This document shows positions 1 to 64,000 of a stretch of 64,000 nucleotides of DNA, piece by piece. The notes under the pieces were generated by a model. The model saw only the letters and a program-made list of their open reading frames with translations. It did not search any database and had not been told where the DNA came from. Numbering within the stretch: position 1 is the stretch's first letter; every line of letters starts with the position of its first letter. Origin of the DNA: Escallonia rubra (Eukaryota; Streptophyta; Magnoliopsida; Escalloniales; Escalloniaceae); assembly GCA_033065855.1 (NCBI GenBank), contig JAVXUO010002499.1, positions 24,148-88,147 on the forward strand, in the 5' to 3' direction. Position numbers and translations under genes: made by a program.

Positions 1-505
1 TCTTTCCATGCCCAAAAACAACCCAAAAATTTCCACGTGGAAAGTTTTGCTAAAATAATGGGAGTTTTAGTTTTGCACTTTTCCTAAATCAACGTCTAAA
101 TAGCCCTAAACATTTAAAACAATGACTGCTCACTAACCCTCCACTATTCATCCTTTTCTTCACCAAAATTAGTCCCTACCGTAGTTTTTATCTCTTCTCC
201 CTTATTAACACAGCCACTCCCCTGCTACGGCTCCCCGCCCCACCCCATGGCATCCCATTCCTCCTTTTTTCCACCTCCACACTCACCTAAACACCGCAAA
301 AGCAATCAAACAACAACACACTATGGCTGCCCCAACGACAGTCTCTTTTTCCCCTCTCATTTTACACATCAAAACCCATCATAATATATCACACTCGCAA
401 ACGCACACACGAGGTCACGCCATTACTCTCCATATGTTGCCTTGCAGCAGTCCCTTCCTTTTTTGCGCTCACGCTGGCAGTCATGGCTGCTATATCTTCT
501 CTCTT
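1..505. other. Unassigned flank, no gene seen
   Basis: AT- and C-rich sequence with short open frames that show no domain or codon pattern I recognise. It ends where the reverse-oriented LTR-like element begins at 506 with TGTAACACCC. It could be intergenic DNA or part of a larger element outside the window. Confidence 0.4.
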
Positions 506-1893
506 TGTAACACCCTGGAAAATCCAGAACTCCGTCGCCCCGAACTCTCAAAATGTTAACCTACCGGATCACAACAAATCGGTTAAACCTGTTGACTAAC
601 ACATATTATAAATCATCTAATTCAGCATCAACACGTATTATAAATCATCTACTAGATTGCAAACTGGTTAGCTTAAACTATTACAGCTTAGGTCAATTGC
701 AACTCAGATTCCTAAGAACGACATTATCAGTACTGACCCGCACATGGATCTTACTACACAGTAGTGATGGGCTCCCCGGAACCTCACATAGTCTTTAACC
801 CATTCCCGAGCAATCTACTATTGACCATCACCTAAAGAAGGGAGTCAAATGAAGGGTGAGTATTTGAGAGCTCAGTAAGGTCGTACGAGGATTACAAAAA
901 AAATTACAAAATGACTCCAAAGAATCCAGCTGGCAATGATTTTCGAAATACTTCAAACGATTTGAACAACTCAATGATTTTCAAAATGATCAAAATTCAT
1001 AATAAATAGATACCAAAATAACAATAACAATCACGATGATTTCCAAACGATCAGTTTAAGATCACTACCAAAGTCATCATTTCCAAAGTACCACAAAATT
1101 TTCTCAAGGGATTTCAACACAAGCACAAATCATTCAAATATACTTTCTAATCATTTCTGTAACAATCACGGCAATATATAGTGCAGATAAAATCAAAAAT
1201 TCGCATTGCGCCTGTGCGGTCGTGACGCCATTCAGGCAAAGCCGTACACATGCATGACGTACCATAATATAATTACTAGCCCTCTTCATCGGTCAAAGAA
1301 CTAGCCTACTTCCCCGTAGGAAGCAGTAACAATCCAGCCTTATACCGCCTCCCCACATAACAGATACCCAGGTCAACACAGAAAAATCAACAATATCATT
1401 CAGCGTTAACATAAGCTCAAAATCACCAAAATCTCGAATTTCAATAACAATAACATACTGATGTAAGCCATCATTCGGAATTCCAGAAGAAAAATCACAA
1501 ATAAACAGCAAAAACGATTGCGAATAATTATCGAATTTAGGCACAAAATTTAGAAGAACGGACACAAACAATTATCAAATTTGCGCAGCATGCAATAACA
1601 GGCGAGCATCACAAGATTTCCAAATAATCAATTCAGGTTCAATATTGGTTTTTTTTTTGGCAATAACATGCTGATATCAATTCATACTTCAGAGTTCGAC
1701 GTTTGTCATAAATAAATCAAAGGAGTACGTACGAGTACGAGTTATCAAAATAAGGGTTCAGACGAAAGTCTTTACTCAGGTTTCAGATAGAATCCCTTAC
1801 CTGGATCCGCAACTAAATTGTCCTAGTCGGAAGTCTTTAGCTTTAACCTAAATGGAACAATCAATTAATTAAAATACAGTCTATATTACAATA
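506..1893 (-). mobile_element. LTR-like element (family X), left half, reverse
   Basis: Read on the minus strand this matches the right part of the solo LTR at 27908-30982. For example 540-900 corresponds to about 30600-30980, including the run around GTACGACCTTACTGAGCTC. The minus-strand end is ...GGGTGTTACA at 506, the usual inverted end of this LTR family. The sequence breaks at 1893, where element 1 begins, and resumes at 13207. No coding capacity is seen. The paralog at 29550-29570 shows the uninterrupted junction, which supports a single older element later split by insertion. Confidence 0.75.
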
Positions 1894-2147
1894 TGTTCCC
1901 AACCTATTCTGGTCGTACCCAAAGGCCCACTGTCGTCCCATTTTGCATGACACGTCCGCACAAGTAACAGTCATTTTCAATGCTCACAACCGGTCAAAGC
2001 ATGCACGCTCAAGTCACGTGCACTACTCACTTTCGTCACATTACTTCGTCACTAAGAAGCCCAATTTTGCACGAAGCCTTATCACGCTTCGACCGTCGCG
2101 CTTCGACCGTCTCCCGTCGATGCGCCATGGCACTTGCCCAAGGAGGT

Positions 2148-2360
2148 TGGCCTTAGCCTCCCCCTTGGGGTCGGCCTCGGCCTTGGCCTCCCCCTTGGGG
2201 TCGGCCTCGGCCTTGGCCTTCCCCTTGGGGTCGGCCTTGGCCTCCCCATTAGGGTAGGCCTCGGCCTCGCCATTGGGGTCGGCCTCACCCTCGCCATTGG
2301 GGTCGGCCTCGGCCTCCCCATTGGGGTCGGCCTCGGCCTCCCCATGAGGTTGGCCTTGGC
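2148..2360 (+). repeat. GGCCTCGGCCT-type direct repeats in 5' LTR
   Basis: Imperfect tandem units built on CCCCTTGGGGTCGGCCTCGG, mixing GCCATTGGGG and CCCCTTGGGG variants. The array keeps frames open on both strands and explains several spurious overlapping open frames here. The matching array in the 3' LTR is at about 9275-9440 with a different mix of variants. Confidence 0.8.
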
Positions 2361-2506
2361 CTTCCCCGAAGGGTTGGCCTCTGGCCTCCATCCTTAGCAC
2401 ATTCACTTCTCTTCAAGGGACCGTACATAACTCCGCGATCCCCGAAGGGCTGGCCTTTGGCCTTCATCCTTAGCACATTCACTTCTTTTCAAGGGACCAT
2501 ACATAA

Positions 2507-2640
2507 CTCCGCGACCCTCGTCGCCCCGACACAACTCCGCGACCCCCCTCCCCAAGACACAACTCCGCGACCCCCCTCGCCCGGACACAACCCCGCGCCC
2601 CCCGCCGCCCGCACACAACTCCGCGACCCCTGTTGCCGGC
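2507..2640 (+). repeat. 28-bp tandem repeat, 5 copies (5' LTR)
   Basis: Five units of about 28 bp beginning AACTCCGCGACCCCC and containing a GTCGCCCGGACAC-like tail. The same array in the 3' LTR (9507-9734) has eight more uniform copies. No unique spacers separate the units, so this is not CRISPR-like. Confidence 0.85.
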
Positions 2641-2996
2641 GTTCGGGCGCCACACTTCAACACTCCGCCACGTCTATGCACCGCGCCGCTGATACAGCCG
2701 TGCCCCTAGGCTCTCTGTCACACTACCTTGCTCCCGCACACCATACGCACTATGTCGCGCCCATGCGCCACCATTGACACAAACGTGCCCCTCGGTACCT
2801 TACGCACTCCGTCGCGCCCATTTCCCGGCGCCACTAACACAGACGTGCCCCAAACACCTTACACACTTCATCGCGCCCATGCGCCACAATCATGTCATCA
2901 TACCCTCGGGCACCACACTCATTTATCACACCATGCGCACCTTGCCTTGGTCATGGAACATGCTTCAACCCCGTCTTCGAAGTGTACATCATCCTA

Positions 2997-3480
2997 CGGG
3001 GATAGGCGACTCCTCCGGGACGTTATCTCTGCCAGGGAGCTCTTCAACTCCCCTTCCGCCAGGTAGACGGCTCCTCTGGGATGCTACCTTGACTCGCTCC
3101 GAGTGCTCCGGCACAAGGACTCACCCGCGGGGATAGGCGACTCCTCCGGGACACTATCTCTGCCAGGGAGCTCTTCAACTCCCCTTCCGCCAGGTAGACG
3201 GCTCCTCCGGGATGCTACCTCGGCCAGTCGGGTAGACGGCTCCTCCGGGATGCTACCTTGACTCGCTCCAAGTGCTCCGGCATAAGGACTTACCCGTAGG
3301 GATAGGCAATTCCTCCAGGACATTATCTCCGCCAGGGAGCTCCAAGTGCTTCGGCACGAAGACTCCCCTTCTACAAGGTAGACGGCTCCTCCGAGATGCT
3401 ACCTTGGCCGGCCAGGTAGACGGCTCCTTCGGGATGCTACCTCGGCTTGCGGAATAGGCAACTCTTCCGGGACACTATCT
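2997..3480 (+). repeat. Long imperfect direct repeats in 5' LTR
   Basis: Alternating blocks of GGGGATAGGCGACTCCTCC and GGTAGACGGCTCCTCCGGG, about 125 bp per full unit, three to four diverged units. The 3' LTR has the corresponding array at 10078-10510 and continues it after the solo LTR at 12345-12490. Confidence 0.75.
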
Positions 3481-3881
3481 CTGTCAGGGTGCCTGCGTGA
3501 CCAGCCTACGTGTTCCGACACTGGGGGCTTGCATCGGCACCCCTGGGACTATGACCCCCGGGTCACTCCGAGACGGGAGCAGGTCTTCGGAGGGCATCGC
3601 GCCTAGTTCACCTGGCAGTTGGGCGTCGGGTCTTCCCCACCGCTGCCAGGCCTGTGGGACTCTGCAAGGGCTTGGATTGGAGGCTAGATCAAGGGGTTCT
3701 CTGGCCACACTGACGTTGTGGGAGCCAGTCTTTCCAGACAGACAGAGCGACGCTGTGAAGAGCAGGCCGAGTGAATATGCGATCCGACAGTCCGTGGAGA
3801 ACCGGCACCCGTGGACCCCCCGGTGATGTGTCACTCCCGGGGAGCGCCACTTGTCAGTTTATGACATCATCATCTCAATCT

Positions 3882-3891
3882 CTATAAATAG
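3882..3891 (+). promoter_or_regulatory. TATA box, 5' LTR of element 1
   Basis: CTATAAATAG lies 323 bp before the LTR end and is kept at the same relative place in the other LTRs: a degraded version near 12886 in this element's 3' LTR, and 32704 and 51111 in element 3. It marks the probable U3/R boundary of the LTR promoter. Confidence 0.7.
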
Positions 3892-4205
3892 AGGTCTTGA
3901 GAATTCATTTGGGGGACTTTTTCTTCACTCTCTCATATTTTCATTTTCCCACTCTAGAATCCTAGAGAGAGACAGATACAAGACCCTGACTTTGGACCTA
4001 AGCATCGGACTGTGACTGTCGTCGTATATTCATCCTGCGCCATCGCCCTCGCAGCACTGCCACCCTCAGGCTCTGTCTGGGAAGCCCTTGGTCTCTGCCC
4101 TTGTTCCACCCTTGCTGTGTCCTACATCAATATACTTGGAAGCTGACTCAGACTGCAGCCTTTGTGGCACCTCCACGTAAGTACGAACCCACTTTCCTTG
4201 GCATC

Positions 4206-4226
4206 ATTTTGGCGACTCTGCTGGGG
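4206..4226 (+). promoter_or_regulatory. Primer-binding site of element 1
   Basis: TTTTGGCGACTCTGCTGGGG follows the LTR end directly. The same motif follows the 5' LTR in element 3 (33057 on) and, reversed, in element 2 (19736-19757). Position and conservation identify it as the minus-strand primer site; I did not determine which tRNA it pairs with. Confidence 0.75.
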
Positions 4227-4273
4227 AGGTGAGCATCGTACTGCAGTCTGTCTATCTTCCGCACTCAGTCTCC

Positions 4274-6013
4274 ATGCCTAGACAACGAAAAGTTACGAGG
4301 GCTGCCAGCCAGGGCCTTATCCATGCCGTGCAAGAAGTGGACCACTCGGGTGAACAAGAGGGGACCAGTGTTGTGCGTCCCCAAGACCAGCCACAAACTA
4401 CCGCACCTGACATACAAGTTGCAGTCAATGCGGCCATCCAGCAGTTTTTGCCCACTATAGCCACTCTTATGACAGCCATCTTAGAAATGCAAAAATCAAT
4501 CCAAGTCTTGACTTCACAATCACCGACTTCCCGAAGCCTTAGAGCTCTGCACCCTGTGCCCATTACTCACCCCGTGTCATCCCAAGCTCCAGGTTTGGCC
4601 CCTCCTGCTCATATCCAACCTTCAGGGCCTGGGCTAGTTTTGGACACTGCTCAGGTCCCAGTGTCGCGACCACCGCTGCCTTGGTCCTCCGGGCCCTCGA
4701 CAGTAGAACTCGCGGCACCTCAGCCCATGGCGCCACGCCTTGCCCTTGCTCGAAGCACTTCTGAGACTCACGAATCAATTGATATGGAGCCTAACCCGAA
4801 CATAACTAGTCGAAACCTAAACACAAGTCATTCCCCCGGCTTACTCCAGTCGACCTTTTTTGACGACCGGCCTCCAGCAGCTGACACTACCCATGTGCAA
4901 ACCATGCCCCAACAAGTTGCTCACCACCACCAACCCCTCTCTACCATCGTCATCCCCTCAATGCCTCAGGTTGTACCGTTTGGGGGCTCTGGTGCCCGAA
5001 TAATCCCCACATGGCACAAACCCTCACATGCGTCGTACGTCACCAAGCATGACTTAGATGCCCTCCTTCACCGTCTCAAGCAGTCATCCTTACCTCACTC
5101 CCCCTCTAAGCTGTCAGGCCATGCTCCCTACTCTGGCAGCCTCGCTACCAAGCCTTACCCCGTCAAGTACAAGCAACCATCCTTCACCTTGTTCAACGGA
5201 AATGAAGGCAACGCCCGCGAGCCTCTCACCCGTTTTGCTGGCTCCCTAGAGCACTACGAGGAGGACGACACTTTGAAGCTTCGGGAATTTCACAAGTCCC
5301 TGACTGGCCTCGTCTACTCTTGGTATCATCAGATTCCTGACAGTACTATCCACTCATGGTCTGGCATGGTCCAGCGCTTCCTTGACAAATTTCACTATGA
5401 GACGGAACATGTGACCATCGTTGACATTGTCGGGATCCGCCAGAATCCCGGGGAAGACCTCAACACCTATGTTACGCGATTTCATCACAAGTGCTTGGAG
5501 TGCACTGACTTCAGCAAGGATGAAACCCTTGTACCCATTTGCATCAAGAACATGAAGGACACCTACAGGGTCTACCTTGAAAACCTCCAGCTTCGGTCTT
5601 GGGGACATCTCAAGGAAGCTGCACGACGCACCTATGACTCGGTCGGTCCGTCAAAGACCCCAAAGCCACAAACTCATATTACCCTGGCCGCGACGATAGA
5701 AGCAGCCAGTAACGACGACAACAACCGTAAGTGTCAGTCCCAAGAAAAGGATGGACGCCCTGACAAGAGAGGGCAGCCAATGCCTGCCCCGAAATACCCG
5801 TGTGACTTGAAGACTGTTAGAACTCTCCTCAAGACATGGATCGACGATAATGCCATAACCCTGCCCAATGCCAACATTGAACCTACCTCAGAAGAGTTAG
5901 CCCGTCCTAACTACTGCCCCTATCATCGGAAGGTCGGTCATGGCCTCAAGTGGTGCAGGGGCCTCAAGTTTGTCTTCGCCGACAAGATTGCGTCCGGAGA
6001 GCTCAAACTCTAA
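4274..6013 (+). CDS. gag: Gag polyprotein, uninterrupted
   Basis: 579-residue Gag, the capsid/nucleocapsid protein that packages retrotransposon RNA in cytoplasmic particles. The frame is open from a GTG at 4229, but the ATG at 4274 (MPRQRKVTRA) is preferred because element 2 has a matching ATG start (MPQQRTATRT). Residues 1-290 are proline- and glutamine-rich and low in complexity. About 310-415 is the retrotransposon gag core (LTRFAGSLEHY, LREFHKSLTG, WYHQIP, FLDKFHYE). At about 548-561 there is a single knuckle of the form C-X2-H-X4-H-X4-C (CPYHRKVGHGLKWC), a variant of the usual CCHC. It ends at 6013 with no protease in frame. The homologous gag of element 3 is broken, so this dependent element carries the better-preserved copy. 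Confidence 0.85.
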   Translation: MPRQRKVTRAASQGLIHAVQEVDHSGEQEGTSVVRPQDQPQTTAPDIQVAVNAAIQQFLPTIATLMTAILEMQKSIQVLTSQSPTSRSLRALHPVPITHPVSSQAPGLAPPAHIQPSGPGLVLDTAQVPVSRPPLPWSSGPSTVELAAPQPMAPRLALARSTSETHESIDMEPNPNITSRNLNTSHSPGLLQSTFFDDRPPAADTTHVQTMPQQVAHHHQPLSTIVIPSMPQVVPFGGSGARIIPTWHKPSHASYVTKHDLDALLHRLKQSSLPHSPSKLSGHAPYSGSLATKPYPVKYKQPSFTLFNGNEGNAREPLTRFAGSLEHYEEDDTLKLREFHKSLTGLVYSWYHQIPDSTIHSWSGMVQRFLDKFHYETEHVTIVDIVGIRQNPGEDLNTYVTRFHHKCLECTDFSKDETLVPICIKNMKDTYRVYLENLQLRSWGHLKEAARRTYDSVGPSKTPKPQTHITLAATIEAASNDDNNRKCQSQEKDGRPDKRGQPMPAPKYPCDLKTVRTLLKTWIDDNAITLPNANIEPTSEELARPNYCPYHRKVGHGLKWCRGLKFVFADKIASGELKL

Positions 6014-8393
6014 GTACGAGACATATGACTCACCCGACCAAGCCTTGGCATGCCTTAGTGCATTTTCCACACTTGTAATTTTTTCGTTCATTTTGCAAGT
6101 TTTCATGTACGTCATACCCATGTATCAAGGCATGTTGCTTATCCTTCGTTATCAATGAAGTTACATTTTCCAGACTTAGAAAAATTTCAAGCTACATTGC
6201 TCTTACACAAGTCTATTGACATCACCCTTCATGCCATCACCCACTCCCTTGGGGGCTTCACCCCTTCCCAATCCCTTCGGCCTCACATTGCAACGACTTG
6301 GTACGTGGTGCGCGGGGTGGCTCGAGCCGCGCTACTACGGTTGCATCATCACCCTTCATTTACTTTTCTTGACACTTAGAAAAATTTTCATTTTTTTCGC
6401 AACCGGTCATCGATGATCGTCCTCAGTGGTCTCCCTCGGCATCCTTGTCTCAGCCCAACACTTAGAAACAAATTTCATTTTTTCCCAGTCGGGTCACCAC
6501 CCTCAACGGCCTCCCCTTAGCATCCTTGCCCGAACTCAAAAAAAAAATTCAATACTTAGAATTTTTTTCAAGTTTTTCATCTTCCCCACTACTCCCCACA
6601 TTCATGCTTTCATCACTCTCCCTCTCACATTTTCCTCTCCTCCCTCACCATCCAACACCCCATCACCTTTTCCCCACTTCATACACAACTTCTCCCTTTC
6701 TAATGAAAAAATTCTCATTATTCTCCCATCTCATTCCTCTCTTTCTCTTCTTTTACATTGTGAAAATCTTCATTGGGGGCTCCCTCTTAGGGCTGCCAAA
6801 AAAAAATTCAAATTTCAAATTAAAAAAAAAAAAATCTGGGCAAACCCTACCCGCGAACCCAGATGACCCCGCGCGCCCGAACCGATCCGACTCGTGACCC
6901 GCGCCTCCTCTCTCTCTCTCTGCGCCCAGCTCCCCAACCCAAAACCGACCCACCCGACCCGCGTCATCCCCCAAACTCTAACCCTACTAACCCTAATTCT
7001 TTTCTCATCTCTTTCTCTTTCTCTTCACCATGCGCGGCCGACGCCCTCTTCTCCTTGCGGCGCCGCAGCCCCTCGGCCTCGCCATTCGGCCGGCAGCCCC
7101 CCTCGCCGGCAACGACCCCCCCGGCCGCACCTCCTTCTCCTTCCCCCCCTCGGCCTCGCGCCGCGGCACCCTGTCCACCCCGTATTCCCCTTCTTTCCCC
7201 TTCCTTTTTCCCCTCCATCTTCCCCCTCCCCTTCTTCGGCCTCGGCCTCCCCAACCCCCTCCCAAAGGCCGACCCCGACCCCTCCCCCTTCCTCTCTCCT
7301 CTCCTCCTTCCCACTTCCCCTCTCCCGTTCTCCCCAAGCTCGACCTCGGCCTCCCCAACCCCCTCCCCTCCTTCGGCCTCGGCCTCGGCCTCGGCCTCCC
7401 CAACCCTGTCCCATAGGCCGACCCCGCCCCCCTCCTTCCCCCATTCCCCTCCCCTCCTCCCTCTTCCCCTTCCTCCTCCGCCCCCTCCCTCGGCCTCGGC
7501 CTCACCCACGTTCAGCTTTGGCCACCCCGCCCTCTCCCCCCTCGGCCTCAGCCTCCCCAACCCCCTCCCCAAGGCCGACCCCCCGCCTTGACCAAAGCCG
7601 ACCCCCACGCCCCACCCAAGGCCGAGGCCGACCCCTCCCCCTCTTCAACCTTTGGCCTTCATCCCTCTCCCTCCCCCTCATTCCCTTCCCTTCCCCACGC
7701 CCCTAGCCCACCGCGGCAGCCCGCCGCCGCCACTTCTCCACCCATCTCTTCTCCATTATTCTTCACCCACCACAAGCTCGGCCTCGGCCTCGGCCAAAGG
7801 GCCTTGGTTGGCTGGCCTTGGCCCTTCATCCTCATACCCCCCCCCCCTTACTCCATCGCTCGCTCCATGCCAACTTTCGGCCTCCCCAAACCAATGCCAC
7901 CCATTTCGGCCTCCCCCACACCAAGGCCACCCATTTTGGCTTTCCCAAAACCATGGCCCTCACCTTCAAGAACCCCCCCATCCCTTCTTTCCCTTCATCA
8001 CCTTCGCCCCGCCCACCTTCACGCCACGCCCGACAACCATCACCAACCATCCTCACACGCATGAAAAAAAAATCATCATGACGACCAACGCGCACCCCCT
8101 CCACAACCCCTTCACTTCAGTCACCACACCCAAGTCCACCCCGCCACCTTCGAACTTCAACCTTCACATCATGGCCGACATCCAGGGCCGGTAACTTCAA
8201 ATTTTTTTTTTTGCAACATAGACCGACATGCATTGCTCGCGCCCCTGCGCCCGTCGTGGACTGCCCCTGCATCGCAACGCCCGATCGCGCACATCACGCC
8301 CCTACACATTTCATACTTTTTTACACTTAGAAATTTTTTTGCAAATTTGATCACATCCCGTGTGACGACGTCTTCTCACATCAACATCCTTGG

Positions 8394-8425
8394 TAGGTGG
8401 TGCGCGAGGTACCTCGAACCACCTA
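8394..8425. repeat. Palindromic motif, copy 1
   Basis: A 32-bp sequence with perfect 8-bp outer arms (TAGGTGGT / ACCACCTA) enclosing the perfect 12-bp palindrome CGAGGTACCTCG. Related copies lie at 6302-6335, 8857-8888, 17268-17299 (element 2) and 19448-19480 (element 2), so it is a recurring module of these two elements rather than a chance hit. Confidence 0.8.
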
Positions 8426-8457
8426 CTCCAACTCATTATTCGACGCTCGTCTTCCGT

Positions 8458-8703
8458 CGCCCGGGCGCCGTCTCCGCGACCCCCGTCGCCAGCGCCCGGG
8501 CGCCGTCTCCGCGACCCCCGTCGCCAGCGCCCGGGCGCCGTCTCCGCGACCCCCGTCGCCAGCGCCCGGGCGCCGTCTCTGCGACCCTCATCGCCAGCGC
8601 CCGTGCACCGTCTCGGCGACCCCTATCACCAGCGCCTGTGCGTCGTCTCCGTGACCCCCGTCACTAGCGCCCGTGCGTCGTCTCCGCAACCCCCGTCTCC
8701 AAG
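8458..8703 (+). repeat. 35-bp tandem repeat, about 7 copies
   Basis: Unit CCGGGCGCCGTCTCCGCGAC plus CCCCGTCGCCAGCGC, exactly 35 bp from 8461 to 8496 to 8531. The first four copies are nearly identical; copies become more diverged to the right. Because 35 is not a multiple of three, all three forward frames stay open, which accounts for the overlapping arginine/proline-rich open frames here. Confidence 0.88.
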
Positions 8704-8856
8704 GCCCGTGGGCCGTCCGTGATGTTGGTCGCCCAACGCCTGGGTGACGTCGTTGCGACACTCGTCGTCCTTCGCCCAGGCGCCGTTTACGTGCTCGCGC
8801 CTCTGCGCCCTATCATCATGCCCTTGCGTCAACACCCAATCATCACAAGACTTTCG

Positions 8857-8888
8857 TAGGTGGTGCACGAGGTAGGTCGAGCCACCTA
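8857..8888. repeat. Palindromic motif, copy 2
   Basis: Second copy of the motif at 8394, with 7 of 8 outer-arm matches and 10 of 12 in the inner palindrome. It sits on the right side of the 35-bp array, so the array is bracketed by the two copies. Confidence 0.7.
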
Positions 8889-9004
8889 TTCTTCATCATC
8901 ATCATGCATTGACAACGTCAACAACTCGCCGGCCAAACAACATCAAAATCTTGCTACGTGTTTATGCGTGTGGTGCCCGCTCGGGTTGCCCCTCCGCGCA
9001 CACC

Positions 9005-9020
9005 ACACACAGGGGGCTTA
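9005..9020 (+). promoter_or_regulatory. Polypurine tract of element 1
   Basis: CACACACAGGGGGCTTA-type sequence directly before the 3' LTR start. The same context, including about 50 bp upstream (TTTATGCGTG and GCCCGCTCGGGTTG), precedes the 3' LTR in element 2 (reversed, 16890 on) and element 3 (49685-49697). This conservation supports it as the plus-strand priming site. Confidence 0.7.
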
Positions 9021-9506
9021 TGTTCCCAACCTATTCTGGTCGTACCCAAAGGCCCACTGTGGTCCCATTTTGCACGACACGTCCGCACAAGCAACAGTCA
9101 TTTTCAACGCTCACAACCGGTCAAAGCATGCACGCTCAAGTCACGTGCACTTCTCACTTTCGTCACGTTACTTCGTCACTGAGAAGCTCATTTTCACACG
9201 AAGCCTTATCACGCTTCGTCCGTAGCACTTCGCCCGTTACCTGTCGATGCGCCATGGCACTTGCCCAAGGAGGTTGGCCTTGGCCTCCCCCTTGGGGTCG
9301 GCCTCGGCCTTGGCCTTCCCCTTGGGGTCGGCCTCGGCCTCGGCCTCGCCATTGGGGTCGGCCTCGGCCTCGCCATTGGGGTCGGCCTCGGCCTCGCCAT
9401 TGGGGTCGGCCTCGGCCTCCCCATGAGGTTGGCCTTGGCCTTCCCCGAAGGGTTGGCCTCTGGCCTCCATCCTTAGCACATTCACTTCTCTTCAAGGGAC
9501 CATACA

Positions 9507-9734
9507 CAACTCCGCGACCCCCGTCGCCCGGACACAACTCCGCGACCCCGTCGCCCGGACACAACTCCGCGACCCCCGTCGCCCGGACACAACTCCGCGA
9601 CCCCCGTCGCCCGGACACAACTCCGCGACCCCCGTCGCCCGGACACAACTCCGCGACCCCCGTCGCCCGGACACAACTCTGCGACCCCGTCGCCCGGACA
9701 CAACTCCGCGACCCCCGTCGCCGGCGTCCGGGCG
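9507..9734 (+). repeat. 28-bp tandem repeat, 8 copies (3' LTR)
   Basis: Eight units of 27-28 bp starting AACTCCGCGACCCCC with a GTCGCCCGGACAC tail, more uniform than the five-copy array of the 5' LTR. The two LTRs were identical at insertion, so copy number changed afterwards. Confidence 0.87.
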
Positions 9735-10077
9735 CCGCACTTCAACACTCCGCCGCGCCCGTGCGCCGCGCCGCTGATACAGTCGTGCCCCCAGGCTCTC
9801 TGTCACACTACCATGCCCCCACACACCACACGCACTATGTCGCGCCCATGCGCCACCATTGACACAAATGTGCCCCCCGGCACCTTACACACTCTGTCGC
9901 GCCCATGCGCCACGCCACTACTACAAACGTGCCCTCGACACCTTACTCACTTTATCGCGTCCATGCGCCACAATCATATCATCATGCCCCCGGGCACCAC
10001 ACTTATTCATCACACCATGCGCACCTTGCCTTGGTCATGGAACATGCTTCAACCCACTCTCCGGAGTGTACATCATC

Positions 10078-10510
10078 CTGCGGGGATAGGCGACTCCTCC
10101 GGGACACTATCTCTGCCAGGGAGCTCTTCAATTCCCCTTCCGCCAGGTAGACGGCTCCTCCGGGATGCTACCTCAGCCAGTCGGGTAGACGGCTCCTCCG
10201 GGATGCTACCTTGACTCGCTCCGAGTGCTCCGGCACAAGGACTCACCCGCGGGGATAGGCGACTCCTCCGGGACACTATCTCTGCCAGGGAGCTCTTCAA
10301 CTCCCCTTCCGCCAGGTAGATGGCTCCTTCGGGATGCTACCTCGGCCAGTCGGGTAGACGGCTCCTCCGGGATGCTACCTTGACTCGCTCCGAGTGCTCC
10401 GGCACAAGGACTCACCTGCGGGGATAGGCGACTCCTCCAGGACACTATCTGTGCCAGGGAGCTTTTCAACTCCCATTCCGCCAGGTAGACGGCTCCTGCG
10501 GGATGCTACC
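10078..10510 (+). repeat. Long imperfect direct repeats in 3' LTR
   Basis: Three to four units of about 125 bp built of GGGGATAGGCGACTCCTCC and GGTAGACGGCTCC blocks, matching 2997-3480 in the 5' LTR. Confidence 0.75.
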
Positions 10511-10523
10511 TTGGCTCGCTCCA

Positions 10524-12339
10524 TGTAATACCCCGAATATTTCCTTTTCCTTATGCAAAATTTGTATATTTTTGAATAAATAGTTGGTGGTCTTTTGTTA
10601 AAACTAAGAAAATGAATTGGGATTGTTTCTGAAATTTTTGGTTAAATGAACAGTAACTTTTAGTCGAATTTAAAAGGTTTTAGTCGACTAAAAGAGTGTT
10701 TCAGTCGACTAAAAGTGTTTCGGTCGACTAAAAAGTGTTTAAATTGTGTAAAAATGGTTTTCTGGACTTTTAGTCGAATTTAAAGGTTTTAGTCGAATTT
10801 AAAGGTTTTAGTCGACTAAAAGTGTGATTTCAGTCGACTAAAAGTTGGTCGATGAACAGTGATTATGAACAGTTTTTGAACAGTAACGGTGAACAGTGAT
10901 TTTGAACAGTACCATGAACAGTATTTTGAACAGTACTTTCAGTCGACTAAAATGTGTTTTCAGTCGACTGAAAGTTGATTTCGGTCGACTTAAAGGTTTA
11001 AAATTTTGTTCCCTATAAATAGTGTTCTATTTCATTCCTAGCCCTTTTGTTCTTGATTTCTTGCTCCTTTGCGGCGAAGAGAGAGAGAATAGGAGGCTTG
11101 GGAAGCTCTTTGGCGCTAGAGTGGTGCTTTGAGGTTTCTTTGGTTCAAAAGCTTGTTTGAGGTAAGGGTTTGAACGTTCTTGCTGTGGTAAGGGTTTGTA
11201 ATGTTTTTGCTATGGTATGGGTTGCTTCTTTAAATCTGAAAAAGAGTTATTGGAGTTGATTAATCTTGTTTTGTAAGGGATTCTACCTTTTGATTTTGGC
11301 TTGGGTTTTCCTTCTTTAAATCTGAAAAATTATTGGATTTTGATCAAGCTTGTTATGAAAGGGATTTTATCATCGTTTCGTTGTGGGAAGGGTATCTGTC
11401 AGAATCCGAAGGTTTATGCTTCGTCAATTTTGGTTCATCTATATTTGTTTGTATTTGATTTGTCCCACTTGTACCCTTTCGTCTATAATATTGTTTACCC
11501 TTTTCGTTTGTGCCTGATGATGCACATCATTGAATTCGTATATTTGTGACCGTCAATTTAAGATTGGCACTGACTATGTTGAACAACTCTCGAAAATAGA
11601 GAGGGTCCTATGGACACATGTTTGTTATACTAGAGAGCCGAAGCCTCCTAGTATGCTCCGGAGCACACGTTTGATGTTTGATGTTTGGTTCGACATTTGG
11701 GTCTTATGACCACCATAGTCATCGTATGTTTGTAGCGTACCCGACATATAATTGAAATGTGTTTTGGGTTAAACGCTTAATGACGTTTGCTTTGGTATTT
11801 GACAGTAAGTTTTGATTGCACTTTCGTACCTTCGGGCTTGTATTTGATTTGGGTTCTTTAGACCACCTTATGAACATTTCGTATATTTGATTTGCCTTCT
11901 TTGCATCGTAGTCAATTGTTATTATTTGCTCGTCGGATATTTGATTTTGTTTTGGACTACGACTCATCGTATTTGATTCCCATTTGTTTTCCACTTGCTG
12001 GGCTATTCGAGCTCACCCCCTATTCGTTTGTTTTGTCCTTTACCACAGGTATCGGACGTGATTTTTCGGGCGTGGCATGTTTGGGGGAAATTAGAGTTTT
12101 TAGTCTTTGTTAGTATATTTGAGCAATGTAAATTATTTCGCCGCTGCGTTTGGTAATTATTTTGTAAGGGAATATTCAGTGGAATTATTTTGGTGAACGG
12201 ATTGTCTTAGACTTTTGTTTGTGGAGATATTTTATCTTAGAGGATTTAATTGCTCTGTCTATACCGTTATACTTAGAACTGTAATGGTATATAATGGAAT
12301 TTGATGATAGTCGCGGCCTCGCGCTTTCGGGGCGTGACA
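10524..12339 (+). mobile_element. Solo LTR nested in 3' LTR of element 1
   Basis: 1816 bp starting TGTAATACCCCG and ending GGGGCGTGACA, flanked by a perfect 5-bp duplication CTCCA (10519-10523 and 12340-12344). The uninterrupted 5' LTR reads GCTCGCTCCAAGTGCTCC at this point, proving the insertion. It has no internal coding region, primer site or second LTR, so it is a solo LTR left by recombination between two LTRs. A TATA box (CCTATAAATAG) is near 11012. Its ends resemble the larger solo LTR at 27908. Confidence 0.92.
10670..10995. repeat. AGTCGACT palindromes and GAACAGT repeats in solo LTR
   Basis: Several copies of TTTTAGTCGACTAAAA-type palindromes and shortened versions, followed at 10850-10940 by six to seven spaced GAACAGT units. 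They lie directly upstream of the TATA box at about 11012, so they may be promoter elements of the LTR; that is inference. Confidence 0.7.
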
Positions 12340-13206
12340 CTCCAAGTGCTCCGGCACGAAGAGTCCCCTTTCTGCCAGGTAGACGGCTCCTCCGGGATGC
12401 TAACTTGGCCGGCCAGGTAGACGGCTCCTCTGGGATGCTACCTCGGCTTGCGGAATAGGCGACTCCTCCGGGATACTATCTCCGTCAGGGTGCCTGCGTA
12501 ACTAGTCTACGTGCTCTGGCACTGAGGGCTTGCGTCACCACCCCTAGGGACTATGACCCCGGGGTCACTCCGAGACGGGAGCAAGTCTTCGAAGGGCATC
12601 GCGCCTAGTTCACCTGGCGGTGGGGCGTCGGGTCTTCCCCACCGCTGCGGGGCCTGTGGGACTCTGCAAGGACTTGGATTGGAGGTTAGATCAAGGGGGT
12701 TCTCTAGCCAAACCGACATTGTGGGAGCCCATCTTTCCAGACAGACAGAGCGACGCTGTGAAGAGCAGACCGGGTGAATATGCGATCCGACAGTCCGTGG
12801 AGCACCAGCCCCCGTGGACCCCCCCGTGACGTGTCACTCCCGGGGAGCGCTACGTGTCAGTTTATGATATCATTATCTCAATCTCTATAATTATAGGTCT
12901 TGAGAATTCCTTCTTCACTCTGTCATATTTTTACTTTCTCACTCTAGAATCCTAGAGAGAGAAACATACAGGACCCTGACTTTGGACCTAAGCATCGGAC
13001 TGTGACTGTCGTCATATATTCATCCTGCGCCATCGCCATCGCCCTCGCAGTACTGCCACCCTCAGGCTCTGTTTGGGAAGCCCTTGGTCTCTGCCCTTAT
13101 TCTACCCTTGTTGTGTCCTACATCAACATACTTGGAAGCTGACTTGGACTGCAGCCTTTGTGGCACCTCCACGTAGGTACGAACCCACTTTCCTTGGCAT
13201 CCAATA

Positions 13207-14185
13207 TTGTGACTTAATACGGACTAACGCATACTCCCAAAATGAACCCCCTCTTTGTGTATGTAAAATTACCAAAATGCCCTTAGGTGTAAAATTATCA
13301 AAATGTGCCTCTCTGACTTAAATCACCAAAATGGTATTCTCGTAAGTAGAATCACTTTAATTACCTTACTGTATGCAATTTTACCCAAAAATACATTTTT
13401 AGGTCAAATTACCCAAATACCCTCTGGGTGGCAAATTACCAAAATATCCCCTCTCACACTTGAATCACAAAAACAGCCTTCCCACAAGTAAAATCACTCA
13501 AACAATCTTATTGTATGTGAATTTACCTCAAAATACCTCTCATAAGTAAAATTACCAAAATACCCTCTCGGGGTGGTGAATTACCAAAATACCCCTCGTT
13601 ACACTTAAATCATCAAAATAACCTTTCCGTAAGAAAATTACTAAAATATCCTTATCGTATGAAAATTTACTCAAAAATACCCTTTATGGGTAAAATTACC
13701 AAAATACCCCTGGGGGTTTTCGCCACTAGAAAAATCCCAAAACATCTAAAAATACTATTTTTAGCATCATGAAGTTATTTTTGGACTAAAAAGTAATTTA
13801 GAGAATTTTAGCCTGAAAATTCCGAACCGATGTCCGGACCGAGCGCTAAAAGGTAAGTTTTGTAAAAAATACCTATCGACCTCATTATGGCATGAAATTT
13901 TAGATAATGGATCATATCAGTAAAATAGGGCTTCCATAAAATTTTCAGATTAAAATAACTTTATTTACTATGCTAATCAAATTGGGAATTTTGCCTAATT
14001 GATGCACTAATTTAGCGCCCTTTGCGGACACCGAAAACTCCCAAAAAAAAAATTACAGAGTGTAGGTCTCATAAACATATTTGAGGTTATAGTTTTAAAC
14101 TTTGTCTAATTTTGGCTCTAACTATTTATAAAAATTCGGATTAAAATTTGCTTAAATAATTTTACGTTTAGCGACACTTACACTT
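13207..14185 (-). mobile_element. LTR-like element (family X), right half, reverse
   Basis: Continuation of the element at 506-1893 after the insertion of element 1. Reversed, it matches 28850-29545 of the solo LTR, including GTATGCGTGAG, the ACCAAAATACCC repeats and TATTTATAAAAATTC. Homology stops near 14185 at TTTAGCGACACTTACACTT, so the far end (about 0.7-0.9 kb in the paralog) is missing or displaced. Confidence 0.72.
13220..13720 (-). repeat. ATTACCAAAATACCC repeats
   Basis: About ten dispersed copies of AAAATTACCAAAATACCCCT-type sequence, separated by related AAATCACxxAAAATxxCCTT versions. The reverse complement occurs four to five times at 29290-29500 in the paralogous solo LTR. Confidence 0.75.
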
Positions 14186-14810
14186 AGAGATGTCAAAAGG
14201 GCTGGGCTGCCTGCGGGCCGGTCCGGCGGCCTAGCCCTAAAGATGAATAGTGCTGGGGCAACAGAAATTATAAAGATGATCGTCTCAATCTGTAGTCTGG
14301 TGACAGAGTAGAATATTTGATAGAAACCGCAAACTGAGAAAAGTCTACTAGCCGACCAGTTAGTCGAAAACTGGCCGGGGCATCCAAAAAATTTCTAATA
14401 CTTTTTCCCGAATTTTGAGATATTATCTTTTCCTAATTCGCTAATTATCTCTGATAAAATAGATAAGATGTACTAGATTTCAAGAAAGATAATCCTAGAT
14501 CATCTAAATAAATCACAATCTTCATACTGGGCTGGACTCAACTAATTGGACTGGAATGAACAACTAGACTGAATTAACTGAGCTGGACTAAATTAATTAA
14601 GCTCATGATTTTTTATTAGATCTACACCTACAATAATAAACCTTTACTATTAATAAAGTTAATACAACAAATAAATAAATGGGGTATCTATAGGTAGCCT
14701 TGCACTTTTCAAAGAGAAATCGACTATCGATACCCTTGCACTTTTCAAAGTGGAAGTATTTTTTTGCATGTATCAGTATCTAGATAACATACATTATCAA
14801 TAGACCAGTC
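14186..14810. other. Non-coding stretch between two elements
   Basis: No gene. It begins AGAGATGTCAAAAGGGCTGG, which resembles terminal sequence of some plant hAT elements, but I see no matching second terminus or 8-bp duplication. 14690-14760 contains two copies of CCCTTGCACTTTTCAAAG-type sequence. Confidence 0.4.
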
Positions 14811-15639
14811 ACTATTGATGCCAAGGAAAGAGGTTCGGGCTTATGTGGAAGGGCCACCAAGGATGCAGTCTGAAATAGCTTCCAAGTAGGCAAAGTGGGA
14901 GACAACAATGATGGAGCAAGGGCTGAGAGCAAGGCTCCCCAGACAGGTCGCGAGGGCTGGCAGTGCCGCTCAGGCAAGACGACGACGAACAGGGCCGACA
15001 GTCGACAGTCCAAGGCGAGGTCCAAGTCAGGGGTGTAACGTCAAGGGTCCGATGTCAGAAGTCCAAGTGTGTTTCTCTCACTAGAATTCCAGAAAGAATG
15101 GGTTTTTAGAGAGAGAAAGTGAAAATGACAAATGAGAGAGAAGTCCCCAAATGAGTTCCAAAGTCTCCTATTTATAGGGAAAAGTGTACATGTGTCATCA
15201 GCTGACATGTGTCGTCCCCTGGGAATGACACGTCACCAGGGGGTTCAAAGTACTGATTCTCCGTTGGACTGCCGGTTCCCGAGTTCATGCTGCCCTTGCA
15301 GCATCTCTCTGCCTGTCTGAGGAGACTGACCACACTGCGGTAGCATGATCAGAGTATCCCATTGCCCCAGCCACCGGTCCAAGCCCTTACTGAATCCCAC
15401 AAGATGCGTAAAGTGATGCGCAGAGAACTTAACAGCGGTGAGGGTTGCCCCTTAGCCAACAGCTAGGCAGATTAGGCGCGATGCCCTCCGAGCACCTGCT
15501 GTTGTCCCGGAGTGACCCAGGGGTCATTGCCCTGGTGGTGTCAACGATCAATGCTAACATGAGCGGACATGCTCGCAGCTCAGTGCTCAAAGTTCGTGGC
15601 GACGGGTCCTCGTGCCGGAGCCCCCCCGTGATTATAAGG

Positions 15640-16060
15640 GCGATGGCTGTAAGGTTGACAGCCCATCCCACTGCGAGGGGTCCTCGTGCCGGAGCACTAC
15701 GAGCGGAGCCCCCCGTGATTGTGTTGGAGATGGCTTTAAGGTTGTGAGCCATTCCCGCTGCGAGGGGTCCTCGTGCCGGAGCACTACGAGCGAAGCCCCC
15801 ATGATTGTGTCGGCGATGGCTTTAAGGTTGTGAGCCCATCCCGTTGCTAGGGGTCCTCGTGCCAGAGCACTACGAGCGGAGCCCCCCGTGATTGTACCGG
15901 CGATGGCTTTAAGGTTCTGAGACCAACTCGCTGCGAGGGGTCCTCGTGCCGGGGCACTAGGCGCGGAGCCCCCCGTGATTGTGTCGACGATGGCTTTAAG
16001 GTTGTGAGCTCATCCCGCTGCGAGGGGTCCTCGTGCCAGAGCACTACGAGCGGAGCCCCC
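15640..16060 (-). repeat. 86-bp tandem repeat, 5 copies
   Basis: The marker GATGGCTTTAAGG recurs at about 15652, 15732, 15818, 15905 and 15992, giving an 80-87 bp period. Each unit carries GAGGGGTCCTCGTGCCGGAG and CACTACGAGCGGAGCCCC. The partner LTR has ten copies. Confidence 0.87.
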
Positions 16061-16259
16061 CCGGAAGCACATAACATGATAGTGGCGCATGGGTGCGGCG
16101 ACTACCGTCGCGAGACAATACCTAGTGCCGGGGAACATATCATGAGAATGGTGCATAAGAGCGGCGACGAGTGTCGTGGGACGATACTTGGTGCCGGGGG
16201 TACGTAGTGTGACAGAGAGCCATAGGGGATGGCTGTATCAGTGGCACGGTGCAAGGGCG

Positions 16260-16680
16260 CGGTGGCGTGTGACCGTGCGGTGCGCGGGCACCGGCGACGA
16301 AGGTCGCAGAGACGGCGAGCGGGCGATAGGAGTTGCGGAGCTGGCGTGTGGGCGACGGGAGTCGCAGAGACTGCGCGTGGGCTGAGGGAGTCATGGAACA
16401 GTCATGCGGGCGAAAAAGTCACAGAGAAGGCGTGCGGGCGACGAAAGTCACAGAGCTGTCGTGCGGACGCGGGAGATGAAAGTCGCGGAGACGGCGCACG
16501 GGCGACGAGAGTCTCGGAGCTGTCACGCGAACGCGGGCGATGAAGGTCGCAGAGATGGTGCGCGAGTGACGAGAGTCGCGGAGCTAGCACGCGGGCGAAA
16601 AGAGTCGCTGAGCTGGAGCGCGAACGCGGGTGACGAAGGTCACGGAGATGGTGCGCTGGCGACGAGAGTCACGAACAAAG
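16260..16680 (-). repeat. GCGACGAGAGTCGCGGAG-type short repeats
   Basis: Irregular array of units about 30-36 bp long containing GACGAGAGTCGCGGAGCTGG and GCGGACGCGGGCGATGAAGG variants. The same array, longer, is at 21455-22010 in the other LTR. It creates arginine-rich open frames that are not genes. Confidence 0.75.
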
Positions 16681-16889
16681 GTAGTCGGTAGTCAAGGTAG
16701 GTGGCCGACCCCCTTAAGGGGGAAGGCACACCAAGGTTGCTTCACAAAGAGAAAATGCATGTGACTTGATTATGTGACGCTATGACCGGCATGTGAGCGT
16801 TGAAAAGTTGACCGTTGAATGCGCCGATGTGTCATGAGAATTGGGACCCCCAGTGGGCCTATAGGTGTAGCCAAGATAGGTTGGGAACA

Positions 16890-16905
16890 TAAGCCCCCTG
16901 CGTGT
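16890..16905 (-). promoter_or_regulatory. Polypurine tract of element 2 (reverse)
   Basis: Reverse complement reads CACGCAGGGGGCTTA followed by the LTR start TGTTCCC, the same arrangement as in elements 1 and 3. Confidence 0.65.
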
Positions 16906-19598
16906 GGTGTGGGCGGAGGGGCAACCCGAGCGGGCGCCGCACGCATAAACACTTAGCAAGATGTTGATGTTGGTTGGCCGGAGAGTTGTTGACATCGTAT
17001 CTGAATGACGAAGGTGAAGAGTAGGTGGCTCGAGCGAGGTCGACGTCCAAGCGACGGCGACGAGGGTTGCGAAGACGGCGTCCGGGGACAGGCGACGAGC
17101 GTCGCAAAGACGTCACCCGGACGATGGGAGACAAGCGTCGTGGAAATGCCGCACGGGCGCTGGCGACGGGGGTCGCGAGACAGCGCCTGGGCGAGGAGCG
17201 TCACAGAGTCGTCACCCGGGCGATGGGCATCGAACAACGACCGGTGCTGAACAATGAGCGTGAGGGGTAAGTGGTTCGAGTTGCCTCGCACACCACCTAC
17301 GTACCAAGGACTGATGTTGGAGGATGCCACGATGGTGGGTGCGGCAAGGGTGTGGTGACGGGCACAGGCTCGCTGTTGATGCGAGTATAGCAAAAAAAAA
17401 AAAAAAAATCTAAGTATGGAAAGTGATGAAATGGGTAGGGGAGGAGCAACACGAAGGTTGGAGAGCGAAATGCGCAACATGTCTTCACGACTTTTTGTGG
17501 AAAAGGTGGCGATGGTGGTTGATGATAGTGATGTTGCTCGGCCGAAAGGTTAGAGTGAAGGTGATTGTGTTGGTGCGATGGGTAAGGGCCGAAGGGAGTG
17601 GCCAAGGCGTGGCCTCTTGGTGGTGGAGGCCGAATATGGTGTTGCCTTGGGTGAAGTGCGAAGAGTGGCCAAGGGGTCGCCGAAGGTGAGGATGATGAAG
17701 GCCGACGTGGTGGTAGATGTTGGCCAAGGGTGGGGTTGGTGAGGGTGGGGTGTCGGTCTCATGGCCTTGGTGACTGAAGGTGGTGGGCCGAACTATGGCC
17801 GTCGAAGTGCAGAGTGGGGAGGGGGGTGGCCGAAAAGCGGTGTGGAGGCCGAGGCCAAAGGTGGAGGGCCGAATGGTGGTATGAGAGATGATGGCCGCAG
17901 AGGGGTGGAGTGTGTGATGGCCAAAGGGGGGGGGGGATCGGTGAGGTGGTTGGGTCGACCAGGAGGGTCGCGGTGGTTGTGGGTGTCGGCCAGTTGGCTT
18001 GGTGGTGAGAATGGCCGAAGGTTTGAGGAAAAATGGCGAAGAGTCGGGGCTGCCGCGCGCTGTCGGTTGACTTACGGGCTCAGGGGAGAGGAAGAGAGAG
18101 GGGGGGTCGGCGAGGTGGTTAGGTCGGCCAGGTGGGTTGGTCGGGAGAGTGGCCGAAGCAAGAAAATGGTGAAGGAGAAGAGGGGGGCGGCGGCGGCAAT
18201 GGCCTGCCATGGCGCCGTGGGGGATTGCGGGGTCGGAGGGAGAGGAGATGGAGAGAGCCGAGGGGAAGGGGGTCGGCGGGGATGGGGGTTCGGGGTAGCA
18301 GGGGGGTCGGCGGGGTGGGTCAACGTGGTGCTGGATGGGAAAGAAAAGAAAAATGGGAAGGGGGAAGGCGGCGATCGCGCGGCGTGGGGCTGCCGTGGGT
18401 GGTCGGAGGGAGGAAGGAGGTCAGCGAGGTAGATGTCGGGAGGCGGGAGGTCGGCGGGAGGAGTGGCGACGCCGGGAAGGGTCGGCCGGTGGAAGGCGAA
18501 GGCCGAGATGGGTGCGGCCGAAGATGGCTCGGCGACGCAAGGAGGGTTGCGATGCTAGGAGAAGATGGTGAAGGCAATTAGGGTTTTTTGCGGGTTAAGA
18601 ATTCTGGGATACGGGTCGGAGCGGTCGGGTAAACGGGCGGGCGGGTTGACCCGCTGGAGGTGAATGAAAAGAGGGGAAACGGGGCGAGGCAGTTGCGGGT
18701 AGGGCTCCTCGCGGGTGGGTTCAGCCTACCTGGATGTCTTTTGGTTTTGACTTTGAATTGAATTTGAATTTTGATATATATATATATATAGATATATTTT
18801 TTTTTGCAAGCTCCCAAAGTAACTTTTCAAAATGTCTATATAAAGCATGAGAGGGAGATGAAAATGTTGTGATGAAACATTTCTAAGTGAAAGGAAGAGA
18901 ATGAGGGGAGGGAAGATAGATGAAAATTTGCGTGGAAATTTTTTTCTAAGTATTGGAGAGAGCACCAGAGGGTGAAATTTTTTCTAAATGTAGAGTGAGG
19001 ATGAGAGGGTGATAACCCGACTGCGAGCAAGTAGGGTGTGAGCGAGGTGCGAAAAAACTCTAAGTGTTGAGAAATATTTTTTTTTTCAAGTGTTGAAATT
19101 TTTGCTAAGTGTTGAGTTGGAGCAACGGTGCCGGGGAAGTCGCAAGGGGTGATAACCCGACAGCAAAAAATGAAGAATTTTTTCTAAGTGTTGAACTTGG
19201 GCAGGGTGCCAAATGAAGCCGCGGGGGTGGTGACCTGACTGCCAAAAATGAAGTTTTTTTTTCTAAGTGTTGAAAAGTGAAGAGCGGGGCTCGGACAAGG
19301 ATGGCGACGGAGGTGTGAACTTGGGATGGCAAGCTTGATGACAGATAGAGTCACAGAGGCAAGGGAGGGCCGTCAGGATGTGCTGCATGCATGCCCACGA
19401 GGTCGCATAGTCTGAAGGAAATGTCGGCTGTCGAAGTTGAGACTTAGTAGCGTGGCACGAGCCACCCCGTGCACCACGTACGAAGTCGCTGCAATGTGAC
19501 GCGGGAGGGGTAGGGAACATGGCCTGCATCGGGTAGGAAAGAGCGGAAGCCCCCAATGGAGTGGGTGATGGCACCAAGGGTGGTGCCAGTACAACAAT
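16906..19598 (-). other. Non-coding spacer of element 2
   Basis: About 2.7 kb. It has copies of the palindromic module (17268-17299 and 19448-19480), repeated CTAAGTGTTGAA/poly-T motifs (17402, 18948, 19048, 19098, 19178, 19260) and a very G-rich centre (17600-18560). These mirror, reversed, the spacer of element 1. The 223-residue open frame at 17761-18432 is glycine/arginine-rich and purely compositional. No domain is visible. Confidence 0.72.
17268..17299. repeat. Palindromic motif in element 2
   Basis: Reverse-oriented copy of the module at 8394-8425, with arms TAAGTGGT / ACCACCTA and an inner CGAG...CCTCG. Its presence in both elements at a comparable place, next to a CTAAGT/poly-A motif, argues that it was inherited from a common ancestor. 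Confidence 0.7.
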
Positions 19599-19599
19599 G

Positions 19600-19697
19600 T
19601 TAGCTTGAAAATTTTCTAAGTCTGGAAATGCCGGCATCTTGGATGGCTGGGTAGAGGTTGTGAATGGTAGTCCTGGTAGCCGTGCGTTGCTGAGGCA
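19600..19697 (-). pseudogene. Gag N-terminal remnant
   Basis: From the ATG at 19697 the minus strand encodes MPQQRTATRT and about 13 further residues that align with the start of the element 1 Gag (MPRQRKVTRA). It then runs straight into sequence equivalent to the spacer after gag (CCAGACTTAGAAAATTTTC, compare 6170). About 1.8 kb of gag and its 3' flank is therefore deleted in one step. Confidence 0.75.
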
Positions 19698-19735
19698 TGG
19701 TTGCTTGAGTGTAGCAGACAACAACACGATGCTCA

Positions 19736-19757
19736 CCTCCCCAGCGGAGTCGCCAAA
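19736..19757 (-). promoter_or_regulatory. Primer-binding site of element 2 (reverse)
   Basis: Reverse complement reads ATTTGGCGACTCCGCTGGGG directly after the 5' LTR end ...CAGCATCA, the same motif as in elements 1 and 3. Confidence 0.75.
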
Positions 19758-20504
19758 TGATGCTGAGGAAAGATGGTTCGTGCTTATGTGGAGGGGCCAC
19801 AAAGGATGCAGTCTCAATCAGCTTCCAAGTATGCAAAGTGAGAGACAACAAGGACGGAGTAAGGGCTGAAAGCAAGGCTCCCCAGACAGGCCGCGAGGGC
19901 TGGCAGCGCTGCGTATGCAGGGTGACGACAAACAGGGCCGGTAGTCGACAGTCCAAGTCAAGGTCCAAGTCAGGTGTGCATTGTCAAGGTCCGATGTCAG
20001 AAGTTCAAGTGTGTTTCTCTCACTAAAATTCCAGAGAGAATATGTTTTTTTAGAGAGAGAAAGTGAAAATGTCAAATGAGAGAGAAGTCCCCAAATGAGT
20101 TCCAAAGTCTCCTATTTATAGGGAAAAGTGTACATGTGACATCCGCTGACATGTGTCGTCCCCTGGGAATGACACGTCACCAGGGGGTTCAAAGTACTGA
20201 TTCTCCGTTGGACTGCCGGTGCCCGAGTTCGTGCTGCCCTGCCCTGCCCTTGCAACATATCTCTGCCTATCTGAGGAGACTAACCACACCGTGGTAGCAT
20301 GATCAGAGTAGCCCGTTGCTCCAGCTACCGGTCCAAGCCCTTACTGAATCCCACAAGGTGCGTTAAGAGACGCGAAGATAACCTAATAGCGGTGAGGGTT
20401 GCCCTTGTAGCCAACTGCCAGGCGGACTAGACGAGGACATGCTCGTAGCGCAATGCTCAGAGTCCGTGGAGAGGGGTCTTTGTGCCGGAGCCCCCGTGAT
20501 TGAG

Positions 20505-21330
20505 CCGGCGATGGCTTTAAGGTTGTGAGCCCATCCCGCTATGAGGGGTCTTCATGCCGGAGCCCCCGTGGTTGAGCCAGCGATGGCTTTAAGGTTGTGA
20601 GCCCATCCCGCTACGAGGGTTTCTCGTGCCGGAGCACTACGAGCGGAGCCCCCCGTGATTGTGTCAGCGATGGCTTTAAGGTTGTGAGCCCATGCCGCTG
20701 CGAAAGGTCCTCGTGCCAGAGCACTAAGAGCGGAGTCCCCTGTGATTGTGCTGGCGATGGCTTTAAGGTTGTGAGCCCATCCCGTTGCCAGGGTACTCGT
20801 GCCAGAGCAATACGAGCAGAGCAATACGAGTAGAGCCCCCCCGTGATTGTGCCGGCGATGGCTTTAAGGTTGTGAGCCCATCCTGCTACGAGGGTCCTCG
20901 TGCCAAAGCACTACGAGCGGAGCCCCCCGTGATTGTGCCGGCGATGGCTTTAAGGTTGTGAGCCCATCCTGCTACGAGGGTCCTCGTGCCCGAGCAATAC
21001 GAGCGGAGCCCCCCGTGATTGTGTCGGCGATGGCTTTAAGGTTGTGAGCCCATCCAGCTGCGAGAGGTCCTCGTGCCGGAGCACTACGAGCGGAGGTCCC
21101 CGTGATTGTGCCGGCGATGGCTTTAAGGTTGTGAGCCCATCCCGCTACGAGGGTTTCTCGTGCCGGAGCACTACGAGCGAAGCCCCCATGATTGTGTCGG
21201 CGATGGCTTTAAGGTTGTGAGCCCATCCCGTTGCTAGGGGTCCTCGTGCCAGAGCACTACGAGCGGAGCCCCCCGTGATTGTGACGGCGATGGCTTTAAG
21301 GTTATGAGCCCATCCCGCTGCGAGGGGTCC
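20505..21330 (-). repeat. 86-bp tandem repeat, 10 copies
   Basis: GATGGCTTTAAGG recurs at about 20513, 20585, 20672, 20759, 20860, 20946, 21032, 21119, 21205 and 21292; most spacings are 86-87 bp. The unit is the same as in the five-copy array of the partner LTR. Confidence 0.88.
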
Positions 21331-21454
21331 TCGTGCCGGAGCACTACGAGCGGAGCCCCCCGGAAGCACATAACATGATAGTGGCGCATGGGTGCGGCGA
21401 CTACCGTCGCGAGACAATACCTAGTGCCGGGGAACATAAAATTAGAATGGTGCA

Positions 21455-22010
21455 TGAGAGCGACAAGAGTCGCGGAGCTGGTGCGCAGGCGACGAGAGTC
21501 GCGGAGCAAGCGCGCGGGCGCCGGCGATGAAGGTCGCGGAGACGGCGCGCGGGCGACGAAGGTCGTGGAGATAGCGCGCGGGCGACGAGAGTCGCGGAGC
21601 TGGCGCGCGGGCGGGGGCGACGTAAGTCGCAGAGCTGGCGCGCGGACGCGGGGCGACGAAGGTCTATGAGATGGCTCGCGGGCGACTAGAGTCGCGGAGC
21701 TGTCTCGCGGACACGGGCGGCGAAGGTCGCAGACGACGAGAGTCGCAGAGATGGCGCGCGGGCGATGAGAGTCACGGAGCTGGCGTGCGGACGCGGGCGA
21801 CGAAGGTCGCGGAGATGGCACGCGGGCGACGAGAGTCGCGGAGTGGGCGAGAGGACACGGGCGACGAGAGTCGCAGAGCTGGCGAGCAGACGCGTACGAC
21901 GATGATCGTGGAGATGGCACGCGGGCGATGAGAGTCGCGGAGTTGGCGCGCGGGCGACGAGAGTCACGGAGTTGGCGCGAGGGCGACGAGAGTCGTGAAC
22001 GAAGGTATTC
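21455..22010 (-). repeat. GCGACGAGAGTCGCGGAG-type short repeats, long array
   Basis: About 16-18 irregular units of roughly 30-36 bp, longer than the corresponding array in the partner LTR (16260-16680). Confidence 0.75.
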
Positions 22011-22232
22011 AGTCATCAAGGTAGGTGGCCGACCCCAGGGTGGCCGACCCCTTTAGGTGGAAGGCACACCAAGGTTGCTTCACAAAGGGAAAATGCATGT
22101 GACTTGAGTATGTGACGCGTTGACCGGTAGGTGAGCGTTGAAAAGTTGCCACTTGAATGCGCCGAGGTGTCATGAGAATTGGGACCCCCAGTTTCCCTAT
22201 AGATGTAGCCAAGATAGGTTGGGAACAACTAT

Positions 22233-22635
22233 CAATATGCTTGAACTTTTTCGAGTGAAAATATTATAACTATTATTAGCCATAGACTAGCTTTATCTGC
22301 ACCATTTTTATTTTGCGTACACCATACACAGATATCAAGATTACATTGAAGTTCCTTAAGACTTGCTAGTCACTTCATCTAGCTTGATCATGAGATATAA
22401 TGCAGTAACATAAAACATGTTACGACCATAGTTGGCAACGCCATCAAACAAACCATCGTCATGTTTGGTCAATCCACTAACCAACTTAAGATATCAAATG
22501 GCTATTGCTATGCTAATCCGTTGAGCCCTCTTTTAGATCAACATGTTTGGAGAGAAAAAAGAAAATAAATAATATTCAACTATAATTGAAGTTCTGGATA
22601 ACCACTGAGTTAAAACTCTAACTTGATGTGCTTCG
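22233..22635. other. Unassigned flank between element 2 and unit A
   Basis: AT-rich sequence without a recognisable gene, RNA or repeat terminus. It is the original DNA to the right of the element 2 insertion and the left neighbour of the duplicated unit. Confidence 0.35.
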
Positions 22636-22764
22636 CAAATCCAAATAGGGTATCCTTTTCTAAAAAATCCAATTGACTCCTAATATATATTTTTCATCAG
22701 ATTTCACAAGGTTGAAAGCTTCAAACTCATAGACGGTAGAGAATTTTGAATCGATAGTCACAAT

Positions 22765-24536
22765 CAGTGGCGGAACCAGTATTTCACTTCAGGGGTGCCA
22801 AAAATATATCGAAGTTACTAATTTTTTTATGAGTAAAATAATATACAAAAACTGAGTGCACTTTTTGATAATACAAAAAAAAAATACTAAAAACATCCAA
22901 GTGGTCTTATTAAGTTTCATGAAAGCTACTAAAAACTCTTTACAGGACAAAAAAAAAAGAACGAATACGAAATAGATATTTAAGTATTTACAAACGAAAA
23001 TACTAAATAACTACTGGATGAGGCCCCGAAGATCGATAGAAGCTTGATAATAGCCTCATTCCCAATAATTTGAAGACATTTTTCTCAATGTAGTAAACCA
23101 AGCTATCATTCATCCATTTTTCTTGATGAGGCCTCTCGGCACAGTCTCCCTCACTTCGCTAACAAGGGAGGCGCAAGATTCCATATATTGCGCACAGAGC
23201 ATAAAAAGCGTTAAATATAAGAAACTCAGGTATTTGTTTTGCTCATTTCTTTCTCATTTATTCATTGTGTGCGCGCTCCTGAGGGTAAGAGGAGGGAGGA
23301 AGAAAGAGGAGACAATTTTTAGATGTATTTGCAGAAAAGAATGAATTGGTACTCAGCAAATAGGAGGCATACCTCCAAAAGTTAAACAGGAATATAAAAT
23401 CTCCAGGGACATGATGAATACCTCCCCCCAGGCTTAAAACACAAAGGAAGCAACCAAAGTCTAAGCACTTAATTTGAGCTCTATAATTGACTAATGTATT
23501 AATTAGCAGCTTTCTGAATTATGTATTGGGTTGGTCCTCTGTTCAAGCTTCCCTGAATCTTTCTAAACATATGTATGTCTACAATGTAGATCTCTACTCT
23601 GTCCGTAGGTGGTAGACATCTTCTTATTCATGTTGCATAAGCCCACCGGACCGCTTAAATTCCAAGGTTACCTAGGTTCTAAATGCAGCACAAATGCACA
23701 ATTCAGTAATCAACTCCCATAATCTGCAAGAGAAATGTGCTATTAACAACTTTGAGTCCCTATTTTATTTGCTTTATAGTTACCAATGGCATGGCAATTG
23801 GGCTATATACCAAAATTCTCAACTGCATGCAAAGTCAATCACAACAATTAGTTGAAACTGCGTCAAGACTTTCACAGCCATGAAAATCATATCTTCCTCT
23901 CAACCAGCAATATAAGGATATTATTAAGTTCCATAAAAGAAAGGGGAACTGGCAAACCAAACCCACCGCCATACACACTCAGTAAAGCTAGGGGCATTGG
24001 TTGACAGAAACAAAATACCATCAAAACCAAAATTATCCAGAAACCCAGATAACACCCATCTAGTAATTTGGATCAAAATGGTTCCTTAAGACCTATACTA
24101 TGATAAAGCCAAACACTACCAGAGTACTAGTCCTCAATATAACCAGAAACCCAAAGAATCAAAGTAAAAAAGACACATGTTAAGTCAAAACAGGTTGGCT
24201 GGAAGAGTCCTCGCCTCGCCCGGCTCACTGTCGCCACTCGCAGTCGCCGGTCACTGCTTCTTCTTCAGTTGGTGGTTCCAGATCTGAAGATGTCTTCCTC
24301 AACAGTCGGTGCCTCAACTCGTTCCAGAGCTAAGTCCACTCGCCGTCGGCCGTCACCCGTCGCCGGTGAGTGAGTGTCTACAGTCTGCCTGTCTTAGAGT
24401 GGGTGAGAGACTTGGCATCACAGAGAGAGAGAGAGAGTCGCAGAGCAGGTGATGAGGTGAAATGATGAAAAAAAAATTCTTTCGGAAGTTGAGGGGGTAC
24501 ATTAGCCCCCCCTCGTTCTAACGTAGCTCCGCCCTG
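22765..24536. mobile_element. Non-autonomous hAT-type element
   Basis: 1772 bp with ends CAGTGGCGGAACCAG and (reverse complement of the right end) CAGGGCGGAGCTACG, an imperfect terminal inverted repeat typical of plant hAT elements. The 8-bp target duplication is GTCACAAT (22757-22764) and GTCACAGT (24537-24544), one mismatch. Unit B has the empty site with GTCACAGT once, at about 26953-26960. No transposase frame is present. Confidence 0.87.
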
Positions 24537-24539
24537 GTC

Positions 24540-25335
24540 ACAGTTGGCTCACTATACACGCGACATTAAAAGGGCTCTTTTTTGCTTCCAATCATAATAG
24601 GCTTGCAAACTTGGACCCCAGCCATATCGATTATATTCCCTTTTAACTTATTGTAGACAAGAATGGACATGAATGTTCAATTTTTCCTCCTATTTTTGGC
24701 ACGAGATCATACTTTTTAGCATATTTACTAGCATCAACTTCAAATATATCCTTTCCATTTTGTAACAAATTGTATGGTTCAATATATTTGATTATTTTCA
24801 AATAAAATTGTGCCACCCGAAGTATGTCACCCCTCTCATCAACTTTTTGAACCAAGCTCATTGATGAAGTGAGATGTGCACTATTTTCATTTTCAGGGAT
24901 TTCTGCCAAAGTTGGTAGAAAAACTTGTTTTTAGATAAACTCAACTTCATTAAGTTGGGACATCCATATATGAAGAGTGCGTAATATCAAGACACTTAGT
25001 CCTTATTGGCGTGTCGGCCATGACAACCGATGAATGTAGTCATTCGACCTCCTCTTTTATCAATATAATTTCAAAAGTCATCTTTAAACATTCTCTTACT
25101 TTAGCTGGAATATTTCCAAACAAAGTTGATGGCAAATCTAGACTTATACCACTCTTAATTTCTTCTTCAAACTTTTCTAGTTCATTAGAGTTGCTTTCAA
25201 AACAATCGACAGAATAAATTGGTCATGATTTGCATTCATGTAAGTCATGAGAACATCTCAGAAAATTCCTAAGTCGGTCAATGTAAGATGAATGTGCAAA
25301 CCATTTGACATTTCAAGGGACCAAAGATTCCAAAG
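24540..25335 (-). pseudogene. Unrecognised gene fragment, copy A
   Basis: Minus-strand coding-like sequence matching copy B at 26899-27743. Recognisable shared stretches are IPENENSAH, SSMSLVQK, DERGDI, EPYNLL, VDASKYAKKYDL and HSCPFLS. Frameshifts and stops break it, and its last part lies beyond the hAT insert at 22640-22764. I do not recognise the family. It may be a host gene fragment or part of an undefined mobile element. It lies in the same place in both duplicated units. Confidence 0.5.
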
Positions 25336-25617
25336 AATAGCTTCTCACTAAATTAACCCAGAAATTGGCCCTTAATTTATCCATTCCGACCTGAAATCCT
25401 AAGGAATTGTTTGAAAACATAGTTCCAAAACCCTGAATTCTAGTACTTGGCATCTCCCGCTTTCTGATTAAGAGGGGTCCCACCAGGTGTGCCGATATTT
25501 TCGTTCAACAACAAACTCTCAATTAATATGCATGTGTTCTTTTATGCCTCTTGCTGAGAATTTCTCTGAAAACTAGAAAAAAAATAAACTAAACTGAAAA
25601 TAGTAAAAATCTGCACA

Positions 25618-26310
25618 TTCGCTGTAACACACTAAAACACACACACTTTCTTCCTCCCACGTACACCCTAATTCTTACACACACACACACACACTAAAAC
25701 ACATACTCACCCACTACTACACCTAAAACATACACACACTATTACACCTAAAACACACGCATATATATATGAACTTATAAATCCCAAAACACACACACGC
25801 CCACACACACGCACACACATGCACGCATGCACTCGCGCGCACGCACACACACACACTCACTAATAGATACGCTAACACCCCCATAAACTACATATACACA
25901 CACCTATACACACACAATTACCCCCACACCGACACTTGAAACATACACACTCTCTGAAAAATGCACAGGCACACCTGCTACACACCTAAAACACATACAC
26001 ACTAATACACACTAAAAAACACCCACACACACCCAAAATCCTTAAAACATACACACACACACGCATGAGCTACACACTAGCGCACACTGCTCACCTCACC
26101 ACACACACACACATTTTACACACCCACGGCACACACTGAAGATACACACACACATAAAATTTGTTTTTACACACACACGTCTTCACACACCCTACAACAC
26201 ACACACAAATATACACATACAACACAACCAGATTCACGGCTGTGAACAGATACACACGCTGCAGAAGAAAATTCTCACACACCCCACTAAAAACACACAC
26301 TAACAAGGAA
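25618..26310. repeat. CA-rich degenerate microsatellite
   Basis: About 700 bp dominated by ACACAC runs mixed with CTAAAACACA, TACACAC and CGCACGCACAC variants. Strings of open frames on either strand here are translations of CA/GT repeats. Confidence 0.85.
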
Positions 26311-26898
26311 AAGGAATCACCTTGGAAATTCCCACAAATGTTTCCTCCTCCTCTCCCCCCCCCCCCTTCCTTCCCTGTTTTTTCCTTTTGCCGAGCTCCC
26401 CTAGTTTTTTTTTTCTTTTCTCTTGTTTTTCTTTTCTTTGTTTCTTTCTGAAGATTTTTCTCATTACTTTATGTTTTTATAGATTAGTCACCATCCAAAA
26501 AGTAAGAGGTGGCAATTGTATGACAATATTTTCTTAAAATTTGACACATGTATCATTATTAGAAAACAACCCCAACATTTTTCATAATTACAAACTAACC
26601 CTAAAAGTTCACATAATTACGTTTTGACCCCAAAACAATTCCTTTCATACTATACCTATTCTCGATTATCGCTAAAAATATCGCCCTTTTATTCTCTCTA
26701 CCAACAAATAATTATTTCGGACATCTCTGAAAAGTATGGGGTGTTACATTGCAAAAATAGATAAAGAAAGCATTTAACTAATGGTGAGTGTTCATATAGT
26801 ACAATCTTGCAAGTGTGGACACTGAAAATCCAAATAGGGTGTCCTTATCTGAAAAAATATAACACCATTGACTCCCGATATATATTTTTCATGAGATT

Positions 26899-27743
26899 TT
26901 ACAGTGTTGAAACCTTCAAACTCATAAACGGTAGAGAATTTGAATCGATTGTCACAGTTGGCTTACTATACATGTGACATGAAAATGCCTCTTTATTGTT
27001 TTTAATCGTAATAGGCTTGCAAACTTGGACCCTAGCCATATTGATTATATCCCCTTTTGACTTATGCATCCTAGACAAGAATGGACATGAATGTTCAAAT
27101 TTTGTTTTTTTTTTGTTGTTGCTATTTTGGCATGAGATCATATTTTTCAGCATATTGACTAGCGTCAATTTCAAATCTATCCTTCCCATTTAGTAATAAA
27201 TTATATGGTTCAATAATTTGACCATTGTCAAAATAAAATCGTGTCATCCCAATTATGTCACCCCTTTCATCAATTTTCTGAACCAAGCTCATTGATGAAG
27301 TGGAATGTGCACTATTTTCATTTTCAGGGATTACTGCCGTAGATGGCAGGAAAACTTGTTTTTTCGACAAACTCAACTTCATTAAGTTCGGATTCATTAA
27401 TATATGACGAGTGCGTACTATCAAAACATTCAGTCCTTATTGGCGTGTCAGCCATGACAATAGATGAATGTACTCCTTCGACCTCTTCTTTTATCAATAT
27501 AATTTCAAAAGTCATTCTTAAACATTCTCTTACTTCATCTGGGATATTTCCAAACAAAGTTCATGGCCAATCTAAACCCATACCACTCTTAATTTTTTCT
27601 TCAAACTTTTCTAGTTCATTAGAGTAGCTACCAAAATAGTTGACAGAAAATAATTGGTCATGATTTACGTTCATGCAAGTCATGAGAACATCCCAAAAAT
27701 TCCTAAATCGGTCTGTAAGATGAAAATAAAAACCGTTTGACAT
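26899..27743 (-). pseudogene. Unrecognised gene fragment, copy B
   Basis: Better-preserved copy of the fragment. Minus-strand segments: 27743-27561 (FRNFWDVLMTCMNVNHDQ), 27557-27324 (MFGNIPDEVRECLRMTFE), 27424-27122 (SLVQKIDERGDIIGMTRF) and 27189-26899 (HSCPFLSRMHKSKGDI). They overlap in different frames, so several small indels separate them. No start, promoter or full-length frame is evident, and no family is recognised. Confidence 0.5.
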
Positions 27744-27907
27744 TTTAAGGGATCAAAGATGCCAAAAAATAGCTTCTCACAAATTAACCTAGAAACTAGC
27801 TTTTAATACACCCATTTGTCGCTGAAATCCCAAGGAATCGTTTGAAAACATAACTTTCAAACACCCTGAATTGTAGTACTTGGCATCTCCCACTTTCAAA
27901 TTAAGAG

Positions 27908-30900
27908 TGTAATATCCTGAACTTCGGGAGCCACTTAAAATAACCATTGGTGCTCCGAAAAATAAACGGGCGTTAATTTTGGGTAATGCTCGAGTATTAG
28001 TAGAATATCGACGCTTAAAATAATTTTGGGGTAAAAATGTAAATTTTAAAATTTTTGGGGCATTTTCGTAATTTTGGAAAACTTGAGGGGCTATTTTGTA
28101 ATTTTTGAAAATTATGCCTCACGTGTCAATTTTTCAGAAAATCTGGCATAAAGAGATGCCACCTCCTATTATTTGGTCTGATGACTAATGGAAATCTATA
28201 TTAAACAAATATATGGGATGCAATTTAAAGTAAGAAAAGAGAAAGAAAATTCGGGTAAAGGGAAATAAGAAGAGAAAGAAGAAACATAAACAAAGAAGAA
28301 CAAGAAAACAGAGCAGAGAAAGAGGGAGCATGAGCTCGGGCAGGAATTAACCAGAGAAATCAGAGAAAGATGGAGATTGGGAAGGATTACCAAGGTCAAT
28401 TTCCTTATTTTTGTTAGTGTGGTTCTTGTTTTAAATTTAGTGGAAGATTATGGTATTTGCGTGTGTTCAGTGTTCTTCAGTGGGTATTTTGAACTGCATA
28501 AAAAAGGGGAGCTTGGGTGAGTTCTTAAGCGTTTCAGGGTGGCCAGTGTGTGGTTTGGATGTTGACTGTGTGTGTTCTTGGCTGTGTGCGTGTGTGGGAG
28601 TGTTCTTATTTCGGGTGTGTGTATATTTTGATGATCCGTGGGTTGAGGGGTGTGATTATGGATTTAAATTGTGTAAGTATGTGTTATAAATTATCCATAT
28701 AGGTGATTTTTAGTGATTACGGACGAATTCATGGGTGTCTAGGTGAGTTGGAACAGCCATGTCTCACGGCTGAAGGAAGAAGAAAGTGTGTGTGGAAAAG
28801 GTGCACTATTGTGTGCCTTTGATTTGAACAGTACTTGTAATGGTCGCTAAAGATAGGATTATTTTAGGCAGTTTATTTCATGAATTTTTATAAATAGCTA
28901 GGGTCAGAATAAGACAAAGTACAAAACTGTAACCCCCAGTATTTTCACGAGATGTATGCTCTGAAATATTTTGGGAATTTTCAGTGTCCGTAAAGGTTGC
29001 TAAATTAGGGTACCGATTAGGGAACTTTCCAAATTTATTTAACCTGGTAAACCAAGTTATTTTAATCTGAAATTTTTATAGAAACCATATTTTACTGATA
29101 TGAATCATTATCTAAAACTTTGGGCCATTCTGAGGCCAATAGGTATTTGTTTCGCGAAACTGGCTTTTTAGCGCTCGATCCAGACACCGGTTTGAGATTT
29201 TTGGGCGGAAATTTTCTAAAATACTTTTTAGCCTAGGAATGATTTCAGGATGTTTAAAATAGCGTTTCAAAGTATTTTTGGGATTTTTCTGGTGCGGGAA
29301 ACCCCCAGGGGCATTTTGGTAATTTGCCACCCCGAAGGGGTATTTTGGTAATTTGACATAAGAAAGGGATTTTTGCATAAATTCTTATCTAGGAAGCTTA
29401 TTTTAGTGATTCTACTTATGAGAAGGCCGTTTGGATGATTTGAGTCTTAGAGGGGCATTTTGGTAATTTTACACCCTAGGGGTGTTTCGGTAATTTTACA
29501 TACCCGGTGAGGAGGGTTTTATTTTGGGAGTATGCGTGAGTCTGTATTAAGTTTATAATATCGTAGTGTAGGCTGTATTCTGATGATTCGATAATTCCAT
29601 TTAGGTTAAAGCTAAAGACTTTCCGGTTAGGATAAACTAGCTGCAGATGCAGGTAAGGGATTCTATTTGAACCCTGGGTAAGGACTTTTTTCCGAACCCT
29701 TATTTGATTACTCGTACTCGTAAGTACTTCTTTGATATACTTATGACTAATGTCGAATTCTGAATTATGTATTGATATCACCATGTTATTGCCCAGAAAC
29801 CCCAATATTGAACCTGAATCGTTTGTTTGGAAACATTTTGATGCTCGCCTGTTATTGTGTGCTGAGTAGATTTGACAATTGTCTGTATCCGTTCTTCTGG
29901 ATTGTTGTGCTTAAAACTCGATAATTATTCGTAATCAGTTTTGTTGTTTATCTGTGATTTTCTTCTGAAAATTCTGATTTCTTCTGAAAATTTCGAATGC
30001 TGACTTGTGTCAGTATGATTATTGTTATTGGAATCCGAATTGATTTCGGAGATTTGAACTTATGTTAACGCTCACTGATATTGCTGATTTTCTGTTGACC
30101 TGGGTTTCCGTTCTATGGGAGGGCGTAATAAGGCAGGTTTGAATCCTACAGGAAAAGCGGGCTAGTACCCAAGTGGACTAGTATTTTGGTACATCATGCA
30201 TGTGTACACTACTAACTTTGCCTGAGTGGCATTGTTACCGCCCAGGATCAACATTGATTTTTTATTTTCTCTGCTCTGGAAAGTGTCGTGCCTGTTATAG
30301 AAAAGATTTCTCTGTTGTACCATGATTTTTGCGGAAATGAATAAGAAAGGATTAACTCAATTGGTTTGGAATTACCTCGAGAAAGCTTTGTTAAACTCTG
30401 GAAATGATAACTTCGAAAATGATTTTGTTTTCATTGATTGTTTGGAATCCTTCCTGTTTGTATTTGTCTATTTTGGCATTTTATTTATGATGAATTATGA
30501 TCCTTTTGGAAATCCTGGAGTTGTTTAGTTCGTTGAAGTGTTCTGAAAATCTTCGTCAGTTGGATTCTTTGGAATCATTTTGTAATCCTGTTGGTAGTCC
30601 TTGTACGACCTTACTGAGCTCTCAAAAGCCCACCCTTCGTTTGATTCCCTTCTGCAGGTTTTGATCAACAATAGATTGCTCGGGAATGGAGTTTAGAATC
30701 TGTGTGAGATTCCGATGAGCCCACCACTACTGTATAGTAAAACCCCTGTGCAAGTCGATACTGTTAATTCGTTCTATAAGGACTCAAGTTTGTAAAGAAC
30801 CTAGGTCTTAATAATTCAAATTAAGCAGTTTGTAATATTGTATTTGAGGAATTTGAGTTGATGTCTAATTTGATGCTTTGAAGTATGGGTTAGTGACCAT

Positions 30901-30982
30901 GATCTGACAGGTTGATGTGATCCGGTAGGTTAACGACCCGGGAGTTCGAGGCGGCGAAGCTCCGAATTTCTGGGGCGTTACA
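27908..30982 (+). mobile_element. Solo LTR (family X), 3.1 kb
   Basis: 3075 bp from TGTAATATCCTG to GGGGCGTTACA, flanked by AGAG (27904-27907 and 30983-30986; AAGAG if the terminal A is shared). Unit A reads ATTAAGAGGGGTCCC at the same place, so the insertion is real and precise. No primer site, coding region or second LTR is present. It carries ATTTTGGTAATTT repeats (29290-29500). The split reverse element at 506-1893/13207-14185 is the same family. Confidence 0.87.
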
Positions 30983-31209
30983 AGAGGGTCCTAGTGGGTG
31001 TGCCAATATTTTCGTTAGACAACAAACTCTCAACTAATGTTTGTGTTCTTTTATGCCCCTTACTGAAAACTTCTCAGAAAACTGAAAAAACTAAATTGAA
31101 AATAGTAAAAGCTACACTCTCACTTTAACACACTAAGACACACACAACTTTCTTCCTCCCCTATCTGCAGAACACATACACACTTAATTCCTATACACAC
31201 ACCCTACCC

Positions 31210-31245
<36 letters not shown>

Positions 31246-31749
31246 GCACACGCGCACACACACACACATTGTTCCCCACCTATTCGGATCGCACCCCATG
31301 GCCCGCTAAGGGACCCATTTTTGCGTGACACATCACCCATTCACCAGTCAATTATTCAATGCCATTAGCCGGTCAAAGTGCATCTTCCTTCGAAACATCC
31401 ACAGGCAATCAGGTTTTCTGTCGTTAAACATTACTTGGAAGAGCGCCAGACCCTTAAAGGGGTCGGCCACCCTTGTCTTGGGGGGAGGGCTGCTGACCCC
31501 TTTGGCATCTCACTCAACGCACTCTCTATAGTGCTCACTCACCACGAGTGATCCCTTGACACTCATCGCCGCGCCCATGCGCTGCGCCACTTTCATGACG
31601 TCCCCGGGCACCAGACATCATCTCGCGACACTCGTCATTCTCATGATACGTGCACCGGCACCAGGTATTGTCTCGCGACGGTAGTCGCCACTCCCATGCA
31701 CCACAATCATGTTACGTGCTTCCGGGGGGGCTCCACTCGTAGTGCTCCC

Positions 31750-32350
31750 GCATGAGGACCTCTCGCAGTGGGATGAACTCGTTACCACAAAGTCATCGGC
31801 CCCACAGGATGTGCTCGTTACCACAAAACCATCGCCGTAAAAATCACAGGGGGCTCCGGCACGAGGACCCCTCACAGTGGGATGGACTCGTTACCATAAA
31901 GTCATCGCCACCACGGGATAGGCTCGTTACCACAAAGCCATTGCCGTCATAATCACGGGGGGCTCCGGCTCGAGTAGCGGGATGAACTCGTTACCACAAA
32001 GTCATCACCGCCACGGGATGTGCTCGTTATCACAAAGTCAGTGCCGTCATAATCACAGGGGGCTCCGCTCGTAGTGCTCCGGCACGAGGACCCCTCACAG
32101 CGGGATGGACTCGTTACCACAAAGCCATCACCGCCGCGAGATAGGCTCGTTAACACAAAGCCATCGCCGTCACAATCACAAGGGGCTCCGACATGAGGAC
32201 TCCTCGTAGCGGGATGGACTCGTCACCACAAGGTCATTACCGCCACGGGATGTGCTCGTTATCACAAAGCCATTGCCGTCACAGTCACGGGGGGCTCCGG
32301 CACGAGGACCCTTCGCAGCAGGATAGACTCGTTACCACAAAGTTATCGCC
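31750..32350 (+). repeat. Direct repeats marked by CGTTACCACAAAG, 5' LTR
   Basis: About six copies of a unit of roughly 100-120 bp containing CTCGTTACCACAAAGTCATC, a GGGATGxGCTCGTTACCACA half-repeat and GGGGGCTCCGGCACGAGGAC. It is the counterpart of the 86-bp unit in element 2 (reverse complement shared: GAGGGGTCCTCGTGCCGGAG). The 3' LTR keeps about three. Confidence 0.75.
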
Positions 32351-32703
32351 GCCTGGTTTGACTTGCGTGACTCTGAGCACTGAGCTGTGATCATATTCGA
32401 TCATGTTACCGTTGATCGTCGACACCACCGGGACAACCACTGTCAGGTTCTCTGCGCGTCTCTTAACGCCCCTTGTGGGATTCAGTAAAGGCTTGGAACG
32501 GTGGCTGGGGAAACGAGCTTACTCTAATCACGCTACCACGGTGTGGTTAGTCTTCTCAGACAGACAAAGAGATGCCTCGTGGGCAAGGCAGTGCGGATAT
32601 GGAGACCGGCAGTCCAACGGAGAATCGGTACTTTGGAACCCCTTGGTGACGTGTCACTCCCAGGACACAACACATGTCAGCTGACGATACAAGCATACTT
32701 TTG

Positions 32704-32714
32704 TCTATAAATAG
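32704..32714 (+). promoter_or_regulatory. TATA box, 5' LTR of element 3
   Basis: TCTATAAATAG followed by AGGACTTTGAAACTCA; the same sequence is at 51111-51121 in the 3' LTR (CCTATAAATAG). Probable LTR promoter core. Confidence 0.7.
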
Positions 32715-33056
32715 AGGACTTTGAAACTCAGTTAAGTGATCTTGCTCTCATTTGACATTTTTATTTTCTCTCTCTAAAAAGCCTATTGTCTCTGAAATTC
32801 TAGTGAGAGAAACATATTTGGACTTCTGACATCGGACCCCTAACGCTGCACCCCTAACTTGGACTATCGACTGCCGGCCCTATTCGTCGTCACCCTACCT
32901 GCACAGCGCTGCCAGCCCTCACGGCCTGTCTGGGGAGCCTTACTCTCCGCCCTTACTCCGTCATAGCTGTCTCTTACTTTGCATACTTGGAAACTGACTC
33001 GGACTGCAGCCTTTGTGACACCTCCACGTAGGTACGAACCCACTTTCCTGGACATT

Positions 33057-33079
33057 ATTTTGGCGACTCCGTTGGGGAG
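33057..33079 (+). promoter_or_regulatory. Primer-binding site of element 3
   Basis: ATTTTGGCGACTCCGTTGGG directly after the 5' LTR; one difference from element 1 in the core. Confidence 0.75.
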
Positions 33080-33124
33080 GTGAGCATCGTATTGCACTTT
33101 GCATACCGTGCGCACTTAGGCACC

Positions 33125-34870
33125 ATTCCTATACAACAAAGAGTTACGAGGGCTACCAGCTAGGGCCTTATCCATACCATGTAAGAGGAGGACTACTCGA
33201 GTGAACAAGAAGGGACTAGTGCCATGCGTCTCCAAGACCAACCACTAACTACTGCACCTGACGTGCAAGTCGCAGTCACTGCGGCCATCCAACAGTTCAC
33301 TCCCACTATAGCCAACCTACAAGACTCACAGACCGCTCTTATGACCGCCATAATGAAAATGCAAAAATCCAAACAAGCGATGGCCTCACAGCAAATCGTT
33401 CCACCAATCCAGCCTACAGGACCTGGGCCGTTCCCTGACGCCGTCCAGGCCCCAGTGTCGCGACCACCGCCGCTTTGAACGTCCAGACCCCTGGAGGTAG
33501 GACTCGCGACATCTTCCCTGCCTGTAGCTGACACACCGCATCCTGTGATGCCATCACACAGATCGCAACTGGACCTTGGACCAGTGTTGCAACAAGTCCT
33601 CCCTATTGTTGCACCTCAACATGTTCCAGCCAGAAGCTCTTCTGAAACTCACGAATCCATTGAGATGGATCCTAACCCCTACCCAACGGAGCCACATCAA
33701 ACAACCGGCCAAGTGGTGGATATGTCTCACCCACCCACCCATGCCCCCATACACTTGCCATTATCAGCACTTGTCATATATTATCCTTATGTTGTTCCTG
33801 CTCATCAAGTTGCCCCGTTAGAGGGCTCGCGGAGCCCCAGCTAGCCATCATCCATTAGTTGGCCAGGAAGAACCATCCCCCCATTATGTCTCCAAAACCG
33901 AATTTGACGCACTCCTCCACCGACTGTCACATCATTCTGTACCCGACTCATCAGCTTGATTGACAGGCCATGCGCCATATGCCAACGAGATAGCTATCAT
34001 ATATACCATACACACTCAAATACATGCAACCCACCTTTGTGCTCTTTAACAGATGTGAGGGCAACACCTGTGAGCACTTAATAAGATTTGCTGGCTCATT
34101 GGAGCAATATGGCCCGAGCGATAGTTTGAAACTAAGGGAGTTTCACAAGTCCCTCACAGGCTTAGCATACACTTGGTATCATCAGATCCCTACGGGGACA
34201 GTCCATTCTTGGAGTGAAAATGGTCCAACTATTCTTAGACAAATTCCACTACGAAGCTGAACGAGTCACTATTGTGGACATCGATCGCAGACGCTAGAAT
34301 CCTGGCGAAAACTTAACCAAATATGTGCACCATTTTCACCTTAAATTCCTCGAGTGTACATATTTCAGTAAGGATGAGACATTGGTTCACATATGCATCA
34401 AAAACATGAATGACATATGCCGAGTGCACATCGAGAACCTGCAGGAGAGCTCATGGGGACACCTCAAGAAAACAGCCTGTCGTACTTACGAGACAGTCGG
34501 CCCTGTCAAACCGTGGAAGCCTCTCCCGCATAATGCACTGCTGGCCTCAGCAGACACATCCAGCACTCAGCGCAAAAACGAAATCAACAACAGCAACAAC
34601 AGTTACAGTGGCTTTAAGCGTCAGTTCCAAGATAGGGACCCACGCTCCGACAAGCGAAGACAACGGGAGACTGGCCTCGCCTATCCATGTGATTTGAATG
34701 GGTGGCCAATGACAACAATTTCCAACTGCCACCCATGCGGATCCACATCACGGATGAAAAAAAGACCAGACCCAACTACTTTCATTTCCATCAAGCCCTT
34801 GGCCATCATCTCCAAGACTGCAATGGGCTGCGAGCTATCTTTGCAAAATAGGTCACGTCAGGCGACCTCC
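33125..34870 (+). pseudogene. Decayed gag of element 3
   Basis: Homologous to the Gag at 4274-6013. The start codon position carries ATT (33125) and a stop follows soon after. Recognisable pieces are at 33224-33478 (QVAVTAAIQQF), 33545-33844, 34024-34260 (LIRFAGSLEQY, LREFHKSLTGLAYTWYHQIP) and 34325 on. A frame break falls at about 34218, inside the conserved tryptophan-serine region. The C-terminal knuckle region near 34776-34820 is in another frame. It cannot make a full Gag. Confidence 0.82.
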
Positions 34871-34889
34871 AGCTACGGAAGCACAACGA

Positions 34890-35757
34890 TGTGCATAAGA
34901 ACCCTTACCCATACCACGGTAACAACAATCGGGAGCATCAGATGCTCATGGCTGTTACTGACCGCATCGAGTCTATCGTCCCCGAAGCTCTTACGGAGGT
35001 CTTTCCTAAGATTAAAGGCTTTTTTTTATGAAATAGGGTTTTCACCCGCATTACGAACTTATCTCTCAAACTGTCTGATTGCGGTCACCATAGGCCTCGG
35101 TCCCAAATGTTTCGCCTCCCAAGCCGAACTCAAACATATCCCTTCTATCGCCTTCATTTTCTCAGACGAGGATTCACCACCAATCGAACAACATAACCGA
35201 CCGATGTACCTCGAATGCACCGTTCATGGCATGGGCTTCCGCCGCGCCTTAGTAGACTGCGGCGCCTCAATCAACATCATGCCTCTCATCAGCTTGCAAC
35301 GGGCCGGCATTCCCCCAAGAAAAATCATCCGCGACCCCATCAAGATTACTTGCTTTGGGCAGGGTCCCTAGTTGACCCTTGCCATATCACTGTCGACCTC
35401 ATGGTCAAAACTGTCCGTCGTGACACTAATTTTCACGTGATAGACAGCGAGTCTGCCTTCCACCTCCTGCTTGGACGACCGTGGATTCATGTTAACAAGG
35501 TCGTTCCCTCAACGTACCACCAGTGTGTGAAACTGGTGGCCGGTCCTGTGGGACATGAGGTAGCAATGACAATCCCCGCAACCAAGGCCCCCTTCGAATG
35601 TGCCGAATCTTACTTCGCCGAGGACTCCTTCTTCACTAAGCTTACTGAGGATGGTGAGAATGCTACTCATATACATTCAACCAAGTTGCCAAATTGGGAT
35701 GAGCTGTATGGAAACAAATCTCCCAAGTTCAAGAAAAGTAACAAGAACAAAGGATGA
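34890..35757 (+). pseudogene. Decayed aspartic protease region of element 3
   Basis: Retropepsin-like segment that would cut the polyprotein. The N-terminal half lies in the frame ending at 35371 and holds the active-site region LVDCGASINIMPL, which deviates from the usual D-S/T-G. The C-terminal half is in a different frame (35370-35757) and holds HVIDSESAFHLLLGRPWIH, the typical flap/end motif of plant Ty3 proteases. A single small indel near 35360-35370 separates them. Confidence 0.78.
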
Positions 35758-35889
35758 ACTTCAGCGCCGTCGCCCGCTGTCACCACCAACTCACCGCCTT
35801 AATCCCCCAAGTCCAAGAAACAAATGTCTGAACCCACCTTCCAACGCATCATCAAAGATGGAAAAATGATCTACCAGTTATGACGGTGT

Positions 35890-37540
35890 GCGGGGGCTCC
35901 AGGTGGTCTGTCATCTGACCCCCTCGACCCCGACCTGCCCACAGAGATAGAATGGTGCTGCACGGCTGAGCATTGTCAGCCAAACCCCGAGCTTACCCCG
36001 GGCACTGACCCGCCCTGCTACGAAGACAGCCCTACACCGCAAGCCAAAGATCTTGAAGAAATCAACCTGGCACACCCGGGAGAGGAACCACGACTGCCAT
36101 ACAGTGGCACAAAACTTGCCCCAGGCCAAAGAGAGGAATTGGTTACCCTCATTCGCGAATATCGTGATGTATTGGCATGAATTTGCAACGAGATGCCTGG
36201 ATTGGACCCTGCCTTGGTGACGCACCATCTCAACGTTGCTACTGGATCCAACCCTGTCCGACAGTACCCATGGTCTTTTCGCCCCGAGCTCGAATTGAAG
36301 ATCAAACAAGAGATAGAGCGACTTCTGCAAGCTGACTTTATTTAGCCAATTACTCACCCCATATGACTGGCTAATGTTGTCCCTGTCCAACAAAAGAGCG
36401 GCCAAGTCCACGTTGGTATTGACTTTCACTACTTGAACAAAACATGCCCTAAAGATGAGTTTCCACTACCCAATATCGACATGCTTACGGAGGCTGCCGC
36501 CGGACAGGAGACCTTGTCCTTCATGGACGGTTTCGCCGGCTACAACCAAATTCGAATAAATCCGGGCGATTGTGCCAAGAAAGCCTTTTGGACTCCAACG
36601 GATAACTTTTGTTGGAAAGTCATGCCCTTCGGTCTCAAGAATGCGAGTGCTACCTATCAGAGGGCCATGACAACCTTCTTCCATGACATGATACACCGTA
36701 CGGTGGAAGACTATGTTGACAATCTCATCATCAAGTCTAAGAAGGAAAGCGAGCACCTCGCTGACCTCCGAGCAGTCTTTGATCGTTGTCGCCAGTACAA
36801 CATGCGGATGAACCCACTGAAATGTACCTTTGGAGTCTCCTTCGACTAATTCCTCTACTTCTTGGTCAGTCGACAGAGCATCGACATTGACCCTTCTAAG
36901 GCCGCCTCCATTCAAGAGATGCCCCCACCCAAAAGCACCAAACAGTTGAAGAGCTTCCTCGGTAAGGTTTCTTACCTCCGTCGATTCATCCCTGCATTGA
37001 CCGAACTTATCACACCCTTCCAGCATTTGACGCGCAAGAGCGCACCGTGGAGTTGGGGTGCGCACCGTGGAGTTGGGGTGCGCCCCAACAACAAGCCTTC
37101 GAATAGATCAAAGCGGTCATCATGTCATCGCAGACCATGGTCGTGCCACAACGAGGTATCCTCCTCTTGCGGTACTTGACCTCCACCCCCAGGTCCATAG
37201 GGGCATTGCTTGCCCAAGAGATAGATGGAGTGGATCGTCCAGTTTATTATCTCAGTCAGTCCATCAGGGGACCCGAAGCCAATTACTCTGAGCTCGAAAA
37301 GCACTGCTTAGCCTTGGTCTACGCCTCGCAGAAATTCAGACACTACTTTTTGTCATACCAAATCACACTTGTCACCAAGGCTGATCCACTACAATACATG
37401 CTCACGCGCCCTGCCCTGTCGGGCCGCCGTACATGCTGGTTATTGCTATTGGCTGAGTTCGGCCTATCCTTCAAGAATCCTATAGCTATGTGGAGCCAAG
37501 CACTTGCAGACCTCCTAGCCTTTTTCCCACGCCAACAGTA
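35890..37540 (+). pseudogene. Decayed reverse transcriptase and RNase H of element 3
   Basis: RT is in one frame from about 35890 to 37060, with in-frame stops at 36178, 36343, 36364 and 36847. Motifs seen: VGIDFHYLNK, FPLPNID, FMDGFAGYNQI, MPFGLKNASATYQR, and the catalytic box as YVDN (36712-36723), where the second aspartate expected in YxDD is asparagine. A 20-bp tandem duplication at 37041-37080 shifts the frame; after it a stop at 37104 and the RT-linked RNase H (RPVYYLSQSIRGPEANYSEL, to about 37540) follow. Both the stops and the catalytic change make it inactive. Confidence 0.87.
37041..37080 (+). repeat. Perfect 20-bp tandem duplication in RT/RNase H
   Basis: CGCACCGTGGAGTTGGGGTG occurs twice in a row. 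The second copy shifts the downstream frame by two and is the only frameshift between about 35890 and 39677. Confidence 0.92.
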
Positions 37541-37559
37541 TGAACCAACCTCAGATCAA

Positions 37560-38126
37560 TTGCCTGGGGAGGAAACGGCTCTGATCTCTGACCTAGATGA
37601 ATTATGGACGCTTGAGTTTGACGGCTCCGCCCCTAGCAAAGGTCCTAATGGAGCTCCCCTCCGGCAAGGGGGTGCTGGTATAGTCCTTCGCAATCCGCAG
37701 GGTGTTACCACATCCCTATCCTTCAAACTTACATTCCCGGTATCTAACAATGAAGTCGAGTATGAGGCCCTTGTCATCGGTCTCATGCTAGTTATCAGCA
37801 TGGGGGCTAAATCATTATGCATAAAGAGGGACTCAAACTTGATCATGAAGCAGGCTGACGGGGAGTTCACGGTTAAGGAGCAAACTTTGGCACCTTATCG
37901 CGCCCTGGTACAACACTTGGAGGGAAGACTTGGCCATGTCCAATATGAACATCATAACAGATGCCACAACCGACATGCAGACATCTTGGCCATGATCGCA
38001 TCAAAGATAGAAGTTGACGGTGAACAGCGCATGCTAACCATTATCAGAAGGATAACACCATGCATAACATTGAATTTAGTCCCAAAGGACACTACTGCAG
38101 ACGATTGGAGGCAGCCAATCATCGAC
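37560..38126 (+). pseudogene. Second (archaeal-type) RNase H of element 3
   Basis: Continuous with the preceding RNase H in the frame 37122-38129. It has all four expected acidic positions: LEFDGSAP, NNEVEYEALVIGL, KRDSNLI and NRHADILAMIAS. An additional RNase H of this kind between RT-RNase H and integrase is diagnostic for the Tat lineage of plant Ty3/gypsy elements. The domain itself is uninterrupted, but the frame stops at 38127, so the polyprotein would end before integrase. Confidence 0.87.
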
Positions 38127-38130
38127 TAAC

Positions 38131-39677
38131 TTAAGGCGACATCTCTTGCTTCTGCCTCTACCCTCACAGATTTCTTGATGTTGGGAGACGTCTTGTACAG
38201 ACGATGTCCCGGAGGCACTCTGGCCAGGTGTTTGGCCCGAAAAAAAGCAAAGCACAAACTACAGCTGGGCCATCAGAAGTGTTGTGGCCTCGATGGTCCC
38301 CCTCTATACCGTCGCCTCCAGCGCATGGGCCTCTTTTGGCCATCCATGGCCAAAGATGCTTCAGATGTACAATGGGATTGTTTCGAATGCCTATATGCTC
38401 CAGATAGCGCGAAAGCTCTTATCATCAACGTCGAGGGTGACTAGCGTCAGCCCTTCATCCAATATCTATCTCATGGGATTCAACCATCTGACCGTAGCTC
38501 GGCACGATCCATCAAATGCAAATCGGTCAGATATTTTGTAACGGAAGGCGAGCCGTTCCGCATAGGGTTTTTGGGGCACACCCTGCGATGCTTGCAAGGT
38601 GCCCATGCTGTGGAAGTAATTAATGAAGTGCACAATGGTGCTTGTAGGGAGCATCAAGGATCGCAAAAGATGTAGGCAGAACTCCTAAGGTTGGGATACT
38701 ATTGGCTGACTATGGAATCCGATTCCATCTCTCATGTCCGACATTGCCAACCCTCTCAGAGACACGCTGACAGAATGCACACACCGACGTCTGACCTTTG
38801 TATGATTATGGCCCCCTAGCCATTTCACTCTTGGGCTCTCGACCTCATCGGCCCCATACACCAGCCATCGAAAGGTCACATATGGATCATGGTCGCGACG
38901 GAGCATTTCACAAAATGGGTAGAAACCATACCTCTTCGAAAAGCCACGGGGGGCGCCATCGCCAACTTTTTGCGTGATCACAACATATGTCGCTTCGGCA
39001 TCCCCCGGTGCATCATCTCTGACAACGGCACACCATTCATCAACCGGGATGTTTAGACTCTTATGGAAGCAGACGACATCAACCACACCACATCGACCCC
39101 TTATTATCCGCAAGGCAATGGTCAAGCTGAAGCCTCCAACAAAACTCTATTGAGTGTATTGTCACAAATGGTCCATGACGCAAGCGGCTCCTGGTCTAAA
39201 AAGCTAAGCCTTGCCCTTTGGGCTTACAAAACTTCTAGGCACACAGCCATGAAGGCCACACCTTTTTCCCTTGTCTACGGGGATGAATGTGTGGTACCAG
39301 CCGAGATTGCAGTCACCTCGGCTCGACTATCCCTCAGCAGTGATCTCGGGGAGGAGGAAACCAGAATGGTTGCCCTTGAGGGCCTTGATGAAAAAAGAGC
39401 CAACGCCATGCGCCGAATGAAAAAATATCACGAACAACTTGTCAAAGCCTACGGGAAGACAGTCAAGCCTCGCTCATTCGTAGAAGGTGACCTTGTCCTC
39501 CAAGCCGCCAAGCATGTACATGCCAACCTGTCAGCCCCTAAGTTCACACCCAACTGGGAAGGACCATTTGAAGTGCATACAATTAAAAGCAATGGTTCTT
39601 ACCTTTTGCTCAATCCCGATGATGGACAGATCATAGCCCCTGTCAACGGTCGCTGCCTGAAGAAGTATTATGCATGA
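38131..39677 (+). pseudogene. Decayed integrase of element 3
   Basis: All in one frame, with in-frame TAG stops at 38442, 38673, 38817 and 39054 and no frameshift. Two zinc-binding-like modules precede the core: 38175-38440 (GGTLARCLARKK, LYRRLQRMGLFWPSM) and 38445-38790 (HNGACREHQGSQKM, LRLGYYWLTMESD). The core has WALDLIGPI, IISDNGTPFIN and YYPQGNGQAEASNKTLL, giving the three acidic catalytic positions. 39480-39660 is the C-terminal chromosome-binding region (GPFEVHTIKSNGSYLL). Natural end at 39677. Confidence 0.87.
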
Positions 39678-39878
39678 CCAGCTGCAGATTGTTCCCCCCA
39701 GCCCTACCCACCCACAATTTAGAACATTTACACAACATTTTTTGTATATGCACACATGTTTTTGAATTGTAACTTTTGTTGCTTATTACAAGTTCTTCTT
39801 TATGTAATGACATTTTGCTCCAAATACTATCAATACACAATCATTTTGCTACATACGTTTGTACTTAGCATACACTTA
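39678..39878 (+). other. Post-integrase non-coding stretch
   Basis: AT-rich, no gene. It is the element 3 sequence between integrase and the CACTA insertion and continues at 45162 after it. Confidence 0.6.
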
Positions 39879-39895
39879 TTGCACTACAAGAAAAC

Positions 39896-40240
39896 AGGCT
39901 TTTAGCGACGGGGAAATGCGTCGCTAAAAGCCCAAAATCCGTCGCTAAAAGAATTAGCGACGGATTCACCGTCGCTAAAAATCCCTCGTATAAAAGCCCG
40001 TCACTAATAGTTTAGCGACGGAATTTTTAAATCCGTCGCTAAATATGTCATTTTTACCGACGAATTTATTTTTTATTAGCGACAGATATTCAGTCGCTAA
40101 TTATATTTTTAGAATTTTCATTTATTTTCTTTTTTATCAAATTAGCGACGGATTAAATATTTTAGCGATGGAATATTCCGTCGCTAAATAACTTATTGTA
40201 GGAATACTTTTAGCGACGGAATTAATCCGTCGCCAAAAGT
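39896..40240. repeat. CACTA subterminal repeats, left
   Basis: About a dozen copies of TTTAGCGACGG / CCGTCGCTAAA in both orientations, often as adjacent inverted pairs. In CACTA elements such subterminal motifs are binding sites of the element-encoded accessory protein. Confidence 0.85.
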
Positions 40241-40548
40241 CAATTTTTTTTTGAATTTTTTTTTTATTTTTCAATTACCCAGACCTGTAATACAATTTTC
40301 AATTCTCAACAACAACACGCAATAATCGATACAGAAAGAAATATATATAATCGATTATAAAAAATATTTATTATAAAAAAAACTCATACATGTACAAGCC
40401 GGGAACCGGATACAGCCGGTTAGGAGAGGGGAGAAGAGTACAAGCCGAGCGCGGGGGGGGGGGGAAGCTAGGAACGGGCACGGGAAGGGGCTCATCAGGG
40501 GTTGCCGAGTCCTGGATCTGGATCCTGCTGATCCGGGGTCGGCTCGGC

Positions 40549-41805
40549 TTATCCAGCAGTGCCCTGCTCCCTGATCATCCTCACCACCACTGTAGCAATG
40601 CGCTGGATCTCCTTGTCGTCCAACTGAGGACGAGGAGCCGGTGTCTGTGGAGGGGCAGCAGGGGGTGAGGACGCTCCTATCACGGCACGAGCAGTCGTGC
40701 TAGGCAGGTCGCGTATGCGGCCTTTCGGCCGATTCACGACCTCCGGCGTATCCAGCCATCGCTTCAACCCCCCCGTACTCGCAGTCGTACTAGTGGACGC
40801 TGATGGCTGTCCGGACTGCTACTCGGACCCCCTTAGCTGTTCATACGAGGCCTGCAAAAATAGTGGTTTAACGATATGTTAGGGCATTAATTAACGAAAC
40901 GGACATTGAGGATAGAAAGAAAAAACATTAACAACTTAAATAAATTGACTCACATCGATCCGCCGGGCAATATCTGAAATATAGTCGCCCGCCCGGTGCA
41001 TCTCGTCCTTGTCTTTCTTCCGCACGTGCGTCTGAGTATAGGTCAGAGCTATGACCTGATCCTTCTCCAGATCCGGGTGCTCGACCGCGTTCATGTGTCG
41101 GACGATGTCGTGTGGCACCGACCCCCCCGTGTGCGTCGGATCTCTGTTCTGTCTGTTTTCAGCCCCGCTCTTACTCTTGGCGTCCCAACCTGGATCCGCA
41201 GCCCACCGATCTATCATCTCCCCCCATACACGGTGAGATATCCAATGTGGGGGATATCTCGTCATGTCCGTCATCGGGGCACCCGCGGGCAGCACTTTCT
41301 TCGCCTGGTCCCGTGCATTGCGGTAATTCAACTGTAATAACCTACTAACCGCAGACAGACGTGTGTGTTTCGGAGCTCCATCCCACAGCGGCTCTTCCGC
41401 AGCTCTCAACAACTCATAAAACTGATGAACCCCCTCGTTCGGCGGTTGTGGACTGTCGTCACCCCAGTCAACATTAGCATGCCCAGCATCCATAATCATA
41501 TCTCGGTCATCATAACGTGCCTCCTCCCTAACTTCAGTTTGAGTAGTCGGGTTGGACGACAATACTATCGTTTCCCCGTGCTGCGTCCACCTTGTGTATC
41601 CACCCATAAAACCGTACCGACGAAGATGCCATTTTACTTCAATTCTTTTTCTCCAGTGCAACAACTCACATCTACCGCACGGACACCTTATCTTATCAAG
41701 GTCAACATGTGCAGGATGCGCATAAGCGAAGTCGAGAAATTCGTCAACGCGATACTCAAAATCTTCAGCATTCTTCCTTTTCATCCAACTTCGATCGACT
41801 GACAT
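40549..41805 (-). pseudogene. CACTA transposase-associated gene, two exons, one stop
   Basis: Exon 1 runs 41805-40954 (284 codons). It has the transposase-associated domain at residues 1-75 (SWMKRKNAEDFEYRVDEFL, CPCGRC, LRRYGFMGGY) and a later region with ALTYTQTHVRKKDKDE, as in plant En/Spm proteins. A GTGAGT donor follows at 40953 and a TTTGCAG acceptor at 40852; the 102-bp intron joins the frames in phase 0 (...RRID|ASYEQLRGSE). Exon 2 (40851-40549) has one in-frame TAG at 40821-40819, then LKRWLDTPEVVNRPKGRI to the stop. Apart from that stop it is complete. The catalytic transposase gene is absent. Confidence 0.82.
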
Positions 41806-42595
41806 GACGACTGAATTATCGTACTGTATACCACCTTCAATTATGACCAGTGAGTAGGCATTGCCGATGTAAATATGACTGCATGAATGTTACAACATGT
41901 CTACATATTTCCCCTCCACTCTTCAACAGGTAGTGGTCCTATCCCATTCAGAAAAGCACATGTTTATAAAACAGTTTTTAACTCATGCTTAGTCCCATGT
42001 CTGTGAAAAATTCGGCAGCACCTCCCCGCATTTCTCCAAGTACACGACATCGATTAGGTGTTCTAACATTCATCTAACCTTGCTCAAGAAGGTTTGACGG
42101 ATGTTAGAAAACCAGATCTGTATGCACCCGGAGAAACACACGAGAACGTGTACCAAATATCCACGACATAGAACACAAAGCATGAATCAAACACTGTTTT
42201 ATAAACAATTAGTTTTTCCAAATTGTCCAAACTGGACATCCAAAGGCTCATTACAAAGCATTACTTTGTAATGAGTACCTTTGAACGGGAACTAAGGGTT
42301 TCTATGCATACATGCGTTCAGAAATTGATAACATATGCAAGAATCTTTCCAAAATATCAAAACTGCAGAAAGATCGTTACATATGTTACCAATTCCACAT
42401 TAAATAGAATTCGTTGGCAACGAGTTGAACCATCTCGTTGCCAATGGACTTCTCAAAACAACAACTAATATAAAGAAGGCAGGGTTTGTAAACAACGAGT
42501 AATTGAACATTCTCTGGGTAATATGGAGTAATTATGGGAAGGACAAGGGCTAATTAGGGCTAACTGTGTTATTAGGGTTAATTACGAGTATTAAT

Positions 42596-43030
42596 TATAG
42601 CTAATTAGGGTTGATTAGGACTAATTAGGGTTATTTAGTCCTAATTAGGGTTTAATTGTGCCGAGTAGTGCTGATTAGTCCTAATTAGGCTTAATTGGGT
42701 TATGTTAGGACTAATTCATGCTAATGAGGGCTAGTTTGGCCTAATTATAGCTAATTAGGGTTGATTAGGACTAATTAGGGTTATTTAGTCCTAATTAGGG
42801 TTTAATTGTGCCGAGTAGTGTTGATTAGTCCTAATTAGGCTTAATTGGGTTATGTTAGGGCTAATTAATGTTAATGAGGGCTAGTTTCGGATAATTATAG
42901 CTAATTAGGGTTGATTAGGACTAATTACGGTTATTTAGTCCTAATTAGGGTTTAATTGTGTCGAGTAGTGTTGATTAGTCCTAATTAGCGCTAATTAGGC
43001 TTAATTGGGTTATGTTAGTGCAAATTACGA
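42596..43030. repeat. 150-bp tandem repeat, about 3 copies
   Basis: TATAGCTAATTAGGGTTGAT begins units at 42596, 42746 and 42896, exactly 150 bp apart. Each unit is itself made of short CTAATTAGGG / TTAGTCCTAATTAGG motifs. The third unit diverges towards its end. Confidence 0.87.
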
Positions 43031-43639
43031 CTAATTAGGCTAACTATAATCAATATGCGCGTAATTGGGTTCATTTTGGCTAATTTGGGGTAATTACAGC
43101 TACTTTGATTTTCATTAGGTTCTTAGGGTTAATTAAAACTAATTAGGCTCGTTAGAGCTAATTAATTAGGGTTAATTGATTTATTAAAATATTTATTTTT
43201 TAAATGTCGAACACCGTCGATCAGACGTGGTGTCCGTGTCTGCGCTAACTAACAGGTATCTCAATCCAATTGGGTCCCATCCTCCGTCAACAATCTCAAT
43301 TCTCAATTCTCAAATGCCGCCCAATGCAATAAAAATTAACAAAAATCACACATTCAATCCAATTGGGTCCCATCCTCCGTTAATAATCTCAATATCTCAA
43401 ATGCTCAATGCACAATTAACAATCTAAAATCATCAATTAACAACCTAAAATCATCAATTAATAATCGCAATTACTTCAAATGCACAGCTAATAACCTAAA
43501 ATCATCAATTAACAACCTAAAATCACAGATCAATAATCACAATTCTCAAATACACAATTAACAACCTAAAATTATCAAACAAATTATCAATGTTCAAATA
43601 GGAAAAAATTGTTCAAAATGCACATATCTGATGCGCTTG

Positions 43640-44350
43640 AATTATTTCAATTTAGGGTTCGATTATATTAGGGCATTCAATTTAGGGTTCAATTAGTTTA
43701 ATTTAGGGTTCGGTTCGATCACGGGCATTCAATTTAGGGTTTAATTAGGGTTCAATTACATCAATTTATGGTTCAATTAGGAGGTTCTATTGAATCAATT
43801 TAGGGTTCGGTTGATTTGGGGCATTCAATTTAGGGTTCAATTTAGGTTTCAGTTGGATTAGGGCATTCAATTTAGGGTTCAATTAGGGGTTAATTTAGGG
43901 TTCGATTCGATTAGGGCATTCAATTTAGGGTTCGATTGGTTAGATTAGGAATAATTACGGTTTGATTAGGAATAATTGGGAACAAATTAAGGATAGTTAG
44001 GGTTTATCCGGGCTAGTTATGCTTTAATTAGGGTTTAGGGTTTAAGGTTAACCGGTTCAAACAGGTTTAATCGGAGCTAATTACGGTTAATTGGTTCAAT
44101 TAGGGCTAATCAGGGCTAATTAGGGTTTATTGGTTCAATTAGGGTAAATCGGGATTAATTAGGGCTTATTGGTTAGATTAGGTTGAATCGGGGTTCATTA
44201 CAATTAATTGGTTCAGTTAGGGTTAATTCGTTCAATTAGGGTTACGCGGGGTTAATTACTGTTAATTGGTTAGATTAGGGATAATTACGGTTTGATTAGG
44301 GTTAATTTGGTTCAATTAGGGTTACTTGGGAACAAATTAGGGATAATTAG
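43640..44350. repeat. CAATTTAGGGTT and CAATTAGGG degenerate repeats
   Basis: Many irregular copies of ATTCAATTTAGGGTTC and TTCAATTAGGG. They contain TTTAGGG, the plant telomere unit, but never in uninterrupted tandem, so this is internal CACTA filler and not telomeric DNA. Confidence 0.7.
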
Positions 44351-44852
44351 GGTTTAATCGTTACAATTACATTACAACAAATTAAATTCAATTACATTAT
44401 AGCAAATCAAATACAATTACATTACAATAGATTAACTACAATTACATTATAACAATAGATTTAATGCGATAAATAATTTCTAGCATACAATTACATTATA
44501 ACAATAGATTAATTCAATACGATAAATAATTTCTAACCGGGAAAAAAGTGAGTTCAGGCAGTGGTGGTGCGAGGTGGATGACGACAGTGGCGCACAGAAG
44601 GCAGCGTCAGAGGGTGGTGGTGCGGCGAAGGGGGACGAACTGTGGCGATGGTGGTGTGACTGTGAGGTGGTTGTGGCAGTAGTGGGGTAGCTGCGAGGCG
44701 GCGATGTGGCAATGGGGACGATAGATCTGAGGGGAGAGGGAAGGGCGGTGTGGTGGTGGCGGGGGGGCCTATCGCCGGAGTGGGGGGCTGGTGGGGAGGG
44801 ACGGAGGCGGGGGCCTGTCGCCGGCGTGGGGGGCTGGTGGGGAGGAAAGACG

Positions 44853-44889
<37 letters not shown>

Positions 44890-44905
44890 CTGGGTATTTA
44901 AGAAC

Positions 44906-45140
44906 ACATTTAGCGACGGACTTGTCCCGTCGCTAAAGATCCGTCGGTAAAACCATTTAGCAACGGTTTATACCGTCGTTAAAAAACCGTCGTTAAACGT
45001 CTGTCGGGAATGGTTTTACCGACGGATTAGTCCGTCGGTAAAATATTTTTTTGGACAACGTTTTTACCCACGGAAATTCCGTTGCTGAAAACACCTTTAG
45101 CGACGAAAGTCGTTCCGTCGCTAAAAGTCCGTCGCTAAAA
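44906..45140. repeat. CACTA subterminal repeats, right
   Basis: About ten TTTAGCGACGGA-type units in both orientations (TTTAGCGACGG, CCGTCGCTAAA and variants such as TTTACCGACGG and AACCGTCGTTAAA), matching the left end. A GA microsatellite (44855-44886) lies just inside. Confidence 0.83.
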
Positions 45141-46549
45141 CCCTTTTTTCTTGTAGTGTTGTTAATTTCTGGTCACCAAGTTATTTGCCCTTGGCGGGAA
45201 GAGGGGAACACCGGTAGGCAACCATCAGATATAAGACATTCAACAATCGCAATAGACAACAAGCACACCATGCATCAAAAACAAGAACCAACAGGACCAC
45301 ACGCAACCATACTCATAACATCAACATATACAAATATACATCTGGAGTTTGTCGGCCACTATCGGGCGCTGTTAATACATACAACTATCATGCACCCTAA
45401 AGGAAGCTATACAACAACGCTGCAACCGTATGCGAGCAAAAAGCCTGCAATGTCTAAGGTTGAACCTGCAGCGCAGACCATCCAGCCTCAAACTCGGTAT
45501 GTCGCCTCAGTCGCTCAGCCTCTCGCACCTCTATATTAGCCCGCCTCCTCTGTGGGTCCCCCAGCTGTCTCTGTAGATCAGTCAACTGCCTCTTTATATC
45601 CGCTACCTCCTTGTCAATCACGGCTAGCTCCCTGGTAATCTCTCTCCGCTCCATCTCTAACCCTGAACGCCACCTCTCAAGCAACATCTCCTTCATCCGC
45701 ACCAAGGCCATCCTCTTCCCCACAGCCCCACCCTCGCTCCTCGACCTCAAGAAGTCGGCCAGCCAATCCAACTGCAAACCCAGGGATGTAAACGACACAA
45801 ACTCTGTCAGCGACAGCTCAATGACCTCTGTCGTCCAGCCCGTCACAGGGACACTAGCAAAAGGCAGCAGCCACTCCACGAACCCTACATACACCCACCT
45901 CTGTAGTACTGGGTTCCCCACAGTGACTCCCTCAAATGTCTGCGGGAATACTGCCTTCACCAGCTCCAGTCGGCGTACCGTCTCGACAAGCAACTGGAGA
46001 CTCTCCCACGATGCGACATCGGCCTACCCACTCGAGGATCCCCTACTGGCCTCTCGACTGCTGCCCCACTCCCCCCACCACAGGCCTCTCCGGTACTCCT
46101 CCTGCCGCCTGTGCACCAACAGTCATCGAGTGCATCGCCATCAGTGTCGCACTAGCCTCGACAACCGACCCCGACGACGCATCCTGCTGACGCTTCACAA
46201 TAGGCCGAATCGACGTCTCCACCTCATGCGACGGGGCTGCAACCACAGGCTCCAACTCTGTCGAGTCATCCTGCTCACCTACTGCGCCCTCACTCTCTGT
46301 GCCCACCCACCAGTAGCCACCCGCATCAAACATCAGCAACTCGTCGACCGGTTCACCGTACACATCCTCAACTCTCTCCTCAGCGCCCGACAGTGGACTC
46401 ACCCTCCTGCTCACCCCGACCCCAGACGTGTTGGCCACCTCCGGCTCATCCCTATCCACTGGCTCATCAGCCTCGGCAACCATCGCCTCCTCTGCCTCGG
46501 TAACTGCACCAGCATCGCCGACCCCCTCAACCGCCTACTCCTCATACTC

Positions 46550-46643
46550 CTGTCAAGGTCACCATCAGTCCATATACACTTTTATTGTTATGTGCCACCA
46601 ATAAACAAAACTTAACAAAATATATATTAACAACAAAGCTTAC
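46550..46643 (-). other. Intron 2 of antisense gene
   Basis: Minus strand GAG|GTAAGC ... CTTGACAG|GAGTATG. AT-rich (TTAATATATATTTTG) between GC-rich exons, 94 bp, GT-AG. Joining keeps the frame, which supports it as a true spliceosomal intron. Confidence 0.75.
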
Positions 46644-47855
46644 CTCAACCGCTGGCTCCTCTAATGCATCTCGTGGCCTCTTCGACCCTGCCAGACGTGA
46701 ACCCGAGGTGCCTGCACTAGCCTGATGAGCACTCTCTATCATCCCAACTCAAAATGCCGACAGCGACCCCTTGCCGGCCCCTGACACCCTCGGCACCGGC
46801 ACCACTGGCTCCTCTCCACGGTCCTCCCCCGGGGCATCATCCTCAAACCCCTCGGCCTCCTCATCTACATCTCTCTCCGAGCTCACTGCAGAACTCCCTG
46901 ACACTAGCACCAGTATGCCAGCTTGTCTCGCAGCTGTCGCTGATATCAAGCTCAAAGCCCGGTCACAGGCAAACACATCAACCAGCTGATGTGTAACTGA
47001 CGGCTGTGCCAACCAGTCTGCCCAACTCGCCCACAGCCACTCCCACCAATGTGCATACTCCACTGTCACTGCCCCCGCTACCGCTGTCCCCGGCCGCCTC
47101 CACTCTGTCACCGGTGCCGGCCACTCACGGACTCTATCATACCGCGTGTACCCAAACGGGATCGTCACACTCCACGGGATGCGATACCCACACAGAGGCT
47201 CGAAGTCATAACCAAACGCCAGTGACAGCCGGTCCGGACAATACCTGGCCGTATAGTACATATTCTCAGCAGGCTTCCCGCCATCATCTGTCATCACCGG
47301 AAGCCAACCCGAAAAATACGCCACCAACAGTACAACATGCGCTGGTGCCAAGTCCCATTTCCTGGTCAAGTCTGTCGTCATCTCCTGTCCATGTAACCAG
47401 GGGGTACTCCGTATGACACATGCATATCTCTGTATGGTCACGCCAAGCATGCCTCCCGCAAATCTATCAGCAGTGACAACAGACAATCTGACCTTCTGAT
47501 GCCCACCCATGCAAATTCCCGTGACCCGCTGCACCACAACGCCACCTCCCGCGACCTACCTCCCTGCGTCACCGTCCTCATCCTCGGTGCCGAATACTCG
47601 AGCGAGTATCCTGCCTGCCGATAGTCTGGAAAGCACTCGTATAAATATTTCTACAGGAACATCCAGTCTACGTATGCCACCACCTGATACCGCCCGTACA
47701 ACCGCTTCACATCATTCACGAACTGATCTAGCCATGAATACAGTGTGCCAAGATATACGGGAGCCAGCCAGACACGCTTTCCCTCGGCCATCCGAATCGC
47801 CAGGGGAATCACCCTCGGAGAAATACCATCCTCCGGCGTCCCCTCAAACACAAAT

Positions 47856-47942
47856 CTTCAAGCACACGGTAACTCATTATACATGACAAAAATAGCATAT
47901 GACATATGCAAGCATACAATATATGGACAGTACAATGCTCAC
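47856..47942 (-). other. Intron 1 of antisense gene
   Basis: Minus strand TCGAG|GTGAGC ... GCTTGAAG|ATTTGTG, 87 bp and AT-rich. Splicing restores a conserved stretch of the plant mobile domain across the junction, which neither unspliced frame gives. Confidence 0.8.
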
Positions 47943-49369
47943 CTCGACAAGTACATCGTCAAGAAGGCCACCATCTCATACCGCTCATTCTTGTGATACG
48001 GCCCCATCACGAAATGGGCGACATTGCCCAACCTCAGCCCCGACCTCGCCTGAGCCGTCCCATAGAACCATCGGAGCCACCCACCGTACGTCCCCTTCCG
48101 GTGCTGCCTCGTCTTCGACAAGATATCCAGTAGCTGCGTCTGCAACAGTCGCTCCTCGCCACTAAGCCGCGTCACACGCGCATCCAACTTTCCATGCATC
48201 GGCAGCCCTGTCAACATCAGTACATCCAGCAGCGTCGGCCCAATCTCTCCAAACTCAGTCACAAAGGTATGTGACTGCGTGCTCCACCTCGACAGCAGAA
48301 GGGTTATCCCGGGCGTATCTCTATACAACTCCAGTCCCCTCCCGGTAATATCTATCGCCGACAGTAATCCCAACGTCTGTAATAGTACCTCCCACCGTGG
48401 CATCTCTACCATATGCTCGCACCAGAAGTCCCACCCAATCGGCGTCGCACTATGGCCCTTGAAAACCACAGGCGACCAGGGTATATCCTCTCTCCACCAA
48501 CAACCCCGGAACATATCTCGGTGACGTCACGGGTGCCTCCTCCCAACTCAGAGCCCGTACATATGGTGATGGCACCCGAGGATCCTCTCCCATCGACGAA
48601 CCACTCCACGGCACCGTGAAAGCTCCATCAGCCACTTGAAATGGCCAGCTCCCTCCACAGCTCCCCGTCAGGTACAGACGGTACTACTCCCTTCACTCCC
48701 AACAGCGTGTTCATCTTGTCCGTGTCTGGATCATATGTTCTCACTGAACCATCGTCAAAGGTCAATGGCACTCCCGTCTCCTCCCCCGGCGTAGCTGCAG
48801 CCTCATCTGTCGGCGGCGCGGGCATCGGTTTTGTTGTCATGATCCGCAATGGCCGCGCTGCGCTCGCCGCCACATCTCGCGGCTTCGCCCACATCTTCTG
48901 CTTCACCTTTTTCAGAACCGGCATCGGCTCGGCAGGCGTGGCCCTTGGCCCCGCCGACCTCCTTGCTGCCGCTGACCCCCCTGCTGTCGCCGACCCCCTT
49001 GGCCCCGCCGACTCCCTTTCCTCTCTTCCTCTTCCCCCTAAGCCTGTAGCACCCACCGACGTCCCTTGGCTGGCTGACCCCCCTCCCATCTCCCTCCTCT
49101 CTTCCCTTCCCCCTCTTCCCCGTCGCTGGCTGACCCCCCTACGGGGGGCCGACCCACTCCGAGAGGCCGACCCCCCTCCCATGTCCCCTCTCTCCTCCAT
49201 CCTTTCCCTTTCCCTTTCCCCACCAGCGCCGTCCCCATGGCCCCGTCGACCCCCTTCACCAGCCGACCCTTCGGCCACTTGCTTTCCCTCTCTCACCATC
49301 TCATTTTTTTCTCTCTTGAATGAAAAAAATGCAAATGAGGATTTGTGCAGAAATTTCTTCCCTCCTTCA

Positions 49370-49380
49370 CTATTTATAAG
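49370..49380 (-). promoter_or_regulatory. TATA box of antisense gene
   Basis: Minus strand CTTATAAATAG lies about 70-80 bp upstream of the ATG at 49299 and points away from the 3' LTR. Spacing fits a plant core promoter with a short leader. Confidence 0.6.
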
Positions 49381-49684
49381 GGTGGGCCATCTTTCAATCT
49401 CAACCACCCATTCAAAATTCAAACCAAAATTTTTTCCCACCAAAACCCAATAGCTCTATTTTTCAAACGGTTAAGCCTTTTCGCGCTTAATTTCTTTTGG
49501 CGCGCTGTGTTTCCACTAAACAAAATCGTCACAACTTTTTTTTCACATAATTCATAGTTACAGCTATACAAATTTGCATTACAATTTCTTATTCGCTATT
49601 TTACAAAGTGCACGCTACCCGATCGCAAGCTACACCATTTATGCGTGCGGTGCCCGCTCGGGTTGCTCCTCCGTGTACACCACA

Positions 49685-49697
49685 CGCAGGGGGTTTA
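49685..49697 (+). promoter_or_regulatory. Polypurine tract of element 3
   Basis: CGCAGGGGGTTTA directly before the 3' LTR start TGTTCCC, preceded by the conserved TTTATGCGTGCGGTGCCCGC block shared with elements 1 and 2. Confidence 0.7.
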
Positions 49698-51453
49698 TGT
49701 TCCCAACCTATTCGGATCACCTCTCACCCAGGGCCCGCTAAGGGACCCATTTTGTGCGACACATCACACATTTGCCAGTCAATTATTCAACGCCATCAGC
49801 TAGTCAAAGTGCATCTTCCTTCGAACATTCACAGGCAATCAGGTTTTCTGTCGCTAACGTTGCTTGGAAGAGCGCAAGTCCCTTTAGGGGGTCGGCCACC
49901 TTCCTAAAGAAGGGGGTCGGCCACCCTTTTTAAGGAGGGGTCGGCCACCCTCTTTAAAGGGGGGTCAGCCACCCTCTTTAAAGGGGGTTGGCCACCCTCT
50001 TTAAGGAGGGGTCGGCCACCTCCTAAATGAGGGCGTTGGCCACCCTCTTCAAAAGGGGGTTGGCCACCCTCTTTAAGGAGGGGTCGGCCACCCTTGTCTT
50101 GGGGGGAGGGCTGCTGACCCCTCTGGCATCTCACTCAATGCACTCTTTACAGTGCTCACTCACCACCAGTGATCGTATGACACTCATCGTCACGCCCATG
50201 CACTGCGTGCCACTTTCATGACATCCACAGGCACCAAATATCGTCCCGCGACACTCGTCGCCGCTCTCGTGTGCCATTCTCATAATACGTGCACCGGCAC
50301 CAGGTATTGTCTCACGACGATAGTCGTCGCGCCATTGCGCCACAATCATGTTATGTGCTTCCGGGGGGGCTCCGCTCGTAGTGCTCCGGCACGAGGACCC
50401 CTCGCAGCAGGATGGACTCATTACCACAAAGTCATCGCTGCCACGGGATGGGCTCGTTACCATAAATCCATCGCCGTCACAATCACGGGGGGCTCTAGCA
50501 CGAGGACCCCTCGCAGCGGGATGGACTCGTTACCACAAAGTCATCGCCGCCACGGGATGGGCTCGTTACCATAAAGCCATCGCCGTCACAATCACGGGGG
50601 GTTCTACTCGTAGTGCTCTGGCACTAGGACCCCTCACATTGGGATGGGCTTGTTACCACAAAGCTATCACCGCCTGGTTTGACTTGCGTGACTCTGAGCA
50701 CTGAGTTGCGATCATATCCGCTCATGTTACCATTGATCGTCGACACCACCAGGACAATATCCGCTCACTCCGGGACGGGAGCAGGATCCTGGAGGGCATC
50801 GCGCCTAGTCCACTTGGCAGTTGGCTACAGGGGAAACCCTTGCCGCTTGCAGGTTCTCTGCGCGTCTCTTGACGCACCTCATAGGATTCAATAAGGGCTT
50901 GGAATGGTGGATGGGGCAACGGGCTTACTCTGATCACGCTACCACGGTGTGGTCAGTATTCTCAGATAGGCAGAGAGATGCCGCGCGGGCAGGGCAGTGC
51001 GGATATGGAGACCGGCAGTCCAACGGAGAATCGGTACTTTGGAACCCCGTTGGTGACGTGTCACTACCAAGGGACGACACATGTCAGCTGATGACACGTG
51101 CATACTTTTGCCTATAAATAGTGGACTTTGAAACTCATTTAAGTGATCTCGCTCTCATTTGACATTTTCACTTTCTCTCTCTAAAAACCTATTCTCTCTG
51201 GAATTTTAGTGAGAGAAACACATTTGGACTTCTGACATCGGACCCCTGACACTGCACCCCTGACTTGGACTATCGACTGCCGGCCCTATTCGTCGTCACC
51301 CTACCTGCACAGCGCTGCCAGCCCTCACGGCCTATTCGGGGAGCCTTGCTCTCAGCCCTTACTCCGTCCTTGCTGTCTCTCACTTTGCATACTTGGAATC
51401 TGACTCGGACTGCAGCCTTTGTGGCACCTCCACATAAATACGAACCCACTTTC
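49698..51453 (+). repeat. 3' LTR of element 3
   Basis: 1756 bp starting TGTTCCCAACCTATTCGG and ending CGAACCCACTTTC. The last nine or so bases present in the 5' LTR (CTGGACATT) are missing where it meets ACACAC. It has nine GGTCGGCCACCC units against one in the 5' LTR, and about three CGTTACCACAAAG units against about six. Confidence 0.83.
49885..50100 (+). repeat. GGTCGGCCACCCTCTTTAA tandem repeat, 9 copies
   Basis: Nine units of 23-26 bp built on GGGGTCGGCCACCCTCTTTA. The 5' LTR has a single unit near 31464, so the array expanded after insertion, or contracted on the other side. Confidence 0.87.
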
Positions 51454-52180
51454 AACACACACACACATGAACTACACACCAACACACATTGCTCACCTCA
51501 CATCATACGCTGCACCCACCCACCCCACACAAAATGTACACACCCACGGCAAATACTTAAGACACACACCCCTCTTCACCAACCACACACGCGCGCGCGC
51601 CCGCACACACACACACACTACACAGTCATTTTCACGACTACGAACATACAACACAATGCACAATAAATTCTCACCCCCCCTCGACGGGGGCTAAAAACAC
51701 ACATTAACAAGGAAAAAGAATTACCTGGGAAATTCCCATAAATTTTCCCTTCTTCTTCTCTCTCTCTCATTTTTCTTTTCTTTCTAAATATTTTCCCCAT
51801 TATGTTTTTATAAATTAGTCACCATCCAAAAAAGTAGGAGGTGGCGATTGTATGACAATTTTTCTTAAAATTTGACACATGTATGCATATTTTTCATAAT
51901 TACAAAGTAGCCCCCAACACTTTCTATAATTACAAACTAACCACAAAACCTCAAATAATTATATGTTGACCCCAAAACAATTTTAACCTTTCAAACTATA
52001 CCTATTCTCGATTATTGCTAAAAATTATCGCCGCTTTATTTTTTCAACCAACAAATAATTAGTTCCGACATATCTAAAAAGTACGGGATGTTAGAATGCA
52101 AAAATAGATAAAGAAAGCCTTTACCTAATGGTTAGTGTTTATACAGTATAATGTTCCAAGTGTGAAAACTGAAAACCCCT

Positions 52181-53974
52181 ATTGATATGTTGTAAAGCGT
52201 CTAAGAGTAAAAGAAAGAAAAGAAATAAATTATCCAAATTAAAAAAGAACTACTAGCACTTAAAAAATAACTTCTCCTAACTTCTTCTAAATGGGTAATT
52301 ACCCTCTGAAAAATAGAAACATATTTAACTTAAGTTAGTTTTTTCCATGAGAAAATAACTTCTAAATTTGATCCATCATCATGAGAATAATAATAATAGC
52401 TAATACTATTTAGTTACATCCATACTACTTATAATAAGAAGTTTATTTTTAGTGTAACACCATTTTGGTGTTGCACTGAGAGTAACTCCGATGTTAACAA
52501 GTGTCCATTTTGAGGACAAAAAAGTAAAATGCCCATTTCCCACTCACCACATCCCCAGTTACCTCAAAAGCTCTCCCACTCCCTCAATTTATGTAACTGC
52601 ATTTTCTTGTATCTCCATCTTCATTGAGGAGCTCCAACCTGCAGAAACTACATTACAGGTGTGATAGTTTGTATTTTTTTTTCCCGATCTGCATTTCTTT
52701 TTCATTTCGATTCTATATGTCATGTCTGATTAATGAACCTTATCCATGAATGCTAAAGGCTATCCTTTTTCCAATCGTGCGCGCAAAATCCCATTATCAC
52801 TTAAGGGCGAAGCCCACGGAGCTCCTGGTTTCATTTGTACTGGGCAACATGACCTAACCCCTAGAACCGCATACTGTGCGGGCTAAAAAGCTCGTCAAGG
52901 AGTGAACTTCCCCTTTATCTTTGATCCAAAGATACATAAGTCCTTATCAACCTAAGACCCAAGCACAACCTTATAAAGGAGAAGTCCATTTGACAATTGT
53001 GGTCAATGGGACGAGGCCAAGCCTTTAGGTTGTTTAAGTAAGTTGAGTGACAGATCGGCCAAATACAATGAAATACCTATGACTAATCCTTCTCCCTCAG
53101 TGTTAAGCTCTATTTGGCTTTGCATTTCATGCATTCCTTTATTTTTTTTCGCCCCTTCTCATTTCACCTCTTTGCATTTCCTCTACAGAAACCAATCTGC
53201 AAAAACTCCATAACGCGCATCTCCCAACTGCCAACTTCCATCCACTTCAAATACTCAAGCAGAATTAAAGGTATTTTTCTTTTCCAATTCATATCCGTCT
53301 ATGTACTTTACATGTGTGATTTGTCGGGTATGTACTTTCCAATCGGTCGGCGTTGATGGTGCATGATTGGTTTCCAAGTATGTTGGGTTACGGAGACGGG
53401 CAGTGGGTGGCTATTTGCGGCAGTGTGGTGGCCTAATTTTCAAGATCGACTGTCGTTAGTGGTGTAGGATTGGTTGCCGGGTATGGTGGCTTGCAGCGAC
53501 GAGCAGTGGGTGGCTATCGGTGACAGTGTGGTGGTGTGGGATTGGTTGCAGCGTATGGTGCGTTACGGTGACGGGCGGTGGGTGGCTTTTGGCAGCGGTG
53601 TGGTGGCTGTTGGTTGTTCATGGGTTAAATATCATCCTGCATTGGTGGCCGGTGGTGGGTCGAACATCGATTGCCGATGGTGTTGACCAAGCGAATGATC
53701 AGTCAGCGTTGGTGGTAACCGGTTATGGTGGGTTGTAGCGAAGGGCGATTGATGGCTGTTGGAAAAGCCTGAGAGTTTGCTATGGTCAGACCGGTAGTGA
53801 GGATTTAAAGTTTTTGGGCTGGGTGGTCGGTGGCCATTGGTTAGTGGTGGGTCATGGTGGTCTAATATGTTGTCTTCGTGGCCACCGGTGGTCGACGGTG
53901 GTGGCTACAGTGATGGGGTGGGCGATGGCTGCGGTGGATCAGGTGGCGGCCAGTGCATGATAGTCTGACAAGCT
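52181..53974. other. Non-coding stretch upstream of Helitron genes
   Basis: No gene. The sequence at 52419, TCCATACTACTTATAATAAG preceded by A, resembles a Helitron 5' end (TC..., A/T insertion point) and is followed by AT-rich leader-like DNA; this is only a candidate. 53340-53640 holds three diverged units of roughly 90-100 bp with GATTGGTT and GCAGTGGGTGGCT motifs. 53640-53960 is GT-rich with GGTGGTCGGTGG-type sequence. Confidence 0.4.
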
Positions 53975-56900
53975 GCGTTACATGTTGGAGACATTGTGGT
54001 TCAAACAATATCTGGAAACCTTATGAATGTTCCTGATGTTGCTGAATATTATGACCCTCTCCAATATCCATTATTGCTACCATGCGGGAGCTACGAGTGG
54101 GATACTAATAATAGAAACAATGACGGCTCAAGTGTTACATGCCGCGACTACTACACTTTCATGCTACATGTGAAGGACTCTTTTAGCACATTGAAAATAT
54201 TAATCAAATTCAAAACATTCTCTTAACCCAAACCTACTAATAATTTCTTTTGTTAGATTCGTCAAACTCATCCATCACTTCTGCTTCGTGGTGGACGCTT
54301 ATTTCAGCAATATGTTGTCGATAATTACGTGAAGCTTGAGTCTCACAGGTTAAGATGGCTACGTCGGCATCAAGAAACTATACGAGGATAAATATATCAA
54401 GGTTTATAGGATATGTTAGACATAGGCGAAAATGATGCAGATGTAACTTTTACTTTCCTAAAAGTACTTGAATTAAAATTCCTAGAAAAACACATTCTAA
54501 TCCATTTACTTATGTTGTAATAGAACATGTTGGTTGACGGACGATATTGCCATCATCATTTACTGGAAGTCCCCGTGACATGTACCAACGCTATCAAGAT
54601 GCAACGACATTAGTACAAAGACACGGGAAACCATCTATTTTCCTCACCATGACTTTCAACCCATCATGGCCAAAAAATTTCAAAAAATCACAAGATCGTC
54701 ATGATTTGCTTACTAGGGTATTCCGAGCAAGATACGAAGAGTTGAAGAAAGACATTATGGATAGAGGAATATTTGGCAAGGTGGTTGTCCATTTTTCTGA
54801 TGTTTGAATTTCAGAAAGGAGGGTTGCCACATGTTCATCTGATTCTAATCTTGCATGAAGATGATAAGTTGCATACCCCTAAAGGTTATGACCACATTGT
54901 TCGAGCTGAGATACCTTATAGGGATGAAGAGCCTGAATTGTATAATGCAGTTTTAAGGCATATGATACATGGCCCATGTGGTGTGCAAAGCCAAAGAAAC
55001 CCGTGCATGAAGAATAGAAGTTGTAAAAAACAATTTCCAAAAGCATTTTCTGCGATAAAAAAATTGGGGGATGACTCATACCCGATATATTGCAGGAGGG
55101 ATGACGGGAGGTCTATTGCTTTAGATCAACGTGGGGAGGTTATGGTTGACAATCGTTGGGTTGTGCCTTATAATCCATGGGTGCTACTGAAATATGATTG
55201 CCACATCAATGTTGAAATTTGTTGTACAATAACAAATGTCAAGTACATGTACAAGTATGTGCACAAGGGTCCTAATTGAGTATGTTTGAAGTTCGTCCAG
55301 GTCCTTCTTTCGATGAAGTTAAGCACTTCAAAGATGCAAGATGGATATGTGCACCCGAAGCATTCTGGAGATTGTTTAAGTTTCCCATCAGTCGTATGTA
55401 TCCATCGGTTGACCGTCTTCAGATTCATATTCCAGGTAGGCAACATGTGAGGTTCTATACTCATCAAACCATTTCTGATGTGCTGGCCAACGATAAAAAC
55501 AATCGTACAATGCTCACATAGTTCTTCAGATTGAATTGTGAAGACCCAAGTGCAAAGCAGTATTTGTATCGGGAAATTTCATAGCATTAGCGATGGGTGT
55601 TGAGTGAAAAAACTTGGTGCGGAAGACGTAGCAACCAAAAGTAATTGGAAGAATATATACAATACCACCATCTGATAGTGAATTATTTCATTTAAGGATC
55701 TTGCTTAATCATGTAAGGGGCAACAATCTTTTGAAGATTTACTCACTGTAATGGTGTCACATATCTAACTTTCAAGCAAGCTGCAGAGAAAAGAGGCCTA
55801 CTTGAGAATGATAATAGTGTCAATCAGTGCATGTTAGAGGCAGCTCGAACATGTATGCCTTCAGCATTACGACTTTTATTTGTGACAATATTGGTATAGT
55901 GTGAATCGAGTAGAATACGCCAATTATAGGATGAAATTTATCATTTCATGGTTGAGGATTACCCATCTTCGAGTATTAGAACCAATGTTTATATCACGAA
56001 CAAGGTTTTTCGAGCTATTAATGCTTTATTGCAAACTCATAACAGTAGTGTTACAGAGTTTGATCTCCCAAGGATGAGAGGAGATTTTGATGATAGTGCC
56101 GAAATCCCAAAAATAATACAAGATCAGCTATCTATTGCTATTTCGCAGGAACACTTGGAATCGGTTGGTACACTTAATAATGACCAAAAGTGTGCATTTG
56201 ATGCTATAATGGGAATGATCGAGCGCAAAGAGAGTGCAATATATTTTGTTGATGGCCAGGAGGAACTGGAAAAACATATCTGTACCGCGCCTTTTTGGCA
56301 ACAATTAGAAGTGATGGTAACATAGCGATTGCAGCGACATCTTTTGGAATAGTAGCAACGTTATTTCCTGGAGATACAACAACCCATTCCGTGTTCAAGT
56401 TGCCACTAACTCCTGAGGCTACATCTATTTGCTCAATAAGCAAATAATCTAATTGAGCTGAATTGTTGAGGTGGGCTTCGGTCCTAATTTGGGATGAAGC
56501 AACAATGGCTCATAGGTATGCACTTGAAGCTCTTCACCGAACATTACGTGACATCATTGGTGTTGATCTTCCTTTTGGGGGAAAGGTTGTGGTTTTGGGT
56601 GGTGATTTTCGTCAAGTTCTATCGGTTGTGCCAAAAGGTGGAAAGTCAGAAATCATTGATGCGTGCATCACGAGATCATATTTATAGTCCGAGGCCATGG
56701 TTCTTCGGTTGAAGGAGAACGTGAGACATAGGAATGACCAACAATCTACCGAGTACTTATTACGAGTTGGAGAAGGAACTGAACCCACTGTTGTTGATGA
56801 GATGATTGAGGTTAATTCAACCATGGTTATAGATTGGGAAGGACCGCAGTTGGTCAATAGATTAATCGATGAAGTTTTTTCCAATTTAGATTCGCATGCT

Positions 56901-57569
56901 AACAGCCAGAGATATATGACTGACATATCACTAGTAACGGCACTAAATGAGCATGCAAATATGTTGAATAAGAAGGTGATCCAAAAGTCTCCGGGGGATG
57001 AATGTATCTACTACTCATATGATAAAGTTAAGAATGACGCACATCTTCTATACCAGCCGGAGTTTCTCAACTCTATTACACCCAGTGGTTTGCCCCTACA
57101 TGTTCTGAGATTGAAAAAAGGGTCTCCTGTTATGTTGCTAAGGAATTTTGATCCAAAAATTGGTTTATGCAACGTACAAGGCGGTTGTGTCGTGAACTTC
57201 ATGACACCTATATAAATGTTAAAGTTATGACGGGACACCATAAGGGCACAAGGGCATTCTTGCCTAAAATAAGATTGAGAATAATTGATAGTGCAAATCT
57301 TCCATTTGAGATGGTTCGTTACCAGTTTCCAGTGCGCCTTAGTTTTACTTTCACAATCAACAAAGCACGAGGTCAAATAATACCGAATATGGGGATCTAC
57401 CTTTCAGATCATGTATTCAGTCATGGGAAAACTATACGTGGCATTGTCCAGAGGAACATCAAAGGAAGCAACAAAGATATTGATTAAGCAAGGAAGGATT
57501 GACAACATGGATACATTATACACAAAGAACGTTGTTTACACAAAAGTGTTACAAGCGTCACGTCTATGA
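53975..57569 (+). pseudogene. Decayed Helitron Rep-helicase
   Basis: Remnant of the rolling-circle transposase of a Helitron. Segments in order: 53996-54226 (YYDPLQYPLLLPCG), 54278-54391 (GRLFQQYVVDNYVKLESHRL), 54547-54807 (SSFTGSPRDMYQRYQDATTL), 54790-55279 (FQKGGLPHVHLIL, the HUH histidines at about 54830-54838, and KYMYKYVHKG with the candidate catalytic tyrosines near 55245-55265), 55276-55521, then the PIF1-type helicase: 56180-56325, 56463-56687 (LIWDEATM Walker B, VVLGGDFRQVLSVV), 56697-57215, 57230-57487 (TINKARGQIIPNMGIYLSDH) and the end ALSRGTSKEATK to TGA at 57567. Many frameshifts and stops; the Walker A region at 56255-56275 is out of frame. Non-functional. Confidence 0.87.
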
Positions 57570-59290
57570 GTACACACCCAAAGAAGATTCACTGGACTAT
57601 TACTTATAGCCATTATACGCATATTATAGTTTCAATTTATATTATGTCTCTACATTCAATTCAAGGAATATAAAGCTCCTACACGTTCAATATTATAACT
57701 GAAAATGCATGAAATAATGTCGACTACTGCATGTACAATGTCAGAGCTGATAAAGACACCTTCAATAATCTTTTTAATTAATTGAATCTCTGTTACACGT
57801 GGATAGAATGCAGCAATGGAAGCATAATGAATAAGCCCAAGGTATCAAACAACTTTTAAGTCTAATATTATATAACATCTTACAAAAAAGAAATGTCTAA
57901 CTATATGAAACTAAACTTATAGGAAAATATGCCCTGGGATGCCCATCACAGTTAGAATGTCTGGATTTGACTTCGGACGAATGGTGTTACGAGAGCTAAG
58001 AACACATGACAAGAGCGGTATGTTCACTATTTCTTTTGTCATTAGCTATTTTACATGTATCTTAATACCTTAATATACTTTTCTATGTCTACAGGAATAA
58101 GGCAAAAAAAATTGAGTGGGACTTAACAAAGGTGATAAATAAATGATATACTGTAACATGCAACTTCCATACAATCCAAATAAATACTTCTTATAGCATG
58201 TTTATATATGTTGGAATACAATATCGAAGATATGAGTGAGACGAAATTAAAAGTTTCAGGTACGCAACTATATAAAATTAGTGTATAGTTTGAGTTCGAG
58301 AGGTTAAAACTTTCGTGAAATAATTGCAGGCAATTGCTACGGAAGGAAGACATCGAAGACGTAAGAGTGGTAATTACACTCTTCTAAATGCCGGTACTTG
58401 CCATTGTAGTACATTTTTCTAATCCTAGCCATTTTTCTATATAAAATCAAACTCACTATTGCACTGCTTTTTATAGTTTTTCAATAAAACTTGTAGAGAA
58501 AGAAGATGCACGTTGCTGAATATAAAATGATATGTCGTTCTTTGACTAGGTAAGAAATAATTTTTTTTGCCATAATTAAAACTTATATACGTGAGTAAGA
58601 TTGTAACATTGTGATGCATATACTATATTTTGCAGGGCTATGGTTGAAATTTTAGGAAACCAATTAAAAGACGTGGTGGAGAAGAAATATAGTCTAATTA
58701 TTTCTTTACACAATCATTGGTGTTACTTATTTAAAAGTGATTAGGTTTAATATGCAAATTAAAATAAACTACCTTGAGCTCTGCGATATTATATATATTA
58801 ACATTTGATAAATATTATCTAACCAGATCTATTACAACTGATACAACACATGACTCGCACGCGCATCGTGTGTGCATGACAACTCGTTTAGTTAAAGACA
58901 AGTTAATAATGAAAAAAATATTTGTCGCATGTCCTTTTTTTTTATTCTGAGAAAAAAAAGTAAATTTAAAATAATTTAAAATCTGAATCCGGAAATAACG
59001 CTTACAATATTCGTTTTCTGTTTTTAGCAATGATGATAAAAATATTCTGCGTACTTTTATTATTTTCTATTTTCGTTTTAGATAAAATTATTCAAATAGT
59101 AACAAAAACACCTATAAGGTGTTTTCAGCTTTAACCCAATATTATAAAAAATAGCTAATTTTTTTTTGGTGAAAAATGATAAAAGTACATGAACGAATTT
59201 TCAAAATGAATATGAAAATCCTGAAAATAAAAACAGAAAATAAAAACAGCAAATAAATATTGTAAGCGTACAATTTCAGAGTTTAAGTAA
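57570..59290. other. AT-rich intergenic, possible Helitron tail
   Basis: No gene. I looked for a Helitron 3' end (short hairpin followed by CTRR) and found none I trust. Short fragments flanked by AG/GT look exon-like but have no recognisable coding content. Confidence 0.4.
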
Positions 59291-59299
59291 CCTACGACT

Positions 59300-60632
59300 G
59301 TCACTACCTCTCTGCTCACAATCGCCACCCATGGCCACCACAATTAGATTTGTCCCATCACCACTCTTGACCCGAAGCTGAGCGCGCGCACACAGTGAGA
59401 CCCAATTGTCGGCAAAGGTTCTCTATCCTTCTACTATGGATGCTAGCCATATATAGTTCGGAGACTACGTAGTCCAGCTCCAATCAGTCCACCACGCCGA
59501 GGTCCGCTCCATTCCATTTCTTTTGATTTCTGACTTCTCAAAATGCTCAATCATTTATTCATTCATTCACGTGTTAGTTTGTTTAGCTCAAAGATTAGCA
59601 GAAACTCTCCCTGCTAATTGGTTTAATATACTACTGCTTTATTGAATTGATTATCAGAATAATCCTTAGTGTGTTGGCCTTTCATCGTTCTAGTCCATAA
59701 GATTGTAATGACCGTGAAGAATAATGTTGCCCACTTTAATCGTGGAACTGATTACTTGAACCAATTTGGTCCGTCAGCTACTTTTGCGACGACATTAGAA
59801 ACGCTTGGTCATACTTATTCAGTTTATATGTTCTTGTTTGGTGCCAGAATGCATAAAAGCTCCAGTAATCAGATCCTACTAATTGATGGAGGAGCCGGTA
59901 AGTTTTCCCATTTTTTCTTTACTTCATATCTTACGTTATCATTCAGGAAAAGGCCCATGGTGTTTGTTATTTGCAGACAGGATAATGCCTTTCCTAAGAC
60001 AGTGGTAATGGGGGAGACTAGAATAGGGTTAAATGTTGTTCGATGTAGAATGCAAAGGATTTAGGTTAAGCAGAACTAAGAGTACCATGGGAGCACTTGT
60101 GATAAAAGACCTCATTGCTATGGATTTTGGAGAAAACATGTGTTTGGATAGGGGAGAATGGAAGAAAGGCTTTATATACCTACCATAACTATTTTGGGAC
60201 AAATGCTTTGATGATTATGATCTTTTGTCTTACCTAAGTCAAACGGCATGGCAGATGGATTTTGGTTAGTTCGTATAAGCTATTATTGATTGCGCTAAAG
60301 ACCTTAGCTGCACGAAATGTTAAAGGGAACCAGATCGCGTGCAACGGTTTTTGGATTGAGGAGCGTCACTCGTATAGCGTGTTTTGGATTCGAGCAGGAG
60401 CGGGTGCAAGGTTTGGGAGCGAGATTTCGGGGTGGGAGCGTCACTAGAAGTGGAGGATCCTGCAACTACGCTAAGGACCGTGGCGTCAATGTGAAATCAT
60501 TAGCAATGAATGCCCTTTGGCCTTTGTTACAAAGAAAAACTTCCTTTTGTGTCATTTTATTATGTTCTTAATCAGTAATCTTTTTGGAGGTAACTCACAT
60601 TCTTTGTTCCTGCAATTTGTTCCTTGTTTCAG
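59300..60632 (+). other. Putative 5' exons and introns of BTB gene
   Basis: The main coding exon starts at a splice acceptor, so its start codon must lie here or the main exon must use another start. A CATATATAG TATA-like sequence at 59449 and a CA/CT-rich stretch after it could be a promoter and leader. A candidate exon is 59693-59897 (after TTCTAG, before GTAAGT), with an ATG at 59708 and 63 codons. It ends in phase 1, whereas the main exon begins in phase 0, so it cannot join directly. No resemblance of that peptide to a known family is seen. Confidence 0.45.
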
Positions 60633-61943
60633 CAAAATGTATTGAGAACTCTAAGCAGAATTGGTGATCGGTCAACCAGTGATGTCGTTGTAAGGCTACG
60701 AACACAGGAAGGCCGTGATGATTGGGTATACTGTCACTCCGTCATCCTTATAGAGAAGAGCAAGTACTTTGCCGACCGTTTATCTGAAAACTGGCCCACA
60801 TGCCAGATTCTTGATTCTCGCAACTGTGTTGAGGTGTACTGCCAAGAATGTGATTTCGACCACCACGTTACTGTCCTACGCCTTTTTTATGTTAGTATGG
60901 ACAGTTCAGTGACTGACATGTGGAATGGTGTTAGAAATGCTCTTGGCATTCTCCGAGTGGCCATTGAGCTTCAATGCCCACAAATTACTGCTACCTGTGT
61001 GGACTATGTGGAAGCAGTTCCTTGGGAAGAGGCTGAGGAGGAGGAGATTTTAAAAACTATACCAGGCTTAGGATCACAAGCTGAGTCGATTCTTGCTCGT
61101 CTCCAGCCAGTCAATCCAATAGCTATTGTGAAAGTGTTTCTCTCAGCAATCAGATTTGCCATGTCATCACCCCCTCCAACAATGAATGATCTAAAGACCT
61201 CAGCCCAAGAACAGCTTGAATATATGCTTACTGAGGATGATGATGCTCCAATACTAACAGCTGATAACGAGATAAAAGTAGAAGCAAGAGAATGTATGAA
61301 AAGATTGTTAATCAGATTTAACAGCCTAGTAGAGTCTTTGTTATGCGAGTCCAAAGAATCTATTTCAAATGCGGAGAAGTTGCAGCCATTTCAATCCTAT
61401 ATAGCAGATTTGTTATGGGCTTGCCAAATATTGGCTAAGTTGGAGATAATGAGGGAACTTGTAAGCCACTGGGTGGAAGCATCAGAACATATTTTGAAGG
61501 TTCTTCAGCCGGTAAGTCTAGAGGCAGCAATGCTTGAGATAAAGTTAAAGATCATTGAGGTAACTGCTAAGGTTTCAGAGGCAATAGGGTATGGCACTGT
61601 CATTTTGCCAACTGCAAAACGCCTCCACATGGTAAAGGTTTGGCTTCCACATGTGAGGGCTCTAAAGCCTTTAATGGATTCCGCCACAAATGATGTTGAG
61701 GATGGTCCGGTACTTAAAATGGATGGTGAGCTATGGCAATCCTTGGAGTCGGCATTTGTTTCAATTATTCTGACATTGCCATCTCTGGACCAGGCAGAAA
61801 TTCTGAGTGACTGGTTAGGAAACAAGGATATCCGGTACCCAGATCTGACAGAAGCATTTGAGGTGTGGTGTTACAGATCCAAGGTTGCCAACAAAAGACT
61901 TGCATATTTAGGGGGCACCCATAGTATGGCCAGGATGCTATGA
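60633..61943 (+). CDS. BTB/POZ domain protein (At3g05675-like), main exon
   Basis: 436 codons uninterrupted, ending with TGA at 61941. It begins after the acceptor TTGTTTCAG at 60632 in phase 0; no in-frame ATG exists nearby, so the N-terminus is incomplete. Residues about 10-95 form the BTB/POZ fold (SDVVVRLRTQEGRDDWVYCH, KYFADRLSENWP, FDHHVTVLRLFY), followed by a helical region (CPQITATCVDYVEAVPWEEA) that continues as in the NPH3-like/BTB At3g05675 group to the end (YPDLTEAFEVWCYRSKVA). Proteins with BTB domains commonly act as substrate adaptors of CUL3 ubiquitin ligases; that this one does so is inference. Length matches the roughly 440-residue family size. This is the only convincing intact host gene in the window. 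Confidence 0.9.
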   Translation, partial: QNVLRTLSRIGDRSTSDVVVRLRTQEGRDDWVYCHSVILIEKSKYFADRLSENWPTCQILDSRNCVEVYCQECDFDHHVTVLRLFYVSMDSSVTDMWNGVRNALGILRVAIELQCPQITATCVDYVEAVPWEEAEEEEILKTIPGLGSQAESILARLQPVNPIAIVKVFLSAIRFAMSSPPPTMNDLKTSAQEQLEYMLTEDDDAPILTADNEIKVEARECMKRLLIRFNSLVESLLCESKESISNAEKLQPFQSYIADLLWACQILAKLEIMRELVSHWVEASEHILKVLQPVSLEAAMLEIKLKIIEVTAKVSEAIGYGTVILPTAKRLHMVKVWLPHVRALKPLMDSATNDVEDGPVLKMDGELWQSLESAFVSIILTLPSLDQAEILSDWLGNKDIRYPDLTEAFEVWCYRSKVANKRLAYLGGTHSMARML

Positions 61944-64000
61944 CTTCCTCTTCATTTCATTGCCAACTGATTTAGACACTCCTCTTTTAACCATGACAAT
62001 TAAATCCAAGATCATCTTTTCTTATTACTTCTTCAAACCAGAGTATAGCTAAGAATAGAAATATTAGGAAAAAGGTACAGCGTAGGTTAGCACTTATAAT
62101 GGTTGGCCCTTCTGTAACTTTTATGATACCGATGCTATGTCATGTCTAGATGCATATTTTGATTTTAATTATGAGATTGATTCTGTTTAACATTAAAACT
62201 TCACAATATATATTGCATGCTGCACTTTTTTGAGTTATGTTACAATCTTCTATAACTGCTGTTTGTTGCTTTTAAACGTGAATAGAATTGTATCTTTGGT
62301 ATGATTGATTTAACTAATTTAAGTAGATATTTAGGTGAAGAACTGTGTCACGGGCAATGCTCGCCTTAGACGCTGTTTAACACTAACTTTCACAGCAAGT
62401 CAAATATACAAATTAAACCATAAATCATCTTTGAAGTCGAATGATTGATGAAGATATAGGTCATTCCTGTACGAGTGTAACATGATTTTGAGCTAGCATT
62501 TGGATCGTTGCAATACGATGTCACATATGGATTGTTCTCTCATTTCTAGTATCGCCCTGCTAAGGCAGCATCCTTCCTATTGAAGAAAACCGCGTGGCTT
62601 TCTTGCATCTGGCCTTTCTTAAACTGTATGCTTCTCTCTTGTTTCATCAGCTATTTCTCTTAAAAATTAGGATCTCTTCTTCGCAACATTTACTCCCCTT
62701 TCTCCCAATCATATCATTATCTATTGTATGTGCCGCCGCCATTGCACGACAGTTTCACATGGTAAACAGATTAAATCCAGCCATGAATTGTGTTAATTGA
62801 GATTGTTTGTCTGAAAATATCTGTATCTGTGTTTGGCGTGCCGGTCTCTACTGTTGCTTTCTTTTCTTTTTTCCCTCCTGGTACTATATCCTGATTTTGC
62901 TTGAACTATTTGTAATATTAATCACCTGTACCAAAGCTATAAATTGTCTCTGACTGTTCATGGTAACTATGCCTGCTGGTCTCCTTGGTGAGAGATTAGT
63001 AAGGGTAAGGGTAGGCATGAATGAACTAATATGGACTCTAATACCAAGATGAAGGCATGAATTGCATAATTGCATGCTCTTTTCGCAGCTTTGGGGCCCC
63101 CCCAGATTTATAGATTGAACTAATCCTCAATTATTGGATTGTAGAGACGTATCTGGGTGGCCTAGACCGCATTTAGTCCCATGAACAACTACAACAAATA
63201 TCTCTGCAGCTAGTTTGACCTAAATTGCCCTCCGAGCACCCCTCTTATCCCCATATACCTTACACACCTTACCTGCCCCTCTCTTCCTTTGTTAGGCGTA
63301 GTGGGTGCAGATGGTTTTATGCACCCTGATCATGAGCTAAGGTTAAAATAATCTTACCAAGTTGAGGAAGCCAAAAAACAAAACATGCATTATTCTATTG
63401 CATAAAAGTAGCCCGGCTAGTAAAGCAAACAGGAGAAAGTTCTTTTGAAACTCTTGCAAAAATGAGGAACCAACACATAAGGGGACACGTTATCCTTATC
63501 TGCTGCATCACCATCAAACCATAGCCCTTTTTTGACAAGAGGTTACCAGGATAAGGTCCTTCACATTTGTGGTCCTGAAAATAAATGATTTGAGTTTTAT
63601 ATACAGAAGCCAGTGCTGGTCATCACATATTATTGCTTCTATTTAAACGCGTACGTATCCTTGCCAGACAACTCAGGGCCTAAATTAAGATGTAATTTAT
63701 AACTTATATAATCAATGTATAGAACTACCTTCCTTTTCCAGTTCCTCTTGTAATGGGATTGTTCAAGTTTGGCCGATTAATAGTGTGAAGCTCTGTATAG
63801 TCATATATTCTGGGTCACTGTAGATTACGCCAAGGCCTAAGAGATTGCATTTGAAAGAGGTTAATCGAGGAGATTGATCCACTTTTAGGCCCTAATTGTC
63901 ATGCAGGAAAGTGAAAATCGTATCATGGGTTCAAAACTCATGCAAACCGATAATCACTGGCAAAACTTTGCGAAGGACGTTTGATGATAGCGCGTGGTAG
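61944..64000. other. 3' flank of BTB gene, no further gene
   Basis: Starts with the probable 3' UTR and continues as AT-rich sequence. No open frame with recognisable content, no RNA gene and no transposon termini were seen. Confidence 0.5.

Follow-up and report, generated by a model that had tools for sequence, protein, structure and literature searches.

A predicted antisense gene with two introns and a plant mobile domain in an Ogre-type retrotransposon family of Escallonia rubra

Extra open reading frames (ORFs) with a plant mobile domain (PMD) are reported for 57% of Ogre elements (Neumann et al. 2019, PMC6317226), and no other extra domain was found more often in a survey of plant Gypsy elements (PMC9289625). 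The Ogre clade is also characterized by an additional RNase H and by an Arg primer site (PMC6317226, PMC9289625). Antisense ORFs have been described in Retand elements, where they lie between pol and the 3′ LTR and some clusters also show Smc-like matches (Vicient 2025, PMC11963269), and in maize Grande, whose gene23 lies antisense in the long 3′ part of the element, has a promoter to itself and yields a nuclear product (PMC7264820). Extra ORFs with a PMD are therefore already published for Ogre elements, as are antisense ones for Tat elements. The locus from Escallonia rubra described here shares with the Ogre ORFs the PMD, the additional RNase H before the integrase and the Arg primer site (PMC6317226, PMC9289625), and with the Retand ORFs its place in the element. 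It differs from the former in that these were defined as open frames no shorter than 250 codons, with introns, selection and promoter unmentioned in the relevant passages of PMC6317226, and from the Retand ORFs in that the parts of PMC11963269 describing them report TRP28 in place of PMD. Grande-type genes are set apart by the lack of clear similarity to other proteins, as stated in the section of PMC7264820 that treats them. The word "intron" is absent from the main text of both the Retand paper (PMC11963269) and the review that covers Grande gene23 (PMC7264820).

We analyzed a stretch of 64,000 nucleotides, hereafter the window, from contig JAVXUO010002499.1 (G000:C61:24148-88147) of the Escallonia rubra assembly (566 Mb, 3222 contigs), which was also the one genome searched for copies. 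A DNA search with 45454-49299 gave at least 58 matches, the best 40 of 560 first-look candidates being scored, and the best window matches among these 560 candidates were aligned as a set of 30 loci, the window's own included. A second set came from a search with integrase DNA alone, which gave at least 40 places (best 40 of 519 candidates scored); 10 of these 40, from contigs absent from the gene list, were examined. The PMD is highly repeated in this genome, with at least 216 matches in a profile search for which 112 of 5238 candidates were scored. The reading that we favor, with a probability of about 0.85, is that the window holds an accessory protein gene of an Ogre-clade family, located on the antisense strand in the interval from integrase to the 3′ LTR and equipped with a promoter of its own and two spliceosomal introns.

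Comparison of the copies resolves the minus strand from 49299 to 45397 into one three-exon gene. Exon 1 (47943..49299) encodes a basic, G/R-rich N-terminus and the first third of the PMD, covering positions 11-119 of PF10536; its start codon lies at 49299, a column that holds ATG in 25 of the 30 copies. Exon 2 (46644..47855) contains the rest of the PMD and a linker, and exon 3 (45397..46549) an acidic linker followed by a C-terminal helical part with a coiled coil. The minus-strand ORF at 47939-48526 matches PF10536 with E=1.7e-12 and 47.6 bits, above the Pfam cut-off of 34.9 bits, which is also exceeded by exon 1 pieces of L033 (39.4 bits) and L042 (52.2 bits). Exon 2 pieces match profile positions 120-194 in L037 (24.4 bits) and 272-347 in L036 (20.7 bits), each alone below 34.9, and the L036 piece carries the domain to the profile end at position 347. 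The N-terminus has 39 G and 27 R in 213 residues, and the C-terminal heptads were matched or bettered in 18 of 1000 shuffles. A single-sequence structure model of the C-terminal 189 residues predicts one long helix (99-185) and appears reliable for part of that helix only, with pLDDT of 70-91 in ten-residue blocks over 121-180, lower values elsewhere and a mean of 60.6. These results agree with a sequence-only reading of the window, which had proposed a minus-strand PMD, a G/R/S-rich N-terminus and a C-terminal coiled coil. That reading ended the gene at 45454, which has to be corrected, since the family stop codon lies at 45399-45397 in 25 of the 27 rows with letters there; a stop at 45454 occurs in two of 30 rows, the window and L021, the latter no longer alignable at this point.

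From the summed exon lengths of the window, the predicted product comprises about 1,240 codons. The window copy itself is dead: its exons are interrupted by frame changes and premature stops, and it cannot make the protein. In no copy of the 30 can even one of the three exons be read from end to end in a single frame without a stop, and the family may therefore be dead in this genome. A relationship to Transposase_28 (PF04195) was rejected, as this profile gave no match in seven exon pieces from seven copies (E up to 1) or in the window pieces (E up to 0.1).

The two predicted introns, at 47856..47942 and 46550..46643 on the minus strand, have the same coordinates as those first proposed from the window alone. 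Looking for the same antisense gene with the same introns in other copies had been suggested as a check, and both introns are present in all 30 aligned loci, with cores of 66-68 bp for intron 1 and 69-103 bp for intron 2. Their GC content is 0.36 and 0.31, respectively, compared with 0.58-0.60 in the exons. Donor 1 is GT in 28 of the 30 copies and GC in the other two, donor 2 is GT in every copy, and AG is found at acceptor 1 in 27 and at acceptor 2 in 26; all four dinucleotides are standard in 22 copies, while eight depart from GT/AG at one site at least. Intron 1 falls between positions 119 and 120 of the PMD profile, with exon 1 fragments ending at 119 in the window and in L033 and at 118 in L042, and the exon 2 fragment of L037 beginning at 120. 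Its retention would introduce an in-frame stop in 30 of 30 copies, the first full codon being TGA in 15 copies and TAA in 12, so that a full-length product would need nuclear splicing. The conserved sequence of both introns suggests that they are spliced. No intron-free copy occurs among the 30 aligned, as would be expected if the gene were copied only via the opposite strand, and the earlier proposal that an antisense gene keeps its introns during spread fits all of these copies.

The element carrying the gene is an old insertion, given that its LTRs (5′ LTR 31270..33047, paired with the 3′ LTR at 49699..51454, both on the plus strand) differ by 15.8% (K2P 0.18) in a global alignment of 1540 sites with internal repeats included. 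Its primer binding site (33061..33078, plus strand) is the complement of the tRNA-Arg 3′ end with one G-U pair. No exact tRNA complement to 33061-33078 was found; tRNA-Arg was recovered once R was set at the changed place and one mismatch allowed, and a tRNA-Arg(ACG) with the matching 3′ end occurs at each of the three loci examined in this assembly. The pol remains (36367..39677, plus strand) comprise a reverse transcriptase (36367-36849), an RNase H followed by an additional RNase H (37107-38129) and an integrase region extending to 39677. In Pfam searches the window pol matched RVT_1, RT_RNaseH and then RVT_3; its own broken integrase pieces gave no rve match, and rve and H2C2 were matched in the corresponding ORFs of L019 and L042.

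This element thus has the additional RNase H between RNase H and integrase that is typical of the Ogre clade (the integrase being seen in L019 and L042), the tRNA-Arg primer site apart from one G-U pair, and a PMD extra ORF, as in many though not all Ogre elements. The sequence-only reading had named some Tat-lineage elements, maize Grande among them, as the parallel; on the Arg primer site and the PMD the lineage seems better called Ogre than Grande/Retand. Two more elements in the window share an Arg-type primer site, at 4210-4227 (plus strand) and 19738-19755 (minus strand), the first of these having a gag ORF at 4181-6013. A tblastn search with the gene pieces found no second antisense-gene copy within the window (best E outside the gene 0.11, weakest reported E 1). 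Further along, the plus strand of the window has an ORF with a Pif1 helicase 2B domain (56688-57215), possibly a Helitron remnant, and a 449-aa ORF with a BTB/POZ domain (60594-61943), probably a host gene.

CACTA transposons of the En/Spm class are marked by CACTA inverted ends, a 3-bp target duplication and En/Spm-type domains. One of them, 5.3 kb long, occupies 39882..45158 (no strand assigned) between pol and the antisense gene, and is foreign to the ancestral element. It has ends CACTACAAGAAAA in inverted orientation, a flanking 3-bp duplication CAA/TTG and a transposase-associated domain (PF13963) well above the cut-off, Transposase_24 being weak and below it. A tandem-repeat region lies inside it, around 42592-43174. 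The site is empty in other copies; of five in which it was inspected, L017, L019 and L022 show it cleanly. The position first assigned to the gene, between integrase and the 3′ LTR, is accordingly that of the family, whereas in the window copy this transposon is interposed. The transposon was rejected as carrier of the gene, which lies beyond its ends and is found in other copies that lack the transposon.

The gene belongs to the element family as a fixed component. It sits at the same pol junction in 27 of the 29 other gene-selected copies, 26 of them identified by script (gene side joined to pol side within 49 bp) and L034 by alignment pieces; in L021 and L043 it is not joined to pol. All 30 aligned loci resemble the 3′ LTR side of the window upstream of the gene. 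In the integrase-selected copies, the 3′ flank of the gene adjoins the integrase, with no CACTA transposon, in 10 of 10, and exon 3 is present in nine (partial in L049 and L051), L047 ending after the flank. Pairwise distances of gene and integrase flank are correlated (Mantel r 0.83, with none of 2000 permutations as high) in 24 of the 30 copies, L020, L021, L024, L029, L035 and L043 having been excluded by the length rule of the script. The two trees do not agree throughout: L033 and L037 pair as sisters by gene sequence but are separated in the flank tree, which may reflect recombination. The shared junction (27/29 and 9/10 copies) and the correlated distances support the view, also taken in the sequence-only reading, of an inherited element gene and not an independent insertion.

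Diversity among the copies follows a minus-strand three-base rhythm in the exons, with the usual order of codon positions where it is strong. It loses strength in parts of the N-terminus and at the frame changes of the window, and is weak or absent over introns and flanks; diversity at exon third positions is close to that of introns and flanks. Ka/Ks among copies had been proposed as a check on the gene, and the median dN/dS is 0.31 for the whole gene (435 pairs), with 0.45 for the N-terminus, 0.24 for each of the two PMD parts, 0.31 for the rest of exon 2, and 0.44 and 0.20 for the linker and coiled coil of exon 3. The right frame has the lowest value, the five other frames of the PMD exon giving 0.33-1.69. 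Across biallelic codon sites covered by 20 or more copies, the N/S ratio of the gene falls from 3.24 for private variants (369 N, 114 S) to 2.61 for those in two copies and 1.21 for those in three or more (363 N, 301 S), against a neutral expectation of 2.53 (Fisher p 2e-14 for private versus three or more copies). Variants confined to a single copy thus look close to neutral, unlike shared ones. The drop is from 3.28 to 0.92 in the PMD and coiled coil and from 3.19 to 1.51 in the rest of the gene. The integrase region gives 3.12, 2.21 and 0.66 for the same three classes, and while its median dN/dS is undefined, mean dN is 0.072 and mean dS 0.406 (276 pairs). The few indels seen in the conserved exons mostly have lengths not divisible by three, as dead copies would show. 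Taken together, the N/S spectrum and dN/dS argue that the protein mattered while the element spread, when it was under purifying selection, and that it decayed after insertion, as the integrase did. The constraint on the gene is weaker than that on the integrase.

A predicted antisense core promoter with a TATA motif lies at 49371..49410 (minus strand). The diversity of this block (49410-49371) is 0.13-0.15, compared with 0.25-0.36 in the two 20-bp bins on each side, and bins further upstream are also low, such as 49590-49571 at 0.136. In 25 of the 30 copies the TATA motif precedes the start column by 47-117 bp, which is consistent with use of this promoter by the antisense gene. No clear poly(A) signal was found, the hexamers looked for being present in some of the rows only. 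In the mechanism that we propose, RNA polymerase II would transcribe the gene from the TATA block at about 49380, and splicing would join the two halves of the PMD, yielding a large protein with a basic N-terminus, the PMD and a coiled coil. The packaged genomic RNA would be the opposite strand, carrying no usable form of the splice sites of the gene, and for this reason the introns would enter each new copy unchanged.

How the gene was acquired is a separate matter. The sequence-only reading had supposed that a host gene was captured, and an element taking up whole a host PMD gene with these introns, which would be compatible with an accessory gene, is possible, though we hold it to be somewhat doubtful. 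PMD genes do exist outside elements in this genome (L001-L004, placed by eye), and introns are typical of host genes. However, no donor was found at the few loci examined, none of the PMD matches listed (112 of 5238 candidates scored) breaks at 119/120, and L001 and L011 run through this position. Published work describes PMD proteins of hosts as TE-derived (PMC7156037, in the part bearing on their origin), so that the direction of PMD transfer may have been the reverse. L001-L004 (G000:C922) are four PMD genes that are intronless over the whole domain and form a cluster of about 19 kb. A different source would be a separate transposon, for instance a MULE with a PMD, that jumped into the element and has since travelled as its passenger. 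PMD ORFs stand beside MULE-like transposase ORFs in L009, L010 and L013 (judged by eye, with no domain search), and the CACTA transposon did insert beside the gene in the window copy. We nevertheless consider a passenger improbable: the location of the gene is shared by 27 of 29 and 9 of 10 other copies, selection on it continued inside the element, no long inverted repeats bracket it (matches of 14-16 nt only, in the window and L017), and the PMD exon of L011 continues through 119/120 to position 182. An ancient transposon insertion is a possible origin of the gene.

It has also to be considered whether the antisense transcript works as RNA, by giving rise to small RNAs or by antisense regulation, the protein frame being incidental. 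Antisense transcripts of such elements have been proposed to form double-stranded RNA (in the section of PMC7264820 on this topic), and PMD transcripts yield phased siRNAs in tea (as described in part of PMC10673657). Selection is seen at the codon level, though, with third positions about as diverse as introns and flanks and dN/dS lowest in the right frame, and the codon rhythm, dN/dS and the N/S spectrum are signals specific to a protein, making a purely RNA-based role very unlikely; RNA and protein roles can coexist. Chance frames with chance similarity deserve hardly any weight. Open frames are common on the strand opposite to coding DNA, and long ones arise in GC-rich sequence, but the PMD exceeds its curated cut-off in the window and two further copies, and chance similarity was rejected on the PF10536 match, dN/dS and the N/S spectrum.

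For the accessory protein gene that we favor, a role in countering or tuning host silencing of the element can be put forward tentatively. The product would presumably be nuclear, and one hypothesis is that it mimics host MAIN/MAIL-type proteins. More speculative still is that the element has long carried an intron-dependent gene on the strand that is never packaged, where the introns might help the antisense mRNA to pass as that of a host gene and evade RNA-based silencing, with the PMD protein interfering with a PMD-dependent silencing route of the host. Whether element PMDs are connected with the PMD silencing proteins of hosts becomes testable.

What stands out in this family is an LTR element whose antisense gene has retained both introns in all 30 aligned copies and whose antisense protein was under selection, which offers measurable evidence that an antisense gene mattered to its element. 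Surveys that take extra ORFs as single open frames would fragment such genes. Introns are already known in Ogre and EVADE, those of EVADE being on the sense strand. The Ogre introns are likewise described as sense-strand in the relevant passages of PMC6317226. Additional ORFs of bdelloid rotifer LTR elements are said to be expressed from spliced messages in the part of PMC5408684 concerned, a paper whose single use of "antisense" refers to small RNAs. In the open-access literature searched, as far as its relevant passages go and short of Steinbauerova 2011 and Gomez-Orte 2013, which may say more, we recognized no account of a plant LTR element whose antisense gene bears introns and is under selection. 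HTLV-1 HBZ and HTLV-2 APH-2 are, like the gene described here, spliced antisense genes of a reverse-transcribing element; according to the passages of PMC10186651 on these genes, they differ in having their promoter in the 3′ LTR, and HBZ, from an animal retrovirus, is a bZIP protein; we point to a likeness only and claim no kinship. Penelope elements also disperse intron-containing genes as retroelements, for which an antisense template has been offered as explanation, and the abstract of PMC3846280 sets them apart from all other retrotransposon types in keeping introns. Here, by comparison, an LTR element would keep its introns because the gene itself is antisense.
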